Origin: an uncultured bacterium
GTDB taxonomy: Bacteria; Cyanobacteriota; Vampirovibrionia; Gastranaerophilales; Gastranaerophilaceae
Assembly: GCA_902802935.1 (NCBI GenBank)
Contig: CADCNZ010000111.1
Coordinates: 1 to 41,079 of the forward strand
Direction: 5' to 3'
Length of the DNA: 41,079 nt
Below the pieces are notes generated by a model. It was not told the origin of the DNA. It worked only from the letters and a program-made list of their open reading frames with translations, and searched no databases. Position numbers and translations under genes: made by a program. Of the stretch, positions 1 through 41,079 are shown piece after piece (within the stretch, counting starts at the first letter, position 1; every line of letters starts with the position of its first letter).

Positions 1-9
1 ATGAGTGAC

Positions 10-29
10 TGTTTTGCTTCCGCAAAACA
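10..29. repeat. Short perfect hairpin at the window edge
   Basis: Eight-base arms (TGTTTTGC at 10-17, GCAAAACA at 22-29) enclose a TTCC loop. No T-run follows on either strand, so a terminator is unlikely. It may belong to a gene or repeat lying outside the window. Confidence 0.5.
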
Positions 30-80
30 AAACGAATGTAAACGGTTGAACTGCCAATAATCCAAGACAATCGCGCCAGG

Positions 81-125
81 CGTAAATTAAAAGGAACTAG
101 GTTTACTACTCCATTTTAATTTACG
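81..125. repeat. 12-bp inverted repeat upstream of the deaminase gene
   Basis: CGTAAATTAAAA (81-92) and its exact complement TTTTAATTTACG (114-125) flank 21 bases that can pair further with bulges. It lies 87 bases before the deaminase start and upstream of its likely promoter. It could be an operator or the end of an upstream transcript. The stem has almost no G+C and lacks a proper U-run, so a terminator is a weak reading. Confidence 0.5.
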
Positions 126-186
126 TTTGTGAAAAAATTTGAACACATTATTTTATCTAATCATCTTCATTTTTTTGTTATAGTAT

Positions 187-192
187 TATAAT
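187..192 (+). promoter_or_regulatory. -10 element for the deaminase gene
   Basis: A perfect TATAAT lies 20 bases before the start codon. No convincing -35 is visible at 16-18 bases upstream. The start is supported by an AGGAG ribosome site at 203-207. Confidence 0.45.
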
Positions 193-211
193 ATAGTTAT
201 TAGGAGTTGTT

Positions 212-802
212 ATGAAAAAATTATTGACTACAATTATTATTTTATCATTACAAGTTGTTTGTGCGGCAAATGCAAAAGTTATTTCTAATGAAAAAATTAT
301 CAGTGCAAAAGTTGAAAACGCAAGCAAAATTATTAAGGAATTGCAGAATGATATGCAATCATATACAAAAAAAGGTTCCGGACCTTTTGTCGCAGCTATA
401 TATGATAGTGAAGGGAATCTAGTTGTAAAAGTTGCAAACTCTGTTGTAAATGAGCATTGTTCAAATAATCATGCTGAAATGAATGCAATAAAAGCTGCAG
501 AGCAAAAACTTGGAACTTATGACTTAGCACCTTATAATTTAAGACTTTATGTAACAGCAGAACCTTGTATAATGTGCGTCGGTGGTATTATGTGGTCGGG
601 AATAAAAGAAGTTTATTACGGTGTACCCTCTAAAAAAGTTGAAAAAATTACAGGTTTTGATGAAGGATTTAAACCGCATTGGTTCAGGGAATTTAAAAAA
701 AGAGGAATTGTTGTATATGGAAATATTGAACCTGAACTCGGAGAACAAGAATTACACAAATACGTAAATGACGGAAAGAAAGTTTATAAACCGTCAAGAT
801 AG
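212..802 (+). CDS. Exported CMP/dCMP-type deaminase, guanine-deaminase-like
   Basis: This 196-aa protein has the zinc signature of the cytidine deaminase superfamily: HAE at residues 87-89 (zinc ligand His87, catalytic Glu89) and PCIMC at 118-122 (ligands Cys119 and Cys122). The surrounding sequence and the GFDE segment near 148-151 most resemble bacterial guanine deaminase (GuaD) and related purine or tRNA deaminases. The oddity is the N-terminus, a Lys-Lys start, a hydrophobic core and an ANA cleavage site near residue 21, which is a classical signal peptide. These enzymes are normally cytoplasmic, so this one probably acts in the periplasm or outside the cell on nucleobases or nucleosides. 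The substrate is not determined; the deaminase fold is secure. It appears to be a single-gene transcript, with AGGAG seven bases before ATG. Confidence 0.88.
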   Translation: MKKLLTTIIILSLQVVCAANAKVISNEKIISAKVENASKIIKELQNDMQSYTKKGSGPFVAAIYDSEGNLVVKVANSVVNEHCSNNHAEMNAIKAAEQKLGTYDLAPYNLRLYVTAEPCIMCVGGIMWSGIKEVYYGVPSKKVEKITGFDEGFKPHWFREFKKRGIVVYGNIEPELGEQELHKYVNDGKKVYKPSR

Positions 803-1102
803 TTATGTTGTGTTTTTCATTAACCAAGTTCTGAACTCGATAACTCCGGAGCAAATAAAAAAGTTGCAAAAGTTATCGGCTCTTGCTCATGTTGAACAGG
901 TGCTGTTGCAGGTGATTCTATACTATTATTTACTACTTTATTTTCTATCCTCAATGCCATTTAATATCCTCAATAATATCTCTTGTTGATATAAAGTAAT
1001 TTTTATTTGAACAATTGCCTTTTTGTTACAAGATATTAAACTACATTGTCAATTAACTGAGTTCGGAACTAGTATGCTTTTGTACAATTATAGAAAATAA
1101 GA
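803..1102. other. Intergenic stretch with two related palindromes
   Basis: About 300 bases lie between the deaminase gene and the minus-strand gene. It holds two near-identical palindromic motifs, AGTTCTGAACTC near 827-838 and GAGTTCGGAACT near 1060-1071, in inverted orientation, each built round GTTCnGAAC. A 46-codon minus-strand frame (820-960) is listed separately. No RNA gene or convincing terminator was found. Confidence 0.4.
820..960 (-). CDS. Possible small protein of 46 aa
   Basis: A 46-codon frame starts with ATG and is preceded by AGGA at six bases, a good ribosome site. The peptide begins MALRIENKVV and ends PELSSSELG. It has no signal peptide, no clear membrane helix and no family I recognise. 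Its stop falls in the palindrome near 826-838. It could be a real small gene, a decayed fragment or chance; only the well-placed ribosome site argues for it. Confidence 0.25.
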   Translation of the reverse strand: MALRIENKVVNNSIESPATAPVQHEQEPITFATFLFAPELSSSELG

Positions 1103-1822
1103 TTATTGCGACAGTACTTTATATGTTTTTATTGCATTTATAAGCTTTGAATTGTTCTGAAGTTGATAAATTTTTATAAGCGCCCATTTACCAATCTTTT
1201 CAGAATCGGCAAAACTTATATACCCTGCTTTTTCAGACGATTTTATGTGTTTATCCACAACATTATACAGTCTTATCATTGTATTATTATCCATCCTGTG
1301 AATCGGACGTATAAAATAATCAGCAATCCCTCCTGTATGATATTCAAGAGTGCTATACAGTATTTTTGATAAATCTTTTGCTTTTGTAAGTTCATAGTCC
1401 AAAAACGAAACAATTTGGTCTTTGTTCCCGTGTCTATATATATAACTCTTAATAGTTTCAAGTTTGTCTTCTGGCAGAAATCCTAATTTGTCTATATCCT
1501 TTAATGATTCTGCGACGTTTTCTATATATTTAGAAACTTCAGATGTTTTAATACCAAGAGTTTTTGCCAACAAAACTTTATCACCTGCTTTTGTAAAAGA
1601 GTTTTTAATTGGCTTAAATTTCTGCAAAGGACGCAATTCCATTAACGACTGAAACTCTTCGCTTGTTATATTTTGCTCCATTATTTTGCTGATTTCAGAT
1701 CTGTTAGTGCGTATAAATTGTACTTTTTGAGCATCAGTAATATTTACTGATGTCAAAACATTTTTTAAAGTAATAAAATCTATTGAATCTACTGAACTTA
1801 TTCTCATAGCAAAATATTTCAT
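1103..1822 (-). CDS. Hypothetical protein, 239 aa
   Basis: I do not recognise the family. The protein is soluble, has no signal peptide or membrane segment, is rich in Lys, Ile and Ser, and looks mostly alpha-helical. An alternative start at the ATG of codon 6 (MRISSVDSID) is possible, since neither start has a strong ribosome site. The gene is divergent from the next hypothetical with about 50 bases between them, so the two may share a control region. Coding capacity is supported by length and by normal codon use matching neighbouring genes. Confidence 0.65.
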   Translation of the reverse strand: MKYFAMRISSVDSIDFITLKNVLTSVNITDAQKVQFIRTNRSEISKIMEQNITSEEFQSLMELRPLQKFKPIKNSFTKAGDKVLLAKTLGIKTSEVSKYIENVAESLKDIDKLGFLPEDKLETIKSYIYRHGNKDQIVSFLDYELTKAKDLSKILYSTLEYHTGGIADYFIRPIHRMDNNTMIRLYNVVDKHIKSSEKAGYISFADSEKIGKWALIKIYQLQNNSKLINAIKTYKVLSQ

Positions 1823-1872
1823 ATTTGGTTTTTATGATAATATATAACTACATTTTTTTTGCGGAGTCAATT

Positions 1873-2526
1873 ATGGATTATAATGTCATAAGAACACATT
1901 CTCAAAATGCTTATAAATACTACAATAACTGTGATTCCAGATATATTAGTACAGTTAGTAGTTTTTTTAAAGAAGGTGTCAAAAATCCATCTGTTGCACT
2001 TATGATAATGAATGATGAAGTAAATAAATATACAAATACCCTCTTTGAAGCCGCAGAAAAATTACAAAACGGAAAGCATGCACCAATAAAAATGGATGCA
2101 TACTCCTTACATCAACGTAATATTCTTAACAATTACATTAAAAAAAACAAACAGGGTGCAATGTTTGAATTAATAATGAATCAGACAAAAACTGATGATA
2201 TATTAAAAAATAAAATTATTAAACTACTGCCTGAACATAAGCATTTTTTTGACACATTTGAAAAATTATATCCTAACTCAAAAGATAAAAGACTTCTTAT
2301 AACATATCTTTCCATGGATAAAGTAATTCCTAAAAAGACTTGGGCTGAAAAAGTTTTAGCATTATATCCAATAAATCAATTAAACAAAAACTATCCCAAA
2401 ACACAGAATCTAAGAATTGAATTATTAGAAGACGGAAGAATTCAAGATAATAAAATTTTACCCAAGATAAAAAATTACATTCAAAGACAAAAATATAAAA
2501 AACTGTTACATAATACAAAAATATAA
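1873..2526 (+). CDS. Hypothetical protein, 217 aa
   Basis: Family not recognised. The frame is open further upstream, but the ATG at 1873 (MDYNVIRTHS) is chosen because GGAG lies six bases before it. The product is soluble, Lys/Asn-rich and predicted helical, with a basic C-terminal tail. There is no signal peptide. It ends one base from the stop codon of the convergent macB permease gene, leaving no room for a terminator. No function can be inferred from sequence or context. Confidence 0.65.
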   Translation: MDYNVIRTHSQNAYKYYNNCDSRYISTVSSFFKEGVKNPSVALMIMNDEVNKYTNTLFEAAEKLQNGKHAPIKMDAYSLHQRNILNNYIKKNKQGAMFELIMNQTKTDDILKNKIIKLLPEHKHFFDTFEKLYPNSKDKRLLITYLSMDKVIPKKTWAEKVLALYPINQLNKNYPKTQNLRIELLEDGRIQDNKILPKIKNYIQRQKYKKLLHNTKI

Positions 2527-2527
2527 A

Positions 2528-3754
2528 TCATTCATATCTCAAAGCATCTATAGGGTTTAAAAGAGAAGCTTTGTATGCAGGATAATAGCCAAAACCTATC
2601 CCAACAAGACCTGAAAATCCAAATGACAATAATATCGGAGACAAGGTTATTACTATCGCGGTTCCAAACAGTGCACCGACAAGAACTGCAACTACTATTC
2701 CTGAAATTATCCCTATTAAACCGCCAATTAATGAAAGCACAAGAGCTTCAATCAAAAATTGCAATCTTATATCACCTGCTCTTGCTCCTATTGCCATACG
2801 AATTCCTATTTCTTTTGTACGTTCTGTAACAGAAACAAGCATTATATTCATAATGCCAATTCCTCCAACAACAAGTGACACAGACGCAATAGATGCCAAA
2901 AGAATCGCAAATGTCCTTACTGTAGATTTCATTTTTTCCTGAAATTCGGCACTGTTTCTGATTTCAAAATCATTTTCTTGCGTCTTTCCCAGATTATGGC
3001 GAGTTCTAAGGATTTCTTCTATATCAGATTGAGCAATATTGGCACTCTCTAAAGAATCTGCTTGAGCTATTATTTGATTTACAGAACCAGGAAAATCAGT
3101 TCCAAAAACTTTTCTTTGTGCAGTTGTCAAAGGTATAAAAATTAAATCATCCTGATCCATTGGACCTATTGTCCCCTTAGATTCAAGAGTGCCGATTACT
3201 TTAAACGGAACATTTCCTATCCTTATTGTTTTATCTATTGAATTTATATCTCCAAAGAGTTCTTTCTCCACTGTGGAACCGATAATCGCAACTTTTGCAG
3301 CATTGTTATCATCATCTTTTGTAAATCCGCGTCCGTCTTTAATTTCATAGTTTTTAATATATAAATATGCTTGAGTAATCCCGTAAATTGATGTCTGCCA
3401 GTTTTGATTTCCATACATTGCCTGCTTAGAAGAGCTCATAAGGGGTGCAACCGCATCAACTCCCCTTGCATTTCGCTGAATTGCTTCTGCATCTTTTACG
3501 CTCAAGGTTGGCTTTGAGCCCATACCCATAGATACACCGCCTGTTTTTGCGGTAGCAGAGCGTATAGTCAATATATTAGAACCCATTGATTCCATATTTG
3601 CTTGAACCTGCTTATTTGCTCCTGAACCTATTGCAAGCATTACAATTACAGCTCCGACACCGATAATAATACCTAAAGAAGTCAGCGCTGAGCGCATTTT
3701 ATTGACTTCTAATGATTTTAAAGCTAATTTCAATGTTGACTTAAAATCTATCAT
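2528..3754 (-). CDS. macB: MacB-like ABC transporter permease
   Basis: This 408-aa protein has the MacB/FtsX layout: a first membrane helix at about 22-42 (LGIIIGVGAVIVMLAIGSG), a large periplasmic MacB_PCD domain (about 48-275), and three C-terminal helices. The conserved segment TERTKEIGIRMAIGA follows helix 2, and the protein ends NPIDALRYE, both typical of the family. Unlike E. coli MacB, the ATPase is a separate gene; it overlaps this one by four bases (ATGA), implying translational coupling. It should form the inner-membrane part of a tripartite pump exporting peptides, macrolide-like compounds, lipids or toxins. It is the last gene of the tolC-macA-macB operon. Substrate unknown. Confidence 0.9.
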   Translation of the reverse strand: MIDFKSTLKLALKSLEVNKMRSALTSLGIIIGVGAVIVMLAIGSGANKQVQANMESMGSNILTIRSATAKTGGVSMGMGSKPTLSVKDAEAIQRNARGVDAVAPLMSSSKQAMYGNQNWQTSIYGITQAYLYIKNYEIKDGRGFTKDDDNNAAKVAIIGSTVEKELFGDINSIDKTIRIGNVPFKVIGTLESKGTIGPMDQDDLIFIPLTTAQRKVFGTDFPGSVNQIIAQADSLESANIAQSDIEEILRTRHNLGKTQENDFEIRNSAEFQEKMKSTVRTFAILLASIASVSLVVGGIGIMNIMLVSVTERTKEIGIRMAIGARAGDIRLQFLIEALVLSLIGGLIGIISGIVVAVLVGALFGTAIVITLSPILLSFGFSGLVGIGFGYYPAYKASLLNPIDALRYE

Positions 3755-4467
3755 GTTTCTCTATTCCTTTGTTTTAGCCATTCTTCTTTCGAAAGGTCTG
3801 AAACAATTTGTCCGTCTTTGAATTTTATTATCCTTTTTGTATACTCAGCAATATCGGGTTCGTGAGTAACCAAAACAACTGTTTTACCGTATTTTTCATT
3901 AAGATTAACAAAAAATTCCATTACATCAATACTTGTTTTCGTATCCAAATTACCTGTAGGTTCATCAGCGAGAATAAGCGGTGCATCATTAACTATAGCC
4001 CGTGCTATTGCAACCCTCTGCTGTTGCCCCCCTGACATTTGTGAAGGCATGTTTCCTTCTTTATTCTCAAGCCCTACAACCTTTAAGGCTTCTCTTGCTC
4101 TTTTATATCTTTCCGCCTCAGGAATTCCTTTATAAATCATTGGCATACAAACATTGTCAATCGCAGAGGTTCTTGATATAAGATTGAACCCTTGAAAAAC
4201 AAACCCTATTTTATTATTCCTTATATCCGAAAGTTCGTCTGATGTAAGTGAAAAGACATCAACGCCGTCAAGATAATACTCCCCGCTTGTCGGTCTGTCA
4301 AGGGTGCCAAGCATATTCATGCAAGTTGATTTTCCTGAGCCTGACGTCCCCATAATCGCAACAAATTCACCTTCATTTATGGAAAAAGAAACATCATTAA
4401 GGGCATAAAATTCTTCGTCCCCCATTTTATACATCTTTTTTGCATTTCTGACTTCTATTAGTGTCAT
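3751..4467 (-). CDS. MacB/LolD-type ABC transporter ATPase
   Basis: The 238-aa protein carries a complete ABC nucleotide-binding domain: Walker A GTSGSGKST at 40-48, Q-loop glutamine at 92, signature SGGQQ at 145-149, Walker B LILADEP at 164-170 and the switch histidine in VTHEP. The sequence is closest to the MacB N-terminal domain and LolD. It powers the permease encoded immediately downstream, with which it overlaps. AAAGGA precedes the ATG. The gap to macA is 43 bases. Paired with an adaptor and a TolC-like channel, it belongs to a mechanotransmission-type exporter rather than an importer. Confidence 0.92.
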   Translation of the reverse strand: MTLIEVRNAKKMYKMGDEEFYALNDVSFSINEGEFVAIMGTSGSGKSTCMNMLGTLDRPTSGEYYLDGVDVFSLTSDELSDIRNNKIGFVFQGFNLISRTSAIDNVCMPMIYKGIPEAERYKRAREALKVVGLENKEGNMPSQMSGGQQQRVAIARAIVNDAPLILADEPTGNLDTKTSIDVMEFFVNLNEKYGKTVVLVTHEPDIAEYTKRIIKFKDGQIVSDLSKEEWLKQRNRET

Positions 4468-4510
4468 TTATTTTTCCTTTGAAACACGATTTAAATCTCT
4501 CTTTTCCACC

Positions 4511-5665
4511 CTACATAGGCGGTCTGCGCATTCCGGTATTTGCTTTCTTTTTCTTGCCTGTTATTGCGTTTATTATGACTTTGTCCTTTTCTTTTATTTC
4601 GTTGGATATAATCTGTGTTTTATTATCATCTGACAAGCCTAATTCTACATCATATCTTTTCGGACCTGATTTAGTCAAAATCCAAACTCCTTGATTATCA
4701 AACTTTTCAGTATTATCAGGCGGAGAAAATTTTAGAGCCTTATTATCAACTACAAGTACATTCTTTGCCTCACCAGTGATTATAGAAACATTTGCGCTCA
4801 TGCCGGGAATCGCAAATCCGTCTGAGTTATCCACAGAAACAATAACAGTATACGTTACAACATTATTTGTAGTAGTAGAAGCCAACCTGACCTGAGTAAC
4901 AGTTCCTTCAAATTTTTTATCCTGATATCCGTCAAGCGTGTATTCAGCAGACTGTCCTACTTTTATTCGTCCGATATCCGCCTCGGAAACACTTGTTTCT
5001 ATCTGCATTTTCGTTAAGTCCTGTGCGACTTCAAAAAGAGTCGGAGTATTAAAGCTTGCCGCAACTGTTTGTCCCACATCTACAGCGCGAGAAATGACCG
5101 TACCATCAACTGGCGAAGTAATTTTTGAATAGCTAAGATTTGTAAGATTATTACTCAAAGTTGCTTGAGAAGCACTCATTTCCGCACGCGCCGCAGCAAC
5201 ATCAGCTTCGGCTGCTAAATAATTTGAACGCGCAAGTTCTACATCATCTCTTGAAACATAGTTTTTTTCATAAAGATGTTTATATCTTTGATAATTATTT
5301 TTTTTATATGCCAAATTGGCTTGTGCTTTGGAATAAGCAGCCTGTGCATTGTTTAATTTTGCAGTTGATTGGTCAACATTTGCTTGAAAAAGGCTCGGGT
5401 CAAGTTCTGCCAAAAGTTCGCCTTTTTTAACCTGTGAATTATAGTCAACATAAATTTTTGCTACAGTTCCTGAAACCTGAGTACCAACAGCAATCGTGTT
5501 AATCGGTTTTATTGTTCCTGAGGCTTCTACATACTGAGTAATTGTGCTTTTCGAAACTTCTTTTGTTATGTATTTTACAGAGCCGTTTTTAATAAAAATA
5601 AACAAACCAAAAAGTAAAGCTGCTGCCGCAATCCCTAAAATTATATATCGTTTTTTTATATTCAT
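4511..5665 (-). CDS. macA: MacA-like periplasmic adaptor (HlyD/RND family)
   Basis: This 384-aa membrane-fusion protein has an N-terminal signal anchor (about 7-26). A lipoyl/barrel-sandwich half follows, then a long alpha-helical hairpin (roughly 90-170, Ala/Gln-rich coiled coil), the second lipoyl half (TSPVDGTVISRAVDVGQ), and beta-barrel and membrane-proximal domains. It joins the MacB inner-membrane complex to the TolC channel. AAGGGGG precedes the ATG, and only 17 bases separate it from the upstream tolC-like gene. The C-terminus ends in a basic, Pro/Arg/Met tail. The cyanobacterial DevB adaptor is an alternative relative, but the permease is MacB-like. Confidence 0.9.
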   Translation of the reverse strand: MNIKKRYIILGIAAAALLFGLFIFIKNGSVKYITKEVSKSTITQYVEASGTIKPINTIAVGTQVSGTVAKIYVDYNSQVKKGELLAELDPSLFQANVDQSTAKLNNAQAAYSKAQANLAYKKNNYQRYKHLYEKNYVSRDDVELARSNYLAAEADVAAARAEMSASQATLSNNLTNLSYSKITSPVDGTVISRAVDVGQTVAASFNTPTLFEVAQDLTKMQIETSVSEADIGRIKVGQSAEYTLDGYQDKKFEGTVTQVRLASTTTNNVVTYTVIVSVDNSDGFAIPGMSANVSIITGEAKNVLVVDNKALKFSPPDNTEKFDNQGVWILTKSGPKRYDVELGLSDDNKTQIISNEIKEKDKVIINAITGKKKKANTGMRRPPM

Positions 5666-5682
5666 TTAACCCCCTTAGGTTT

Positions 5683-7275
5683 TTAAATTTCATTCACAGG
5701 CTTCAATCCCATTGATTTTAGCAGAGTTTCTCGAGCTATATTATAGTTTAGAACCGTTTCAACAAAATTCAATTGAGCATTGTTATAATTTGTTAGCGCG
5801 TCCTGAAGCTCAACATAATTGTTTAAACCGACACTGTAACGCCCGTCTGCAAGTTCAAAGTTTTCTAATGTTGCCTTAACCTTTGTATTCATCAAAGGAA
5901 TTTTTCTTTCGAGCTGGCGCATCGTTATATAATTATTTTGAACTTCCCAATAAATATCGGTTTTTGCAATATTAACATTGTGTTTAGCTATGTTAAGGTA
6001 GCTTTCTCCCTCTTTAATTTGGTAATGAATGCCGTACGGATTTATGGAACCCAAACCTATTCCGGCACCGACTTGAAACGGACTTGAATACGTTTTTTCA
6101 TTCTTTGTATACGACCAGGAAAGATTTCCGGTAATTTCCGGTGCGTATTGGCGTCTTATTGCCTTCAAAGATTCATCCTGAACTTTTACAAGCATTTCAT
6201 TTGATTTTAAATCAGGTCTTTCATCAAATGCCTTGTCAACTGCATCTTGTTTAGAAAGCTTCATTGGATTAAGTTTATAGTCCTGAATAATGTCATTGTG
6301 TTCAATTCCTGATGAAAGCATAATTAAACCGTCGTCTGTTCTCTTTGCAGAAACAACTGGTTGCTTTGCTGTATTTACACTCTCCATTTTCTTTTTATAA
6401 TCAGCTTTCAAAAACCCAAAATTCTCTGTATTCTTGACAACAAAAGGTTTTTCTTCTTCATAAAACATTGAATTCTGGAGTGCTATAATCGCATTCAAAA
6501 GGTTATTTTGTCCTTCCACTAGCTGAATTTTTGCATCCGCAAGATTAACTTCCGCATTCACAACATCAATTTTTGATTTCAATCCCTCGTCGAACATTGC
6601 TTTTGTACGATCATAGTTAAGTGTTTGAATTCTGACATTCTGCTCAAAAATATCAAGGTTTGCAAGCGCAGAAAGTACTTTATAATAATTTATTCTAACC
6701 AGATAAATTACATTCAAAGTTTCAAAATCATGGTCATATTGAGCTGATTGAGTATCATATTTTGCCATATTTATTCTGGCAGTTGTTTTTCCAAAATCCC
6801 AAATCATTTCCGAAATACCCACATTAAACCCGAGAGCATTGTCGTGGGTATTCGTTATTCGAGTACCTTGATTGTGGTTGTGATTATAATTCACTCCTGC
6901 CGTAAGTCTTGGGGCATAACTTGAACGAGCTTCTCCAATTCCTGCCTTTGAAGCATTAACGCGTTCTTCAGAAACCATCAATTGAGGATTGTGTTCAAGC
7001 GCATATTTAACACAATCCTCAATTGACATTACCGGAAGTTGATTGAACGGAATTTTTGGTCTGCCTTGAATAACAGGAGGAAGTTTGATTTCTTCAACTT
7101 TATTTTTCTTCTTTTTCACCTTCTGATTGGAAGAATTTTTCTTAAATATAGAAAGCAAAGGGCGTCTGGAATTTGTACTGTTTGAATTCGGGGCTGCATA
7201 AACAAAACTTACGGACATCAAAAAAGCCGCAATTGTTAACATCGAAAATCCTTTTTTCAAACCTTCTCTTCTCAA
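5683..7275 (-). CDS. tolC: TolC-family outer-membrane efflux protein
   Basis: The protein (about 530 aa) has the TolC repeat layout: MSIEDCVKYALEHNPQL begins repeat 1, LSKQDAVDKAFDERPDL begins repeat 2, and the end includes the typical YNNAQLNFVETVLNYNIARETLLKSMG. A lysine-rich segment of about 40 residues separates the signal peptide (…VSFVYA/APN) from the barrel repeats. I choose a TTG start at 7275. It has AAAGGGA five bases upstream, whereas the TTG at 7296 would lie at or before the predicted transcription start. It forms the outer-membrane duct of the MacAB-type pump and is the first gene of that operon. Confidence 0.9.
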   Translation of the reverse strand: MRREGLKKGFSMLTIAAFLMSVSFVYAAPNSNSTNSRRPLLSIFKKNSSNQKVKKKKNKVEEIKLPPVIQGRPKIPFNQLPVMSIEDCVKYALEHNPQLMVSEERVNASKAGIGEARSSYAPRLTAGVNYNHNHNQGTRITNTHDNALGFNVGISEMIWDFGKTTARINMAKYDTQSAQYDHDFETLNVIYLVRINYYKVLSALANLDIFEQNVRIQTLNYDRTKAMFDEGLKSKIDVVNAEVNLADAKIQLVEGQNNLLNAIIALQNSMFYEEEKPFVVKNTENFGFLKADYKKKMESVNTAKQPVVSAKRTDDGLIMLSSGIEHNDIIQDYKLNPMKLSKQDAVDKAFDERPDLKSNEMLVKVQDESLKAIRRQYAPEITGNLSWSYTKNEKTYSSPFQVGAGIGLGSINPYGIHYQIKEGESYLNIAKHNVNIAKTDIYWEVQNNYITMRQLERKIPLMNTKVKATLENFELADGRYSVGLNNYVELQDALTNYNNAQLNFVETVLNYNIARETLLKSMGLKPVNEI

Positions 7276-7297
7276 TAAAATCCCTTTCCTTAGCAAT

Positions 7298-7326
7298 ATT
7301 ATATATTATAGTTTTTAAAATGTACA
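7298..7326 (-). promoter_or_regulatory. Promoter of the tolC-macA-macB operon
   Basis: On the minus strand a TGTACA -35 (7321-7326), a 17-base spacer and a perfect TATAAT -10 (7298-7303) predict transcription from about 7291. The leader is then about 16 bases and contains only the ribosome site. This favours the TTG start at 7275. Confidence 0.6.
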
Positions 7327-7368
7327 TTATTTTTTATATAGAGCTTTTCTTTCTGACAACGGTTTATC

Positions 7369-7398
7369 AAAAAAGAAAAGCTGCAATTTCTTGCAGCT
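7369..7398 (-). terminator. Intrinsic terminator after the usher gene
   Basis: On the minus strand AGCTGCAA, a GAAA loop and TTGCAGCT are followed by TTTCTTTT. It lies 37 bases after the usher stop and separates the fimbrial operon from the efflux operon. Confidence 0.85.
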
Positions 7399-7434
7399 AC
7401 ACATATGTGTTTAATTTGTTAAATAGAAACTTTT

Positions 7435-10400
7435 TTAAAGCGCCATCGCTTTGTACTCCAACTCTTGATCCATCACATCAAAAGGCGTATTGTAATCAAA
7501 CGGTATCACAATATCAATTCTGCTCTTGTCGCCTTCTTCAAGACCGTAAGCATTTATAAATCTTTCGTCTAATTGAAGCGTGTATTTACCCGGCGCTAAA
7601 CCTGAGATGTAGAAATCTCCGTTTTCTCCAACTGTTGAGTAGTTAACTTCTTCGCCATTTTCGTTAAGCAGAACTACTACAAAATCTGTTATATTAAAAC
7701 CTCTGTCAAAATCATCAGCTATTTTCAATGTTCCCGAAACAGAACCAACTGTTGATACGAGAGGAATTTCAAGTATTGTAGTTCTTCCGCCGTAAATCTT
7801 AACTTTTCGTGATATCAAGTCATTTGAAACCGGAGCAACAGTAATAGGCAAGTCATCCATATTTATTGATACTGTATAAACACCTTCGTCTAAAGATGTA
7901 GAATATACTCTGCCTCGTTTATTTGTAACATTTTCACCGCCGGACCAGCTTGTCTTCAAAGAAACATCTTTTATAGGTACGTCAACTTTTTTGGTAAACT
8001 TGCCGTCACCGTCCACGTCAACAAAAGCAATAGCTTCAAATATACCTTTATTAAGATCTTCGTCACCCACAGATTTCAAACCATGATGGAATATTTGGAA
8101 TGCATCATTAAAGTTAAAGTTAACAGAGTGTCTGTTTGTTGTAGGCATAAACATGTTATCAACGAAGTATCCTCCGTTTTGAGACCATTGATAGCTTACA
8201 GAAGCAGTCTGTCCTGATTTTGCTCTGTATGCAATACTTGCACCTAAATCATGACCGCATTGTCCTGAGTATTTAAAGCCCCAGCCTACACCAAAAGTCA
8301 GACGTTTCCACGTTGGGAATATATATCCGAACTTGAACATATTATATCCGTTTTTATATGAACCGGATTTATATCTTATAAAATCATGTCCAAAACGGAA
8401 TTTACCCATATTTTTGGGTAACGGAGTGTCCCATTCAATATAAACATCATTATAATTAGAGTAATAATTTCTATCGTCAGCAGTTTCTTGATGATATTTT
8501 GTATCGTAAACATTTTTACGATCACCTGCTTGAATATGAGAACCTGCCCACAAAGTACGTCTTATATTTGCGTCAAAGTTATAGTTTTTGTTGCGGCCAA
8601 AATCATTTTTACCTTGTCTGTAATATGAGTCAAATCTTAACTCTGCAACTTTAGGTATTGTAGTTGCGGCATTAATTCCTACCTCATCAAATACAATTTT
8701 GCCGCCTTTGTACCTGTGATTGATGTTTGAAACATACTTACTGTAGTTTCCGCCAAGATTTGTATTGTTAAAACTTAAACCTCCTGATACTCTACCGCCG
8801 GTTCTATCATTTTTAGATGTTGAATCTGTACTTGCTACATACCAATCAGGAGATGTGTGGAAGCCTTCCAATTTTGCACGTAATCTGTGCGGTTTAAATA
8901 TCCAGAATTTATATTTATCCAATTCTTGATTATATTCGCCTGTCAGTTTTCCCATATAACCTGCGTGAGTATCATGCTCTCTTGTATCGTGTACAATATT
9001 TGCACCTGCTGTCGCACGAGCCTTAAATCTCTTATCATCAGATTTCCATTCTACGCTGTTCAGTGATGTTGCACCTTCAAGGTAGTTAACACTTTTTTGA
9101 GTACCTGAAACTAAAAGAGCATCATTTGTAGGAATTTTATATATAATTTTTGAATTTGTTTTCTCGTAAATTTTATCTGCGGTAACTTTTGCTTTTGCAG
9201 TAACGTTATCTTTAATACCGTATTGGTATTCAGCACCGCCTGTAACCTTTTTATTCTGTCCTCTGTATACATTTTGACCTTCACGGAACAATCTGTCCTG
9301 ATATCCCCAAACACCTGCGTAAGCGGTTACTCTGCTTTCTTTTTCAAACGGTGTTTCGTTGCCGAATATTGAATATTTTTCATCACAAATCAGCTCAACA
9401 GTTCCGTCCTCATTAATTTCTTCAAGTTTTACTCTCTTAACAGGATTCGGCAGTTGAACATGTTTGAGTGAATAATAACCTGCGTAAGTACTTAATGTTA
9501 CAGGTTCTAAATCATTCACTGTTAATCTTACCAAGCTTGTAGGTTTTACATAACCGCAAAGCTGGTCAGGACGTTTTCTTTTGTTATCATAATCCCAGAT
9601 TTGCGCACCAAAAAGATTTATTCCTAATGCGGCGTCATCGTCAATTATACCCCCTACTTTACCCAATTCATAATAATATTTTCTTTTACTTGCATTAGGA
9701 TTCTTTAAATTTTTATAATCCTTGTATGTAAAATGATTTCTGTATGTAGCTGTTACACCGCCAAACATAAAAGGTTTATTACGGTAGTTATATTCTGTTG
9801 CTTCAATTCTGTATTGACCATTCATAAAGTCACCGTTGATACTCAATTGAGTACTACCGGTAAAAGTATCGTTTATATATGTTCTGTCATTCAACGGTTT
9901 TGTCGACATATTATCAGACTGCATGTTGCTTCTGAGACCGATAGTTTTTAAGGTGATTTTTCCTTGTTTTTTCGGAACAACAACATCCTGATATGCTTTT
10001 GGAGTATTTTCATCATCAATTTGTTCAGCATTGGCCAAAATAGGGATATCTCTTTCTACTTTTGCATAAAGCGCCAAGTCCTCAAAATTAGCATCTAATG
10101 ATACCCCCATAACTTGTTCAATAACACCTGCTTCAATATAAGCTTCATTGAACACTCCATCCATAATACCTTGCATTATAAATATAGGAGCTTTTTTTGT
10201 AATTGGTCTATCCTCAACAAACACACCTGCTTGAGTAACCATACCTTCTTTACCGTCCCATGTCGTAAAACTTATTTTCTTATCAACTCTGTTTGCCTGA
10301 TAAGGTATGTTAAATAAATCTGCTAACTGTTTGAACGGTACATAAATTTTATTTTTATCAATAACAATTTCAACATCTCTATAAGCTCTGTCATTGATAC

Positions 10401-10506
10401 TTACAAAAGAGACTGTAGAATCCAGCGCAAAACAAGAGCATTGACAAACACACAATGTGCATGCAATCAAAGTCGTTATTAAGTTTTTCTTGATTCTATT
10501 TAACAT
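7435..10506 (-). CDS. Atypical fimbrial usher-like outer-membrane protein
   Basis: This is a 1023-aa exported protein. The signal peptide contains an unusual cysteine cluster (CTLCVCQCSC, 16-25). Residues 31-100 resemble the copper-amine-oxidase N-terminal-like domain (VSINDRAYRDVEIVID then YVPFKQLADLFN). About 180-820 is a long stretch of alternating, aromatic-rich beta strands, as in an usher barrel. The C-terminus carries two Ig-like carboxypeptidase-regulatory or SdrB-like domains, the first opening with the calcium-type loop DVDGDGKF near 830-837 and the second about 920-985. Size, barrel and genetic context (PapD-like chaperone and pilin-like subunits in one operon) support an usher that secretes and assembles subunits. 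It is well diverged from classical FimD/PapC, so the usher call rests partly on context. Confidence 0.72.
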   Translation of the reverse strand: MLNRIKKNLITTLIACTLCVCQCSCFALDSTVSFVSINDRAYRDVEIVIDKNKIYVPFKQLADLFNIPYQANRVDKKISFTTWDGKEGMVTQAGVFVEDRPITKKAPIFIMQGIMDGVFNEAYIEAGVIEQVMGVSLDANFEDLALYAKVERDIPILANAEQIDDENTPKAYQDVVVPKKQGKITLKTIGLRSNMQSDNMSTKPLNDRTYINDTFTGSTQLSINGDFMNGQYRIEATEYNYRNKPFMFGGVTATYRNHFTYKDYKNLKNPNASKRKYYYELGKVGGIIDDDAALGINLFGAQIWDYDNKRKRPDQLCGYVKPTSLVRLTVNDLEPVTLSTYAGYYSLKHVQLPNPVKRVKLEEINEDGTVELICDEKYSIFGNETPFEKESRVTAYAGVWGYQDRLFREGQNVYRGQNKKVTGGAEYQYGIKDNVTAKAKVTADKIYEKTNSKIIYKIPTNDALLVSGTQKSVNYLEGATSLNSVEWKSDDKRFKARATAGANIVHDTREHDTHAGYMGKLTGEYNQELDKYKFWIFKPHRLRAKLEGFHTSPDWYVASTDSTSKNDRTGGRVSGGLSFNNTNLGGNYSKYVSNINHRYKGGKIVFDEVGINAATTIPKVAELRFDSYYRQGKNDFGRNKNYNFDANIRRTLWAGSHIQAGDRKNVYDTKYHQETADDRNYYSNYNDVYIEWDTPLPKNMGKFRFGHDFIRYKSGSYKNGYNMFKFGYIFPTWKRLTFGVGWGFKYSGQCGHDLGASIAYRAKSGQTASVSYQWSQNGGYFVDNMFMPTTNRHSVNFNFNDAFQIFHHGLKSVGDEDLNKGIFEAIAFVDVDGDGKFTKKVDVPIKDVSLKTSWSGGENVTNKRGRVYSTSLDEGVYTVSINMDDLPITVAPVSNDLISRKVKIYGGRTTILEIPLVSTVGSVSGTLKIADDFDRGFNITDFVVVLLNENGEEVNYSTVGENGDFYISGLAPGKYTLQLDERFINAYGLEEGDKSRIDIVIPFDYNTPFDVMDQELEYKAMAL

Positions 10507-10516
10507 CTCTTTCTTT

Positions 10517-10555
10517 CCCCCTCTCCTTGAGGAGAGGGTCGGGGTGAGGTGATTA
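10517..10555 (+). repeat. REP-like palindromic element, copy 1
   Basis: CCCTCTCC, TTGA, GGAGAGGG form a perfect hairpin (10519-10538), followed by the family tail TCGGGGTGAGGTGATT. It sits just before the usher ribosome site. Related copies are at 11423, 12281 and, in opposite orientation inside a gene, 22848. Confidence 0.8.
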
Positions 10556-10733
10556 ACACCTTTTTACCTGTTTATTTACTCTTCGGTATTCCATTTTGAG
10601 AGTTTTTGGGGCTATCCTTGCCCTTTTTGGCATTTTCCTATCCTCGGGAGGGTCTAGAAGTGGGTATCCGTTTACCCGTTTGATTCTATTTAACTTTATT
10701 TATTCTATCTTAATGATTTCTTGTTTTTTGTTC
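10556..10733. other. GC-richer spacer between pilin B and usher genes
   Basis: This spacer differs in base composition from its surroundings. It holds a small hairpin (GGGTA/TACCC near 10654-10671). A minus-strand frame of 26 codons (10553-10633, starting MPKRARIAPK) follows a GAGGATAGGAAA ribosome-site-like run. The peptide is strongly basic and unrecognised. The whole block may be a longer repeat that includes REP copy 1. Confidence 0.35.
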
Positions 10734-11363
10734 TTATATCTTGCTTACAGCAGTAAAAGTAACTGTTGCGGTATAGTTTCCTGCTGTATCATGTGTTGTC
10801 TTGTATGTATTTGGTACCGGATTTGTGTTAACCGTATGTGTTACTCTTCCGTTTGTCTCACCATTAACAAGAATTACAAAACAGTTTCCGTATGTAGCAT
10901 TTGCTGAATCAAAAGAAGATGACATATTAGCGTTACCGAGTTGTACAGTGACAGGGTACGCTATAACATTTTTATTTATGCCGCTGCCTGCCTTCGCATT
11001 AGAAACATCCGCACCGGAAGGCAGGTTGTTAGAATTTGTGAATAATAAAGTCGGACCGCCTGCGTATCCGTATCCTGACACAGCCCCGCTATCCGTATTA
11101 ACAGAAGAAGTTATAATGTAGTCACAGTCGTCATCTGTCAGATTTGTCTGCAAGGTGAAAACAGATGTCATCTGATTGTCCAGAACTCCCGTCGCTACAT
11201 TAAGCGTTCCGGTTTCTGCAGAACTTGCTTCTTTTTGTATTGATACAGATGAAAGTACATTAGACATTAATCTCAATCTTGTTCTTGTATCTGCGTATGA
11301 TTGAGGAATAATTCCCATTGTAACAATCATCAATATTAATAATTTTATTATTCTTTTATTCAT
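10734..11363 (-). CDS. Pilin-like secreted subunit B
   Basis: A 209-aa exported beta-rich protein. The start at 11363 (MNKRIIKLLI) is chosen because AAAGAGAG lies directly upstream and it begins a clean signal peptide ending SYA/DTR. It shares signatures with the neighbouring subunit A and with the gene at 14349: a middle strand NVIAYPVTVQL and a C-terminal THDTAGNYTATVTFTAV, alternating residues as in chaperone-usher subunits. Two cysteines (near 78 and 155) may form a disulfide. It is most likely a structural fimbrial subunit secreted through the usher encoded next. I cannot assign it to a named pilin family. Confidence 0.65.
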   Translation of the reverse strand: MNKRIIKLLILMIVTMGIIPQSYADTRTRLRLMSNVLSSVSIQKEASSAETGTLNVATGVLDNQMTSVFTLQTNLTDDDCDYIITSSVNTDSGAVSGYGYAGGPTLLFTNSNNLPSGADVSNAKAGSGINKNVIAYPVTVQLGNANMSSSFDSANATYGNCFVILVNGETNGRVTHTVNTNPVPNTYKTTHDTAGNYTATVTFTAVSKI

Positions 11364-11422
11364 CTCTCTTTTTCTTTTGTTTTGTCGAATTAGCAAATCC
11401 GACCTGCTTTTTCTTTCTTCTT

Positions 11423-11456
11423 CCTCTCCTTTAGGAGAGGGTTTGGTGAGGTGTTA
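11423..11456 (+). repeat. REP-like palindromic element, copy 2
   Basis: CCTCTCC, TTTA, GGAGAGG form a perfect 7-bp hairpin (11423-11440), followed by the tail GTTTGGTGAGGTGTTAAC. It lies between the genes for subunits A and B. Confidence 0.8.
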
Positions 11457-11480
11457 ACCTCATAACGTTTTCCCCGTCTA

Positions 11481-11502
11481 TCCCTCCCTCTATAGGGAGG
11501 GA
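11481..11502. repeat. Second hairpin type between the pilin genes
   Basis: TCCCTCCC (11481-11488) pairs with GGGAGGGA (11495-11502) around TCTATA. It lacks the GGTGAGGTG tail of the REP family. It stands 24 bases after the end of subunit A on the minus strand and may stabilise or attenuate the operon mRNA. Confidence 0.65.
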
Positions 11503-11526
11503 ATTAAGGGAAATTTAATTACTCAA

Positions 11527-12192
11527 CTAAGGAAGCGCATCCAATGTATCGTGAGTCATTGTTAATGTTGCTTGGTATGTTCCGTATGTATCATGAGTTG
11601 AGAAAGTTTGAGTTATTGCTTCTTGACCTGTTGCATATTTAAAGTTATATACACCTGATGTTGGTAGAGTATACTGTGCAACACCGGCTCCACTCAAACT
11701 TTTTGTTGATATAGCAGTAGCACCTGAAGTATCATCTATTGTAAGTGTTGGTGTTAATGTAAATGCTATAACGTTAGCATTTGAACCTGCTGCAGGAGAA
11801 GTAAGGGCATTTGTAACGCCGGCTTGAGTTCCTGATCTGTCGCTTTTTGCAAATGCAATTTTCATATTGTCAATAGCACCGCCAAGAGCATTATTAGTTG
11901 CACTTTCAACTGTAGGACATGTTGCAGTAAATGTTACTACATCATTTTCAGCTTTGTTTGTTAGCACATGGAATGTTACACCAAGAGAATCTGCTAAAGT
12001 CATTTGATCGTAAGTACTATTAAATGTTGCAGTTGTTGTAGGTGTTTCAGCATCCTTTGTAATTACAACATAGTGATTAACCGGAATTGATAAATTCGAT
12101 TGTGCACTAAGTACTGCAGGATCATCTACTGCAAAAGCAGGAGACGCTAGTGTGAGCGCAAGCGCTACAGGGATAAATTTTGTGAATTTCAT
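11527..12192 (-). CDS. Pilin-like secreted subunit A
   Basis: A 221-aa exported protein with a signal peptide MKFTKFIPVALALTLASPAFA. The start at 12192 has GGAAGG eight bases upstream; an earlier in-frame ATG at 12228 would spoil the signal peptide. The mature protein is Thr/Ala/Ser-rich and beta-stranded, with the shared motifs NVIAFTLTPTL and THDTYGTYQATLTM near the C-terminus. A beta-strand ending of this kind is expected of subunits that are capped by a PapD-like chaperone and polymerise by donor-strand exchange. Its gene directly follows the chaperone gene in the operon. It could be the major fimbrial subunit, but no named family is evident. Confidence 0.65.
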   Translation of the reverse strand: MKFTKFIPVALALTLASPAFAVDDPAVLSAQSNLSIPVNHYVVITKDAETPTTTATFNSTYDQMTLADSLGVTFHVLTNKAENDVVTFTATCPTVESATNNALGGAIDNMKIAFAKSDRSGTQAGVTNALTSPAAGSNANVIAFTLTPTLTIDDTSGATAISTKSLSGAGVAQYTLPTSGVYNFKYATGQEAITQTFSTHDTYGTYQATLTMTHDTLDALP

Positions 12193-12280
12193 AGGGTAAA
12201 CCTTCCTTTCTTGATTTGTGTGTTTCACTACATTTCACCTTTTTGTATTTTACTTTTCGTTGTTACCTTTCTTTTTCTTA

Positions 12281-12322
12281 CTCCCTCGCCTTTGAGGAGG
12301 GGGACGGGGTGAGGTGATTAAC
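12281..12322 (+). repeat. REP-like palindromic element, copy 3
   Basis: CTCCCTCGCC, TTT, GAGGAGGG form an imperfect stem, followed by the family tail ACGGGGTGAGGTGATTAAC. It begins four bases after the chaperone stop (minus strand), so it sits in the chaperone to subunit A gap. Confidence 0.78.
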
Positions 12323-12325
12323 TTT

Positions 12326-13135
12326 TTATAATGTTATCGGCACCTCTTGTTTCAAATTCTGTTTTTTATCTTTTTCGTCTTTATAGTTAACAAGGACTCT
12401 TAGAGTAAGCTCGCCCTTTTCTTTAATTTTGTCTGCCGGAATCTTATCTTTGAATATATAATAGTTTTCACCGCCTATGACCTTTGCCGGAATGTTATAT
12501 TCATATACAAGTTTTTTATCTTTTACTATTTGAGCTTTTACAAAACAATTTATTTTGCTGTTACCCGTAGATTTAACTTTCATTTCTACATATTGCCCAT
12601 CTTTTTCTTTTACGGTTTTAAGGTATTCAACTTCACCATGCTTTGTAAATTTTCCTTTTGTTACATAGATAGGTATTCCCATTCTTGTTTTTACAATTAG
12701 CTGAGCACCTATTCCCGGCATTCCTGTATCCAAATTATATTCTTTTGCATTAACATCCTCTAAATACAGAACTGCTCTTGATTCACCATCAGGTAAAGAA
12801 TTCAAGTTTGCTATATTGATTCTTAGTTTTTGTACTTTTCCCGGTTGAACCGTAAATTCCGAAGGTACAAACCTTATTTTTTTAGCTATATTATGAGGAT
12901 CATCAGATTTTTCATGGTGAACCATTTTTGACTGTTCGCTTATTGTAAAATATCCTGAGTAAGCTTTGAAACGGATTGTCTGTTTTGTGTCACCTCTTAC
13001 TTCTATAGCAGTTGTTACATAATTTGATTTAATTTTATTTGCATTAATGTCAATCTTATTAGGTGCAACCGCAATAGATGCGTATGCTTGGGTAGTTATT
13101 AATAATGTTATAAGTAATCCTAAAATCTTTTTCAT
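12326..13135 (-). CDS. PapD-like periplasmic fimbrial chaperone
   Basis: This 269-aa protein has a signal peptide (cleavage after QAYA, residue 19) and the two-Ig layout of pilus chaperones. Residues 88-106 read as the F1-G1 region (VPSEFTVQPGKVQKLRI), followed by LPDGESRAVLYLED at 114-127, the equivalent of the family's conserved LP-x-E-S-x-F/Y-x-L motif. It would bind secreted subunits in the periplasm, complete their fold and deliver them to the usher. The ATG at 13135 is preferred to one ten codons earlier because GAGGAAG precedes it. It then begins one base after the upstream gene's stop. Family assignment is good; the subtype (archaic or alternative) is not certain. Confidence 0.85.
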   Translation of the reverse strand: MKKILGLLITLLITTQAYASIAVAPNKIDINANKIKSNYVTTAIEVRGDTKQTIRFKAYSGYFTISEQSKMVHHEKSDDPHNIAKKIRFVPSEFTVQPGKVQKLRINIANLNSLPDGESRAVLYLEDVNAKEYNLDTGMPGIGAQLIVKTRMGIPIYVTKGKFTKHGEVEYLKTVKEKDGQYVEMKVKSTGNSKINCFVKAQIVKDKKLVYEYNIPAKVIGGENYYIFKDKIPADKIKEKGELTLRVLVNYKDEKDKKQNLKQEVPITL

Positions 13136-13136
13136 A

Positions 13137-14003
13137 CTATCTTCCTCTATCCTCCGTGATAACAAAATCCAAATTATTTACATAGCTTCCTGCTTTCAAG
13201 ACCTTTCCGCCTTTTCCTTCAACAGAGCATTCTATTGAAACGTACTCATTATTAGCAGGAGCTTTTCCTCTTGCAATTATGATTTCTTTGCCCGGTTCTA
13301 TAAGAACTCTTTCCTGCAATCTTTGTTGAACATTTGATGATGCTGCAACCGTTCTTATATAATAATTTCCTGCTGTTTCTCCAAAATCAGTTGTATCAAG
13401 AGTTACTATCCAATCACTGTTTGAATTAATGTAAAGCATCGGATTAGTATCCGTTTTAATCTTCCCTTTTGAAAATGCATCTTCTGTACCAACACTTATC
13501 TGTGCTGTCTCTCCGTGGAACGATATGTCCTGTGTTTTTGGAATAATGAGCTGCAAATTGAATGTTGAAGTCCCGTTTACGGTTGATGTATCAGGATCAA
13601 CCGTCTGAATTTCAATATTCAAGTTGTAAACTCCGGCAGGTATCATTCCGTAGTCACGAACTTTTAAAACTACGTTCTTTGCAATTCCACCCATAATTGC
13701 GCGTCTGAAGATTGTTGAGTACTCATTGTATCTCATAAATATATCTTCTCTGTTGTTGTTGAGATATACATACTGCAATGGTATTCTAACTTCACCATCT
13801 GTACGAACAAGCGCGTCATCTAAAGGCTTAACAGCGATATCATATTCTCCCCCGTCATTACTGTTAATCAGTAAATTGCGTTCAACAAGATTAGGACGTA
13901 CAATAGTTTCTCCGTTATAGTCCATAATTACCAGCCCTGCGTCTGCTTTTAAGCACACCAGTGAGGTAAATAAAATAATTGTTGTGATAAACGCTTTTTT
14001 CAT
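13137..14003 (-). CDS. Secreted fimbrial adhesin or initiating subunit candidate
   Basis: This 288-aa exported protein (signal peptide to about residue 22, ADA/GLV) is the first gene of the fimbrial operon. The mature part is beta-rich and apparently two-domain. Strands such as IPAGVYNLNIEIQT and NLQLIIPKTQDISF occur about halfway, and the C-terminus ends KAGSYVNNLDFVITED, the kind of strand seen in chaperone-usher subunits. It is larger than subunits A and B. With its place ahead of the chaperone, this suggests a tip adhesin or a two-domain subunit, but no family is recognised with confidence. Its stop codon is one base from the chaperone start and includes that gene's ribosome site. Confidence 0.55.
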   Translation of the reverse strand: MKKAFITTIILFTSLVCLKADAGLVIMDYNGETIVRPNLVERNLLINSNDGGEYDIAVKPLDDALVRTDGEVRIPLQYVYLNNNREDIFMRYNEYSTIFRRAIMGGIAKNVVLKVRDYGMIPAGVYNLNIEIQTVDPDTSTVNGTSTFNLQLIIPKTQDISFHGETAQISVGTEDAFSKGKIKTDTNPMLYINSNSDWIVTLDTTDFGETAGNYYIRTVAASSNVQQRLQERVLIEPGKEIIIARGKAPANNEYVSIECSVEGKGGKVLKAGSYVNNLDFVITEDRGR

Positions 14004-14041
14004 GAAAAATTTTTCTTTCTATTGGGATATCCTATCCCGAT

Positions 14042-14057
14042 TGTAACAATTTGTAAC
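14042..14057 (-). promoter_or_regulatory. HLR1-type (RpaB-like) operator before the fimbrial operon
   Basis: On the minus strand GTTACAAATTGTTACA, then AT, matches the cyanobacterial RpaB consensus (G/T)TTACA(T/A)2N2(G/T)TTACA(T/A)2 exactly. The only nearby -10-like word on that strand is TAGGAT (14029-14034), which would put the box across the -35 region. In Cyanobacteria such placement usually represses. Confidence 0.6.
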
Positions 14058-14244
14058 AAAACTTCAATCCTTATTTGAAAAATCTCATACATTTGAATGA
14101 AATTGTCTCCAAAATATCATTCTTTTAATGTATATTTTTTTCAATATATTTTCGAAAAAACCTTTCTTTCTATCCTATATGCATGTTCGTACTCCATGTA
14201 TAACGGCATGTTTGGGATAAAACTTTAGAGTTTTAATTCAAAGA

Positions 14245-14260
14245 TTTACAAAATTTTACA
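14245..14260 (+). promoter_or_regulatory. HLR1-type operator before pilin C-bamA-skp
   Basis: TTTACAAAATTTTACA followed by AT is an exact match to the RpaB HLR1 consensus. Its centre is about 44 bases before the likely start set by the TACTAT -10 at 14284-14289, a position used for activation by OmpR/PhoB-type regulators. Confidence 0.6.
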
Positions 14261-14283
14261 ATTAAACCCTAAACCCTTATTAT

Positions 14284-14289
14284 TACTAT
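14284..14289 (+). promoter_or_regulatory. -10 element of the pilin C-bamA-skp operon
   Basis: TACTAT lies about 24 bases after the HLR1 box, with no recognisable -35, as expected of an activator-dependent promoter. The predicted leader is about 50 bases. Confidence 0.4.
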
Positions 14290-14348
14290 AGACTTTTGGG
14301 GAATAAAAATAACCGGCATTTCATGTACGGTTAAGAAGAGGGATAGAG

Positions 14349-14954
14349 ATGAATTTTTGCAAGAAAATATTGACCGCATTTTTTGTGCTCATCATGGGGA
14401 TTGGCGTAGCTTTTGCAGACGGGAAACAAGCCAGCGCAGACCTATCATTTTATCTTCCGTCATACACGTACATTACACCAACCACCAGCCCTGTTTTGAC
14501 AGCAAATATTACAGACAAAACCGGAAATATGCACTCACCGATGATGACAAGATTCAGGGTGATTACAAACAACGATAAGGAGCAAACACTCTATCTTAAA
14601 GCCAATGTACTCACTGAAAACGGATATGAAGAAGCTATGTTTTCTCAAGGAGGACAAGTTTATATAGCATTTACAAACTTGAGAAAACCTCCGAAATCAC
14701 AAGCACTTGCAAACTGCAAAATGGGAGCAATGCCAAATGACAGTCCCGGAGTTGTTGCCTATCCCGTAACCTCGGTAACAGGTGCTAAAAATAAATTTAT
14801 TCCGGGGAAAAACAAATACGAACTGTATATTAAAAACGGAACTACGGATGTAACTGTTAATGTCGGTTCTAATGTTCTCAAAAATTCTTTCGGAGGTAAC
14901 GACCCTAGAGGATTCTACCAAGCAGTTTTATCATTAACTGAGGCAGATATTTAA
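14349..14954 (+). CDS. Pilin-like secreted subunit C
   Basis: A 201-aa exported protein with signal peptide ending GVAFA/DGK. It is a diverged paralogue of the minus-strand subunits A and B. The mature N-terminus (ASADLSFYLPSYTYITP) parallels subunit A (AQSNLSIPVNHYVVITK), the middle strand GVVAYPVTSV parallels NVIAYPVTVQL, and the C-terminus GFYQAVLSLT parallels TYQATLTMT. It lies across the divergent control region from its paralogues and 64 bases ahead of bamA. It could be an alternative or minor fimbrial subunit sharing the same chaperone and usher. AGAGGGATAGAG precedes the ATG. Confidence 0.65.
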   Translation: MNFCKKILTAFFVLIMGIGVAFADGKQASADLSFYLPSYTYITPTTSPVLTANITDKTGNMHSPMMTRFRVITNNDKEQTLYLKANVLTENGYEEAMFSQGGQVYIAFTNLRKPPKSQALANCKMGAMPNDSPGVVAYPVTSVTGAKNKFIPGKNKYELYIKNGTTDVTVNVGSNVLKNSFGGNDPRGFYQAVLSLTEADI

Positions 14955-15018
14955 ATAATTAAAAAATGTAGATCAGATTTAATAACAAAACATAATAAAT
15001 AAGTGGAAAAATGAAGAG

Positions 15019-17334
15019 TTGAAAGTTCTAAAAGAGAAAAATCTAAAAACAATATTTGCTATTACCGCAGTTGTTGCATTCGCCGCCTGCGGAATTGCTT
15101 TTGCTGATGCAGATTTTACTTTTTATGAAATAAATCCTAACAAACAAATCAGACTTGTTAACCCCATCTATTTGGATTCCTCAAAAGTTTCTCACCCATC
15201 TTTAAAAGTCACAAATCCTTCTGAAAACGGACTTTCATCGCTAAGCACAAAATCCTCAAAAACCCAGCAGGTCAAGTTTAACGATCCTTATTCACCTATC
15301 ACAGAAACTGCACCATTTAGAATGCCTACGCCTTCTGAATATAACGCCGGAAAACAAGATGTCCGGCAAGCAGAAAATTCTATTATTCCATCTTCCAACG
15401 TAAACGCATTTGCTCCGCCGATTGAAGAAGTACAGCAAGAAATTCAAGACGAAACTCTTCCTCCTATGCCGACTTTTGTACAAATTCCTCAAGATGAAAC
15501 CCCAAAAGTCGAACAAAACAATGAATCATCTTATTTCGCTTCAGTTCAGGAAGAAGAGATTAATTACGACGGAAAAACCGTTTCAGGTATTACAATTAAA
15601 GGGCTAAATCAAGTAAGTGAAGATGCTGTTCTAAACAGGCTTTCTATAAGGAACGGTTCTAAATATAACGCGGAAAAGCTTCAGGAAGATTTGCAAAACA
15701 TATACAACATGGGGTATTTTTCCGATAATATGTCCATAACCCCGACACTTAATGACAATGACACAGTAAGCTTAGAATACACTCTACAGGAAAATATTAT
15801 CGTATCAGATGTTTCAATTAAAGGTAACACCGTATTTACAACGCACGAGCTTTTGCCAATTGTGAAACCCCTAAAAGGTCAGCCGCAAAACCTCAACAAC
15901 ATAAATGATGCCATCGAAAGGCTTAACAAATATTATGCAGACAAAGGTTACATCTTGGCAAGTGTGAAGAACGTAGATGACACAGAAGATGGTGCGCTTA
16001 TTTTTGAGATTTCTGAAGGTATTATTGATCAAATAGTATTTGAAGGGAACCATAAAACCAAGAATTACGTTATTGAGCGTAACATATTGACTCAACCCGG
16101 CACAATATATAACGAAGAATACATAAAAAAAGATATTGCAAAACTCTATTCAACCCAAATATTCAAAGAAGTCGACCGAAAAATTGAACCCAGCCCAAAC
16201 AAAGACGGTGAATACATTGTTACGGTAAAAGTTACCGAAGACTCGTCAAACAGCTTATCTATCGGAGGCGGTATCGATAACGCCCTTGGTGCATTTGGTT
16301 CAATAGGTTACAACGAGAAAAATTTCCTTGGAAAAGGTCAAAAATTCGGCATTTCAGGTCTGATAGGTTCCGGAGTATTGCTTAGTGACGCTTCAATTAA
16401 AAATCGTATGAACTACAACCTTGAAATGAACTGGATGGAACCACACTTTATGAACGAAAATACTTCCCTTGCCGCTAAACTATTCTACAGAGACTTGGGA
16501 AGCTATCAAATCCCGCTTGCAATAGAACGCAGATTCGGAATAAGTACGAGACTTGAACATAAAATTAAAGGTAACGAACATCTGACAACAAACTTTGGAA
16601 TAGGTTTCGAACATATACATCTTAGCGAAGGTGACAAAGACAAAATTGCAAATATGTACAAACGTAATAATATTAACTTTGCCAAAAGAAAGGAGCAATT
16701 GAGAGGGGGCTCATTCTTGAATATATCTCCTGGAGTTAAATACAGCACTCTCGACAATGAAGATATGCCAAGAGAAGGTTTAATTGCTAAAGCTAATTTT
16801 GTAGAAGCTCTTGGAATTGATGATATACACCACTCAAACGGACGTCTGATTGGCGGAATAACAAAATACATACCCGTTTTCAAAAAGTCTACCTTATCTA
16901 TAGGTGCAAAGGGCGGTGTTAAAGTTCATGGAAAAGAAATGCCGGAGGTTATGGCATTCAGACTCGGCGGTCCTTACTCTGTAAGAGGCTTCAAAATGAA
17001 TGGTGTCGGTACAGGTGAGCATTTTATTATGGGTAGCGCAGAATTACAAACACCTATACCATTCTTTGACCGATTCAAATACGATATTCTTAAGAACATG
17101 AGATTTGCCTTCTTTGTTGATGCCGGCAAAGTATTTGACCCGACAGTTTCAAGTAAATTATATGACAGACCGCTTAGTGCTATATCCGGAGGTATCGGTC
17201 TAAGAATTTATATACCTAATATCGGTCCGATATCTATTGACTACGGTATACCGATTACAAATCCTGGACACTATGGCAAGAGAAGCGGACAATTCACGTT
17301 TGGTACAAGCGGTTATTACGACAGTTATTACTAA
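15019..17334 (+). CDS. bamA: Omp85-family outer-membrane assembly protein BamA
   Basis: This 771-aa protein has a signal peptide (cleavage near residue 29), then a long Pro/Ser/Gln-rich region to about 180. Three POTRA domains follow (about 187-258, 260-336 and 337-407), then a 16-strand-type barrel (412-771). The hallmark VRGF lies in GGPYSVRGF near residue 657, and the C-terminal strand is aromatic. It inserts beta-barrel proteins into the outer membrane. E. coli BamA has five POTRAs; three POTRAs plus a proline-rich N-terminal extension is the cyanobacterial layout. The start is TTG at 15019, the only in-frame candidate that keeps the signal peptide. skp follows 30 bases downstream, as in many bacteria. 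Confidence 0.92.
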   Translation: MKVLKEKNLKTIFAITAVVAFAACGIAFADADFTFYEINPNKQIRLVNPIYLDSSKVSHPSLKVTNPSENGLSSLSTKSSKTQQVKFNDPYSPITETAPFRMPTPSEYNAGKQDVRQAENSIIPSSNVNAFAPPIEEVQQEIQDETLPPMPTFVQIPQDETPKVEQNNESSYFASVQEEEINYDGKTVSGITIKGLNQVSEDAVLNRLSIRNGSKYNAEKLQEDLQNIYNMGYFSDNMSITPTLNDNDTVSLEYTLQENIIVSDVSIKGNTVFTTHELLPIVKPLKGQPQNLNNINDAIERLNKYYADKGYILASVKNVDDTEDGALIFEISEGIIDQIVFEGNHKTKNYVIERNILTQPGTIYNEEYIKKDIAKLYSTQIFKEVDRKIEPSPNKDGEYIVTVKVTEDSSNSLSIGGGIDNALGAFGSIGYNEKNFLGKGQKFGISGLIGSGVLLSDASIKNRMNYNLEMNWMEPHFMNENTSLAAKLFYRDLGSYQIPLAIERRFGISTRLEHKIKGNEHLTTNFGIGFEHIHLSEGDKDKIANMYKRNNINFAKRKEQLRGGSFLNISPGVKYSTLDNEDMPREGLIAKANFVEALGIDDIHHSNGRLIGGITKYIPVFKKSTLSIGAKGGVKVHGKEMPEVMAFRLGGPYSVRGFKMNGVGTGEHFIMGSAELQTPIPFFDRFKYDILKNMRFAFFVDAGKVFDPTVSSKLYDRPLSAISGGIGLRIYIPNIGPISIDYGIPITNPGHYGKRSGQFTFGTSGYYDSYY

Positions 17335-17364
17335 AATTAAGAATTAAAAAAGGAGAATGGTAAA

Positions 17365-17820
17365 TTGAAAATTATTATTAAATCTGTATTGTCTTTATTT
17401 GCTATATTCATAATGCTTCCCTCTTTTGCAGGCGGGGTAGGCTATATTGACTATCAAAAAGTCTTTGAAAACTATCAATATGCAAAAACTGCTATGCGAG
17501 AAATTCAAACAAAAGAAACTGAAATCAAAAAATATCTTGATGCTAAAGAAGCTGAATTTGATAAACTTGAAACGCCTATTCAGAAAAAGAAATTTCAAGC
17601 AACTGTTCAAGCAGAAATGAAAACCAAAGAAGCTGCATTTAATGATTTTAGGGAAAAACGGGAAGAAGCTGTTTATCAAAGAATACACGCTGTCTCGGAA
17701 AAAATTCGTCTTGAAAAAGGTCTTGATGCCATTCTTGATGCAAGAAGTGTTTTTTCCGGAGGAGTTGATATCACAGATACTCTTATAAAAACTCTCAATA
17801 GCGGAAGTGCAGCAAAATAA
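17365..17820 (+). CDS. skp: OmpH/Skp-like periplasmic chaperone
   Basis: The 151-aa protein has a signal peptide (to about residue 22), then GVGYIDYQKVFENY, the characteristic OmpH/Skp opening (VGYVDxQKVF). A Lys/Glu-rich helical arm of about 80 residues follows, and a C-terminal segment that would complete the trimeric body. Skp holds unfolded outer-membrane proteins for delivery to BamA, encoded directly upstream. The start is TTG with AGGAG nine bases before it; the ATG in between is closed by a stop after two codons. Length fits the family (about 150-170 aa). Confidence 0.88.
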   Translation: MKIIIKSVLSLFAIFIMLPSFAGGVGYIDYQKVFENYQYAKTAMREIQTKETEIKKYLDAKEAEFDKLETPIQKKKFQATVQAEMKTKEAAFNDFREKREEAVYQRIHAVSEKIRLEKGLDAILDARSVFSGGVDITDTLIKTLNSGSAAK

Positions 17821-17913
17821 AATTCATTAAATATTGTTAAAATTTGAGACTAAATATTTTCCTTTTGAACAATTTTAGATGTATAATCGTATAGAGATTA
17901 TAAGGATTTTATT

Positions 17914-18195
17914 ATGGGTATTGGAATTTCTGTACTGGTTGTTTTTATAGTATTGGCTGTTATTTTGAAAAATATTATAAGTTTTGGAATTAAGCTTACT
18001 GCGTTTGTTATACTTGCAGCAGCACTGGCTGTAACTATTTGGGTTTGTTCGGCACAACCTGATATGCATAAACCTTTTTCTATAAACACAATCGAATATC
18101 TTTTCAAGATAAATAAAGACGGCTCGTTGACTACTACAAAACAAATTACACAGACAGTAACTAAAAAAGATAGCGAGGGAAACAATCATGACTAA
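17914..18195 (+). CDS. Small inner-membrane protein, 93 aa
   Basis: Two hydrophobic segments (about 4-21 and 26-46) are followed by a hydrophilic tail with polar Thr/Lys-rich residues, so it is probably an inner-membrane protein. No family is recognised. AAGGA precedes the ATG by seven bases, and TATAAT stands at 17882-17887. It overlaps the start of the next gene by eight bases, so the two are likely translated together. It begins the run of envelope genes that extends to 23632. Confidence 0.6.
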   Translation: MGIGISVLVVFIVLAVILKNIISFGIKLTAFVILAAALAVTIWVCSAQPDMHKPFSINTIEYLFKINKDGSLTTTKQITQTVTKKDSEGNNHD

Positions 18196-19225
18196 TTTTA
18201 AAAGACTAATCGCATTCTTGCTATTATTATTTTTCTCGTCTGCAAATTCCGCTTTTGCATTCAGTGAGCTTTATTACCTTAAAAACGTGCAGACATCAGA
18301 AATTCAACCGATTGTTGATAATTACTATTCTACATACGGATTTAATATAATTAAAAGAAATCCGTATTACGGCGTAGCACAAACCGGTAATGACTACGCT
18401 GTAGTTGTTTTACAGCAAAGCGGCAACAATATGTTTTATTACTACCAATCAGAAAATAATACAAAAATTAATAAAGCTATACTTAAAGAAATCAAACGAC
18501 GCGATATAATTTGTGAACAATCTTTTAACACAAATATTATTAGTATTTACGACAATATCGCAAACGAAACCGTAATGACATCAGGCGCAGTAAAACAATA
18601 TTCATTTGAAGAACCGGAATCAATATTTACACCGCCTGCTCAAACACAACAAATACAGCAGCAAAATACACTAAGAGGAGGCGTCGTTCAGCTTGCTGCA
18701 GGAACTAAACTGCAAACTTATCTGCAAAACGCTATAAATACTGCAACAGCTGTTAAAGGAGACAAAGTTATAGCGGTCTTGCAGCAGAATTTAACATATA
18801 ATGGTATAACCGTTGCACCGCAAGGAAGTATTGTAGAAGGGACCCTTTCAAAAGCAAGAAACGCGACATACGGTTCAAGGAATGGTAGAGTTGTTATCTC
18901 GTTTAACAAAATAATTACACCTGAAAATAAAGTATACAATATTTCTGCAGAAGAAATAGATTTTACTGTTTCAAACGACGGAAAGTTAAAGGAATCTATA
19001 AAAAGTGCAGCTACAAGTGCTGCCGTTGGTGCAATAGCAGGATTGTTATTTGCTCTGATAACAGATAAAAATGTTGGAAGCTCTATGGCAGTTGGTGCAG
19101 GTGTTGGCGCAGGAACATCTGCGGTTGTTTCTACTGCAGAACGAGGTGTTGATGCAGAGATTCCGTCCTTTACGGAATTAGAATTGACATTAACTAAACC
19201 TCTCAGCATATCAGTCAGCTACTAA
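18188..19225 (+). CDS. Exported protein with VirB10/TrbI-like C-terminal region
   Basis: The 345-aa protein has a signal peptide (to about 25, SAFA/FSE), a unique N-terminal domain and a Gln/Pro-rich linker (about 147-160). Its C-terminal region resembles the VirB10/TrbI beta-barrel domain of type IV secretion: LAAGTKLQTYL, then GDKVIAVLQQNL, then PQGSIVEGTLSKA, then GRVVISFNKIITPE. A Gly/Ala-rich hydrophobic hairpin (SAAVGAIAGLLFAL … SMAVGAGVGAGTSAVV, about 277-317) resembles the antenna-like membrane helices of that fold. No other T4SS genes are nearby, so a role in conjugation is unlikely. It may form a periplasmic or outer-membrane ring in an unknown envelope structure. The resemblance is by motif only. 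Confidence 0.5.
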   Translation: MTNFKRLIAFLLLLFFSSANSAFAFSELYYLKNVQTSEIQPIVDNYYSTYGFNIIKRNPYYGVAQTGNDYAVVVLQQSGNNMFYYYQSENNTKINKAILKEIKRRDIICEQSFNTNIISIYDNIANETVMTSGAVKQYSFEEPESIFTPPAQTQQIQQQNTLRGGVVQLAAGTKLQTYLQNAINTATAVKGDKVIAVLQQNLTYNGITVAPQGSIVEGTLSKARNATYGSRNGRVVISFNKIITPENKVYNISAEEIDFTVSNDGKLKESIKSAATSAAVGAIAGLLFALITDKNVGSSMAVGAGVGAGTSAVVSTAERGVDAEIPSFTELELTLTKPLSISVSY

Positions 19226-19263
19226 CTTTCAAGAATAAACATAAATACCAAAAAGGAAACATT

Positions 19264-19932
19264 ATGAATAAGAGATTAATTACAGTTGGATTATTAATTT
19301 TAAGCATTGCTATTATCGGCAAACTGCTTTTCTTTGCAGCAAAAAATATCAAAGTTGACGAATTTCATAAGGCTGCAATAATATTTGCGGTAGATTCTTC
19401 TGCTTCAAACCAAAAGAATTTGCCTGACCAAATCAAATACTTAAAATCTCTTTGTGCAATACTTGACCCTGAGGATGAAATTAAAATTCTCAAAGTTTCC
19501 CAAGATTCATATCTAATATATGAAGGCTCTCCAGGAAATTCAAAAGGAATTACAAAAGCTGTAGAAGCATTTACGCAATATAATTCAAAAGACTACGGAA
19601 CCGCATACGGATTAGCTATTAAAAAAGCTTTTGAACATTGTCTTACGATGAAAAAGGAAGGGTATGTTCCTGCTGTTGTCATAATTGGAGACCTCGAAAA
19701 CGAAGGCGCAATTGAAAAACAAATTAATTGGGATACTTTGCCTGAAAATGTTAAAAAGGTTCAAGAATACATACCTGAAATTTCTATGATGTTCGTATAT
19801 GCACATCCTGAAAAACTTGATATGGTAAAAACAAAGCTTAACCCTGTTTTGGGTGAAAAGAAGTTAATCGTTGCAAACGAAACAAACGTAGACAAAGCGA
19901 ACAGAAGATTTCTTGAGGCAATCGGCAGATAG
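19264..19932 (+). CDS. Membrane-anchored von Willebrand factor A-like protein
   Basis: The 222-aa protein has one N-terminal membrane helix (about 6-26) followed by a vWA-type fold. FAVDSSAS at 41-48 gives the MIDAS motif DxSxS (Asp44, Ser46, Ser48), and VVIIGDLENEG about 100 residues later supplies the strand with the third metal-binding aspartate. The domain probably faces the periplasm. vWA domains bind a metal and dock partner proteins. Its neighbours suggest it is part of a multiprotein envelope complex. The two middle MIDAS residues are not certain. AAGGA precedes the ATG. Confidence 0.68.
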   Translation: MNKRLITVGLLILSIAIIGKLLFFAAKNIKVDEFHKAAIIFAVDSSASNQKNLPDQIKYLKSLCAILDPEDEIKILKVSQDSYLIYEGSPGNSKGITKAVEAFTQYNSKDYGTAYGLAIKKAFEHCLTMKKEGYVPAVVIIGDLENEGAIEKQINWDTLPENVKKVQEYIPEISMMFVYAHPEKLDMVKTKLNPVLGEKKLIVANETNVDKANRRFLEAIGR

Positions 19933-19963
19933 GAGTAAAGGGGGTAAAGGGGTAAAGGGCAAA
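19932..19963 (+). repeat. Short tandem G-run repeat
   Basis: Three to four units of an 8-9 base repeat (GGAGTAAA, GGGGGTAAA, GGGGTAAA, GGGC) begin in the stop codon of the vWA gene. The G-runs spaced by TAAA could nearly form a quadruplex on the plus strand. Confidence 0.55.
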
Positions 19964-20058
19964 AAAATAACTTCCGGATATTACTTTATCCACCCTTTCT
20001 TTCTACGGTGATAAGATTTAATTAAAAGTCAAAATAAATAATTTAAAAAGGAGCAATA

Positions 20059-21654
20059 ATGGCATTTACAATAGTTACAAAATACGGAGAAAAAACTTTT
20101 GCAGACAAAGAGCTCGTGAATATAAGTTCTAAAGCAGGTGCTGATGTTCAAATGAGTATTGGATTTGATTTTCTTTTAACAGTTCAATATGACATTAGGA
20201 CAAATAAATGCGTTCTTTTGAATCAATTTAACAACCAGAGATTTTTATTCAAAGGAAGACCAATCCCTGCAAGGCTTGATATTGAAAAAGTTTGTAAAGT
20301 TATGGTAGACGGAAGTGATGATTTTATAACAATAAAAGTTATTGGAGAATCTTCAACCATAAACATTTCGGAAGAAAATATTTCTGAAGCAGAAATGCAG
20401 GCCATTTATGGCAATGAAGTAAATGCTGCTGCTAAAATTATGGTAGAAAAACGTAAAGCCGAAATCGAAAATGCACGTGTCGGAATAATAAAAGAAGTCG
20501 GCGCGAGAATAAACGATTTAAAACGTAAAATTTCTATGAATTCTAAAGGCGGGATAATGCTCCATATAGCAATGTTTGTTGCGTCTTTTATCTGTGCTTT
20601 CGGTGTATCAAACTACCTGACAGGACTTCCGCTGGAAGAAGCAGGAAGCGTAATTCAAATGCCTACAAATATGAAACTTATTTTCATATACGCACTCATA
20701 ATATATGGAGTTGGCTTGATTCTTAAACAAGGTATATTCTTATTTTTACAGAACAAGCTGGGAGAAGGTAACGTTACAACTCAACTTGCCGAAAAATTTA
20801 TGATTGTTCTTTCTCTTGTGTTTTATGCGGCAATATATTTAATTAACGTTCTCTATTACATTTCACCAAAAACATTCCCTGTATTTGCTGTTTTGATATC
20901 ACTTTTCTTTGTAGGAACAACCGCAACTCTTGCTCTTGCTTGCGGTTATTACAAAAACGCAAGTGTAGAGACAAAGCAAGAACTCGATGAAATTGAATAC
21001 AGAGAAGATTTTGAACACGTTATTAAAGAATATCAACAATGGATTGAAAGATATGCAAATACTTTGAGCAAAACGAAGATTAATAATATAAAAGACAAGC
21101 TATTCGGACTTCAAATTAAATCTTTGGGAGAAATGCTATTAGGATTAATTACAGCTCCTTTCTTGGCTTATGGCGTTTCTAATACTCTTGCAAGCTGCTT
21201 CCCTGAAGCTGCAGGGTGGGTGAGAATTTCAGGATTAAGATTAAGCCCTGTATTTTTGGCACTTGCTACTTTCTTAATCATTTTTGCTTTCTTTAACTTT
21301 GTTAACGGATTTTTATGCAGCAAAAAAATTCAAGCTTCAAACGTACTGAAGCAAGATGGTTTCAGTAATTATTTGCAGCATGGGGTAGAAATATACGGAC
21401 TTGAAGGTATTAAAAAACTTGACCGTGAAATGCGACGTTCTTTCATAATTGGTATTGCTATAATAGGTATTGAGTTTTCAATGAACGTATCTTACTTTAT
21501 GCAAGAAATCGGCGGCGATTTGAGCGGTATGCTTTTGAGTGCTGTTGCAGCACTTGTTCCTACGGCACTGTTAATTGCTGAAACATATATGTTAAGTCAG
21601 ACAAAATTTGAAACATTTGCCTGCGAAGAAACAGTCGCCAAAATCGGAGGCTAG
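20059..21654 (+). CDS. Polytopic membrane protein with FHA-like N-terminus and internal duplication
   Basis: This 531-aa protein starts with a beta-rich soluble domain (1-100) resembling an FHA-like fold: LVNISSKAGADVQMS, LLNQ…FLFKGRPI, VDGSDDFITIKV. A charged helix follows (105-160), then eight predicted membrane segments. The membrane part is an internal duplication: 180-196 AFGVSNYLTGLPLEEAG and 370-386 AYGVSNTLASCFPEAAG align, and four helices follow each unit start (about 165-300 and 357-515). A cytoplasmic coiled segment (300-355) joins the units. No family is recognised. It may be a scaffold or channel in the 17914-23632 gene group. GGAG precedes the ATG. Confidence 0.6.
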   Translation: MAFTIVTKYGEKTFADKELVNISSKAGADVQMSIGFDFLLTVQYDIRTNKCVLLNQFNNQRFLFKGRPIPARLDIEKVCKVMVDGSDDFITIKVIGESSTINISEENISEAEMQAIYGNEVNAAAKIMVEKRKAEIENARVGIIKEVGARINDLKRKISMNSKGGIMLHIAMFVASFICAFGVSNYLTGLPLEEAGSVIQMPTNMKLIFIYALIIYGVGLILKQGIFLFLQNKLGEGNVTTQLAEKFMIVLSLVFYAAIYLINVLYYISPKTFPVFAVLISLFFVGTTATLALACGYYKNASVETKQELDEIEYREDFEHVIKEYQQWIERYANTLSKTKINNIKDKLFGLQIKSLGEMLLGLITAPFLAYGVSNTLASCFPEAAGWVRISGLRLSPVFLALATFLIIFAFFNFVNGFLCSKKIQASNVLKQDGFSNYLQHGVEIYGLEGIKKLDREMRRSFIIGIAIIGIEFSMNVSYFMQEIGGDLSGMLLSAVAALVPTALLIAETYMLSQTKFETFACEETVAKIGG

Positions 21655-21710
21655 GGTAAAAGACTCAACGCCGCAACTTCTTAAAAACTTAATTTTATAA
21701 TCGATAAATA

Positions 21711-22517
21711 ATGAAACTAATTTTACAAATTCTTTTAATACTTATTGTTGTTTCTACTGCGGTAATTTGCACCGCAAAACCTAAACTGCACAAAACAGTC
21801 ATGGTTTATGATTCCGCGTATACTATTGTTAAAGAAAATGACATAAAAGTTGAAACAGAAACAATTCCTGTAATGGAGATGCCTGTAAAACAGGAGCAAA
21901 GAGTCCAAAAAGTTGAACAAGTTATTCAAAAACCGGCAAAAACATCAAAACAAATACAACAAACCAAAGTTTCAACTCAAACCACTCCTCAAAAAACCAA
22001 AGTAAATACTGTTAAGGTTCAAACTCCTAAAGCAGAAACTGTCGTAAAGCAAACACAATCTTCAAAACCACAAACTCAAACAACTAAGGTTCAAACACAA
22101 AAAGTTGAAATTCCGATTGCAAAACAAACCGTCAAACAGGAGCAGCCGAAAGTTTTAACCCAGCAAGAAGAAACTATAGCTTGGAATATTTGGCGCTCAA
22201 ATCTGCAAAACCAAATTATGCAAGATGTAAAACTACCGCTGCTTCCAAATGGTATAATTTTCAGATTTTCATTTACTGTTGATAAATTCGGAAAAATTTC
22301 AAATCTTCAAACTTGGTCTGATGTTTCTTCTTACACACCTTATGCTATCCAATATATTGCACCTGTCATAAGAAGTTATCAGGGACGTTCGATACTTAAT
22401 TTTCCAACAGGCACAGCTCGAACAATAACCGACGTTAAAGGCGGCTGGAAAATTTCCGATAATGCAAGATACAGCAGCCCTCAGGATTATAATGATATAG
22501 AAAAGGTTGTAAAATAA
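21711..22517 (+). CDS. TonB-like energy-transducer protein
   Basis: The 268-aa protein has an N-terminal membrane anchor (about 3-20), a long Gln/Lys/Thr/Val-rich linker (about 50-150) able to span the periplasm, and a compact C-terminal domain (about 160-255). In that domain IWRSNLQNQIMQDVKLP and FSFTVDKFGKISNLQTW recall the TonB/TolA C-terminal fold (helix, then strands with a vD.dGkI.n turn). TonB and TolA couple inner-membrane proton-motive force to outer-membrane work, but no ExbBD or TolQR partner is encoded in this window. Its stop overlaps the next start (TAATG), so the two transducer-like genes are coupled. No strong ribosome site precedes its ATG. Confidence 0.62.
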   Translation: MKLILQILLILIVVSTAVICTAKPKLHKTVMVYDSAYTIVKENDIKVETETIPVMEMPVKQEQRVQKVEQVIQKPAKTSKQIQQTKVSTQTTPQKTKVNTVKVQTPKAETVVKQTQSSKPQTQTTKVQTQKVEIPIAKQTVKQEQPKVLTQQEETIAWNIWRSNLQNQIMQDVKLPLLPNGIIFRFSFTVDKFGKISNLQTWSDVSSYTPYAIQYIAPVIRSYQGRSILNFPTGTARTITDVKGGWKISDNARYSSPQDYNDIEKVVK

Positions 22518-23632
22518 TGTATAAATGTAGTGAATGCGGATGTGAATATGATATTAAACCGGAATTTTGTGATTGCGGAAATGATACTTTTGAAAAAATC
22601 GAAACAACTGACAAAATACCCGTTCAAGAGACACAATCTGATATAAAAACTATAAAACCTGTGAAACTTGAGGTAAAACATCAAGAAAAATTTCCGAATA
22701 TTCAAAAAAAATCCTTTACTGAACAATACCCCGGTTTTTCAAGATTTGTAAGCTCTATTGATCCGATTTCCGGCAGCATTTTTGGTATCTGCATATTATT
22801 ATCTTTTATAGTTATTTTCTTTTTGTGGAATGTTGATGAAAATAATATCACCTCGCCCCAGCCCTCTCCTCAAGGCAAGGGAGCGATTTCCCATAATATT
22901 CCTTCTATAGATAAAATATGGAATAGCACACCGCCTGCACCTCTTAAAGAAGAAACAAAACAAGAAGATAACATTAAACCTGCACCAATAGTTCAACAAG
23001 TTGTTAAGCAAATTGTTCCGGCGCAAAAACCTAAAATTAATACAACAAAAAAACAGACAAAACAAGTAACTAAAACTGTAACTAAACCAAGTGCAAAAAA
23101 AACACAGGTTAATAATTCTTCTGCAGCATACAAACAGAAAACAAATATATCTGCTCCTAAACAAATAACACAACAAAAAACAACAATTACAAACCCTGCT
23201 CAAAAACAAACTCAAAATAATACAACTGTTCAAACTCAACCAACGCAGACAAAACCTCAAACCGGTATAACAACTGTAACATTACAGAAAAATCCGGCAG
23301 TATCAACGATTGAACAAGTAAATAATACTGCTCTAAAACAAGAACTTAACAATTATAAAGTATCTCTAAGAAATACTATAGGAAGGAAAATTGATTTTAC
23401 AAAAGTTATCGGTGACGGAAACTGCACAGTTGCTTTTAAGATTGATTCAAGCGGAAAATTGATAAATCGTTCGTTTACAAAACAATCATCAAATATAACC
23501 CTAAATGATGCGGTTTATGCTGCTGTTATGTCAACCCCCAGATATAACGCGCCGCCTGCACTATACAAAAATGAAACTTTAAATCTGAATATAAAATTCT
23601 ATAACGGAAATTTTGAGATTACACTAAAATAA
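22517..23632 (+). CDS. Zinc-ribbon, single-helix, TolA/TonB-like protein
   Basis: The 371-aa protein combines an N-terminal zinc-ribbon-like knuckle (Cys4, 7, 9, 18, 20), a cytoplasmic segment and one membrane helix (about 84-104). A long Gln/Thr/Lys/Pro-rich linker (about 140-270) follows. The C-terminal TolA/TonB-like domain (about 280-371) includes VAFKIDSSGKLINRSF, the typical strand-turn-strand, and NDAVYAAVMSTPRYNAPP. The linker is interrupted just after the helix by a translated REP-like element (residues about 112-123, TSPQPSPQGKGA). The zinc ribbon on the cytoplasmic side is unusual for a TonB-type protein and may bind a partner. It is co-translated with the preceding TonB-like gene. 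Confidence 0.6.
   Translation: MYKCSECGCEYDIKPEFCDCGNDTFEKIETTDKIPVQETQSDIKTIKPVKLEVKHQEKFPNIQKKSFTEQYPGFSRFVSSIDPISGSIFGICILLSFIVIFFLWNVDENNITSPQPSPQGKGAISHNIPSIDKIWNSTPPAPLKEETKQEDNIKPAPIVQQVVKQIVPAQKPKINTTKKQTKQVTKTVTKPSAKKTQVNNSSAAYKQKTNISAPKQITQQKTTITNPAQKQTQNNTTVQTQPTQTKPQTGITTVTLQKNPAVSTIEQVNNTALKQELNNYKVSLRNTIGRKIDFTKVIGDGNCTVAFKIDSSGKLINRSFTKQSSNITLNDAVYAAVMSTPRYNAPPALYKNETLNLNIKFYNGNFEITLK
22848..22886 (-). repeat. REP-like element inside a coding sequence, copy 4
   Basis: Read on the minus strand, this has the same order as copies 1-3: CTCCC, TTG, then CCTTGAGGAGAGGG and CTGGGGCGAGGTGA. It lies in frame in the zinc-ribbon TolA-like gene, encoding part of its periplasmic linker. 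Confidence 0.75.
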
Positions 23633-23688
23633 TTTATTATTTAACGCAGATAGCCAATATACCACTAAATATATAAATGACCAATTTG

Positions 23689-23710
23689 CGTTTTGTAAAG
23701 TTTTGTTAAG
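23689..23710 (-). promoter_or_regulatory. Degenerate HLR1-like direct repeat
   Basis: On the minus strand TTAACAAAACTTTACA differs from HLR1 at one position. On the plus strand it is two 10-base repeats (TTTTGTAAAG, TTTTGTTAAG). The 22-base block recurs at 35510-35531 with one mismatch, again upstream of a lineage-type gene. Confidence 0.45.
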
Positions 23711-23789
23711 ACAAACATGCTGAAATAGGCAATTTTACATGGTTTCAGAACTTTATATATTTAAGAGTACAAAAGCGAGGATAAAAATT

Positions 23790-25844
23790 ATGTTCGGATT
23801 GCCAAGCGGATGGCTATTTTCAGGAATGAACTACGATATGAGCAGCGACTCATTATCAAGTTCTTTAAATATCCAATATAATTTAGGACTGGCGAAAGCT
23901 GATCTTTTCCCAGGATTATGGTCTTACCCTGCACTTGATTCTATGTCTTGTGTAACTTATCCTAATATGCTTGATAATAATAACATATTATTGAATCCTA
24001 TGCTTGCTGTACAGCAATGGAACCAACAAAGACAGAACGGCGGCGGAATTTTTAATTTCGGAGGCGGTTCAAACGGTTATGGTAATTTTGGTTTCGGAGA
24101 CAGCTTTAATAATACAGGATTCTTCGGACAAAACGGCGGTATTGATGGCAGCAATAACAACGGCAATATTTTTGGCGGTGTTTTTGGCGGTAACAATACC
24201 GGTGTAAATAATGGCGGCAATACAGGACTTTCTAACGAACAAAAAGAATTAAACAAACTTAAAAACGTATTTGAAAGTTTGAAAAAACAAGGCTTAAGCG
24301 AAGAAGTTATAAACAAATATAATGAAGCATTAAAAAATAAAACAAATGCCGAAAAAGTTAGTGCTTTAAAAGATTTGTTAAAAGAAGTTCTTGAAGATGA
24401 AAGCAATGCAGAAAATATTAAAAATGCAATTTATTCAGACAAAGATATTAAAGAAAAACTTATCAACTTAGGTTATAAATTCCCTGATAATGATATTTTC
24501 AAGGCAGAAAATGACAATGATAAAACAATTAAAAAAGATATGAAAGATTTAAAATCTGCTATAGACAGCGATAACACTAATAATTTGCAATCGCTTGCAG
24601 GTAAAATACAAAAAAATCAGGAACAAATTCTAAGATATGTATCAGCATGGAACAAATCTAATATTAAAGATAATTCTTGCAAGTCAATGATTGAAGTTGT
24701 TGCAGAAAAAGGAGCTTCCAAATCCGCAACGGAGCAAGAACCATACAAAGGATTTGTCAAAATAGTTTCTGATGCTTTAATTTCAAAAGCAAATAAATAT
24801 GATGATTCTTATGCTGAAATAGCTAAAAAGGTTGAAACTTTGAGCAAAGCTCTTGAACCATTCAACAAAGCTAATGCAAAAGTAACAAAATCCCAATTTA
24901 ACGATGCAGCAAATGCTTTCCAAGAATTATATGCACTTGTAAGAATAACCGAAGCACAAGAACTTGATAAAGAAATCAATGAAAAATTCGGGTTCTTAAA
25001 CGAATATAAAGAAGGAATCGTTGGCTCTGGTATTATAACAAAATCTGTAAAAGCAGAGCTCTCACAAGAAAAAGTAGATATCCCGACAAATATTGACGAT
25101 GTTGACGGCAAAGAAGATGGCAAAAAAACAATAGAAGAACAGGCTAAGGAATTAGGTGCTGAATTTAAATACACTGCAAATGGTGTAAAAGTCTACAGTA
25201 ACTCAAAGACCGGTAAATGGTACGTTGTTGATAATGACGAACTCAAATATGTTGGTGATGGTAAATACGTAAACAAAGACGGAAATATATGTTCTAAAAA
25301 AACTTCAGAAACAGAACAATCTGTAACTGATTTCTTGCAAAATGACAAAACTGATAATAAAAAGCAAAAAGATAATACATCAAAATTAACAGATGCTGAA
25401 AAAGACGCTGAGCAAAAAGCACAAGATGTATATGATAAATTGTGGGGTCATACTAGCGTTACTGAAGGAGAAGAAGTCCAACAAATTATTGAAGATTTGG
25501 AAACAGATGATATTTACAGATTCATGAATAAATATATTGAGCTTGATGGTTCAGGTTCAAAAAATAGAAACGGCGGACTTTGTGACCAAATAGATAATGA
25601 AGGTGACTGGTCATTATTAAAAACTCATTTCAAAAAAGATGTTGCTGCAGATGTGATATTAACATTGGTTACCAAAGTTCTTAAATGGGCTGAAGACAAT
25701 GGTTTGACTGATGATTTGGGTTACAAGAGACTCAGCAAATATAAAGAAGATGATGAAACTGGTGAAATTCTCAGAAAAAATGCAGAAAATGTTGATTATT
25801 ACATATACAGATTGATAGATAAATATAAAAACATTAAAGATTAA
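23790..25844 (+). CDS. Large hypothetical protein with Gly/Asn-rich segment
   Basis: The 684-aa protein is of no family I recognise. The ATG at 23790 (MFGLPSGWLF) is chosen because GAGGA lies about eight bases upstream; the frame opens 17 codons earlier without a ribosome site. Residues 1-75 are Ser/Asn/Leu-rich, and 78-146 form a Gly/Asn/Phe low-complexity block (for example GGVFGGNNTGVNNGG). The rest is charged, Lys/Asp/Glu-rich and mainly helical, with no signal peptide or membrane helix. It might be surface-associated or exported by a non-Sec route, but nothing proves that. It is monocistronic: an HLR1-like box upstream and an intrinsic terminator 70 bases downstream. Confidence 0.65.
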   Translation: MFGLPSGWLFSGMNYDMSSDSLSSSLNIQYNLGLAKADLFPGLWSYPALDSMSCVTYPNMLDNNNILLNPMLAVQQWNQQRQNGGGIFNFGGGSNGYGNFGFGDSFNNTGFFGQNGGIDGSNNNGNIFGGVFGGNNTGVNNGGNTGLSNEQKELNKLKNVFESLKKQGLSEEVINKYNEALKNKTNAEKVSALKDLLKEVLEDESNAENIKNAIYSDKDIKEKLINLGYKFPDNDIFKAENDNDKTIKKDMKDLKSAIDSDNTNNLQSLAGKIQKNQEQILRYVSAWNKSNIKDNSCKSMIEVVAEKGASKSATEQEPYKGFVKIVSDALISKANKYDDSYAEIAKKVETLSKALEPFNKANAKVTKSQFNDAANAFQELYALVRITEAQELDKEINEKFGFLNEYKEGIVGSGIITKSVKAELSQEKVDIPTNIDDVDGKEDGKKTIEEQAKELGAEFKYTANGVKVYSNSKTGKWYVVDNDELKYVGDGKYVNKDGNICSKKTSETEQSVTDFLQNDKTDNKKQKDNTSKLTDAEKDAEQKAQDVYDKLWGHTSVTEGEEVQQIIEDLETDDIYRFMNKYIELDGSGSKNRNGGLCDQIDNEGDWSLLKTHFKKDVAADVILTLVTKVLKWAEDNGLTDDLGYKRLSKYKEDDETGEILRKNAENVDYYIYRLIDKYKNIKD

Positions 25845-25916
25845 ACCCAATAATGTAATAAAAAAGTAAACTTGAAAATATAACATATAGATGTAAGATT
25901 GGTATTAAACAAAGAC

Positions 25917-25940
25917 AGCCGCAGAAACCTGCGGCTTTTT
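25917..25940 (+). terminator. Intrinsic terminator
   Basis: AGCCGCAG, an AAAC loop and CTGCGGCT run directly into TTTT. This strong GC-rich stem ends the gene at 23790-25844. Confidence 0.92.
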
Positions 25941-25985
25941 ATTAACTCAATTAACACTATTTTACAATATATTTTCGATATACTA

Positions 25986-26013
25986 TTGAGATAATTTCAT
26001 TGTATGATATAAT
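25986..26013 (+). promoter_or_regulatory. Promoter of the ribbon-helix-helix gene
   Basis: TTGAGA (25986-25991), a 16-base spacer and TATAAT (26008-26013), with a TG one base upstream of the -10 (extended -10). The predicted leader is about 13 bases and contains the GGAGGG ribosome site. Confidence 0.7.
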
Positions 26014-26032
26014 ATTATTGTACGGAGGGAAT

Positions 26033-26221
26033 ATGGCAAGAGTATTAATTTCAATGTCTAACGACTTTCTTAACAGAGTAGATTCTTTAGCAACTTCTGA
26101 ACAAAGAACCAGAAGTGAACTAATTAGAGAAGCTCTGCGTGTATATATAAAACGTAACAGAATTTCTAACAATCTGAAGGCAGAAGAAAACGCTGCTCTT
26201 CTTTCTGAACTATTAGGTTAG
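26033..26221 (+). CDS. Ribbon-helix-helix (CopG/MetJ-type) regulator
   Basis: This 62-aa protein starts with the beta strand MARVLISMSNDFLNRVD, followed by two helices with SEQRTRSELIREALRVYIKRN, the ribbon-helix-helix DNA-binding pattern. It should act as a dimer, with the strand entering the major groove. The ATG at 26033 has GGAGGG immediately upstream; an earlier ATG at 26000 would overlap the promoter. CopG-like proteins are often antitoxins, but no partner toxin gene is adjacent, and the gene has its own promoter and a terminator-like hairpin. It is likely a standalone or autoregulated transcription factor. Confidence 0.8.
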   Translation: MARVLISMSNDFLNRVDSLATSEQRTRSELIREALRVYIKRNRISNNLKAEENAALLSELLG

Positions 26222-26246
26222 AAATATAATATTTTTGCAAAATAAA

Positions 26247-26276
26247 AACTGACCTTTTGGTCAGTTATAAGTTTTT
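26247..26276 (+). terminator. Probable terminator of the ribbon-helix-helix gene
   Basis: AACTGACC, a TTTT loop and GGTCAGTT form an 8-bp stem, followed after ATAAG by TTTTT. The T-run is slightly displaced, so efficiency is uncertain. Confidence 0.65.
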
Positions 26277-26367
26277 CTCAAATAATTTTGGGAGGAGATT
26301 TGGGGATAGTTGATACATGGCATGCTACAACAAATTTTTAAGTCATGATACATGCCCTTCAAAAAAA

Positions 26368-26383
26368 TTTACAAAAATTTACA
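26368..26383 (+). promoter_or_regulatory. HLR1-type operator upstream of the TPR gene
   Basis: TTTACAAAAATTTACA followed by AT matches the RpaB consensus exactly. TTGACA follows at 26386-26391, but no good -10 stands at the right distance. The rest of 26277-26496 shows no gene. A GGGAGGAGAT run at 26290-26299 resembles a ribosome site but has no suitable start. Confidence 0.55.
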
Positions 26384-26496
26384 ATTTGACATCTTATTTA
26401 TGCTTATTCGCCTTATTTTTTCACCTTTTATTAATCACTTAACCACTGCCTTACAAACTTATTTCTTTTCCGTCAACGTTGTAGTAATATATTGAT

Positions 26497-28623
26497 ATGA
26501 ATAAAAAAATATTAGGGACAGTTTGTTGTTTAGCCGTTTGCACAAGCTTGCTTGGAAATCCTGCTTTTGCTGCAGGCAGCGGAGCTTTTGCCGAACACTA
26601 TAATGCTGCTCAAAATTATTTGATGCAAAACCAATTTTCTTCTGCAATTGCAGAATTTAAAAAATCTCTTCGCATAAACTATATGGATAATTCTGCAAGG
26701 ATTGGTCTTACAAATTCATATCTTGCAAGGGCTGCGTATTACGCAAATCAAGAAAAAAATTATGACAAAGCTGCAAATGATTTTAGAAGCGCCTTATTTT
26801 ATCTGAAAATGTATCCTACAAGCGAACAAGATATTCAAAATTCGATAGGAATGATATCGTCTGCAACAACAAATCTTGGACAGTGCCTAAAAGTTACTGG
26901 AGCTGACACATCAGCAGGAGCAAGATTTAAAAAAGCTGAAGAGTTGCGTGCAATAGGGGAATTTCCTGCTGCCGCTTACGAATTTTACAAAGCAAGCGAA
27001 AATGATAAATTTGCATCTAACGCAAATTCGCAAATAGCTGACTTGATGAAAATTTTAGGTAATGATAGCCGCTCAGCTCATTTTTACAAGCTCGCTCTTG
27101 AACAGAATCCGAATGACGGTGCTTTACGCATGAAATACGCGAGAACACTTGATAAAATTGGCGAATACGATACCGCCGTTAAAGCTTACAATGATGCCCT
27201 TGCAAATTCAAAAGGCGATCTGGAGATTTTATACGGTTTAGAAAGAATTTATTTAAAAAAACTTGCACAAAACCCAAGTGATGCTGAACTAAATGCAAAT
27301 ATTGGCGCAATAAAACAAGCTCAAGGCGATTTTGAATCAGCACTTAGTTATTATGGTAAAGCAGAACAGCTTAATCCCGAGAATATAACTACAAGAATTA
27401 ACGTTGGCACATTATATCAAGCAAAGAAACAATATACAAAAGCCATTCAAGCATATGATTCAGTGTTAACAATACATCCAGATAATACGGATGCAATGTT
27501 TTATAAAGCTCAGGCACTTTCAGAAATGGGTGACAAACAAAATGCTCTAAGCATATACAAAAAAGTTGCAGCAATGAACCCTTCTAACAAGGAAGTTAAA
27601 AACGCAATTATTGACATTATGAAAGATACAATGTCACCTTCTGAATATATCTCATATTTGGCTCAAAACGGAACGGCAAATGATCTATATGATTTTGGGT
27701 ATAAACTTCATAAAGAAAATAAAATAGATGAAGCCATTCAAGCTTACAAATCATCAATAGAAAAAGACAGTTCTAAAGCAGATGCTTATGTAAATATGGC
27801 TATATGCTACGCCGCACAAGATGATTATAAAAATGCATCTAACATATTAAACATAGCAAAAAATAAATTTCCGACAAATAATCTTGTACTGAAAACATTA
27901 AAAGAAGTAGAACAGGATGCCGTATCAACAAAGCTTGCATCAGCTTCCTCAAGCTATGACAACAAAGATTACAGAAAAGCTTTACAAGAGTATTTGAGCA
28001 TAAATCCTCCGACAGAGAATTCAATGCTCGGAGCAGCTGCCTCATATCAAGCTCTTGAAGATTATCAAAATGCAATTACTTATTACAAAAAAGCTGAGTC
28101 ATTAAACCCTAAAAATGCAGAGATACCGTATTATATAGGTTATTTGTATTCGGAACAGAAAGACTGGTCGAATGCGGAAACATATCTTAAGAAAGCTGTT
28201 TCTTTAAATCCTCAATCAGAAGCAAAAAGTCTACTTTCTTATGTGTCACAAAACGGAACACTTGGCATACTTAATGAAGGGATAGATTTATTTGAAAAAC
28301 AAGATTACAAAAATGCACTGCTTAAACTCAACGAAGTAATAAAGAAAGAAGCTAATAATGCTTATGCACATTACTACAGAGGAATGATTTATGACGAACA
28401 AAAACAAACAAAGCTTGCAATTGCTGACTACTTGAATGTTGTCAAAAATTCTTCTGATTTTCCTATTGTAAACTACTTGCTCGCAGTAGATTATGATACA
28501 AATTCAAACTACAAAGATGCATTCAAATACTACAAAATATTTACCGAAAAATATTCAACTGATGATGAATATCTAAAATATGCCAAATCCAGAATGGAAG
28601 AGTTGAAATCATATGCAGGCTAA
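26497..28623 (+). CDS. Exported tetratricopeptide-repeat protein
   Basis: The 708-aa protein has a signal peptide (cleavage near NPAFA/AGS, residue 25). TPR units run almost the whole length, seen in repeats such as FESALSYYGKAEQLNPENI, YTKAIQAYDSVLTIHPDNT and YQNAITYYKKAESLNPKNA. TPR arrays are protein-binding scaffolds. Sec export implies the periplasm or the cell surface, possibly organising outer-membrane or envelope complexes. The ATG lacks a clear ribosome site. An HLR1-type box lies about 115 bases upstream. Its last 11 bases overlap the dus gene, so the two are probably co-transcribed although functionally unrelated. Confidence 0.82.
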   Translation: MNKKILGTVCCLAVCTSLLGNPAFAAGSGAFAEHYNAAQNYLMQNQFSSAIAEFKKSLRINYMDNSARIGLTNSYLARAAYYANQEKNYDKAANDFRSALFYLKMYPTSEQDIQNSIGMISSATTNLGQCLKVTGADTSAGARFKKAEELRAIGEFPAAAYEFYKASENDKFASNANSQIADLMKILGNDSRSAHFYKLALEQNPNDGALRMKYARTLDKIGEYDTAVKAYNDALANSKGDLEILYGLERIYLKKLAQNPSDAELNANIGAIKQAQGDFESALSYYGKAEQLNPENITTRINVGTLYQAKKQYTKAIQAYDSVLTIHPDNTDAMFYKAQALSEMGDKQNALSIYKKVAAMNPSNKEVKNAIIDIMKDTMSPSEYISYLAQNGTANDLYDFGYKLHKENKIDEAIQAYKSSIEKDSSKADAYVNMAICYAAQDDYKNASNILNIAKNKFPTNNLVLKTLKEVEQDAVSTKLASASSSYDNKDYRKALQEYLSINPPTENSMLGAAASYQALEDYQNAITYYKKAESLNPKNAEIPYYIGYLYSEQKDWSNAETYLKKAVSLNPQSEAKSLLSYVSQNGTLGILNEGIDLFEKQDYKNALLKLNEVIKKEANNAYAHYYRGMIYDEQKQTKLAIADYLNVVKNSSDFPIVNYLLAVDYDTNSNYKDAFKYYKIFTEKYSTDDEYLKYAKSRMEELKSYAG

Positions 28624-29566
28624 AGATTTGATATCTGCAAGAGTTTCTCTTGCTCCAATGGCTGGAATTACAGATTATGTTTTACGTTCACTTGTTCGCG
28701 AACATTCCAAATCAGCTCTTTTAACAACAGAAATGATAAGTTCAGAAGCACTGACACAAGTCAAAGATGTTGTGATAACAAAACGTGATAATAATCATTC
28801 ACCGATTTCATACCAGCTTAGCGGACATAAACCTCAAATGCTTGCTAATTGCGCAAATTACCTCCAAAAATATGCAGATATGATTGATATAAACATGGGG
28901 TGTCCTGTAAACAAGGTAGTCAAAGGAACTGACGGTTGCGCTTTAATGCGCAACCCTGATTTAGCTCAAGAAATTGTAAAAACCGTTAAATCAAATATTA
29001 CTATCCCGCTAAGCGTTAAATTTCGGTTGGGATACACTTTTGACGAATTAAATTTTGTTGAATTCGGAGAAAAAATGCAAGAAGCCGGAGCAGATTTTAT
29101 TACAATACACGGACGCACACGTTCTCAAATGTATGGTGGCAATGCAAACTGGAAACTGATATCAGAACTTAAAAAGAATGTTGATATACCTGTTTTTGCA
29201 AATGGTGATATTGTTTCTATAGAAACAGCTGAAAAATGTTTGGAAGAATCTCAAGCAGACGGAATAGCAGTAGGCAGGGGAGCATTAGGAGATGTAACAC
29301 TTATTGGAAGAATTGAACAGTATTTAAATAAAGGAATCTATTTGCCCCCGCCAAGTTTAGAACAAAAAATTGAAACATTGAAACAACATCTGAAAAAAGA
29401 AGTTGAACTTCGCGGTGAAGACGTCGGAGTAAAATTTTGCAGGAAATTTTATCCCTATTATTTAAATGGGTTTCCTGGTGCATCACGCCTTAGAGGAGAA
29501 ATTGTTTTGATTAATAATCTGAAAGATGTTTTTCAAACGATTGACAAAGCTGTTTGCAGAAACTGA
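28613..29566 (+). CDS. dusB: tRNA-dihydrouridine synthase (DusB type)
   Basis: This 317-aa flavoenzyme reduces uridines in tRNA to dihydrouridine with FMN and NADPH. It shows SLAPMAGITDYVLR (12-25), the family's opening, and DINMGCPVNKVVK with the catalytic cysteine at 97 in the MGCP motif. It also has VKFRLGY, ITIHGRTRSQMYGG with the FMN and tRNA-contacting residues, and the phosphate-binding VGRGALGD. Length and order are normal for DusB. The start overlaps the end of the TPR gene. DusB is the usual single Dus in many bacteria. Confidence 0.92.
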   Translation: MQAKDLISARVSLAPMAGITDYVLRSLVREHSKSALLTTEMISSEALTQVKDVVITKRDNNHSPISYQLSGHKPQMLANCANYLQKYADMIDINMGCPVNKVVKGTDGCALMRNPDLAQEIVKTVKSNITIPLSVKFRLGYTFDELNFVEFGEKMQEAGADFITIHGRTRSQMYGGNANWKLISELKKNVDIPVFANGDIVSIETAEKCLEESQADGIAVGRGALGDVTLIGRIEQYLNKGIYLPPPSLEQKIETLKQHLKKEVELRGEDVGVKFCRKFYPYYLNGFPGASRLRGEIVLINNLKDVFQTIDKAVCRN

Positions 29567-29601
29567 CCCAAAATATATTTCCCTAAAAAAGTATTACTAA
29601 A

Positions 29602-29630
29602 TTGACTTTAACAAAAATTATTGATAAAAT
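29602..29630 (+). promoter_or_regulatory. Promoter of udp
   Basis: TTGACT (29602-29607), a 17-base spacer and TAAAAT (29625-29630) form a good sigma70 promoter. The start is about 15 bases before the translation start, and GGAGG stands in the leader. Confidence 0.72.
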
Positions 29631-29651
29631 AGGTTTTTCGGAGGTTTTAGT

Positions 29652-30416
29652 ATGAAATATTCAACTGATGGCACTCAATATCATATAGGTTTAAAAGAAG
29701 GAGATGTTGGTGAGTATGTTATACTTCCTGGAGATCCGAAGAGATGTATAAAAATAGCAAATTATTTTGAAAATCCCCAACTTGTTGCCGATAAGCGGGA
29801 ATTCGTTACTTACTCAGGTTACTTAAACGGAGTTAAAGTAAGTGTAACATCAACTGGAATTGGCGGCCCATCAGCATCAATTGCACTTGAAGAACTTGTA
29901 AAAGTCGGAGGTAAAAATTTCATTAGAGTTGGTACTTGCGGCGGCATGGATTTGAATGTAAAAAGCGGTGAGCTTGTAATTGCAACAGGAGCAATAAGAA
30001 TGGAGGGGACTTCTAAAGAATATGCCCCAATTGAATTTCCTGCTGTTGCAGATTACTCTGTAATCACATCTTTGAAACAAGCCGCTGATAATTTAAATAT
30101 TCCACACCACATCGGAATAGTACAATGTAAAGATGCTTTTTACGGTCAGCATAATCCGGAAATTATGCCGGTAAGCTATGAGCTTCAAAACAAATGGAAT
30201 GCTTGGCTTAAGCTTGGTTGTCTGGCTTCTGAAATGGAATCTGCTGCATTATTTGTTGCAGGCAGTTTTCTAAAAGTTAAAGTCGGTTCGGTATTTCTTG
30301 TTGTTGCAAATCAAGAACGTGAGAAACAAGGACTTGAAAATCCTGTCGTCCACGACACTGATTCAGCTATAAAAACAGCTATCGAAGCTATAAAAATCAT
30401 GATTTCAAAAGCTTGA
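29652..30416 (+). CDS. udp: Uridine phosphorylase
   Basis: The 254-aa protein matches the NP-I phosphorylase family and closely follows E. coli Udp in length and order: [10 protein letters not shown] at the N-terminus, [22 protein letters not shown] with the phosphate-binding Arg92, and EMESAALF (194-201), the ribose-binding Met-Glu-Ser motif. It cleaves uridine with phosphate to uracil and ribose-1-phosphate in nucleoside salvage. With the exported deaminase at 212, it hints at nucleoside scavenging. GGAGG precedes the ATG and a clear promoter stands upstream. The stop lies inside the -35 of the next promoter. Confidence 0.88.
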
Positions 30417-30441
30417 CACTATAAAATATGTATTTTATAAT
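30413..30441 (+). promoter_or_regulatory. Consensus sigma70 promoter
   Basis: TTGACA (30413-30418) and TATAAT (30436-30441), both perfect, are separated by the ideal 17 bases. The -35 overlaps the udp stop codon and the -10 is the outer edge of a 42-bp palindrome. Predicted start near 30448. Confidence 0.85.
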
Positions 30442-30477
30442 AACCTTGTATCGATATATCGATACAAGGTTATTATA
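30436..30477. promoter_or_regulatory. 42-bp perfect palindrome, probable operator
   Basis: The sequence is self-complementary over 21-base arms without a loop, centred between 30456 and 30457. The core is GTATCGATATATCGATAC. It begins with the TATAAT -10 and covers the likely transcription start, so a dimeric repressor bound here would block the promoter. It is too AT-rich and lacks a T-run to serve as the udp terminator. The binding protein is unknown. Confidence 0.75.
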
Positions 30478-30478
30478 T

Positions 30479-30535
30479 ATGTGTAAATCTATATCTCAAA
30501 CTTTGAATAATTGTTGGTGGCGCAGGTTAGTTTAA
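30479..30535 (+). CDS. Leader peptide with tandem Trp codons
   Basis: An 18-codon frame, MCKSISQTLNNCWWRRLV, begins about 30 bases after the predicted transcription start, with AAGG nine bases before ATG. Two adjacent TGG codons (30515-30520) near the end, followed by arginines, are the hallmark of trp attenuator leaders (compare WWR in E. coli TrpL). Its stop lies inside the hairpin-forming region that leads to the terminator at 30534-30588. This is a ribosome-stalling sensor of charged tRNA-Trp by design, but no trp biosynthetic gene follows. Confidence 0.6.
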   Translation: MCKSISQTLNNCWWRRLV

Positions 30536-30588
30536 CTGCCTATTTTGTCACGAATTATTCATTCAATATAGAACAAAAGGCAGTTTTT
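30534..30588 (+). terminator. Attenuator-type terminator with alternative stem
   Basis: AACTGCC plus TTTTGT (30534-30548, TA bulge) pairs with ACAAAA plus GGCAGTT (30573-30585), ending in TTTTT. The left arm can instead pair with GCAGGTTA (30522-30529) just after the Trp codons, with a one-base bulge. The two pairings are mutually exclusive, as in an attenuator. Confidence 0.6.
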
Positions 30589-30620
30589 AATTGTCTTTAG
30601 TCTTATATTGAGGAAATTTT

Positions 30621-31823
30621 ATGTCAACAAATAATAAAATACTAATTAATACACTACCAAAATCTCTAAGGCCTGCCGCCAAATTTGTGCGACATCAGGA
30701 ACAAGCCTCGGGACTTTCTACATCACGATTTATTCAAGATGTTACAACTTGCTTAATTCCAAAAGCTGTTTTTTCAAGAAGCTTTGCGGATTTAACAGAA
30801 AATACATTTTTAGAAACATCGGAAGAAACATTGATATATTTTGTGCCTACTATATTAGGACAATATGCAGCAAGAAATATTTTTTCTAAAAACCTGCCTC
30901 AAAATCTAAAAAACGAAGTTGCTACAACAGGAGTTGAGTTAATTAACAAAGCTAAAACTGATTTAATTGCCAAAGAAAATAATAAAAAAGTGCTTCCTAT
31001 AAAAGCAGCCATTGCGCTTTCTGCAATGGCAATACCACTTGCTGAATTTTCACTCAATTACATAAAAAATCTCATGACATTAAAGTTATTCAATAAAAGT
31101 GATTTTAAAAATATTGCATCACTGGAAAACAACACAGAAGACTCAAGCCATCAGGAAAAAGTAAAAAACAGTGCAAAAAAACATATAAAATTAGCGGCAG
31201 GCATTTACGCAGGATGCTTAAGTTTGGCAGGACTACTTGCACTAAAAGGGCACAAATCAAAGTTTCTTCAAAAAATTTCAGAATTTATTATTGCTCCCGG
31301 AAATAAACTATTTAGTAAAAATGAAAAGGCAAAAAATTTTATAAATAAGTATTTTTGTATGGATTTCAACAACCAAAACGGAAAACTTGTTCTCAGCAAA
31401 GGACAATTAACTACATGCGTATTAACCGGCGGAGTCGGATACTTTGGCGCATCATCAGATAGAGGAAAAGAAAATCTTAAAGAAACCGCAACCAGATTTC
31501 CTTTAGTTGCACTATACGTTATAACAGGCAGTGAATTTGTTGAAAAAGGTTTTAAAGCTTTATTGTATAAAATGGGCAAGTGCAAAGAGCTTATTGGGAA
31601 AAACTTAGAAGTACCTAAGTTTGAAGAATTGCCGAATTTTGCAAAAAAATTGTCAGAAAAAAATCATCTTTCTTTGGAAGAAAATTATAAAAATCTTGCA
31701 AAACAAAAAGTTTTAATTTCCGGACTTCCATACATATTTTCAATTGGCGTAATGGGCTTTTTTGTTGCAGGTATGACTAATTACTTTACAAAACTCAGAT
31801 ATAATCATTCTAAAAATCAATAA
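30621..31823 (+). CDS. Hypothetical polytopic membrane protein
   Basis: The 400-aa protein is of no family I recognise. It has no signal peptide. About five hydrophobic segments are visible (roughly 127-148, 191-209, 268-284, 300-318 and 372-392), with Lys/Asn-rich loops. It contains no tryptophan at all, notable because the transcript is headed by a Trp-codon leader and terminator. GAGGA precedes the ATG. Its stop codon directly abuts that of the convergent YitT-family gene. Function unknown; regulation suggests a link to amino-acid, perhaps tryptophan, availability. Confidence 0.68.
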   Translation: MSTNNKILINTLPKSLRPAAKFVRHQEQASGLSTSRFIQDVTTCLIPKAVFSRSFADLTENTFLETSEETLIYFVPTILGQYAARNIFSKNLPQNLKNEVATTGVELINKAKTDLIAKENNKKVLPIKAAIALSAMAIPLAEFSLNYIKNLMTLKLFNKSDFKNIASLENNTEDSSHQEKVKNSAKKHIKLAAGIYAGCLSLAGLLALKGHKSKFLQKISEFIIAPGNKLFSKNEKAKNFINKYFCMDFNNQNGKLVLSKGQLTTCVLTGGVGYFGASSDRGKENLKETATRFPLVALYVITGSEFVEKGFKALLYKMGKCKELIGKNLEVPKFEELPNFAKKLSEKNHLSLEENYKNLAKQKVLISGLPYIFSIGVMGFFVAGMTNYFTKLRYNHSKNQ

Positions 31824-32717
31824 TTATCTTCCATGCTTTTTAACTCTTATACCTTCAACTTCGTGCACATCTTCCGTCACAATAAAAGCTCTCGGATCTA
31901 TAGAATGGATCAAGTCTTTTAATTTCGCCATTTCAAATTTATTCACAACACAAAATGTTAAAATCTTCTCCTGTCTTGAATATCCACCCATCGTTTTCAT
32001 GTATGTTACACTTGTATCCAGTTCTTTCATCACAGCATCACCTATCTCTTTATAATAATCTGATACTATTCTGACAGATTTTGATTTATCTAAACCTTCC
32101 AAAACAGCATCTATAACACGTGATGCGACATAATATGTTAATATCGAATAGAGCGCCCTTTCCCAGCCAAAAAGGAATCCTGCACCCATATATATAAATA
32201 GGTTTATGCTCATTAATAATTCGCCGACTGATAAAATTTTAAATTTTTTAGATAAATTAATTGAAACAATTTCTGTGCCATCTAAACAAGCATTGTTTCT
32301 AAGAATCAACCCTACGCCAAAACCTAAAATTATTCCGCCGAAAACAGTAGATAACAGCAAATCTTCCGTCACATGAAATCCGCTAAAAATGTTTGTTGCT
32401 ATTGCTAACATGCCTGTAGCAAAAATTGTTTGAAATACAAACTTTTTTCCCAGAGTTTGGAAAGCCATTAAGATAAAAGGGATATTAATACAAAATATGA
32501 CAAGACCCAAATTCCACTTCGTTATATAGTGTACCATCATGGACACACCGATAACTCCACCGTCAATAATATTGTTTGGGAGTAAAAAAGTTTCTAGGGC
32601 CGCCGCCGTAATAAATGCACCTACTGTTATAAAAAATGCTCTGCTTAGGTATTCTCTAACAATTTGTATCTTTGTTTTTTTAACTTTCTCGTGTTGCTTT
32701 TTTCTTATTAAAAACAT
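31824..32717 (-). CDS. YitT-family membrane protein with DUF2179 domain
   Basis: The 297-aa protein shows the YitT pattern: an N-terminal basic segment, then five membrane helices with LLPNNIIDGGVIGVSMM (46-61) and LRNNACLDGTEI (139-150), and a soluble C-terminal DUF2179 domain (about 215-290, VTYMKTMGGYSRQEKILTFCVVNK). The family is widespread and its transport function is not settled. It is the last gene of a three-gene run, four codon-edge bases from cdaA (TAAAAATG). DUF2179 is a small ligand-sensing type domain, so control by a nucleotide such as c-di-AMP is an attractive but unproved idea. Confidence 0.88.
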   Translation of the reverse strand: MFLIRKKQHEKVKKTKIQIVREYLSRAFFITVGAFITAAALETFLLPNNIIDGGVIGVSMMVHYITKWNLGLVIFCINIPFILMAFQTLGKKFVFQTIFATGMLAIATNIFSGFHVTEDLLLSTVFGGIILGFGVGLILRNNACLDGTEIVSINLSKKFKILSVGELLMSINLFIYMGAGFLFGWERALYSILTYYVASRVIDAVLEGLDKSKSVRIVSDYYKEIGDAVMKELDTSVTYMKTMGGYSRQEKILTFCVVNKFEMAKLKDLIHSIDPRAFIVTEDVHEVEGIRVKKHGR

Positions 32718-32719
32718 TT

Positions 32720-33616
32720 TTATCCCTTACTATTTCCGCGAAGCATGTCAAAAAGGTTTCTATGTTTTATAGTATTCTCTTCTGTTTGTTTCAATCCCAA
32801 AATTGATTCTAAATCTGACTTTAATGTCATTAAATCTTCGTATTTTTTAAGCATACCATCCATACACACAGAAACATCACCTGTTTCTTCCGAAACAACA
32901 AGACAAGCTGCATCTGATATTTCAGACATACCAATAGCTGCCCTGTGGCGTGTTCCGTATTTCCAACTTAATTTAGGGTCTTCAGTCAACGGCAACAGCA
33001 CACCTGCCGAGTGAATTTTATTTCCGCTTATTACCATTGCTCCATCATGCAGAGGTGTATTTGGATGAAAAATCGTTAAAATCAATTCTGCAGATATTCG
33101 CGCATCAATTTTTGTTCCAACATCCGAATATACACCCGTGTTTAATCCTTTTTGAAAAACAATCAGTGCACCTGTTTTTGTTTTCGTCAAGTATTTTACG
33201 GCTTCTATAATTTCTTTTATAATGTCAACATCATCTTTATCATTTGACTTGTATGGACCTACAGAAAAAAATGTCTTTCTTATAAACCCAGGTTGTCCCA
33301 AATATCCTAAAAAACGTCTAAGTTCTGGCTGGAAAATAACAATCAGACTTAATGCAATTAGTGTAACAAGAGATTTCAAAACTACACCTAGTATTTTTAA
33401 ATCTATTAATACTAACACTTCACTTGCAATCCAAGCAAATATTAAAAAGAAAATTCCCTTTACAAGTTTTTCTGATTGAGTATTTTCGATAAATTTTTTG
33501 TAAAACACAAATAATACACCTGCAATTATTGCTATTTCCAAAAAATTTATCCAACTAAAAGACCACTGTAACGGGCTAAAAATATCCTGTATTATTGAAA
33601 TTAGCATGTCTTTCAT
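32720..33616 (-). CDS. cdaA: Diadenylate cyclase CdaA
   Basis: This 298-aa protein makes cyclic di-AMP from two ATP. Three N-terminal membrane helices (about 22-40, 53-70, 78-96) precede a DisA_N catalytic domain with DGAMVI (191-196) and GTRHRAAIG (221-229), the metal/ATP-binding motifs, both intact. The C-terminal extension (about 260-298) is charged. c-di-AMP controls potassium and osmolyte balance and the cell wall in Gram-positives and Cyanobacteria. The usual partners cdaR and glmM are absent; here it sits between lysA and a YitT gene with gaps of 0-2 bases. Confidence 0.93.
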   Translation of the reverse strand: MKDMLISIIQDIFSPLQWSFSWINFLEIAIIAGVLFVFYKKFIENTQSEKLVKGIFFLIFAWIASEVLVLIDLKILGVVLKSLVTLIALSLIVIFQPELRRFLGYLGQPGFIRKTFFSVGPYKSNDKDDVDIIKEIIEAVKYLTKTKTGALIVFQKGLNTGVYSDVGTKIDARISAELILTIFHPNTPLHDGAMVISGNKIHSAGVLLPLTEDPKLSWKYGTRHRAAIGMSEISDAACLVVSEETGDVSVCMDGMLKKYEDLMTLKSDLESILGLKQTEENTIKHRNLFDMLRGNSKG

Positions 33617-34984
33617 TTATTTTTTCAACCTATCGGGAATGTTATCTTTTGCAATCAAATCTTCTAAAGTTTCTCTATTAACTATCATATCAGATTGTGA
33701 ATTATTTACAAGTACCATAGCCGGTTTTTCAACCATATTGTAATTTGAAGCCATAGAATAATTATATGCTCCTGTATTATAAACACATAGTATATCTCCT
33801 GAGATAAGCTTTGGAAGCTCTATACTCTTTATAAGTATATCTCCGCTCTCACAATATCGTCCTGCAATTGTAACTTTTTCCGACTCGCATCCGGACTTAT
33901 CGTTAGCAACTTCTGCTTCATATTCTGCTTGATACATTGATGGACGCGGATTATCGGCCATTCCGCCATCTACCGAAACATATTTGCGCAAATTCAATTT
34001 TATTTCTTTTGCAGATAGATGCAATGATGCTCGATTTTCGAATTCTGAAATATTAGGTACTACCTTTGAGCTTCCGACAGTATATAGGGTTACTCCGGCT
34101 GTTGAAATGATACTCCGTCCAGGCTCCAAGTATATTGTAGGGATATCATCCGCATATTTTTTCATACCCTCCGCTACCGCTGCTGCTAAGTCTTCTACAG
34201 AAGGAGGATTGTCAGCTTCAGTATACTTAACTCCCAGCCCGCCTCCTATGTTCATTTCATCAAGCTTTATATTGAAAGATTTGTTTATACGCTGAATTTC
34301 TTCTAACAAAGCTCCGACTTCGTCAATATACGACTTTAATTCAAAAATTTGAGAACCAATATGAGCATGAATACCTCTTAATCTCAAATTTTTATACTGA
34401 TTTAATATAAGGTAAATTATTTCATCAATTTGCGTCATATCAAACCCAAACTTGGAATCTATTTGACCTGTTTTTATATATTCATGTGTGTGACACTCAA
34501 TTCCGGGCGTTATCCTCAATAATATATCAACAAACACACCTTTCTCTTGGGCTATTTTATTAAGAAGCTCTGCCTCATAAAAATTGTCTACAGAAAACCT
34601 GCCGACTTTCAAATCAATAGCCAACTCAAGCTCTTTTCGTGTTTTATTATTACCGTTAAATAACACTTTTGACATATCAACTCCGGCTTTATAAACCGTG
34701 TAAATTTCTCCCGCTGAAACTGTATCAAAGCCAAAGCCTTCTTCTTCAATAATTCTGGCTACTGCAGAAGTACACAAAGCCTTTGATGCATACATCATTC
34801 GTATATTTGTATATTTTTTAAACGCCTCTTTGTACTCTCTGCATATTTTTCTTATTGTGCACTCATCAAGTACATAAAGCGGAGTTTTGTACTTATGAGC
34901 CAAATCAACTAAGTCACACCCTCCTATGAATAAATTACCTTTTCTCTCTGCTGTAACCGGTTTTTTAGATTGATTTACGCTCAT
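33617..34984 (-). CDS. lysA: Diaminopimelate decarboxylase
   Basis: The 455-aa PLP enzyme converts meso-diaminopimelate to lysine. PLP-binding Lys68 is in MMYASKAL; HIGSQ (208-212), GGGLG (247-251), EPGR (287-290) and CESGD (378-382) supply phosphate, substrate and catalytic contacts. The length is slightly over the usual 415-440 owing to a C-terminal tail. AGAGG precedes the ATG. It is the first gene of the lysA-cdaA-yitT run. Diaminopimelate also feeds peptidoglycan, so the operon links cell-wall precursor use with c-di-AMP. Confidence 0.95.
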   Translation of the reverse strand: MSVNQSKKPVTAERKGNLFIGGCDLVDLAHKYKTPLYVLDECTIRKICREYKEAFKKYTNIRMMYASKALCTSAVARIIEEEGFGFDTVSAGEIYTVYKAGVDMSKVLFNGNNKTRKELELAIDLKVGRFSVDNFYEAELLNKIAQEKGVFVDILLRITPGIECHTHEYIKTGQIDSKFGFDMTQIDEIIYLILNQYKNLRLRGIHAHIGSQIFELKSYIDEVGALLEEIQRINKSFNIKLDEMNIGGGLGVKYTEADNPPSVEDLAAAVAEGMKKYADDIPTIYLEPGRSIISTAGVTLYTVGSSKVVPNISEFENRASLHLSAKEIKLNLRKYVSVDGGMADNPRPSMYQAEYEAEVANDKSGCESEKVTIAGRYCESGDILIKSIELPKLISGDILCVYNTGAYNYSMASNYNMVEKPAMVLVNNSQSDMIVNRETLEDLIAKDNIPDRLKK

Positions 34985-35042
34985 AACACCTCTTGATATG
35001 TAATAACAATTTCATATTATCAAAAAATGCATTACTCGTAAA

Positions 35043-35066
35043 GAAAAAAAAGCCCCATAAGGGGCT
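35043..35066 (-). terminator. Intrinsic terminator of the 81-aa gene
   Basis: On the minus strand AGCCCC, a TTAT loop and GGGGCT are followed by eight T residues. It lies about 50 bases after the stop. Confidence 0.92.
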
Positions 35067-35117
35067 AAAATTTCGTTAAGATGTAAGATATAAGAGAGTT
35101 GTTTTTTAAAAATTAAT

Positions 35118-35363
35118 TTATGCGGCATCCTCTGACGGTGTATATTTTGCAGATTTTGCTATAACACCATAGCAAACCATTGTAAGCCTGCTCTGCATAG
35201 CCAGCATTGTTTTATAATTATTCGCGGATGTATTCATAGCGTCCATCATGTCCTCAGCCGATACTTTTGATACAAACGCATTATCATCATGGTTATCAAC
35301 TTTTTCTTGGGCATATTTTTCAACTAATAATTTGTCAATAAAATCTCTTGCTCCGACTGCCAT
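35118..35363 (-). CDS. Small hypothetical protein, 81 aa
   Basis: A soluble, helical, Met/Ala/Asp-rich protein with no signal peptide and no recognised family. A strong AAAAGGAG ribosome site and its own intrinsic terminator argue that it is a real, well-expressed single gene. A weak promoter (TAGACA, 17 bases, TTATTT) can be read on the minus strand near 35395-35423. It is divergent from the EF-hand gene. Confidence 0.7.
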   Translation of the reverse strand: MAVGARDFIDKLLVEKYAQEKVDNHDDNAFVSKVSAEDMMDAMNTSANNYKTMLAMQSRLTMVCYGVIAKSAKYTPSEDAA

Positions 35364-35509
35364 AAATATCTCCTTTTATATTTTCAGTTTTTAAAATAAG
35401 GCAAACTTAAAGAATGTGTCTATAAAGCACGCCTTTTCTTTATTTTTGCTCTTTTTATATCTCTTGTATATATAAAGTATTTAACTTTTTGAAAATTGAC
35501 TTTTTATTT

Positions 35510-35531
35510 CGTTTTGTAAAGTTTTATTAAG
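35510..35531 (-). promoter_or_regulatory. Second copy of the 22-base upstream block
   Basis: This block is identical to 23689-23710 except for one base. Its direct repeat is followed by GTTAACTTTTGTTAAAC, a further half-site pair. It lies 76 bases before the EF-hand gene. As an HLR1 site it has two mismatches, so the block may define a related but distinct regulator box. Confidence 0.45.
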
Positions 35532-35606
35532 TTAACTTTTGTTAAACATTTTGGCAATTTATTTGCTCGTGTTGTTTTTATATAAATATAGTGTGGAGGT
35601 AATTGT

Positions 35607-36260
35607 ATGTTTGATGTTAATAATATCTCTAAAATCGATGGGAACAACGGTAAATATACCGACAAAACGGTATCAAATCCTTCTGAAAGATACGGAAGAA
35701 ATGCCGTTGATAATTATTTCTCATATTTGGAAAAGCCACTGGCAGAAGATAAAATGACGCCGGCGCCAATTTTAGATTTTGGTCCAAATCCTAATGCAGC
35801 AGAAAATAATGCTGAAAAATTGGAACAATTTACCAAAGAAAATGATGATTATCTAAAAGCACTACCGCCTCTTGAGTTTGAATACAGATATATGCCTAAT
35901 ATAGAAAATGGTAAAATTGACAGACAAGCTCTTCTGGGTGCTGCTTATGAAGAAATGGGCAAGCACGACTCTGTTTCTGTAAATGAAATGAACAAATACC
36001 TTGCTCCTGATGACAGTTTTACATTTGAACCGCTTGATGTCAATAAAGACGGACAGATAGATAAATCAGAATACGCAACAAGTATATTAGCAGCTGACAT
36101 GTTGAGTAAATCTGAAACCCCTGACACAAAAAATATTGACGGTACTATAAATTCTAAAGGTCTTAATGCACTGCTTGCATATACGAAAAAGAGCAATGCT
36201 GCTGCTGCAACAGCACTATACTCGAATATATATAACAAGTTCAATCTAGGAAACCAATAG
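35607..36260 (+). CDS. EF-hand protein
   Basis: The 217-aa protein has one canonical calcium-binding EF-hand loop, DVNKDGQIDKSE at 144-155 (Asp1, Asn3, Asp5, Gly6, Ile8, Glu12). Two degenerate loops are recognisable (NIENGKID near 98-105, and NIDGTINSK near the C-terminal third). There is no signal peptide or membrane helix. Otherwise the family is unknown. Calcium-dependent folding or signalling is a reasonable guess. GGAGG precedes the ATG, and the upstream 22-base block is shared with the Gly/Asn-rich gene at 23790, suggesting co-regulation. Its stop is two bases from that of the convergent ilvE. Confidence 0.75.
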   Translation: MFDVNNISKIDGNNGKYTDKTVSNPSERYGRNAVDNYFSYLEKPLAEDKMTPAPILDFGPNPNAAENNAEKLEQFTKENDDYLKALPPLEFEYRYMPNIENGKIDRQALLGAAYEEMGKHDSVSVNEMNKYLAPDDSFTFEPLDVNKDGQIDKSEYATSILAADMLSKSETPDTKNIDGTINSKGLNALLAYTKKSNAAAATALYSNIYNKFNLGNQ

Positions 36261-36262
36261 TA

Positions 36263-37285
36263 CTAGCATATAACCTTAATCCAGCCTTCAGGAGGTTCTA
36301 TTTTACCCATTTGAATACCGGTTAGTGTTTCATATAATTTATGAGTAATCTCGCCCATTTTTTCCATGCCTGACGGAAGATTAATTTCGACGCCGTGATC
36401 ATATATTTTTCCTACCGGAGACAAAACTGCGGCAGTACCGCATAAAGCACATTCTGCAAAATCATTTAATTCTTCTTTGTATACTTCGCGCTCTTCCGTA
36501 TTCAACCCTAAATAGTGTTCTGCAACATACATTAACGAACGACGGGTAATCGAAGGCAGAATTGTATTTGATTTTGGAGTTACTACTTTACCGTCTTTTG
36601 TAACAAATATAATGTTAGCACCGCCGGTTTCTTCTATCTTTGTTCTCGTACCTGAATCAAGATACATGTTTTCATTAAATCCTTTTTTATGAGCATCGAC
36701 AATTGCATGTAAACTCATAGCATAATTTAATCCTGCTTTTACGTGCCCTGTACCAAGAGGGGCGGCACGATCAAAATCCGGAATCCTTAAAGTTATAGGT
36801 TTTGCTCCGCCCTTAAAATAAGGACCTACGGGAGAGGTAAATACTCTAAATTGATATTCATTTGCCGGCTTCACGCCCATAATAGCATCTGAACCAAACA
36901 TATATGGTCTGATGTATAGAGTTGCACCGGAACCAAACGGTGGAACCCAGTCAACATTCTTTTTCACAACACTACACACCGCTTCGACAAACCTATCTTG
37001 AGGAAAAGGCGGCATTTCAAGTCTCTCAGCCGTATCTGCCATACGTTTGGCATTCATATCAGGTCTAAAGCATACAACTTTATCATCCACTGTTCTATAT
37101 GCTTTTAGTCCTTCGAAACAAGTTTGCGCATATTGAAGCACGCACGCGCATTCATTCAAAACAATATTTTCGTCAATTGTCAAATGCCCCTCATCCCAAC
37201 TACCATTTTTATAGTTAGAAAAATATCTCCAATCCGTCTTCATATAGCCAAAACCGAGATTGTTCCAGTCAATATTGTTTTTCAT
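36263..37285 (-). CDS. ilvE: Branched-chain amino-acid aminotransferase
   Basis: The 340-aa fold-type IV PLP enzyme interconverts Leu, Ile and Val with their 2-oxo acids using glutamate. CFEGLKAYR (57-65), YIRPYMFGSD (124-133), the PLP lysine at 183 in GHVKAGLNYA, and EETGGANIIFV are diagnostic, and the length fits the longer, eukaryote-like IlvE subgroup (about 340-360). The ATG at 37285 is preferred because GGAGGG lies just before it; a frame six codons longer would start within that site. It is a single gene, flanked upstream by a terminator shared with the symporter gene. Confidence 0.93.
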   Translation of the reverse strand: MKNNIDWNNLGFGYMKTDWRYFSNYKNGSWDEGHLTIDENIVLNECACVLQYAQTCFEGLKAYRTVDDKVVCFRPDMNAKRMADTAERLEMPPFPQDRFVEAVCSVVKKNVDWVPPFGSGATLYIRPYMFGSDAIMGVKPANEYQFRVFTSPVGPYFKGGAKPITLRIPDFDRAAPLGTGHVKAGLNYAMSLHAIVDAHKKGFNENMYLDSGTRTKIEETGGANIIFVTKDGKVVTPKSNTILPSITRRSLMYVAEHYLGLNTEEREVYKEELNDFAECALCGTAAVLSPVGKIYDHGVEINLPSGMEKMGEITHKLYETLTGIQMGKIEPPEGWIKVIC

Positions 37286-37316
37286 GCTACCCTCCAATTC
37301 CAAGTTAATTATATAA

Positions 37317-37354
37317 CAAAATAAAAGCCGAGATAAATCTCGACTTTTATTTTG
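37317..37354 (-). terminator. Terminator of the symporter gene
   Basis: CGAGA, TAAA and TCTCG form the core, extended by a long A/T arm with one C-A mismatch, and A-run and T-run flank it on the two sides. It lies 21 bases after the symporter stop and would work in either direction. Confidence 0.8.
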
Positions 37355-37374
37355 TTATTTTTTATAAATAATAA

Positions 37375-38700
37375 CTAATTAATAATATCACCGTATTCTT
37401 CAGGATTATTTAATAAGTCATAATTTATTTCATTTTCATTATCTGCAATTGCTGCTGCAACAACAGCATCAGAAGTTACATTTAATAATGTTCTCATCAT
37501 ATCTGTAATTCTTTCTATTGTGAACAAGAATGCGAATCCTGCAACCAATTGTTCAGGACTTAATCCCATACCGTTTAGAACCAATGCAATTGTAATTAAT
37601 CCGGCCCCAGGAATACCTGCACAAGTTGACGATGCAATAATTGCTAATACTGCAATTTGTATTATTAAGAATGGTGTTAATACAATTCCGTACGCTTGAG
37701 CTAAAAATATTACCGCTACTGTCTGCAATAATGCTGTTCCATCCATGTTTAATGTTGCACCGAGCGGCAAAACAAAACTTGATATTTTATGTGATATTCC
37801 GCGTTTTTCACAACAAGCAATGGTCAAAGGCAATGTTGCCGAAGAACTTGCAGTACCAAATGCAACCATCATTGCTTCTGCAATAGCTGCATAAAGCATG
37901 AGTACCGGTACTTTTGAAAATATTTTCAAAAATATCGGATATACAACAAAGAATTGTATAGCAAAACCTATTGCTAATACTCCTAAATATTTTGAAATAC
38001 TTGTAAATATTTCAGGACCAAATTGTGATACTGCAACTGCAGTCAAAGCAAAAACACCTGGAGCTGCAAAAGTCATAATCCAGTCTGTTATTTTCATCGT
38101 TGCCGCAAATATAGATTCAAAAAAGCTGACAAAAGGTCTGTTAATTTCCCCTACTTTAGCTAATGCTACAGAGAACATTAATGCAAAAACTATGATTGGA
38201 ACCATATCGCCGCTGGCAATTGAAGCAAGAGGATTCTTTGGAATAAAACCTAATATTATATTTAACAGATTTCCTCTTTGAGCTTCTATTGTTGCTGCAA
38301 CCTTTGCTTGAATATCACCTGCTATATCTGCATTTATATAATGAGCAGCCCCTAAACCCGGCTGCATTACTAATGCTAAAATTGCACCTATTGTTACAGC
38401 CGCAGTTGTAATAATACCATAATAGATAACCATTTTAGTGCCAAGCTTCCCTATTTGTTTACTGTCACCAACACTTGTTATACCTATTACTATAGCTGAG
38501 ATTACTAAAGGTATTACTACCATTTGAATTAATCTTATGAACACCTGTCCGACAAAAGTTAAAGTTGTCATCAAAACATGGCTTGGTTCATTGTGCATCC
38601 AAATTCCAACTATAACACCTAATATCAGACCTGCAAAAATATGCCAGTTTCTCTTTAATCCCAAACCAAGTGCTATTAACACCTGCATATAAAACTTCAT
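37375..38700 (-). CDS. Dicarboxylate/amino-acid:cation symporter (DAACS family)
   Basis: The 441-aa protein is a GltP/GltPh/DctA-type transporter with eight membrane helices and two hairpins. The serine-rich hairpin TASSSATLPLTIAC, the cation-site NMDGTAL in helix 7, and the second hairpin STCAGIPGAG are intact. It imports glutamate, aspartate or C4-dicarboxylates with sodium or protons; the precise substrate cannot be told from motifs alone. The ATG at 38700 is chosen for GAGGG upstream; a longer frame would add 13 residues without a ribosome site. A TATAAT at 38720-38725 may be its -10. Confidence 0.9.
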   Translation of the reverse strand: MKFYMQVLIALGLGLKRNWHIFAGLILGVIVGIWMHNEPSHVLMTTLTFVGQVFIRLIQMVVIPLVISAIVIGITSVGDSKQIGKLGTKMVIYYGIITTAAVTIGAILALVMQPGLGAAHYINADIAGDIQAKVAATIEAQRGNLLNIILGFIPKNPLASIASGDMVPIIVFALMFSVALAKVGEINRPFVSFFESIFAATMKITDWIMTFAAPGVFALTAVAVSQFGPEIFTSISKYLGVLAIGFAIQFFVVYPIFLKIFSKVPVLMLYAAIAEAMMVAFGTASSSATLPLTIACCEKRGISHKISSFVLPLGATLNMDGTALLQTVAVIFLAQAYGIVLTPFLIIQIAVLAIIASSTCAGIPGAGLITIALVLNGMGLSPEQLVAGFAFLFTIERITDMMRTLLNVTSDAVVAAAIADNENEINYDLLNNPEEYGDIIN

Positions 38701-38801
38701 TAAATCACCCTCGCTCTTTATTATACTTATATAACCCAAACATTTTACTATTTTTTAAATTAAATGTAAAGCCATCATACGTAGGATTTTATTTAAAATA
38801 G

Positions 38802-39296
38802 TTATTTTTCAAGCACACTTTCGCCTGATATTTTTTCACCTTTTATCAAATATCTTGCAGTTTCTGTTTTCATAATATGATTATCTACAAGCGAATATGA
38901 TTCCAATGTTAATGTATTTATACCACTAAACTTTCCATCCTCCAATCTTATGGAAACAGTATCCGTTAGCATTTTATTGTCATACGGAGCTTTTTTGGAA
39001 AACACTATTAAATTCCCCTCTACGGCTCTCAAAGAAATTTGAGATTCTGCTCCTGTAAACGGATTTGAAAGAGTTATATTATCACCTATTCTGGAAAGCG
39101 TCCACATATCAGCACTTTGAGGTTTAAATGTTCTGTAGCTATTCGTATCCTCAAGTTTTGCAATAACCCTCCAGCTTCCAAAAAACGCTTTAGGGACTTC
39201 CTCAACGGATACTCCTGCTTTCAAAGTATATTCTTCAGATTTTGATATTGGAGAAAAAAGAATAAAACATAGTATTAATAATAAAAAACGTTTCAT
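38802..39296 (-). CDS. Secreted hypothetical protein, 164 aa
   Basis: This protein has a signal peptide (about 1-20, ending SKS/EEY) and a beta-rich mature part of about 145 residues. The segment FFGSWRVIAKLED resembles the start of small lipocalin-like or calycin-type beta barrels, but I would not assign the family. It probably resides in the periplasm. It stands alone, with about 100 bases to the symporter and 113 to the tRNA. Confidence 0.65.
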   Translation of the reverse strand: MKRFLLLILCFILFSPISKSEEYTLKAGVSVEEVPKAFFGSWRVIAKLEDTNSYRTFKPQSADMWTLSRIGDNITLSNPFTGAESQISLRAVEGNLIVFSKKAPYDNKMLTDTVSIRLEDGKFSGINTLTLESYSLVDNHIMKTETARYLIKGEKISGESVLEK

Positions 39297-39369
39297 AAAA
39301 ATATTATAACAATTTTATCTTTAAAGTCCATTATTATAACATATATTTTGGTATATTTATTATGTACTA

Positions 39370-39398
39370 TTGACATTAAAATTTGTTTAATATAACAT
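39370..39398 (+). promoter_or_regulatory. Promoter of tRNA-Val
   Basis: A perfect TTGACA -35 (39370-39375), a 17-base spacer and TAACAT (39393-39398) predict a start a few bases before the tRNA. Confidence 0.6.
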
Positions 39399-39409
39399 TG
39401 TCTTGCTGA

Positions 39410-39485
39410 GGGCGTTTAGCTCAGTTGGTAGAGCGTCTCCCTTACAAGGAGAGGGTCAAAAGTTCGAGTCTTTTAACGCCCACCA
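39410..39485 (+). tRNA. tRNA-Val (anticodon UAC)
   Basis: A 76-base cloverleaf with acceptor GGGCGTT/AACGCCC, D-loop AGCTCAGTTGGTAGAGC, anticodon arm TCTCC-CTTACAA-GGAGA (anticodon TAC), T-loop GTTCGAGTC and an encoded CCA end. It decodes GUA and, by wobble, other GUN codons. Confidence 0.97.
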
Positions 39486-39486
39486 T

Positions 39487-39522
39487 AAAAAAGATGATAG
39501 CGAAGAAGTTATCATCTTTTTT
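39487..39522 (+). terminator. Terminator between tRNA-Val and pepA
   Basis: AAAAAAGATGATA (39487-39499) pairs with TATCATCTTTTTT (39510-39522), ending in a T-run. The pepA ribosome site follows closely, so some read-through may supply pepA. Confidence 0.8.
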
Positions 39523-39545
39523 ATTATAAAAGAAAGGAGCTTTAT

Positions 39546-40946
39546 ATGAAAATTAATGTTGTTGAAAATGCTAAATCTATTGAAGCAGACATTCTTGTAG
39601 TAAATTTATTTGAAGGCGAAAGAACTACAAGCGATATTGCAAATCAATACGCAATTGATGAAGATAATTTTAAAGGCAAATTTGGAGAAACATACTTGCT
39701 GCCGACATATGGAAAAGAACCGTACAGAAAAGTTCTTGTACTGGGTTTAGGTAAAAAGGAAGATTTTTGCCCGAACAAATTAAGAGAAGCTATAGCAAAA
39801 TCGGTTAAAAAAGCTATGCAGATGGAAGCCAAAAAAGTTGCATTTGCGCTTGACGGAATTAATTTTGATTATTCAGAACAATTCACAATGGGAGCTTTAA
39901 TCGCTGATTATAAATTTGATAAATATAAATCTGAAAAAAAAGACAATAAAATTTCGGAAATTTATATTCAAGCTAATGAAAATAATGTGAGAAAAGCTGA
40001 GAAGATTGCTGCGGCAATGACATTCACGAGAAACCTTGCCAATGAACCTGCTCAGTTTGCAACACCTTCTGAACTTGCAAATATAGCGCTAGATTTGGGC
40101 TTAGATACAAAAATTTATGACAAAGATGAGTGCGAAAAAATGGGCATGGGCGCATTTCTTGCGGTTGGTCGCGGTAGCGCTGAAGAACCTAAATTTATAC
40201 ATATGAAATATACTTGTGATAATCCTAAAAAACGCATTGCAATTATCGGCAAAGGCATTTGTTTTGATTCAGGAGGACTTGATATTAAACCTGCATCATC
40301 AATGTTAACAATGAAAGATGACATGTCAGGCGCAGCAGCTATTCTCGGCATTATGAGTATTATAAAAGAGTTTTCACCACAAATAGAAGTACACGGGATA
40401 ATTGCAGCCTGCGAAAATATGCCTGGTGGTAAAGCATATAAACCAGGCGATATACTTACTGCAAAGAACGGAAAGACTATAGAAATTGATAATACTGATG
40501 CAGAAGGCAGACTAACTCTTGCTGATGCTCTTTGCTACGCTTGCGAATTAGGAGTTGACGAAGTTATTGATATGGCAACCCTTACAGGTGCTTGTATGGT
40601 AGCTTTGGGAACTCAAGCTGCGGGTATCATGGGTAATGATGATACTTTAGTTAAAAACCTTATTGATACAGCTTCAAGGAACGGTGAACGTTTTTGGCAG
40701 CTGCCTCTATGGGAAGAATATTTTGATAGCCTGAAATCTGATGTCGCAGATATGAAAAATTCCGGCGCTCGTTGGGGAGGTGCTTCTGCTGCAGGTGTAT
40801 TCTTACAAAAATTTGTAAAGGATGTAAAATGGGCACATATTGATATTGCAGGAACTGCCTACCTTGAGAAACCACAGAAAGAATTTATTTCAGGCGCAAC
40901 AGGCGCTTGTGTAAGAACACTTTTAGGATACATCTTAGAACAATAA
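39546..40946 (+). CDS. pepA: Leucyl aminopeptidase, M17 family
   Basis: The 466-aa cytosolic metallo-aminopeptidase removes N-terminal leucine and other residues. The catalytic domain shows GKGICFDSGGLDIKPA (235-250, metal-binding Lys248), MKDDMSG (256-262, Asp259) and NTDAEGRL (316-323), the M17 signature supplying two metal ligands and the catalytic arginine. The N-terminal domain is shorter and more acidic than in E. coli PepA (503 aa). AAAGGAG precedes the ATG. It follows the tRNA and its terminator. It acts in peptide turnover; in other bacteria PepA also binds DNA. Confidence 0.95.
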   Translation: MKINVVENAKSIEADILVVNLFEGERTTSDIANQYAIDEDNFKGKFGETYLLPTYGKEPYRKVLVLGLGKKEDFCPNKLREAIAKSVKKAMQMEAKKVAFALDGINFDYSEQFTMGALIADYKFDKYKSEKKDNKISEIYIQANENNVRKAEKIAAAMTFTRNLANEPAQFATPSELANIALDLGLDTKIYDKDECEKMGMGAFLAVGRGSAEEPKFIHMKYTCDNPKKRIAIIGKGICFDSGGLDIKPASSMLTMKDDMSGAAAILGIMSIIKEFSPQIEVHGIIAACENMPGGKAYKPGDILTAKNGKTIEIDNTDAEGRLTLADALCYACELGVDEVIDMATLTGACMVALGTQAAGIMGNDDTLVKNLIDTASRNGERFWQLPLWEEYFDSLKSDVADMKNSGARWGGASAAGVFLQKFVKDVKWAHIDIAGTAYLEKPQKEFISGATGACVRTLLGYILEQ

Positions 40947-40953
40947 TGTTTTA

Positions 40954-40987
40954 TCAATTTAACTCAATGTATATTGAGTTAAATTGA
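40954..40987 (+). terminator. Terminator after pepA
   Basis: A perfect 15-bp inverted repeat (TCAATTTAACTCAAT and its complement) with a GTAT loop is followed, after AGAATTTG, by TTTTTT. The stem is AT-rich but long. Confidence 0.72.
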
Positions 40988-41006
40988 AGAATTTGTTTTT
41001 TGTTAA

Positions 41007-41059
41007 CTTCATTTTCTTCTTCTCTTTATTTGCGAGGCAAAGAGAAGAAGAAAACGAAG
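41007..41059. repeat. Long purine/pyrimidine inverted repeat at the window end
   Basis: Arms of 21 bases, 41007-41027 (pyrimidine-rich) and 41039-41059 (purine-rich), match at 20 positions. The purine run resumes at 41060-41079, so the feature probably extends past the window. Confidence 0.65.
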
Positions 41060-41079
41060 CAAAAGAAGAAGAGAAAGCA

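Follow-up and report, generated by a model that had tools for sequence, protein, structure and literature searches.

A probable global RpaB–HLR1 regulon in the nonphotosynthetic Gastranaerophilales, with three operator sites before genes for secreted proteins

RpaB is essential in the cyanobacteria in which it has been studied and is regarded as a light/redox regulator. Here, exact copies of its operator, HLR1, stand before genes for secreted proteins in a gut bacterium. The stretch of DNA analyzed here (the window) comprises the 41,079 nucleotides of contig CADCNZ010000111.1 (C111), part of a Gastranaerophilales/Melainabacteria metagenome-assembled genome of 1.79 Mb in 223 contigs that is 91% complete. 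The lineage is described as lacking photosynthesis (PMC3787301). The published HLR1 consensus is 5′-KTTACAWW-N2-KTTACAWW-3′ (PMC13421787), and we used it as an 18-bp pattern with a 10-bp repeat period. Scanning of the whole window revealed three exact matches and no others:

14040–14057, minus strand: exact HLR1 match GTTACAAATTGTTACAAT, with the start codon of the minus-strand gene 13137–14003 36 bp downstream
14245–14262, plus strand: exact HLR1 match TTTACAAAATTTTACAAT, with the start codon of gene 14349–14954 86 bp downstream
26368–26385, plus strand: exact HLR1 match TTTACAAAAATTTACAAT, with the TPR protein 26497–28623 starting 111 bp downstream

Each of these sites matches all 16 informative positions of the consensus, bearing out the initial annotation, which had placed the sites correctly and had given them 16-bp extents that omit the final two W bases of each. 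The promoter location proposed for them also holds, as all three are intergenic and lie 36, 86, and 111 bp before start codons. The number of matches expected in the window has a mean of 0.02 by dinucleotide shuffling, close to the earlier chance estimate of about 0.03, and none of 100 shuffles yielded three. In addition, TTACA..TTACA direct repeats in the window peak only at period 10 (three copies), with two or fewer at other periods up to 29.

The first two sites form a divergent pair, and the genes that adjoin the three sites are as follows:

13137–14003, minus strand: target gene 1, a secreted 288-aa protein of unknown family that heads the minus-strand cluster
7435–13165, minus strand: the rest of the putative operon after target gene 1
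12326–13165, minus strand: chaperone-like protein, assigned by eye
11527–12228, minus strand: pilin-like protein, assigned by eye
10734–11396, minus strand: pilin-like protein, assigned by eye
7435–10506, minus strand: large surface/usher-like protein of 1023 aa, assigned by eye
14349–14954, plus strand: target gene 2, a secreted 201-aa protein
15019–17334, plus strand: BamA/Omp85 outer-membrane assembly protein with POTRA and Omp85 domains, downstream of 14349–14954 in the same direction
17365–17820, plus strand: OmpH/Skp-like periplasmic chaperone
26497–28623, plus strand: target gene 3, a secreted TPR-repeat protein of 708 aa

The product of target gene 2 is a distant relative (30% identity) of the pilin-like protein at 10752–11351. 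The proteins of the minus-strand cluster gave no match to a Pfam family of chaperone, usher, or pilin type, and the chaperone-like protein gave none in the PDB. Taken as a whole, the arrangement of 7435–14003 (minus) and 14349–14954 (plus) resembles a chaperone-usher-type surface fibre locus, in which the pilin-like 14349 gene lies before bamA.

The enrichment between genes, on which the initial annotation had made its reading depend, is evident throughout the source genome. There, 55 exact HLR1 matches compare with 2 for the reversed-pattern control, and 48 of the 55 are intergenic by a simple ORF caller, in contrast to a coding fraction of 92% in the window. Of the remaining seven, several lie within some 10–16 bp of where a called ORF begins and may reflect a misplaced start codon. 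The sites are mostly no more than about 100 bp from a start codon, their GTTACA form is frequent, and among the first 100 TTACA..TTACA pairs listed for this genome the commonest period is 10 (17 pairs, the next commonest having 10). Congeners likewise harbor 42–69 exact matches compared with 1–3 for the reversed pattern, and one phylum-wide search returned 42–51 in each of four congeners. An unbiased sample of 0.75 Mb, taken from 80 other Gastranaerophilales contigs that had been chosen for an unrelated gene, contained seven exact HLR1 sites, all seven intergenic, and no reversed match. The intergenic TTACA repeats of this sample number 13 at period 10, and no other period has more than 3.

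The window sites are themselves found in other genomes. Of 15 promoters of 14349 orthologues, our own among them, 8 contain an exact HLR1 and none the exact reversed control. Both exact sites of the divergent 14040/14245 pair occur in the same arrangement in five congeners (L309, L311, L314, L318, and L320), in which the downstream protein is 55–65% identical. The orthologue of the 13137–14003 gene in genome G146 has an HLR1 too. For the TPR promoter, 6 of 30 sequences including our own (5 of 29 congeners) carry the exact site and none carries the reversed control. The window sites are thus conserved and not universal, with turnover evident. Over the whole genome, 18 of 61 targets match G146 targets, compared with 5 of 175 nontarget genes, an overlap that stems in part from paralogous families. 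The A+T-rich composition of the genome (34% G+C in the window) would favor an origin of the sites as chance matches, an explanation that is refuted by the excess over the reversed pattern, the low expectation for the window, the intergenic confinement, and the cross-species footprint, and to which we give practically no credence. We hold with very high confidence that the sites are functional operators.

A different reading, which takes the repeats for −35-like hexamers of promoters in tandem (TTTACA resembling TTGACA) and not for a regulator's operator, draws on the site at 14245–14262. There, the second half-site (TTTACA) is a possible −35 hexamer, 17 nt from TATTAT at 14278–14283, and this combination (14255–14283) scores 10 of 12 as a sigma-70 promoter. 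Tandem hexamers do not account for a period of exactly 10 bp only, or for the frequency of the GTTACA form. Moreover, both orientations are common, with 26 sites in the same direction as their single target genes and 41 in the opposite direction, and no −10 element phased downstream of HLR1 was found, the peak at +12 being the motif itself (TACAAT). We therefore regard tandem promoter hexamers as very improbable.

If the repeats are operators, which protein binds them? RpaB was called with the equivalog model NF045944 at its curated cut-off of 330 bits, which is exceeded in 29 of 37 congeners (351–357 bits) and passed in most family members; among 14 control genomes, 1 lies above the cut-off and 12 have weaker matches. 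The DNA-binding domain of Gastranaerophilales RpaB is 74–76% identical to that of a cyanobacterial RpaB. Cyanobacterial proteins and those of the congeners also have the recognition helix DTRVVDVHISRLR[AS]KLE in common. In a tree, the Gastranaerophilales proteins group beside cyanobacterial RpaB, with the placement of the long branches L188_1982, L191, L189, and L185 unsure. The initial annotation had rested its case on an RpaB orthologue in the genome. The lineage supplies one, and the 91%-complete assembly does not: no rpaB was found in it, a result that formally counts against the proposal as worded. This absence is probably an assembly gap, because a contig ends within prmC, the usual upstream neighbor of rpaB: in 11 congeners, rpaB immediately follows prmC, and our prmC (L367; 2818–3004) extends for 60 residues before contig C207, 3004 bases long, runs out. 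rpaB is also missing from eight other congener assemblies, one of them rated 99% complete, and its neighborhood is not conserved across the family. Several congener assemblies likewise break near rpaB. Autoregulation through HLR1 is not general, as a site was found at only 1 of 39 rpaB loci (L166).

Direct repeats are often bound by OmpR-family members, which favors the possibility that the operators are real and are read by another protein of that family, such as the type at L031, which lies next to its own kinase, or the RpaA-like L032. These two are the sole OmpR-type regulators in our assembly, and the L031 type is conserved across the Gastranaerophilales. However, their recognition helices, DVRMLRVHVGGLR and NVETIRVHIRHLR, are unlike that of RpaB and do not have the DTRVVDVHISRLR[AS]KLE form, and their DNA-binding domains are 29–30% identical to that of cyanobacterial RpaB, far from the value for Gastranaerophilales RpaB. 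Congeners that do bear RpaB, moreover, have the same sites before orthologous genes. Another OmpR-family binder is thus unlikely in our judgment, and the sequence comparisons lead us to predict with high confidence that RpaB is the protein that binds the HLR1 sites. As a separate observation, the L031-type regulator (L031:1036–1746; also L256), a third OmpR-type protein encoded beside its histidine kinase, scores nearly equally as a relative of MtrA and as a relative of RpaB.

The candidate partner kinase, L255, contains HAMP, PAS, HisKA, and HATPase domains. Its best family is NblS (331.6 bits) and its second WalK (299.7 bits); the NblS score is far under the curated cut-off of 1000 for the equivalog NF045911, and from its sequence we class L255 as NblS-like only. 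From the computed sites, their enrichment, spacing, intergenic placement, and conservation, together with the RpaB orthology of the congeners and this kinase, we infer that the nonphotosynthetic Gastranaerophilales very probably possess a global RpaB–HLR1 regulon, shared with photosynthetic cyanobacteria, and that the window sites are operators of it. The NblS-like membrane histidine kinase would phosphorylate RpaB, which would also be present in this strain, and RpaB dimers would bind both TTACA half-sites at their 10-bp spacing. In cyanobacteria, phosphorylated RpaB activates from upstream of the promoter and represses when over it (PMC13421787). By analogy, the sign of regulation here would follow from site position relative to the transcription start, for which we took −66 to −45 as activating and −38 to +23 as repressing. 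In the window, RpaB would control the divergent surface-fibre/outer-membrane units 7435–14003 and 14349–17820 and the secreted TPR protein. Light is an unlikely input signal in a gut anaerobe.

Genome-wide, the roughly 55 sites would place flagellins, division, replication, translation, glycolysis, and many lineage-specific proteins under RpaB. The genes adjacent to HLR1, some of which are ambiguous as targets owing to divergent promoters, include those for flagellins, ftsZ, dnaN, dnaB, rpsF, rnpA, gpmI, and gpsA, as well as a PfkB-type kinase, a lactate/malate dehydrogenase, ComEC-like, MlaD, AsmA, and LysM proteins, and a family-5 solute-binding protein; many others encode lineage-specific proteins with no Pfam match. 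By a crude measure, Sec-type hydrophobic N-termini are not enriched among the nearest targets (5 of 45, compared with 24% of background genes). The envelope control put forward in the initial annotation therefore suits the window promoters and is too narrow for the genome, given such broad targets and hydrophobic N-termini rarer than in the background. Among the targets, L004, L010, L011, L194, and L196 have a common N-terminus like MGMSASQARLLSLTxRxxDxEYxAQ and fall outside all Pfam families; searched as a regular expression among 694 background genes from other members of the Gastranaerophilales, this N-terminus had no match. A target motif of F-[KRQGS]-[GAS] at the N-terminus is not claimed, as its stricter form was clearly significant in one congener only and weak elsewhere.

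How far does the HLR1 code extend beyond these genomes? In 80 other genomes of the family, the median is 18.5 exact sites compared with a control median of 2 (1638 versus 235 in sum). In 43 genomes that were grouped, by kinship, genome size, and RpaB score, as resembling photosynthetic cyanobacteria, it is 8 compared with 1 (383 versus 42 in sum). The median is 0.5 in families f3, f5, f9, f12, f13, f16, and f19. Within the same class, a looser HLR1 pattern is enriched in f37, f41, and f42 and not in f2, f36, f38, and f39. Family f2 has an RpaB above the cut-off yet shows no HLR1 enrichment; thus, RpaB is not always a sign of HLR1, and the case suggests a small regulon or a binding code that has diverged. 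Photosynthetic and nonphotosynthetic clades have both RpaB and HLR1 enrichment in common, which makes the ancestral operator envisaged in the initial annotation plausible. More tentatively, and with rather more doubt than confidence, RpaB–NblS may have begun before oxygenic photosynthesis as a WalRK-like global regulator of growth, surface, and motility with the HLR1 code already fixed, cyanobacteria later rewiring the operator to light/redox genes. A large HLR1 regulon in the nonphotosynthetic sister lineage makes a pre-photosynthesis role of RpaB testable. It is also a first candidate global regulon for the uncultured gut Gastranaerophilales, and if one protein reading one DNA code serves different physiology, it would clearly exemplify a conserved operator with rewired targets.

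Homologues of RpaA, RpaB, and NblS in Melainabacteria have been known since 2013–2014 (PMC3787301, PMC4040986; also PMC5877343), and these papers suggest a different or older function for them. In the open-access literature searched, we found no description of an HLR1 operator or regulon in Gastranaerophilales. The HLR1 sites and the target set are a new addition that extends the known RpaB–HLR1 system. Among related systems, WalR–WalK (YycF–YycG) of Firmicutes includes WalK, the second-best family of the NblS-like kinase. The direct repeats that WalR recognizes have a TGTAA core and an 11-bp period, and the genes it controls are those of wall and division. Here, by contrast, an 11-bp period shows no enrichment (2 intergenic repeats, compared with 13 at period 10), and the regulator is RpaB by the curated model, not YycF. 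Likeness to cyanobacterial NblS/Hik33–RpaB–HLR1 extends to the same 18-bp consensus, the same RpaB recognition helix, an NblS-like kinase in which HAMP and PAS domains occur, and a large regulon, which in Synechocystis covers at least 137 promoters (PMC13139465). The difference lies in the targets: the light and photosystem genes of the cyanobacterial regulon are inapplicable here, and in the Gastranaerophilales the sites stand instead before genes for flagellins, surface proteins, division, replication, translation, glycolysis, and unknown proteins.

Follow-up and report, generated by a model that had tools for sequence, protein, structure and literature searches.

Six co-oriented genes from an uncultured bacterium of the family Gastranaerophilaceae, here termed g1 to g6, form a cassette that is inherited as one unit, a conclusion that we regard as well supported. 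We propose, at somewhat less than even confidence, that they encode one TonB- and Glt-like trans-envelope transducer that would act, by way of a VirB10-like outer ring, on a vWA binding protein. The cassette lies within a window of 41,079 nucleotides, the whole stretch of DNA analysed, and sequence comparison indicates that the set would be incomplete without an exported vWA protein, V. The linkage of V, a membrane-exit module of g1 and g5 and a separate ExbBD–TonB locus with VirB10-like proteins are new here, going beyond the initial annotation.

Six genes inherited as one unit

An ORF check of positions 17914-23632 confirmed the six consecutive plus-strand genes that had been annotated, together with the overlaps at either end (8 bases between g1 and g2, 1 base between g5 and g6) and the small membrane protein at their head, which is g1 with its hydrophobic hairpin (Table 1). 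No RNA families were found at 15000-27000. Homologues of the six genes are collinear at 80 of 80 loci, the best 80 of 335 relatives (gut metagenome genomes, from Gastranaerophilales where named), so the ORFs are not due to chance; since these are the best 80 of 335, distant relatives are under-sampled. Median gene spacings across relatives are -1 to 12 bases, and the flanks vary. The neighbourhood check thus found the genes together rather than scattered.

Table 1 Features of the cassette and its left neighbours, in window positions
Feature	Positions	Strand	Description
BamA	15019..17334	+	Long paralogue, left neighbour, outside cassette
OmpH/Skp-like chaperone	17365..17820	+	Left neighbour
g1	17914..18195	+	93 aa; hydrophobic hairpin, then ~45-aa tail
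g1 exit	about 18058-18069	+	Second helix and exit common to g5, motif P-x-M-H
g2	18188..19225	+	345 aa, exported
g2 N-domain	18248-18586	+	Residues 21-133
g2 C-terminal domain	18677-19222	+	Residues 164-345, predicted VirB10-type
g2 hairpin	19007-19114	+	Residues 274-309, Gly-zipper
g3	19264..19932	+	Membrane-anchored vWA protein with MIDAS residues
g4	20059..21654	+	N-terminal FHA fold (predicted), coiled region, eight hydrophobic helices
g4 FHA fold	20059-20346	+	Residues 1-96
g5	21711..22517	+	N-terminal membrane anchor, Q/T/K-rich linker, TonB-like C-terminal domain (remote)
g5 exit motif	21780-21791	+	P24-H27
g6	22517..23632	+	Four-Cys zinc-ribbon-like N-terminus, one TM helix, linker, TonB C-terminal domain
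g6 four-Cys N-terminus	22526-22576	+	
g6 TonB domain	23351-23599	+	Residues 279-361, C-terminal

Distribution is patchy: the cassette is present in 40 of 60 family genomes and in 1 of the 6 congeners listed, and in 244 genomes of the phylum it was found in one family only. Across the 60 genomes g3 was found in 39 and g4 in 40, the only mismatch being a lone 100-aa FHA piece in a single genome (G038). One congener has the BamA–OmpH site without the cassette and another carries the cassette at a different place; the cassette is mobile as a block. BamA and OmpH were ruled out as parts of the system, as the flanks differ and the two genes are not adjacent in the relatives examined. Some loci lack g1, g2 or g6, so these three are not all obligatory, and some lack g3. 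A phage origin was rejected after PHROGs returned one weak match, for g3, with function not known, and a defence origin after PADLOC returned none. The neighbour survey found 113 of 120 loci distinct by g4, 90 of these with 1.2 kb on both sides, and association counts take genomes and loci as they stand, ignoring kinship. Two truncated g4 copies (L090 and L097) were left out of alignment A1, and alignments A4-A6 and A12 are selections of the homologues found.

Predicted folds of g2 and g4

Structure prediction backs the annotation of an exported VirB10/TrbI-like protein (g2) and of an FHA-like eight-helix protein (g4). The model of g2, built on an alignment of 36 relatives taken at even steps (L121 and L145 dropped for odd ends or length), is predicted to end in a VirB10-type C-terminal domain, which in T4SS channels builds the outer ring. 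In the structure search, the 13 PDB matches at E<=1e-3 are without exception chains of T4SS outer-membrane complexes (CagY, VirB10 or ComB10 where the title gives a name), the best aligning 116 residues with a Z score of 13.1 at 3.1 Å. The profile of g2 matches a paralogue (L105:8562-9332) over 208 columns, and that paralogue matches PF03743 at 5.2e-8 and 32.8 bits, under the 35-bit cut-off. The sole N-terminal hydrophobic core of g2 is signal-peptide-like and its N-domain globular, and an N-terminal TM anchor and periplasmic arm were absent by hydrophobicity and predicted structure. Membership in a T4SS was rejected, the VirB4 ATPase family (PF03135) giving 0 matches at E<=1 in the organism's own genome, which is 91% complete.

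The g4 protein is predicted to begin with an FHA fold, its N-domain model (39 relatives at even steps; L191 dropped for odd ends or length) aligning 93 residues with a Z score of 12.0 at 2.4 Å. Eight hydrophobic cores were found, with inner loops richer in K/R than outer loops, as expected for an N-in/C-in arrangement, and with invariant E358, E472 and E508 within or near the membrane. Because the C-terminal third of the model is of low confidence, a platform or motor role for g4 is without structural support. A possible internal repeat of two four-helix halves spanned 147 columns, yet at 19% probability. Profile comparison of g4 by hhalign with 8 ExbB sequences gave no match (0.2%), a test that remote kinship could escape. 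A phospho-sensor role for the FHA domain is doubtful because the canonical phosphothreonine-reading residues are missing: position 24, which we take to be the site of the phosphothreonine-reading Arg that goes with Ser-x-x-His, is Arg in 0 of 39 homologues, and the homologue alignment of the FHA domain holds no conserved His for that motif.

TonB-like proteins and a membrane-exit module

Of two TonB/TolA-like transducers annotated initially, g6 is borne out and g5 appears only remotely related. The TonB_2 family matches g6 above cut-off (9.8e-6) and 43 of its 43 homologues, in all of which four N-terminal Cys are invariant (43/43), and the g6 profile matches that of the housekeeping TonB at 83% over 88 columns. 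No TonB family matched any of 40 g5 homologues, nor did the C-terminal part of g5 match the housekeeping TonB; its profile match to g6 (93.7% over 41 columns) suggests a remote relative of the g6 TonB domain. A PDB sequence search with profiles of g2, g3, g4, g5 and g6 gave nothing convincing, with a weak TonB match for g6 (0.13).

Profile comparison also joins g1 to g5 (97.1%, 4.8e-11), the two having in common a membrane-exit module with P-x-M-H. The motif P-x-[MIL]-H occurs in 56 of 58 g1 and 79 of 80 g5 sequences, as against 1 of the 810 remaining TM ends at these loci. The motor-binding motif S-x3-H, seen by eye in 7 of 8 housekeeping TonB sequences with its His invariant, was found in neither the g5 nor the g6 TM helices, and their alignment has no His column. 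Likewise, the families of ExbBD, TolQR and T4SS were not found among the 30 window proteins scanned, as had been claimed; the genome has ExbB and ExbD elsewhere, in a separate ExbB-ExbD-ExbD-TonB locus (contig C32) with its own VirB10-like proteins. Such a housekeeping locus with g2 paralogues was present in 8 of 8 genomes examined, including 7 relatives chosen for a g2 paralogue there, and it hints at an older tie of TonB systems to the T4SS outer ring.

An exported vWA protein linked to the cassette

The membrane-anchored vWA protein of the initial annotation is g3, whose match to Pfam VWA_2 (1.1e-4, 23.2 bits) falls under the 27-bit cut-off and whose MIDAS residues are kept in 26-29 of 30 homologues (D44 and S46, 29/30; S48 and T113, 27/30; D143, 26/30). 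V, in turn, has a perfect MIDAS, with all five residues (DxSxS, Thr, Asp) in 28 of 28 sequences; kinship of V with g3 was rejected after profile comparison gave no match. V adjoins the cassette, at <=1.5 kb, in 45 of 90 distinct loci: 45 of the 66 with both g2 and g6, against 0 of the 24 that lack one or the other, and in 9 of 9 loci without g3. Broadly defined, V-like proteins are found in 56 of the 60 genomes, with or without the cassette; strong V, by a 230-bit cut set after inspecting the score table, occurs in 16 of 60, and 16 of 16 carry g4.

Because its genes are not scattered and the models support the VirB10-like and FHA-like calls, the candidate complex stands as a genetic unit. What holds of the envelope-spanning proposal is this unit, with its inner-membrane, periplasmic and probable outer-membrane layout; what does not is the completeness of a set that leaves out the exported vWA protein.

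A tentative transducer and its alternatives

In the transducer that we favour, g4 would serve as a platform in the inner membrane, to which g1 and g5 would dock by the P-x-M-H exit module rather than by the S-x3-H with which ordinary TonB docks to ExbB. Through their long linkers, g5 and g6 would span the periplasm and reach a ring formed by g2 in the outer membrane, the Gly-zipper hairpin of g2 standing in for the VirB10 antenna. V, and g3, would bind ligand in a metal-dependent manner at the periplasmic or outer face, V perhaps being, by analogy, an adhesin, and force or a conformational signal would pass between the cytoplasmic FHA/zinc-ribbon side and this vWA adhesin. Such a machine would work like the myxobacterial Glt adhesion machine, of which GltJ carries a zinc ribbon, without being Glt. 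Against this main reading, half of the loci have no V next to them, and in the organism's own genome V lies on another contig (C112) and not at the cassette. It is possible, if rather doubtful, that the cassette represents a split-VirB10 class of machine, with TonB-like rods on an FHA/eight-helix platform via P-x-M-H, a free VirB10-type ring, a MIDAS vWA adhesin and a g4 that, with its invariant membrane glutamates, is ion-driven or mechanosensing.

An export channel, in which g2 would be a VirB10-like outer-membrane pore secreting V or another substrate and the TonB-like rods would gate it, accords with the g2 fold, that of a T4SS outer-ring former, and with an exported V strongly tied to g2 loci. 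We consider it unlikely: the cassette has no ATPase gene and VirB4 is unmatched in the genome, V seems to carry its own signal peptide, and 21 of the 66 loci with g2 and g6 have no V next to them. The patchy distribution is unlike an essential envelope function, which makes improbable a Tol-type envelope-integrity or cell-constriction system tethering the outer to the inner membrane; TonB/TolA-like transducers, an outer-membrane-directed g2 and the ExbBD–TonB locus with g2 paralogues would suit one, but that housekeeping locus may already hold the place. Our data cover inheritance and domain layout, and some loci lack genes, as would also fit genes that are inherited together without their products joining in a single complex, such as a pair of small neighbouring systems. 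This we judge improbable as well, given order and spacing kept across changing flanks, the module common to g1 and g5, and the adjacency of V being limited to loci that have both g2 and g6. TonB-dependent nutrient uptake by unusual transducers, suggested by the TonB domain of g6, is very improbable and membership was rejected, as the receptor plug (PF07715) had 0 matches at E<=1 in the 91% complete genome and g5 and g6 lack the motor-docking motif.

To our knowledge, few trans-envelope transducers are known, and well-studied TonB-type transducers depend on ExbB/TolQ/MotA-like motors. The class would be widened by a conserved, family-restricted set whose TonB-like rods lack motor-docking residues, have a membrane module in common with a small membrane protein and are accompanied by a VirB10-type outer domain and a vWA protein. 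The cassette also offers a concrete lead on the means by which uncultured gut bacteria related to cyanobacteria may attach to surfaces or partners.

Comparison with known systems

Like VirB10 of T4SS, g2 is predicted to have the C-terminal domain fold with a helical hairpin ahead of the final strands; unlike VirB10, its N-terminus is signal-peptide-like and it lacks both the TM anchor and the arm that spans the periplasm, roles that would fall to g5 and g6. ExbBD–TonB and TolQRA share with the cassette the C-terminal domain of g6 and the anchor-linker-domain build of g5 and g6, whereas here the TM helices lack S-x3-H, the cassette lacks motor genes and the genome yielded no TonB-dependent receptor plug. 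In the accessible parts of the matching open-licence PMC literature, we found no account of such a cassette and no mention of Gastranaerophilales or Melainabacteria.

The vWA force transducers found beside TolQ-type motors (PMC12204202) resemble g3, as far as the available text describes them, in being inner-membrane-tethered vWA proteins of a putative trans-envelope system; they differ in that g3 has no adjacent tolQ and its helix shows neither the SHLS motif nor a trans-pore Asp. SjdR, a septal protein of cyanobacteria, from the same wider lineage, is described in the excerpts available (PMC8262864) as a TonB-like protein that extends into the cytosol and acts outside transport; it differs in being short, in lacking a TonB-like periplasmic domain according to its authors, and in that the excerpts mention no linked cassette.

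A further parallel is with the myxobacterial Glt/Agl gliding and focal-adhesion machine (GltG, GltJ, CglB and AglRQS), in which, in the passages available, GltG joins FHA to TonB (PMC3169522) and a vWA surface adhesin is cited. Membership in Glt/Agl was rejected, there being no FHA–TonB fusion and no TolQR motor genes in the cluster: FHA is instead predicted here on the eight-helix g4, which has no TonB domain, TPR proteins and GltA/B/K-type proteins are missing from the cassette, and a VirB10-type domain is present. What the cassette with V would share with Glt/Agl, so far as those passages describe it, is the union of FHA, TonB-type transducers and a vWA adhesin in one trans-envelope apparatus.

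Inheritance of the cassette as one unit

The six plus-strand open reading frames proposed in the initial annotation are present on the window, which is contig C111 of a 1.79-Mb genome that is 91% complete. They encode a small membrane protein (g1), an exported VirB10-like protein (g2), a membrane-anchored vWA protein (g3), an FHA-fold membrane protein (g4) and two TonB-like transducers (g5 and g6). Gene-neighbourhood conservation, put forward there as a check, holds: the genes present are collinear rather than scattered in 80 of 80 named loci, with median intergenic spacings of -1 to 12 bases. The complete series 1-2-3-4-5-6 is found in 43 of the 80; the remainder have members missing, are cut by contig ends or carry one gene split into two ORFs. 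Related locus L180 has an additional g2-like copy on the opposite strand. Where titles tell, the named loci belong to metagenome genomes from gut, rumen or faeces. Most are titled Gastranaerophilales, Melainabacteria, Cyanobacteria or uncultured bacterium; another three of the 80, titled uncultured Acinetobacter, are probably mislabelled.

With g4 as bait, this protein was found in 40 of 60 family genomes and, in a phylum-wide sample, in 89 of 244 genomes, all 89 belonging to that same family. g3 and g4 co-occur in the same 39 of 60 genomes, the sole exception (G038) having only a 100-aa FHA-like piece. Just one of six listed congeners carries the cassette. Its flanks vary: among 120 loci compared together with the window, every non-cassette neighbour family besides V, an exported vWA protein, occurs in at most 14 loci. 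Congener G024 has the BamA-OmpH pair with unrelated genes directly after it. Genes 2-5 of congener G235 lie close to ribosomal protein genes; gene 6 is missing there, and the position of gene 1 is taken by a small ORF with no match.

Features of the window and of related loci
Feature	Location	Strand	Remark
Cassette g1-g6	window 17914-23632	plus	
OmpH/Skp-like protein, beside BamA	left of cassette		Pfam scan
BamA, long second paralogue	window 15019-17334		
701-aa Gly/Asn-rich protein	window 23739-25844		right of cassette; no Pfam or NCBIfam match
Large protein (CarboxypepD_reg-like stretch at its C-terminus) plus four exported proteins, two chaperone-like and two small	window 7435-14003	minus	
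CdaA-type diadenylate cyclase gene adjoining YitT-type membrane protein	window 32720-33616	minus	
ExbB, two ExbD, TonB and two VirB10-type proteins	L105:5614-9951		contig C32, same genome as window
Four tandem V-type exported vWA genes	L082:3172-6939		adjoining a cassette copy without g3
Lone 100-aa copy of g4 FHA-like domain	L097:8039-8338		without membrane part or other cassette genes

Pieces resembling the lone FHA-like copy also turned up in further members of its genus, g38. In five of six congeners the open frame of a BamA measures about 632-645 aa (all but one of these shown as weaker), and three of the six also have a long BamA (752-801 aa, as open-frame lengths). The minus-strand genes at the left of the window look like a chaperone-usher type fimbrial cluster, for which Pfam gives only regulatory-like and similar domains; part of it is kept near BamA in congener G059.

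Folds of the cassette proteins

The predicted structure of g2 (pLDDT 78 on average and above 85 over much of both domains) matches VirB10-family C-terminal domains, bearing out its VirB10-like assignment. At E<=1e-3 the PDB gives 13 matches, every one a chain of a T4SS outer-membrane complex; titles that name a protein give CagY, VirB10 or ComB10. Such chains again fill rows 1-12 of a second structure comparison (best Z 13.1, 3.1 A, 116 residues); the first unrelated row, at 8.9, fits the N-domain, not the C-terminal domain. A Gly-zipper hairpin, of low confidence in the model, precedes the last strands, where VirB10 has its antenna.

The proposed FHA-like and eight-helix character of g4 is likewise recovered: residues 1-96 match FHA domains in the predicted structure (Rv1747 FHA-1: Z 12.0, 2.4 A, 93 aligned) and the helical remainder has eight hydrophobic cores, the last 170 residues being modelled mostly at pLDDT <60. 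Phosphothreonine-reading residues are absent from this FHA domain (Arg in 0 of 39 at position 24), which is therefore probably structural or protein-binding. E358, E472 and E508 are kept without exception (39 of 39).

g3 comprises one transmembrane helix and, as called, a vWA domain in which the metal-binding MIDAS residues are mostly kept. The TonB-like call for g6 stands, with TonB_2 in 43 of 43 homologues; four Cys are also invariant in 43 of 43. g5 gives a TonB family match in 0 of 40 but a profile match to g6, so that it may be a remote relative. Their linkers (126 residues in g5, 165 in g6) are rich in Q/T/K/P.

A membrane module common to g1 and g5

g1 and g5 share a segment of 41 columns (97.1%, 4.8e-11) that takes in a membrane helix together with the point where it leaves the membrane. 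A P-x-[MIL]-H motif is found in 56 of 58 g1 proteins and 79 of 80 g5 proteins, and at 1 of 810 other transmembrane ends in the same loci; its His is sometimes lost in more distant loci. No conserved His lies within the transmembrane helix of g5 or g6, whereas the TonB encoded beside ExbB and ExbD in this genome, taken with its relatives, has S-x3-H in 7 of 8 and an invariant His. We infer a shared inner-membrane docking partner for g1 and g5, with g4 as the simplest candidate, which would replace ExbB.

That separate locus (ExbD-ExbD-ExbB-TonB plus the two VirB10-type outer proteins) recurs as a block in all 7 of the relatives examined, which were picked for having the g2 paralogue. Over 208 columns the paralogue on C32 matches g2 at 100%; its match to Pfam TrbI (5.2e-8) falls just short of the cut-off. 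Neither a TonB-dependent receptor plug domain nor VirB4 was found in the window's genome.

A proposed seventh component

V has an intact MIDAS, conserved at all five positions in 28 of 28, and four Cys that are likewise invariant (28 of 28). Of 90 distinct loci with flanks, 45 have it adjoining the cassette, as a rule convergent and just after g6; in some loci without g3 its place is upstream of g2. It is present in all nine loci that lack g3 and hold g2, g5 and g6, and in 45 of 66 loci with both g2 and g6 versus 0 of 24 lacking one or the other (Fisher 9e-10, relatedness ignored). The window's own genome has V on C112, a 3.9-kb contig. Strong V matches occur in 16 of 60 genomes, all 16 with g4 (hypergeometric 4e-4, the cut picked post hoc), and some V-like protein in 56 of 60.

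Proposed architecture and comparison with known systems

In the proposed mechanism g4 would be the platform on which g1 and g5 dock, with g6 contributing a cytoplasmic end that resembles a zinc ribbon. Across the periplasm, the g5 and g6 linkers would reach a ring made of g2, and MIDAS-type binding would come from V together with g3. The assembly would thereby link the cytoplasm with a vWA binding protein on the outer face. It may be powered by the remote ExbBD or by g4, or may not be energised.

By analogy, the nearest working model would be the myxobacterial Glt/Agl gliding and adhesion machine. GltG combines FHA with TonB and interacts with the motor protein AglR (PMC3169522), and vWA proteins are proposed as force transducers, with the vWA adhesin CglB cited (PMC12204202). 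Membership of the Glt machine itself was rejected on Glt membership tests. This combination of folds was not found in a search of open-licence PMC literature; that the cassette forms a class of trans-envelope transducer of its own seems unlikely. Its folds are already known, and we regard their combination as a variant among trans-envelope transducers.
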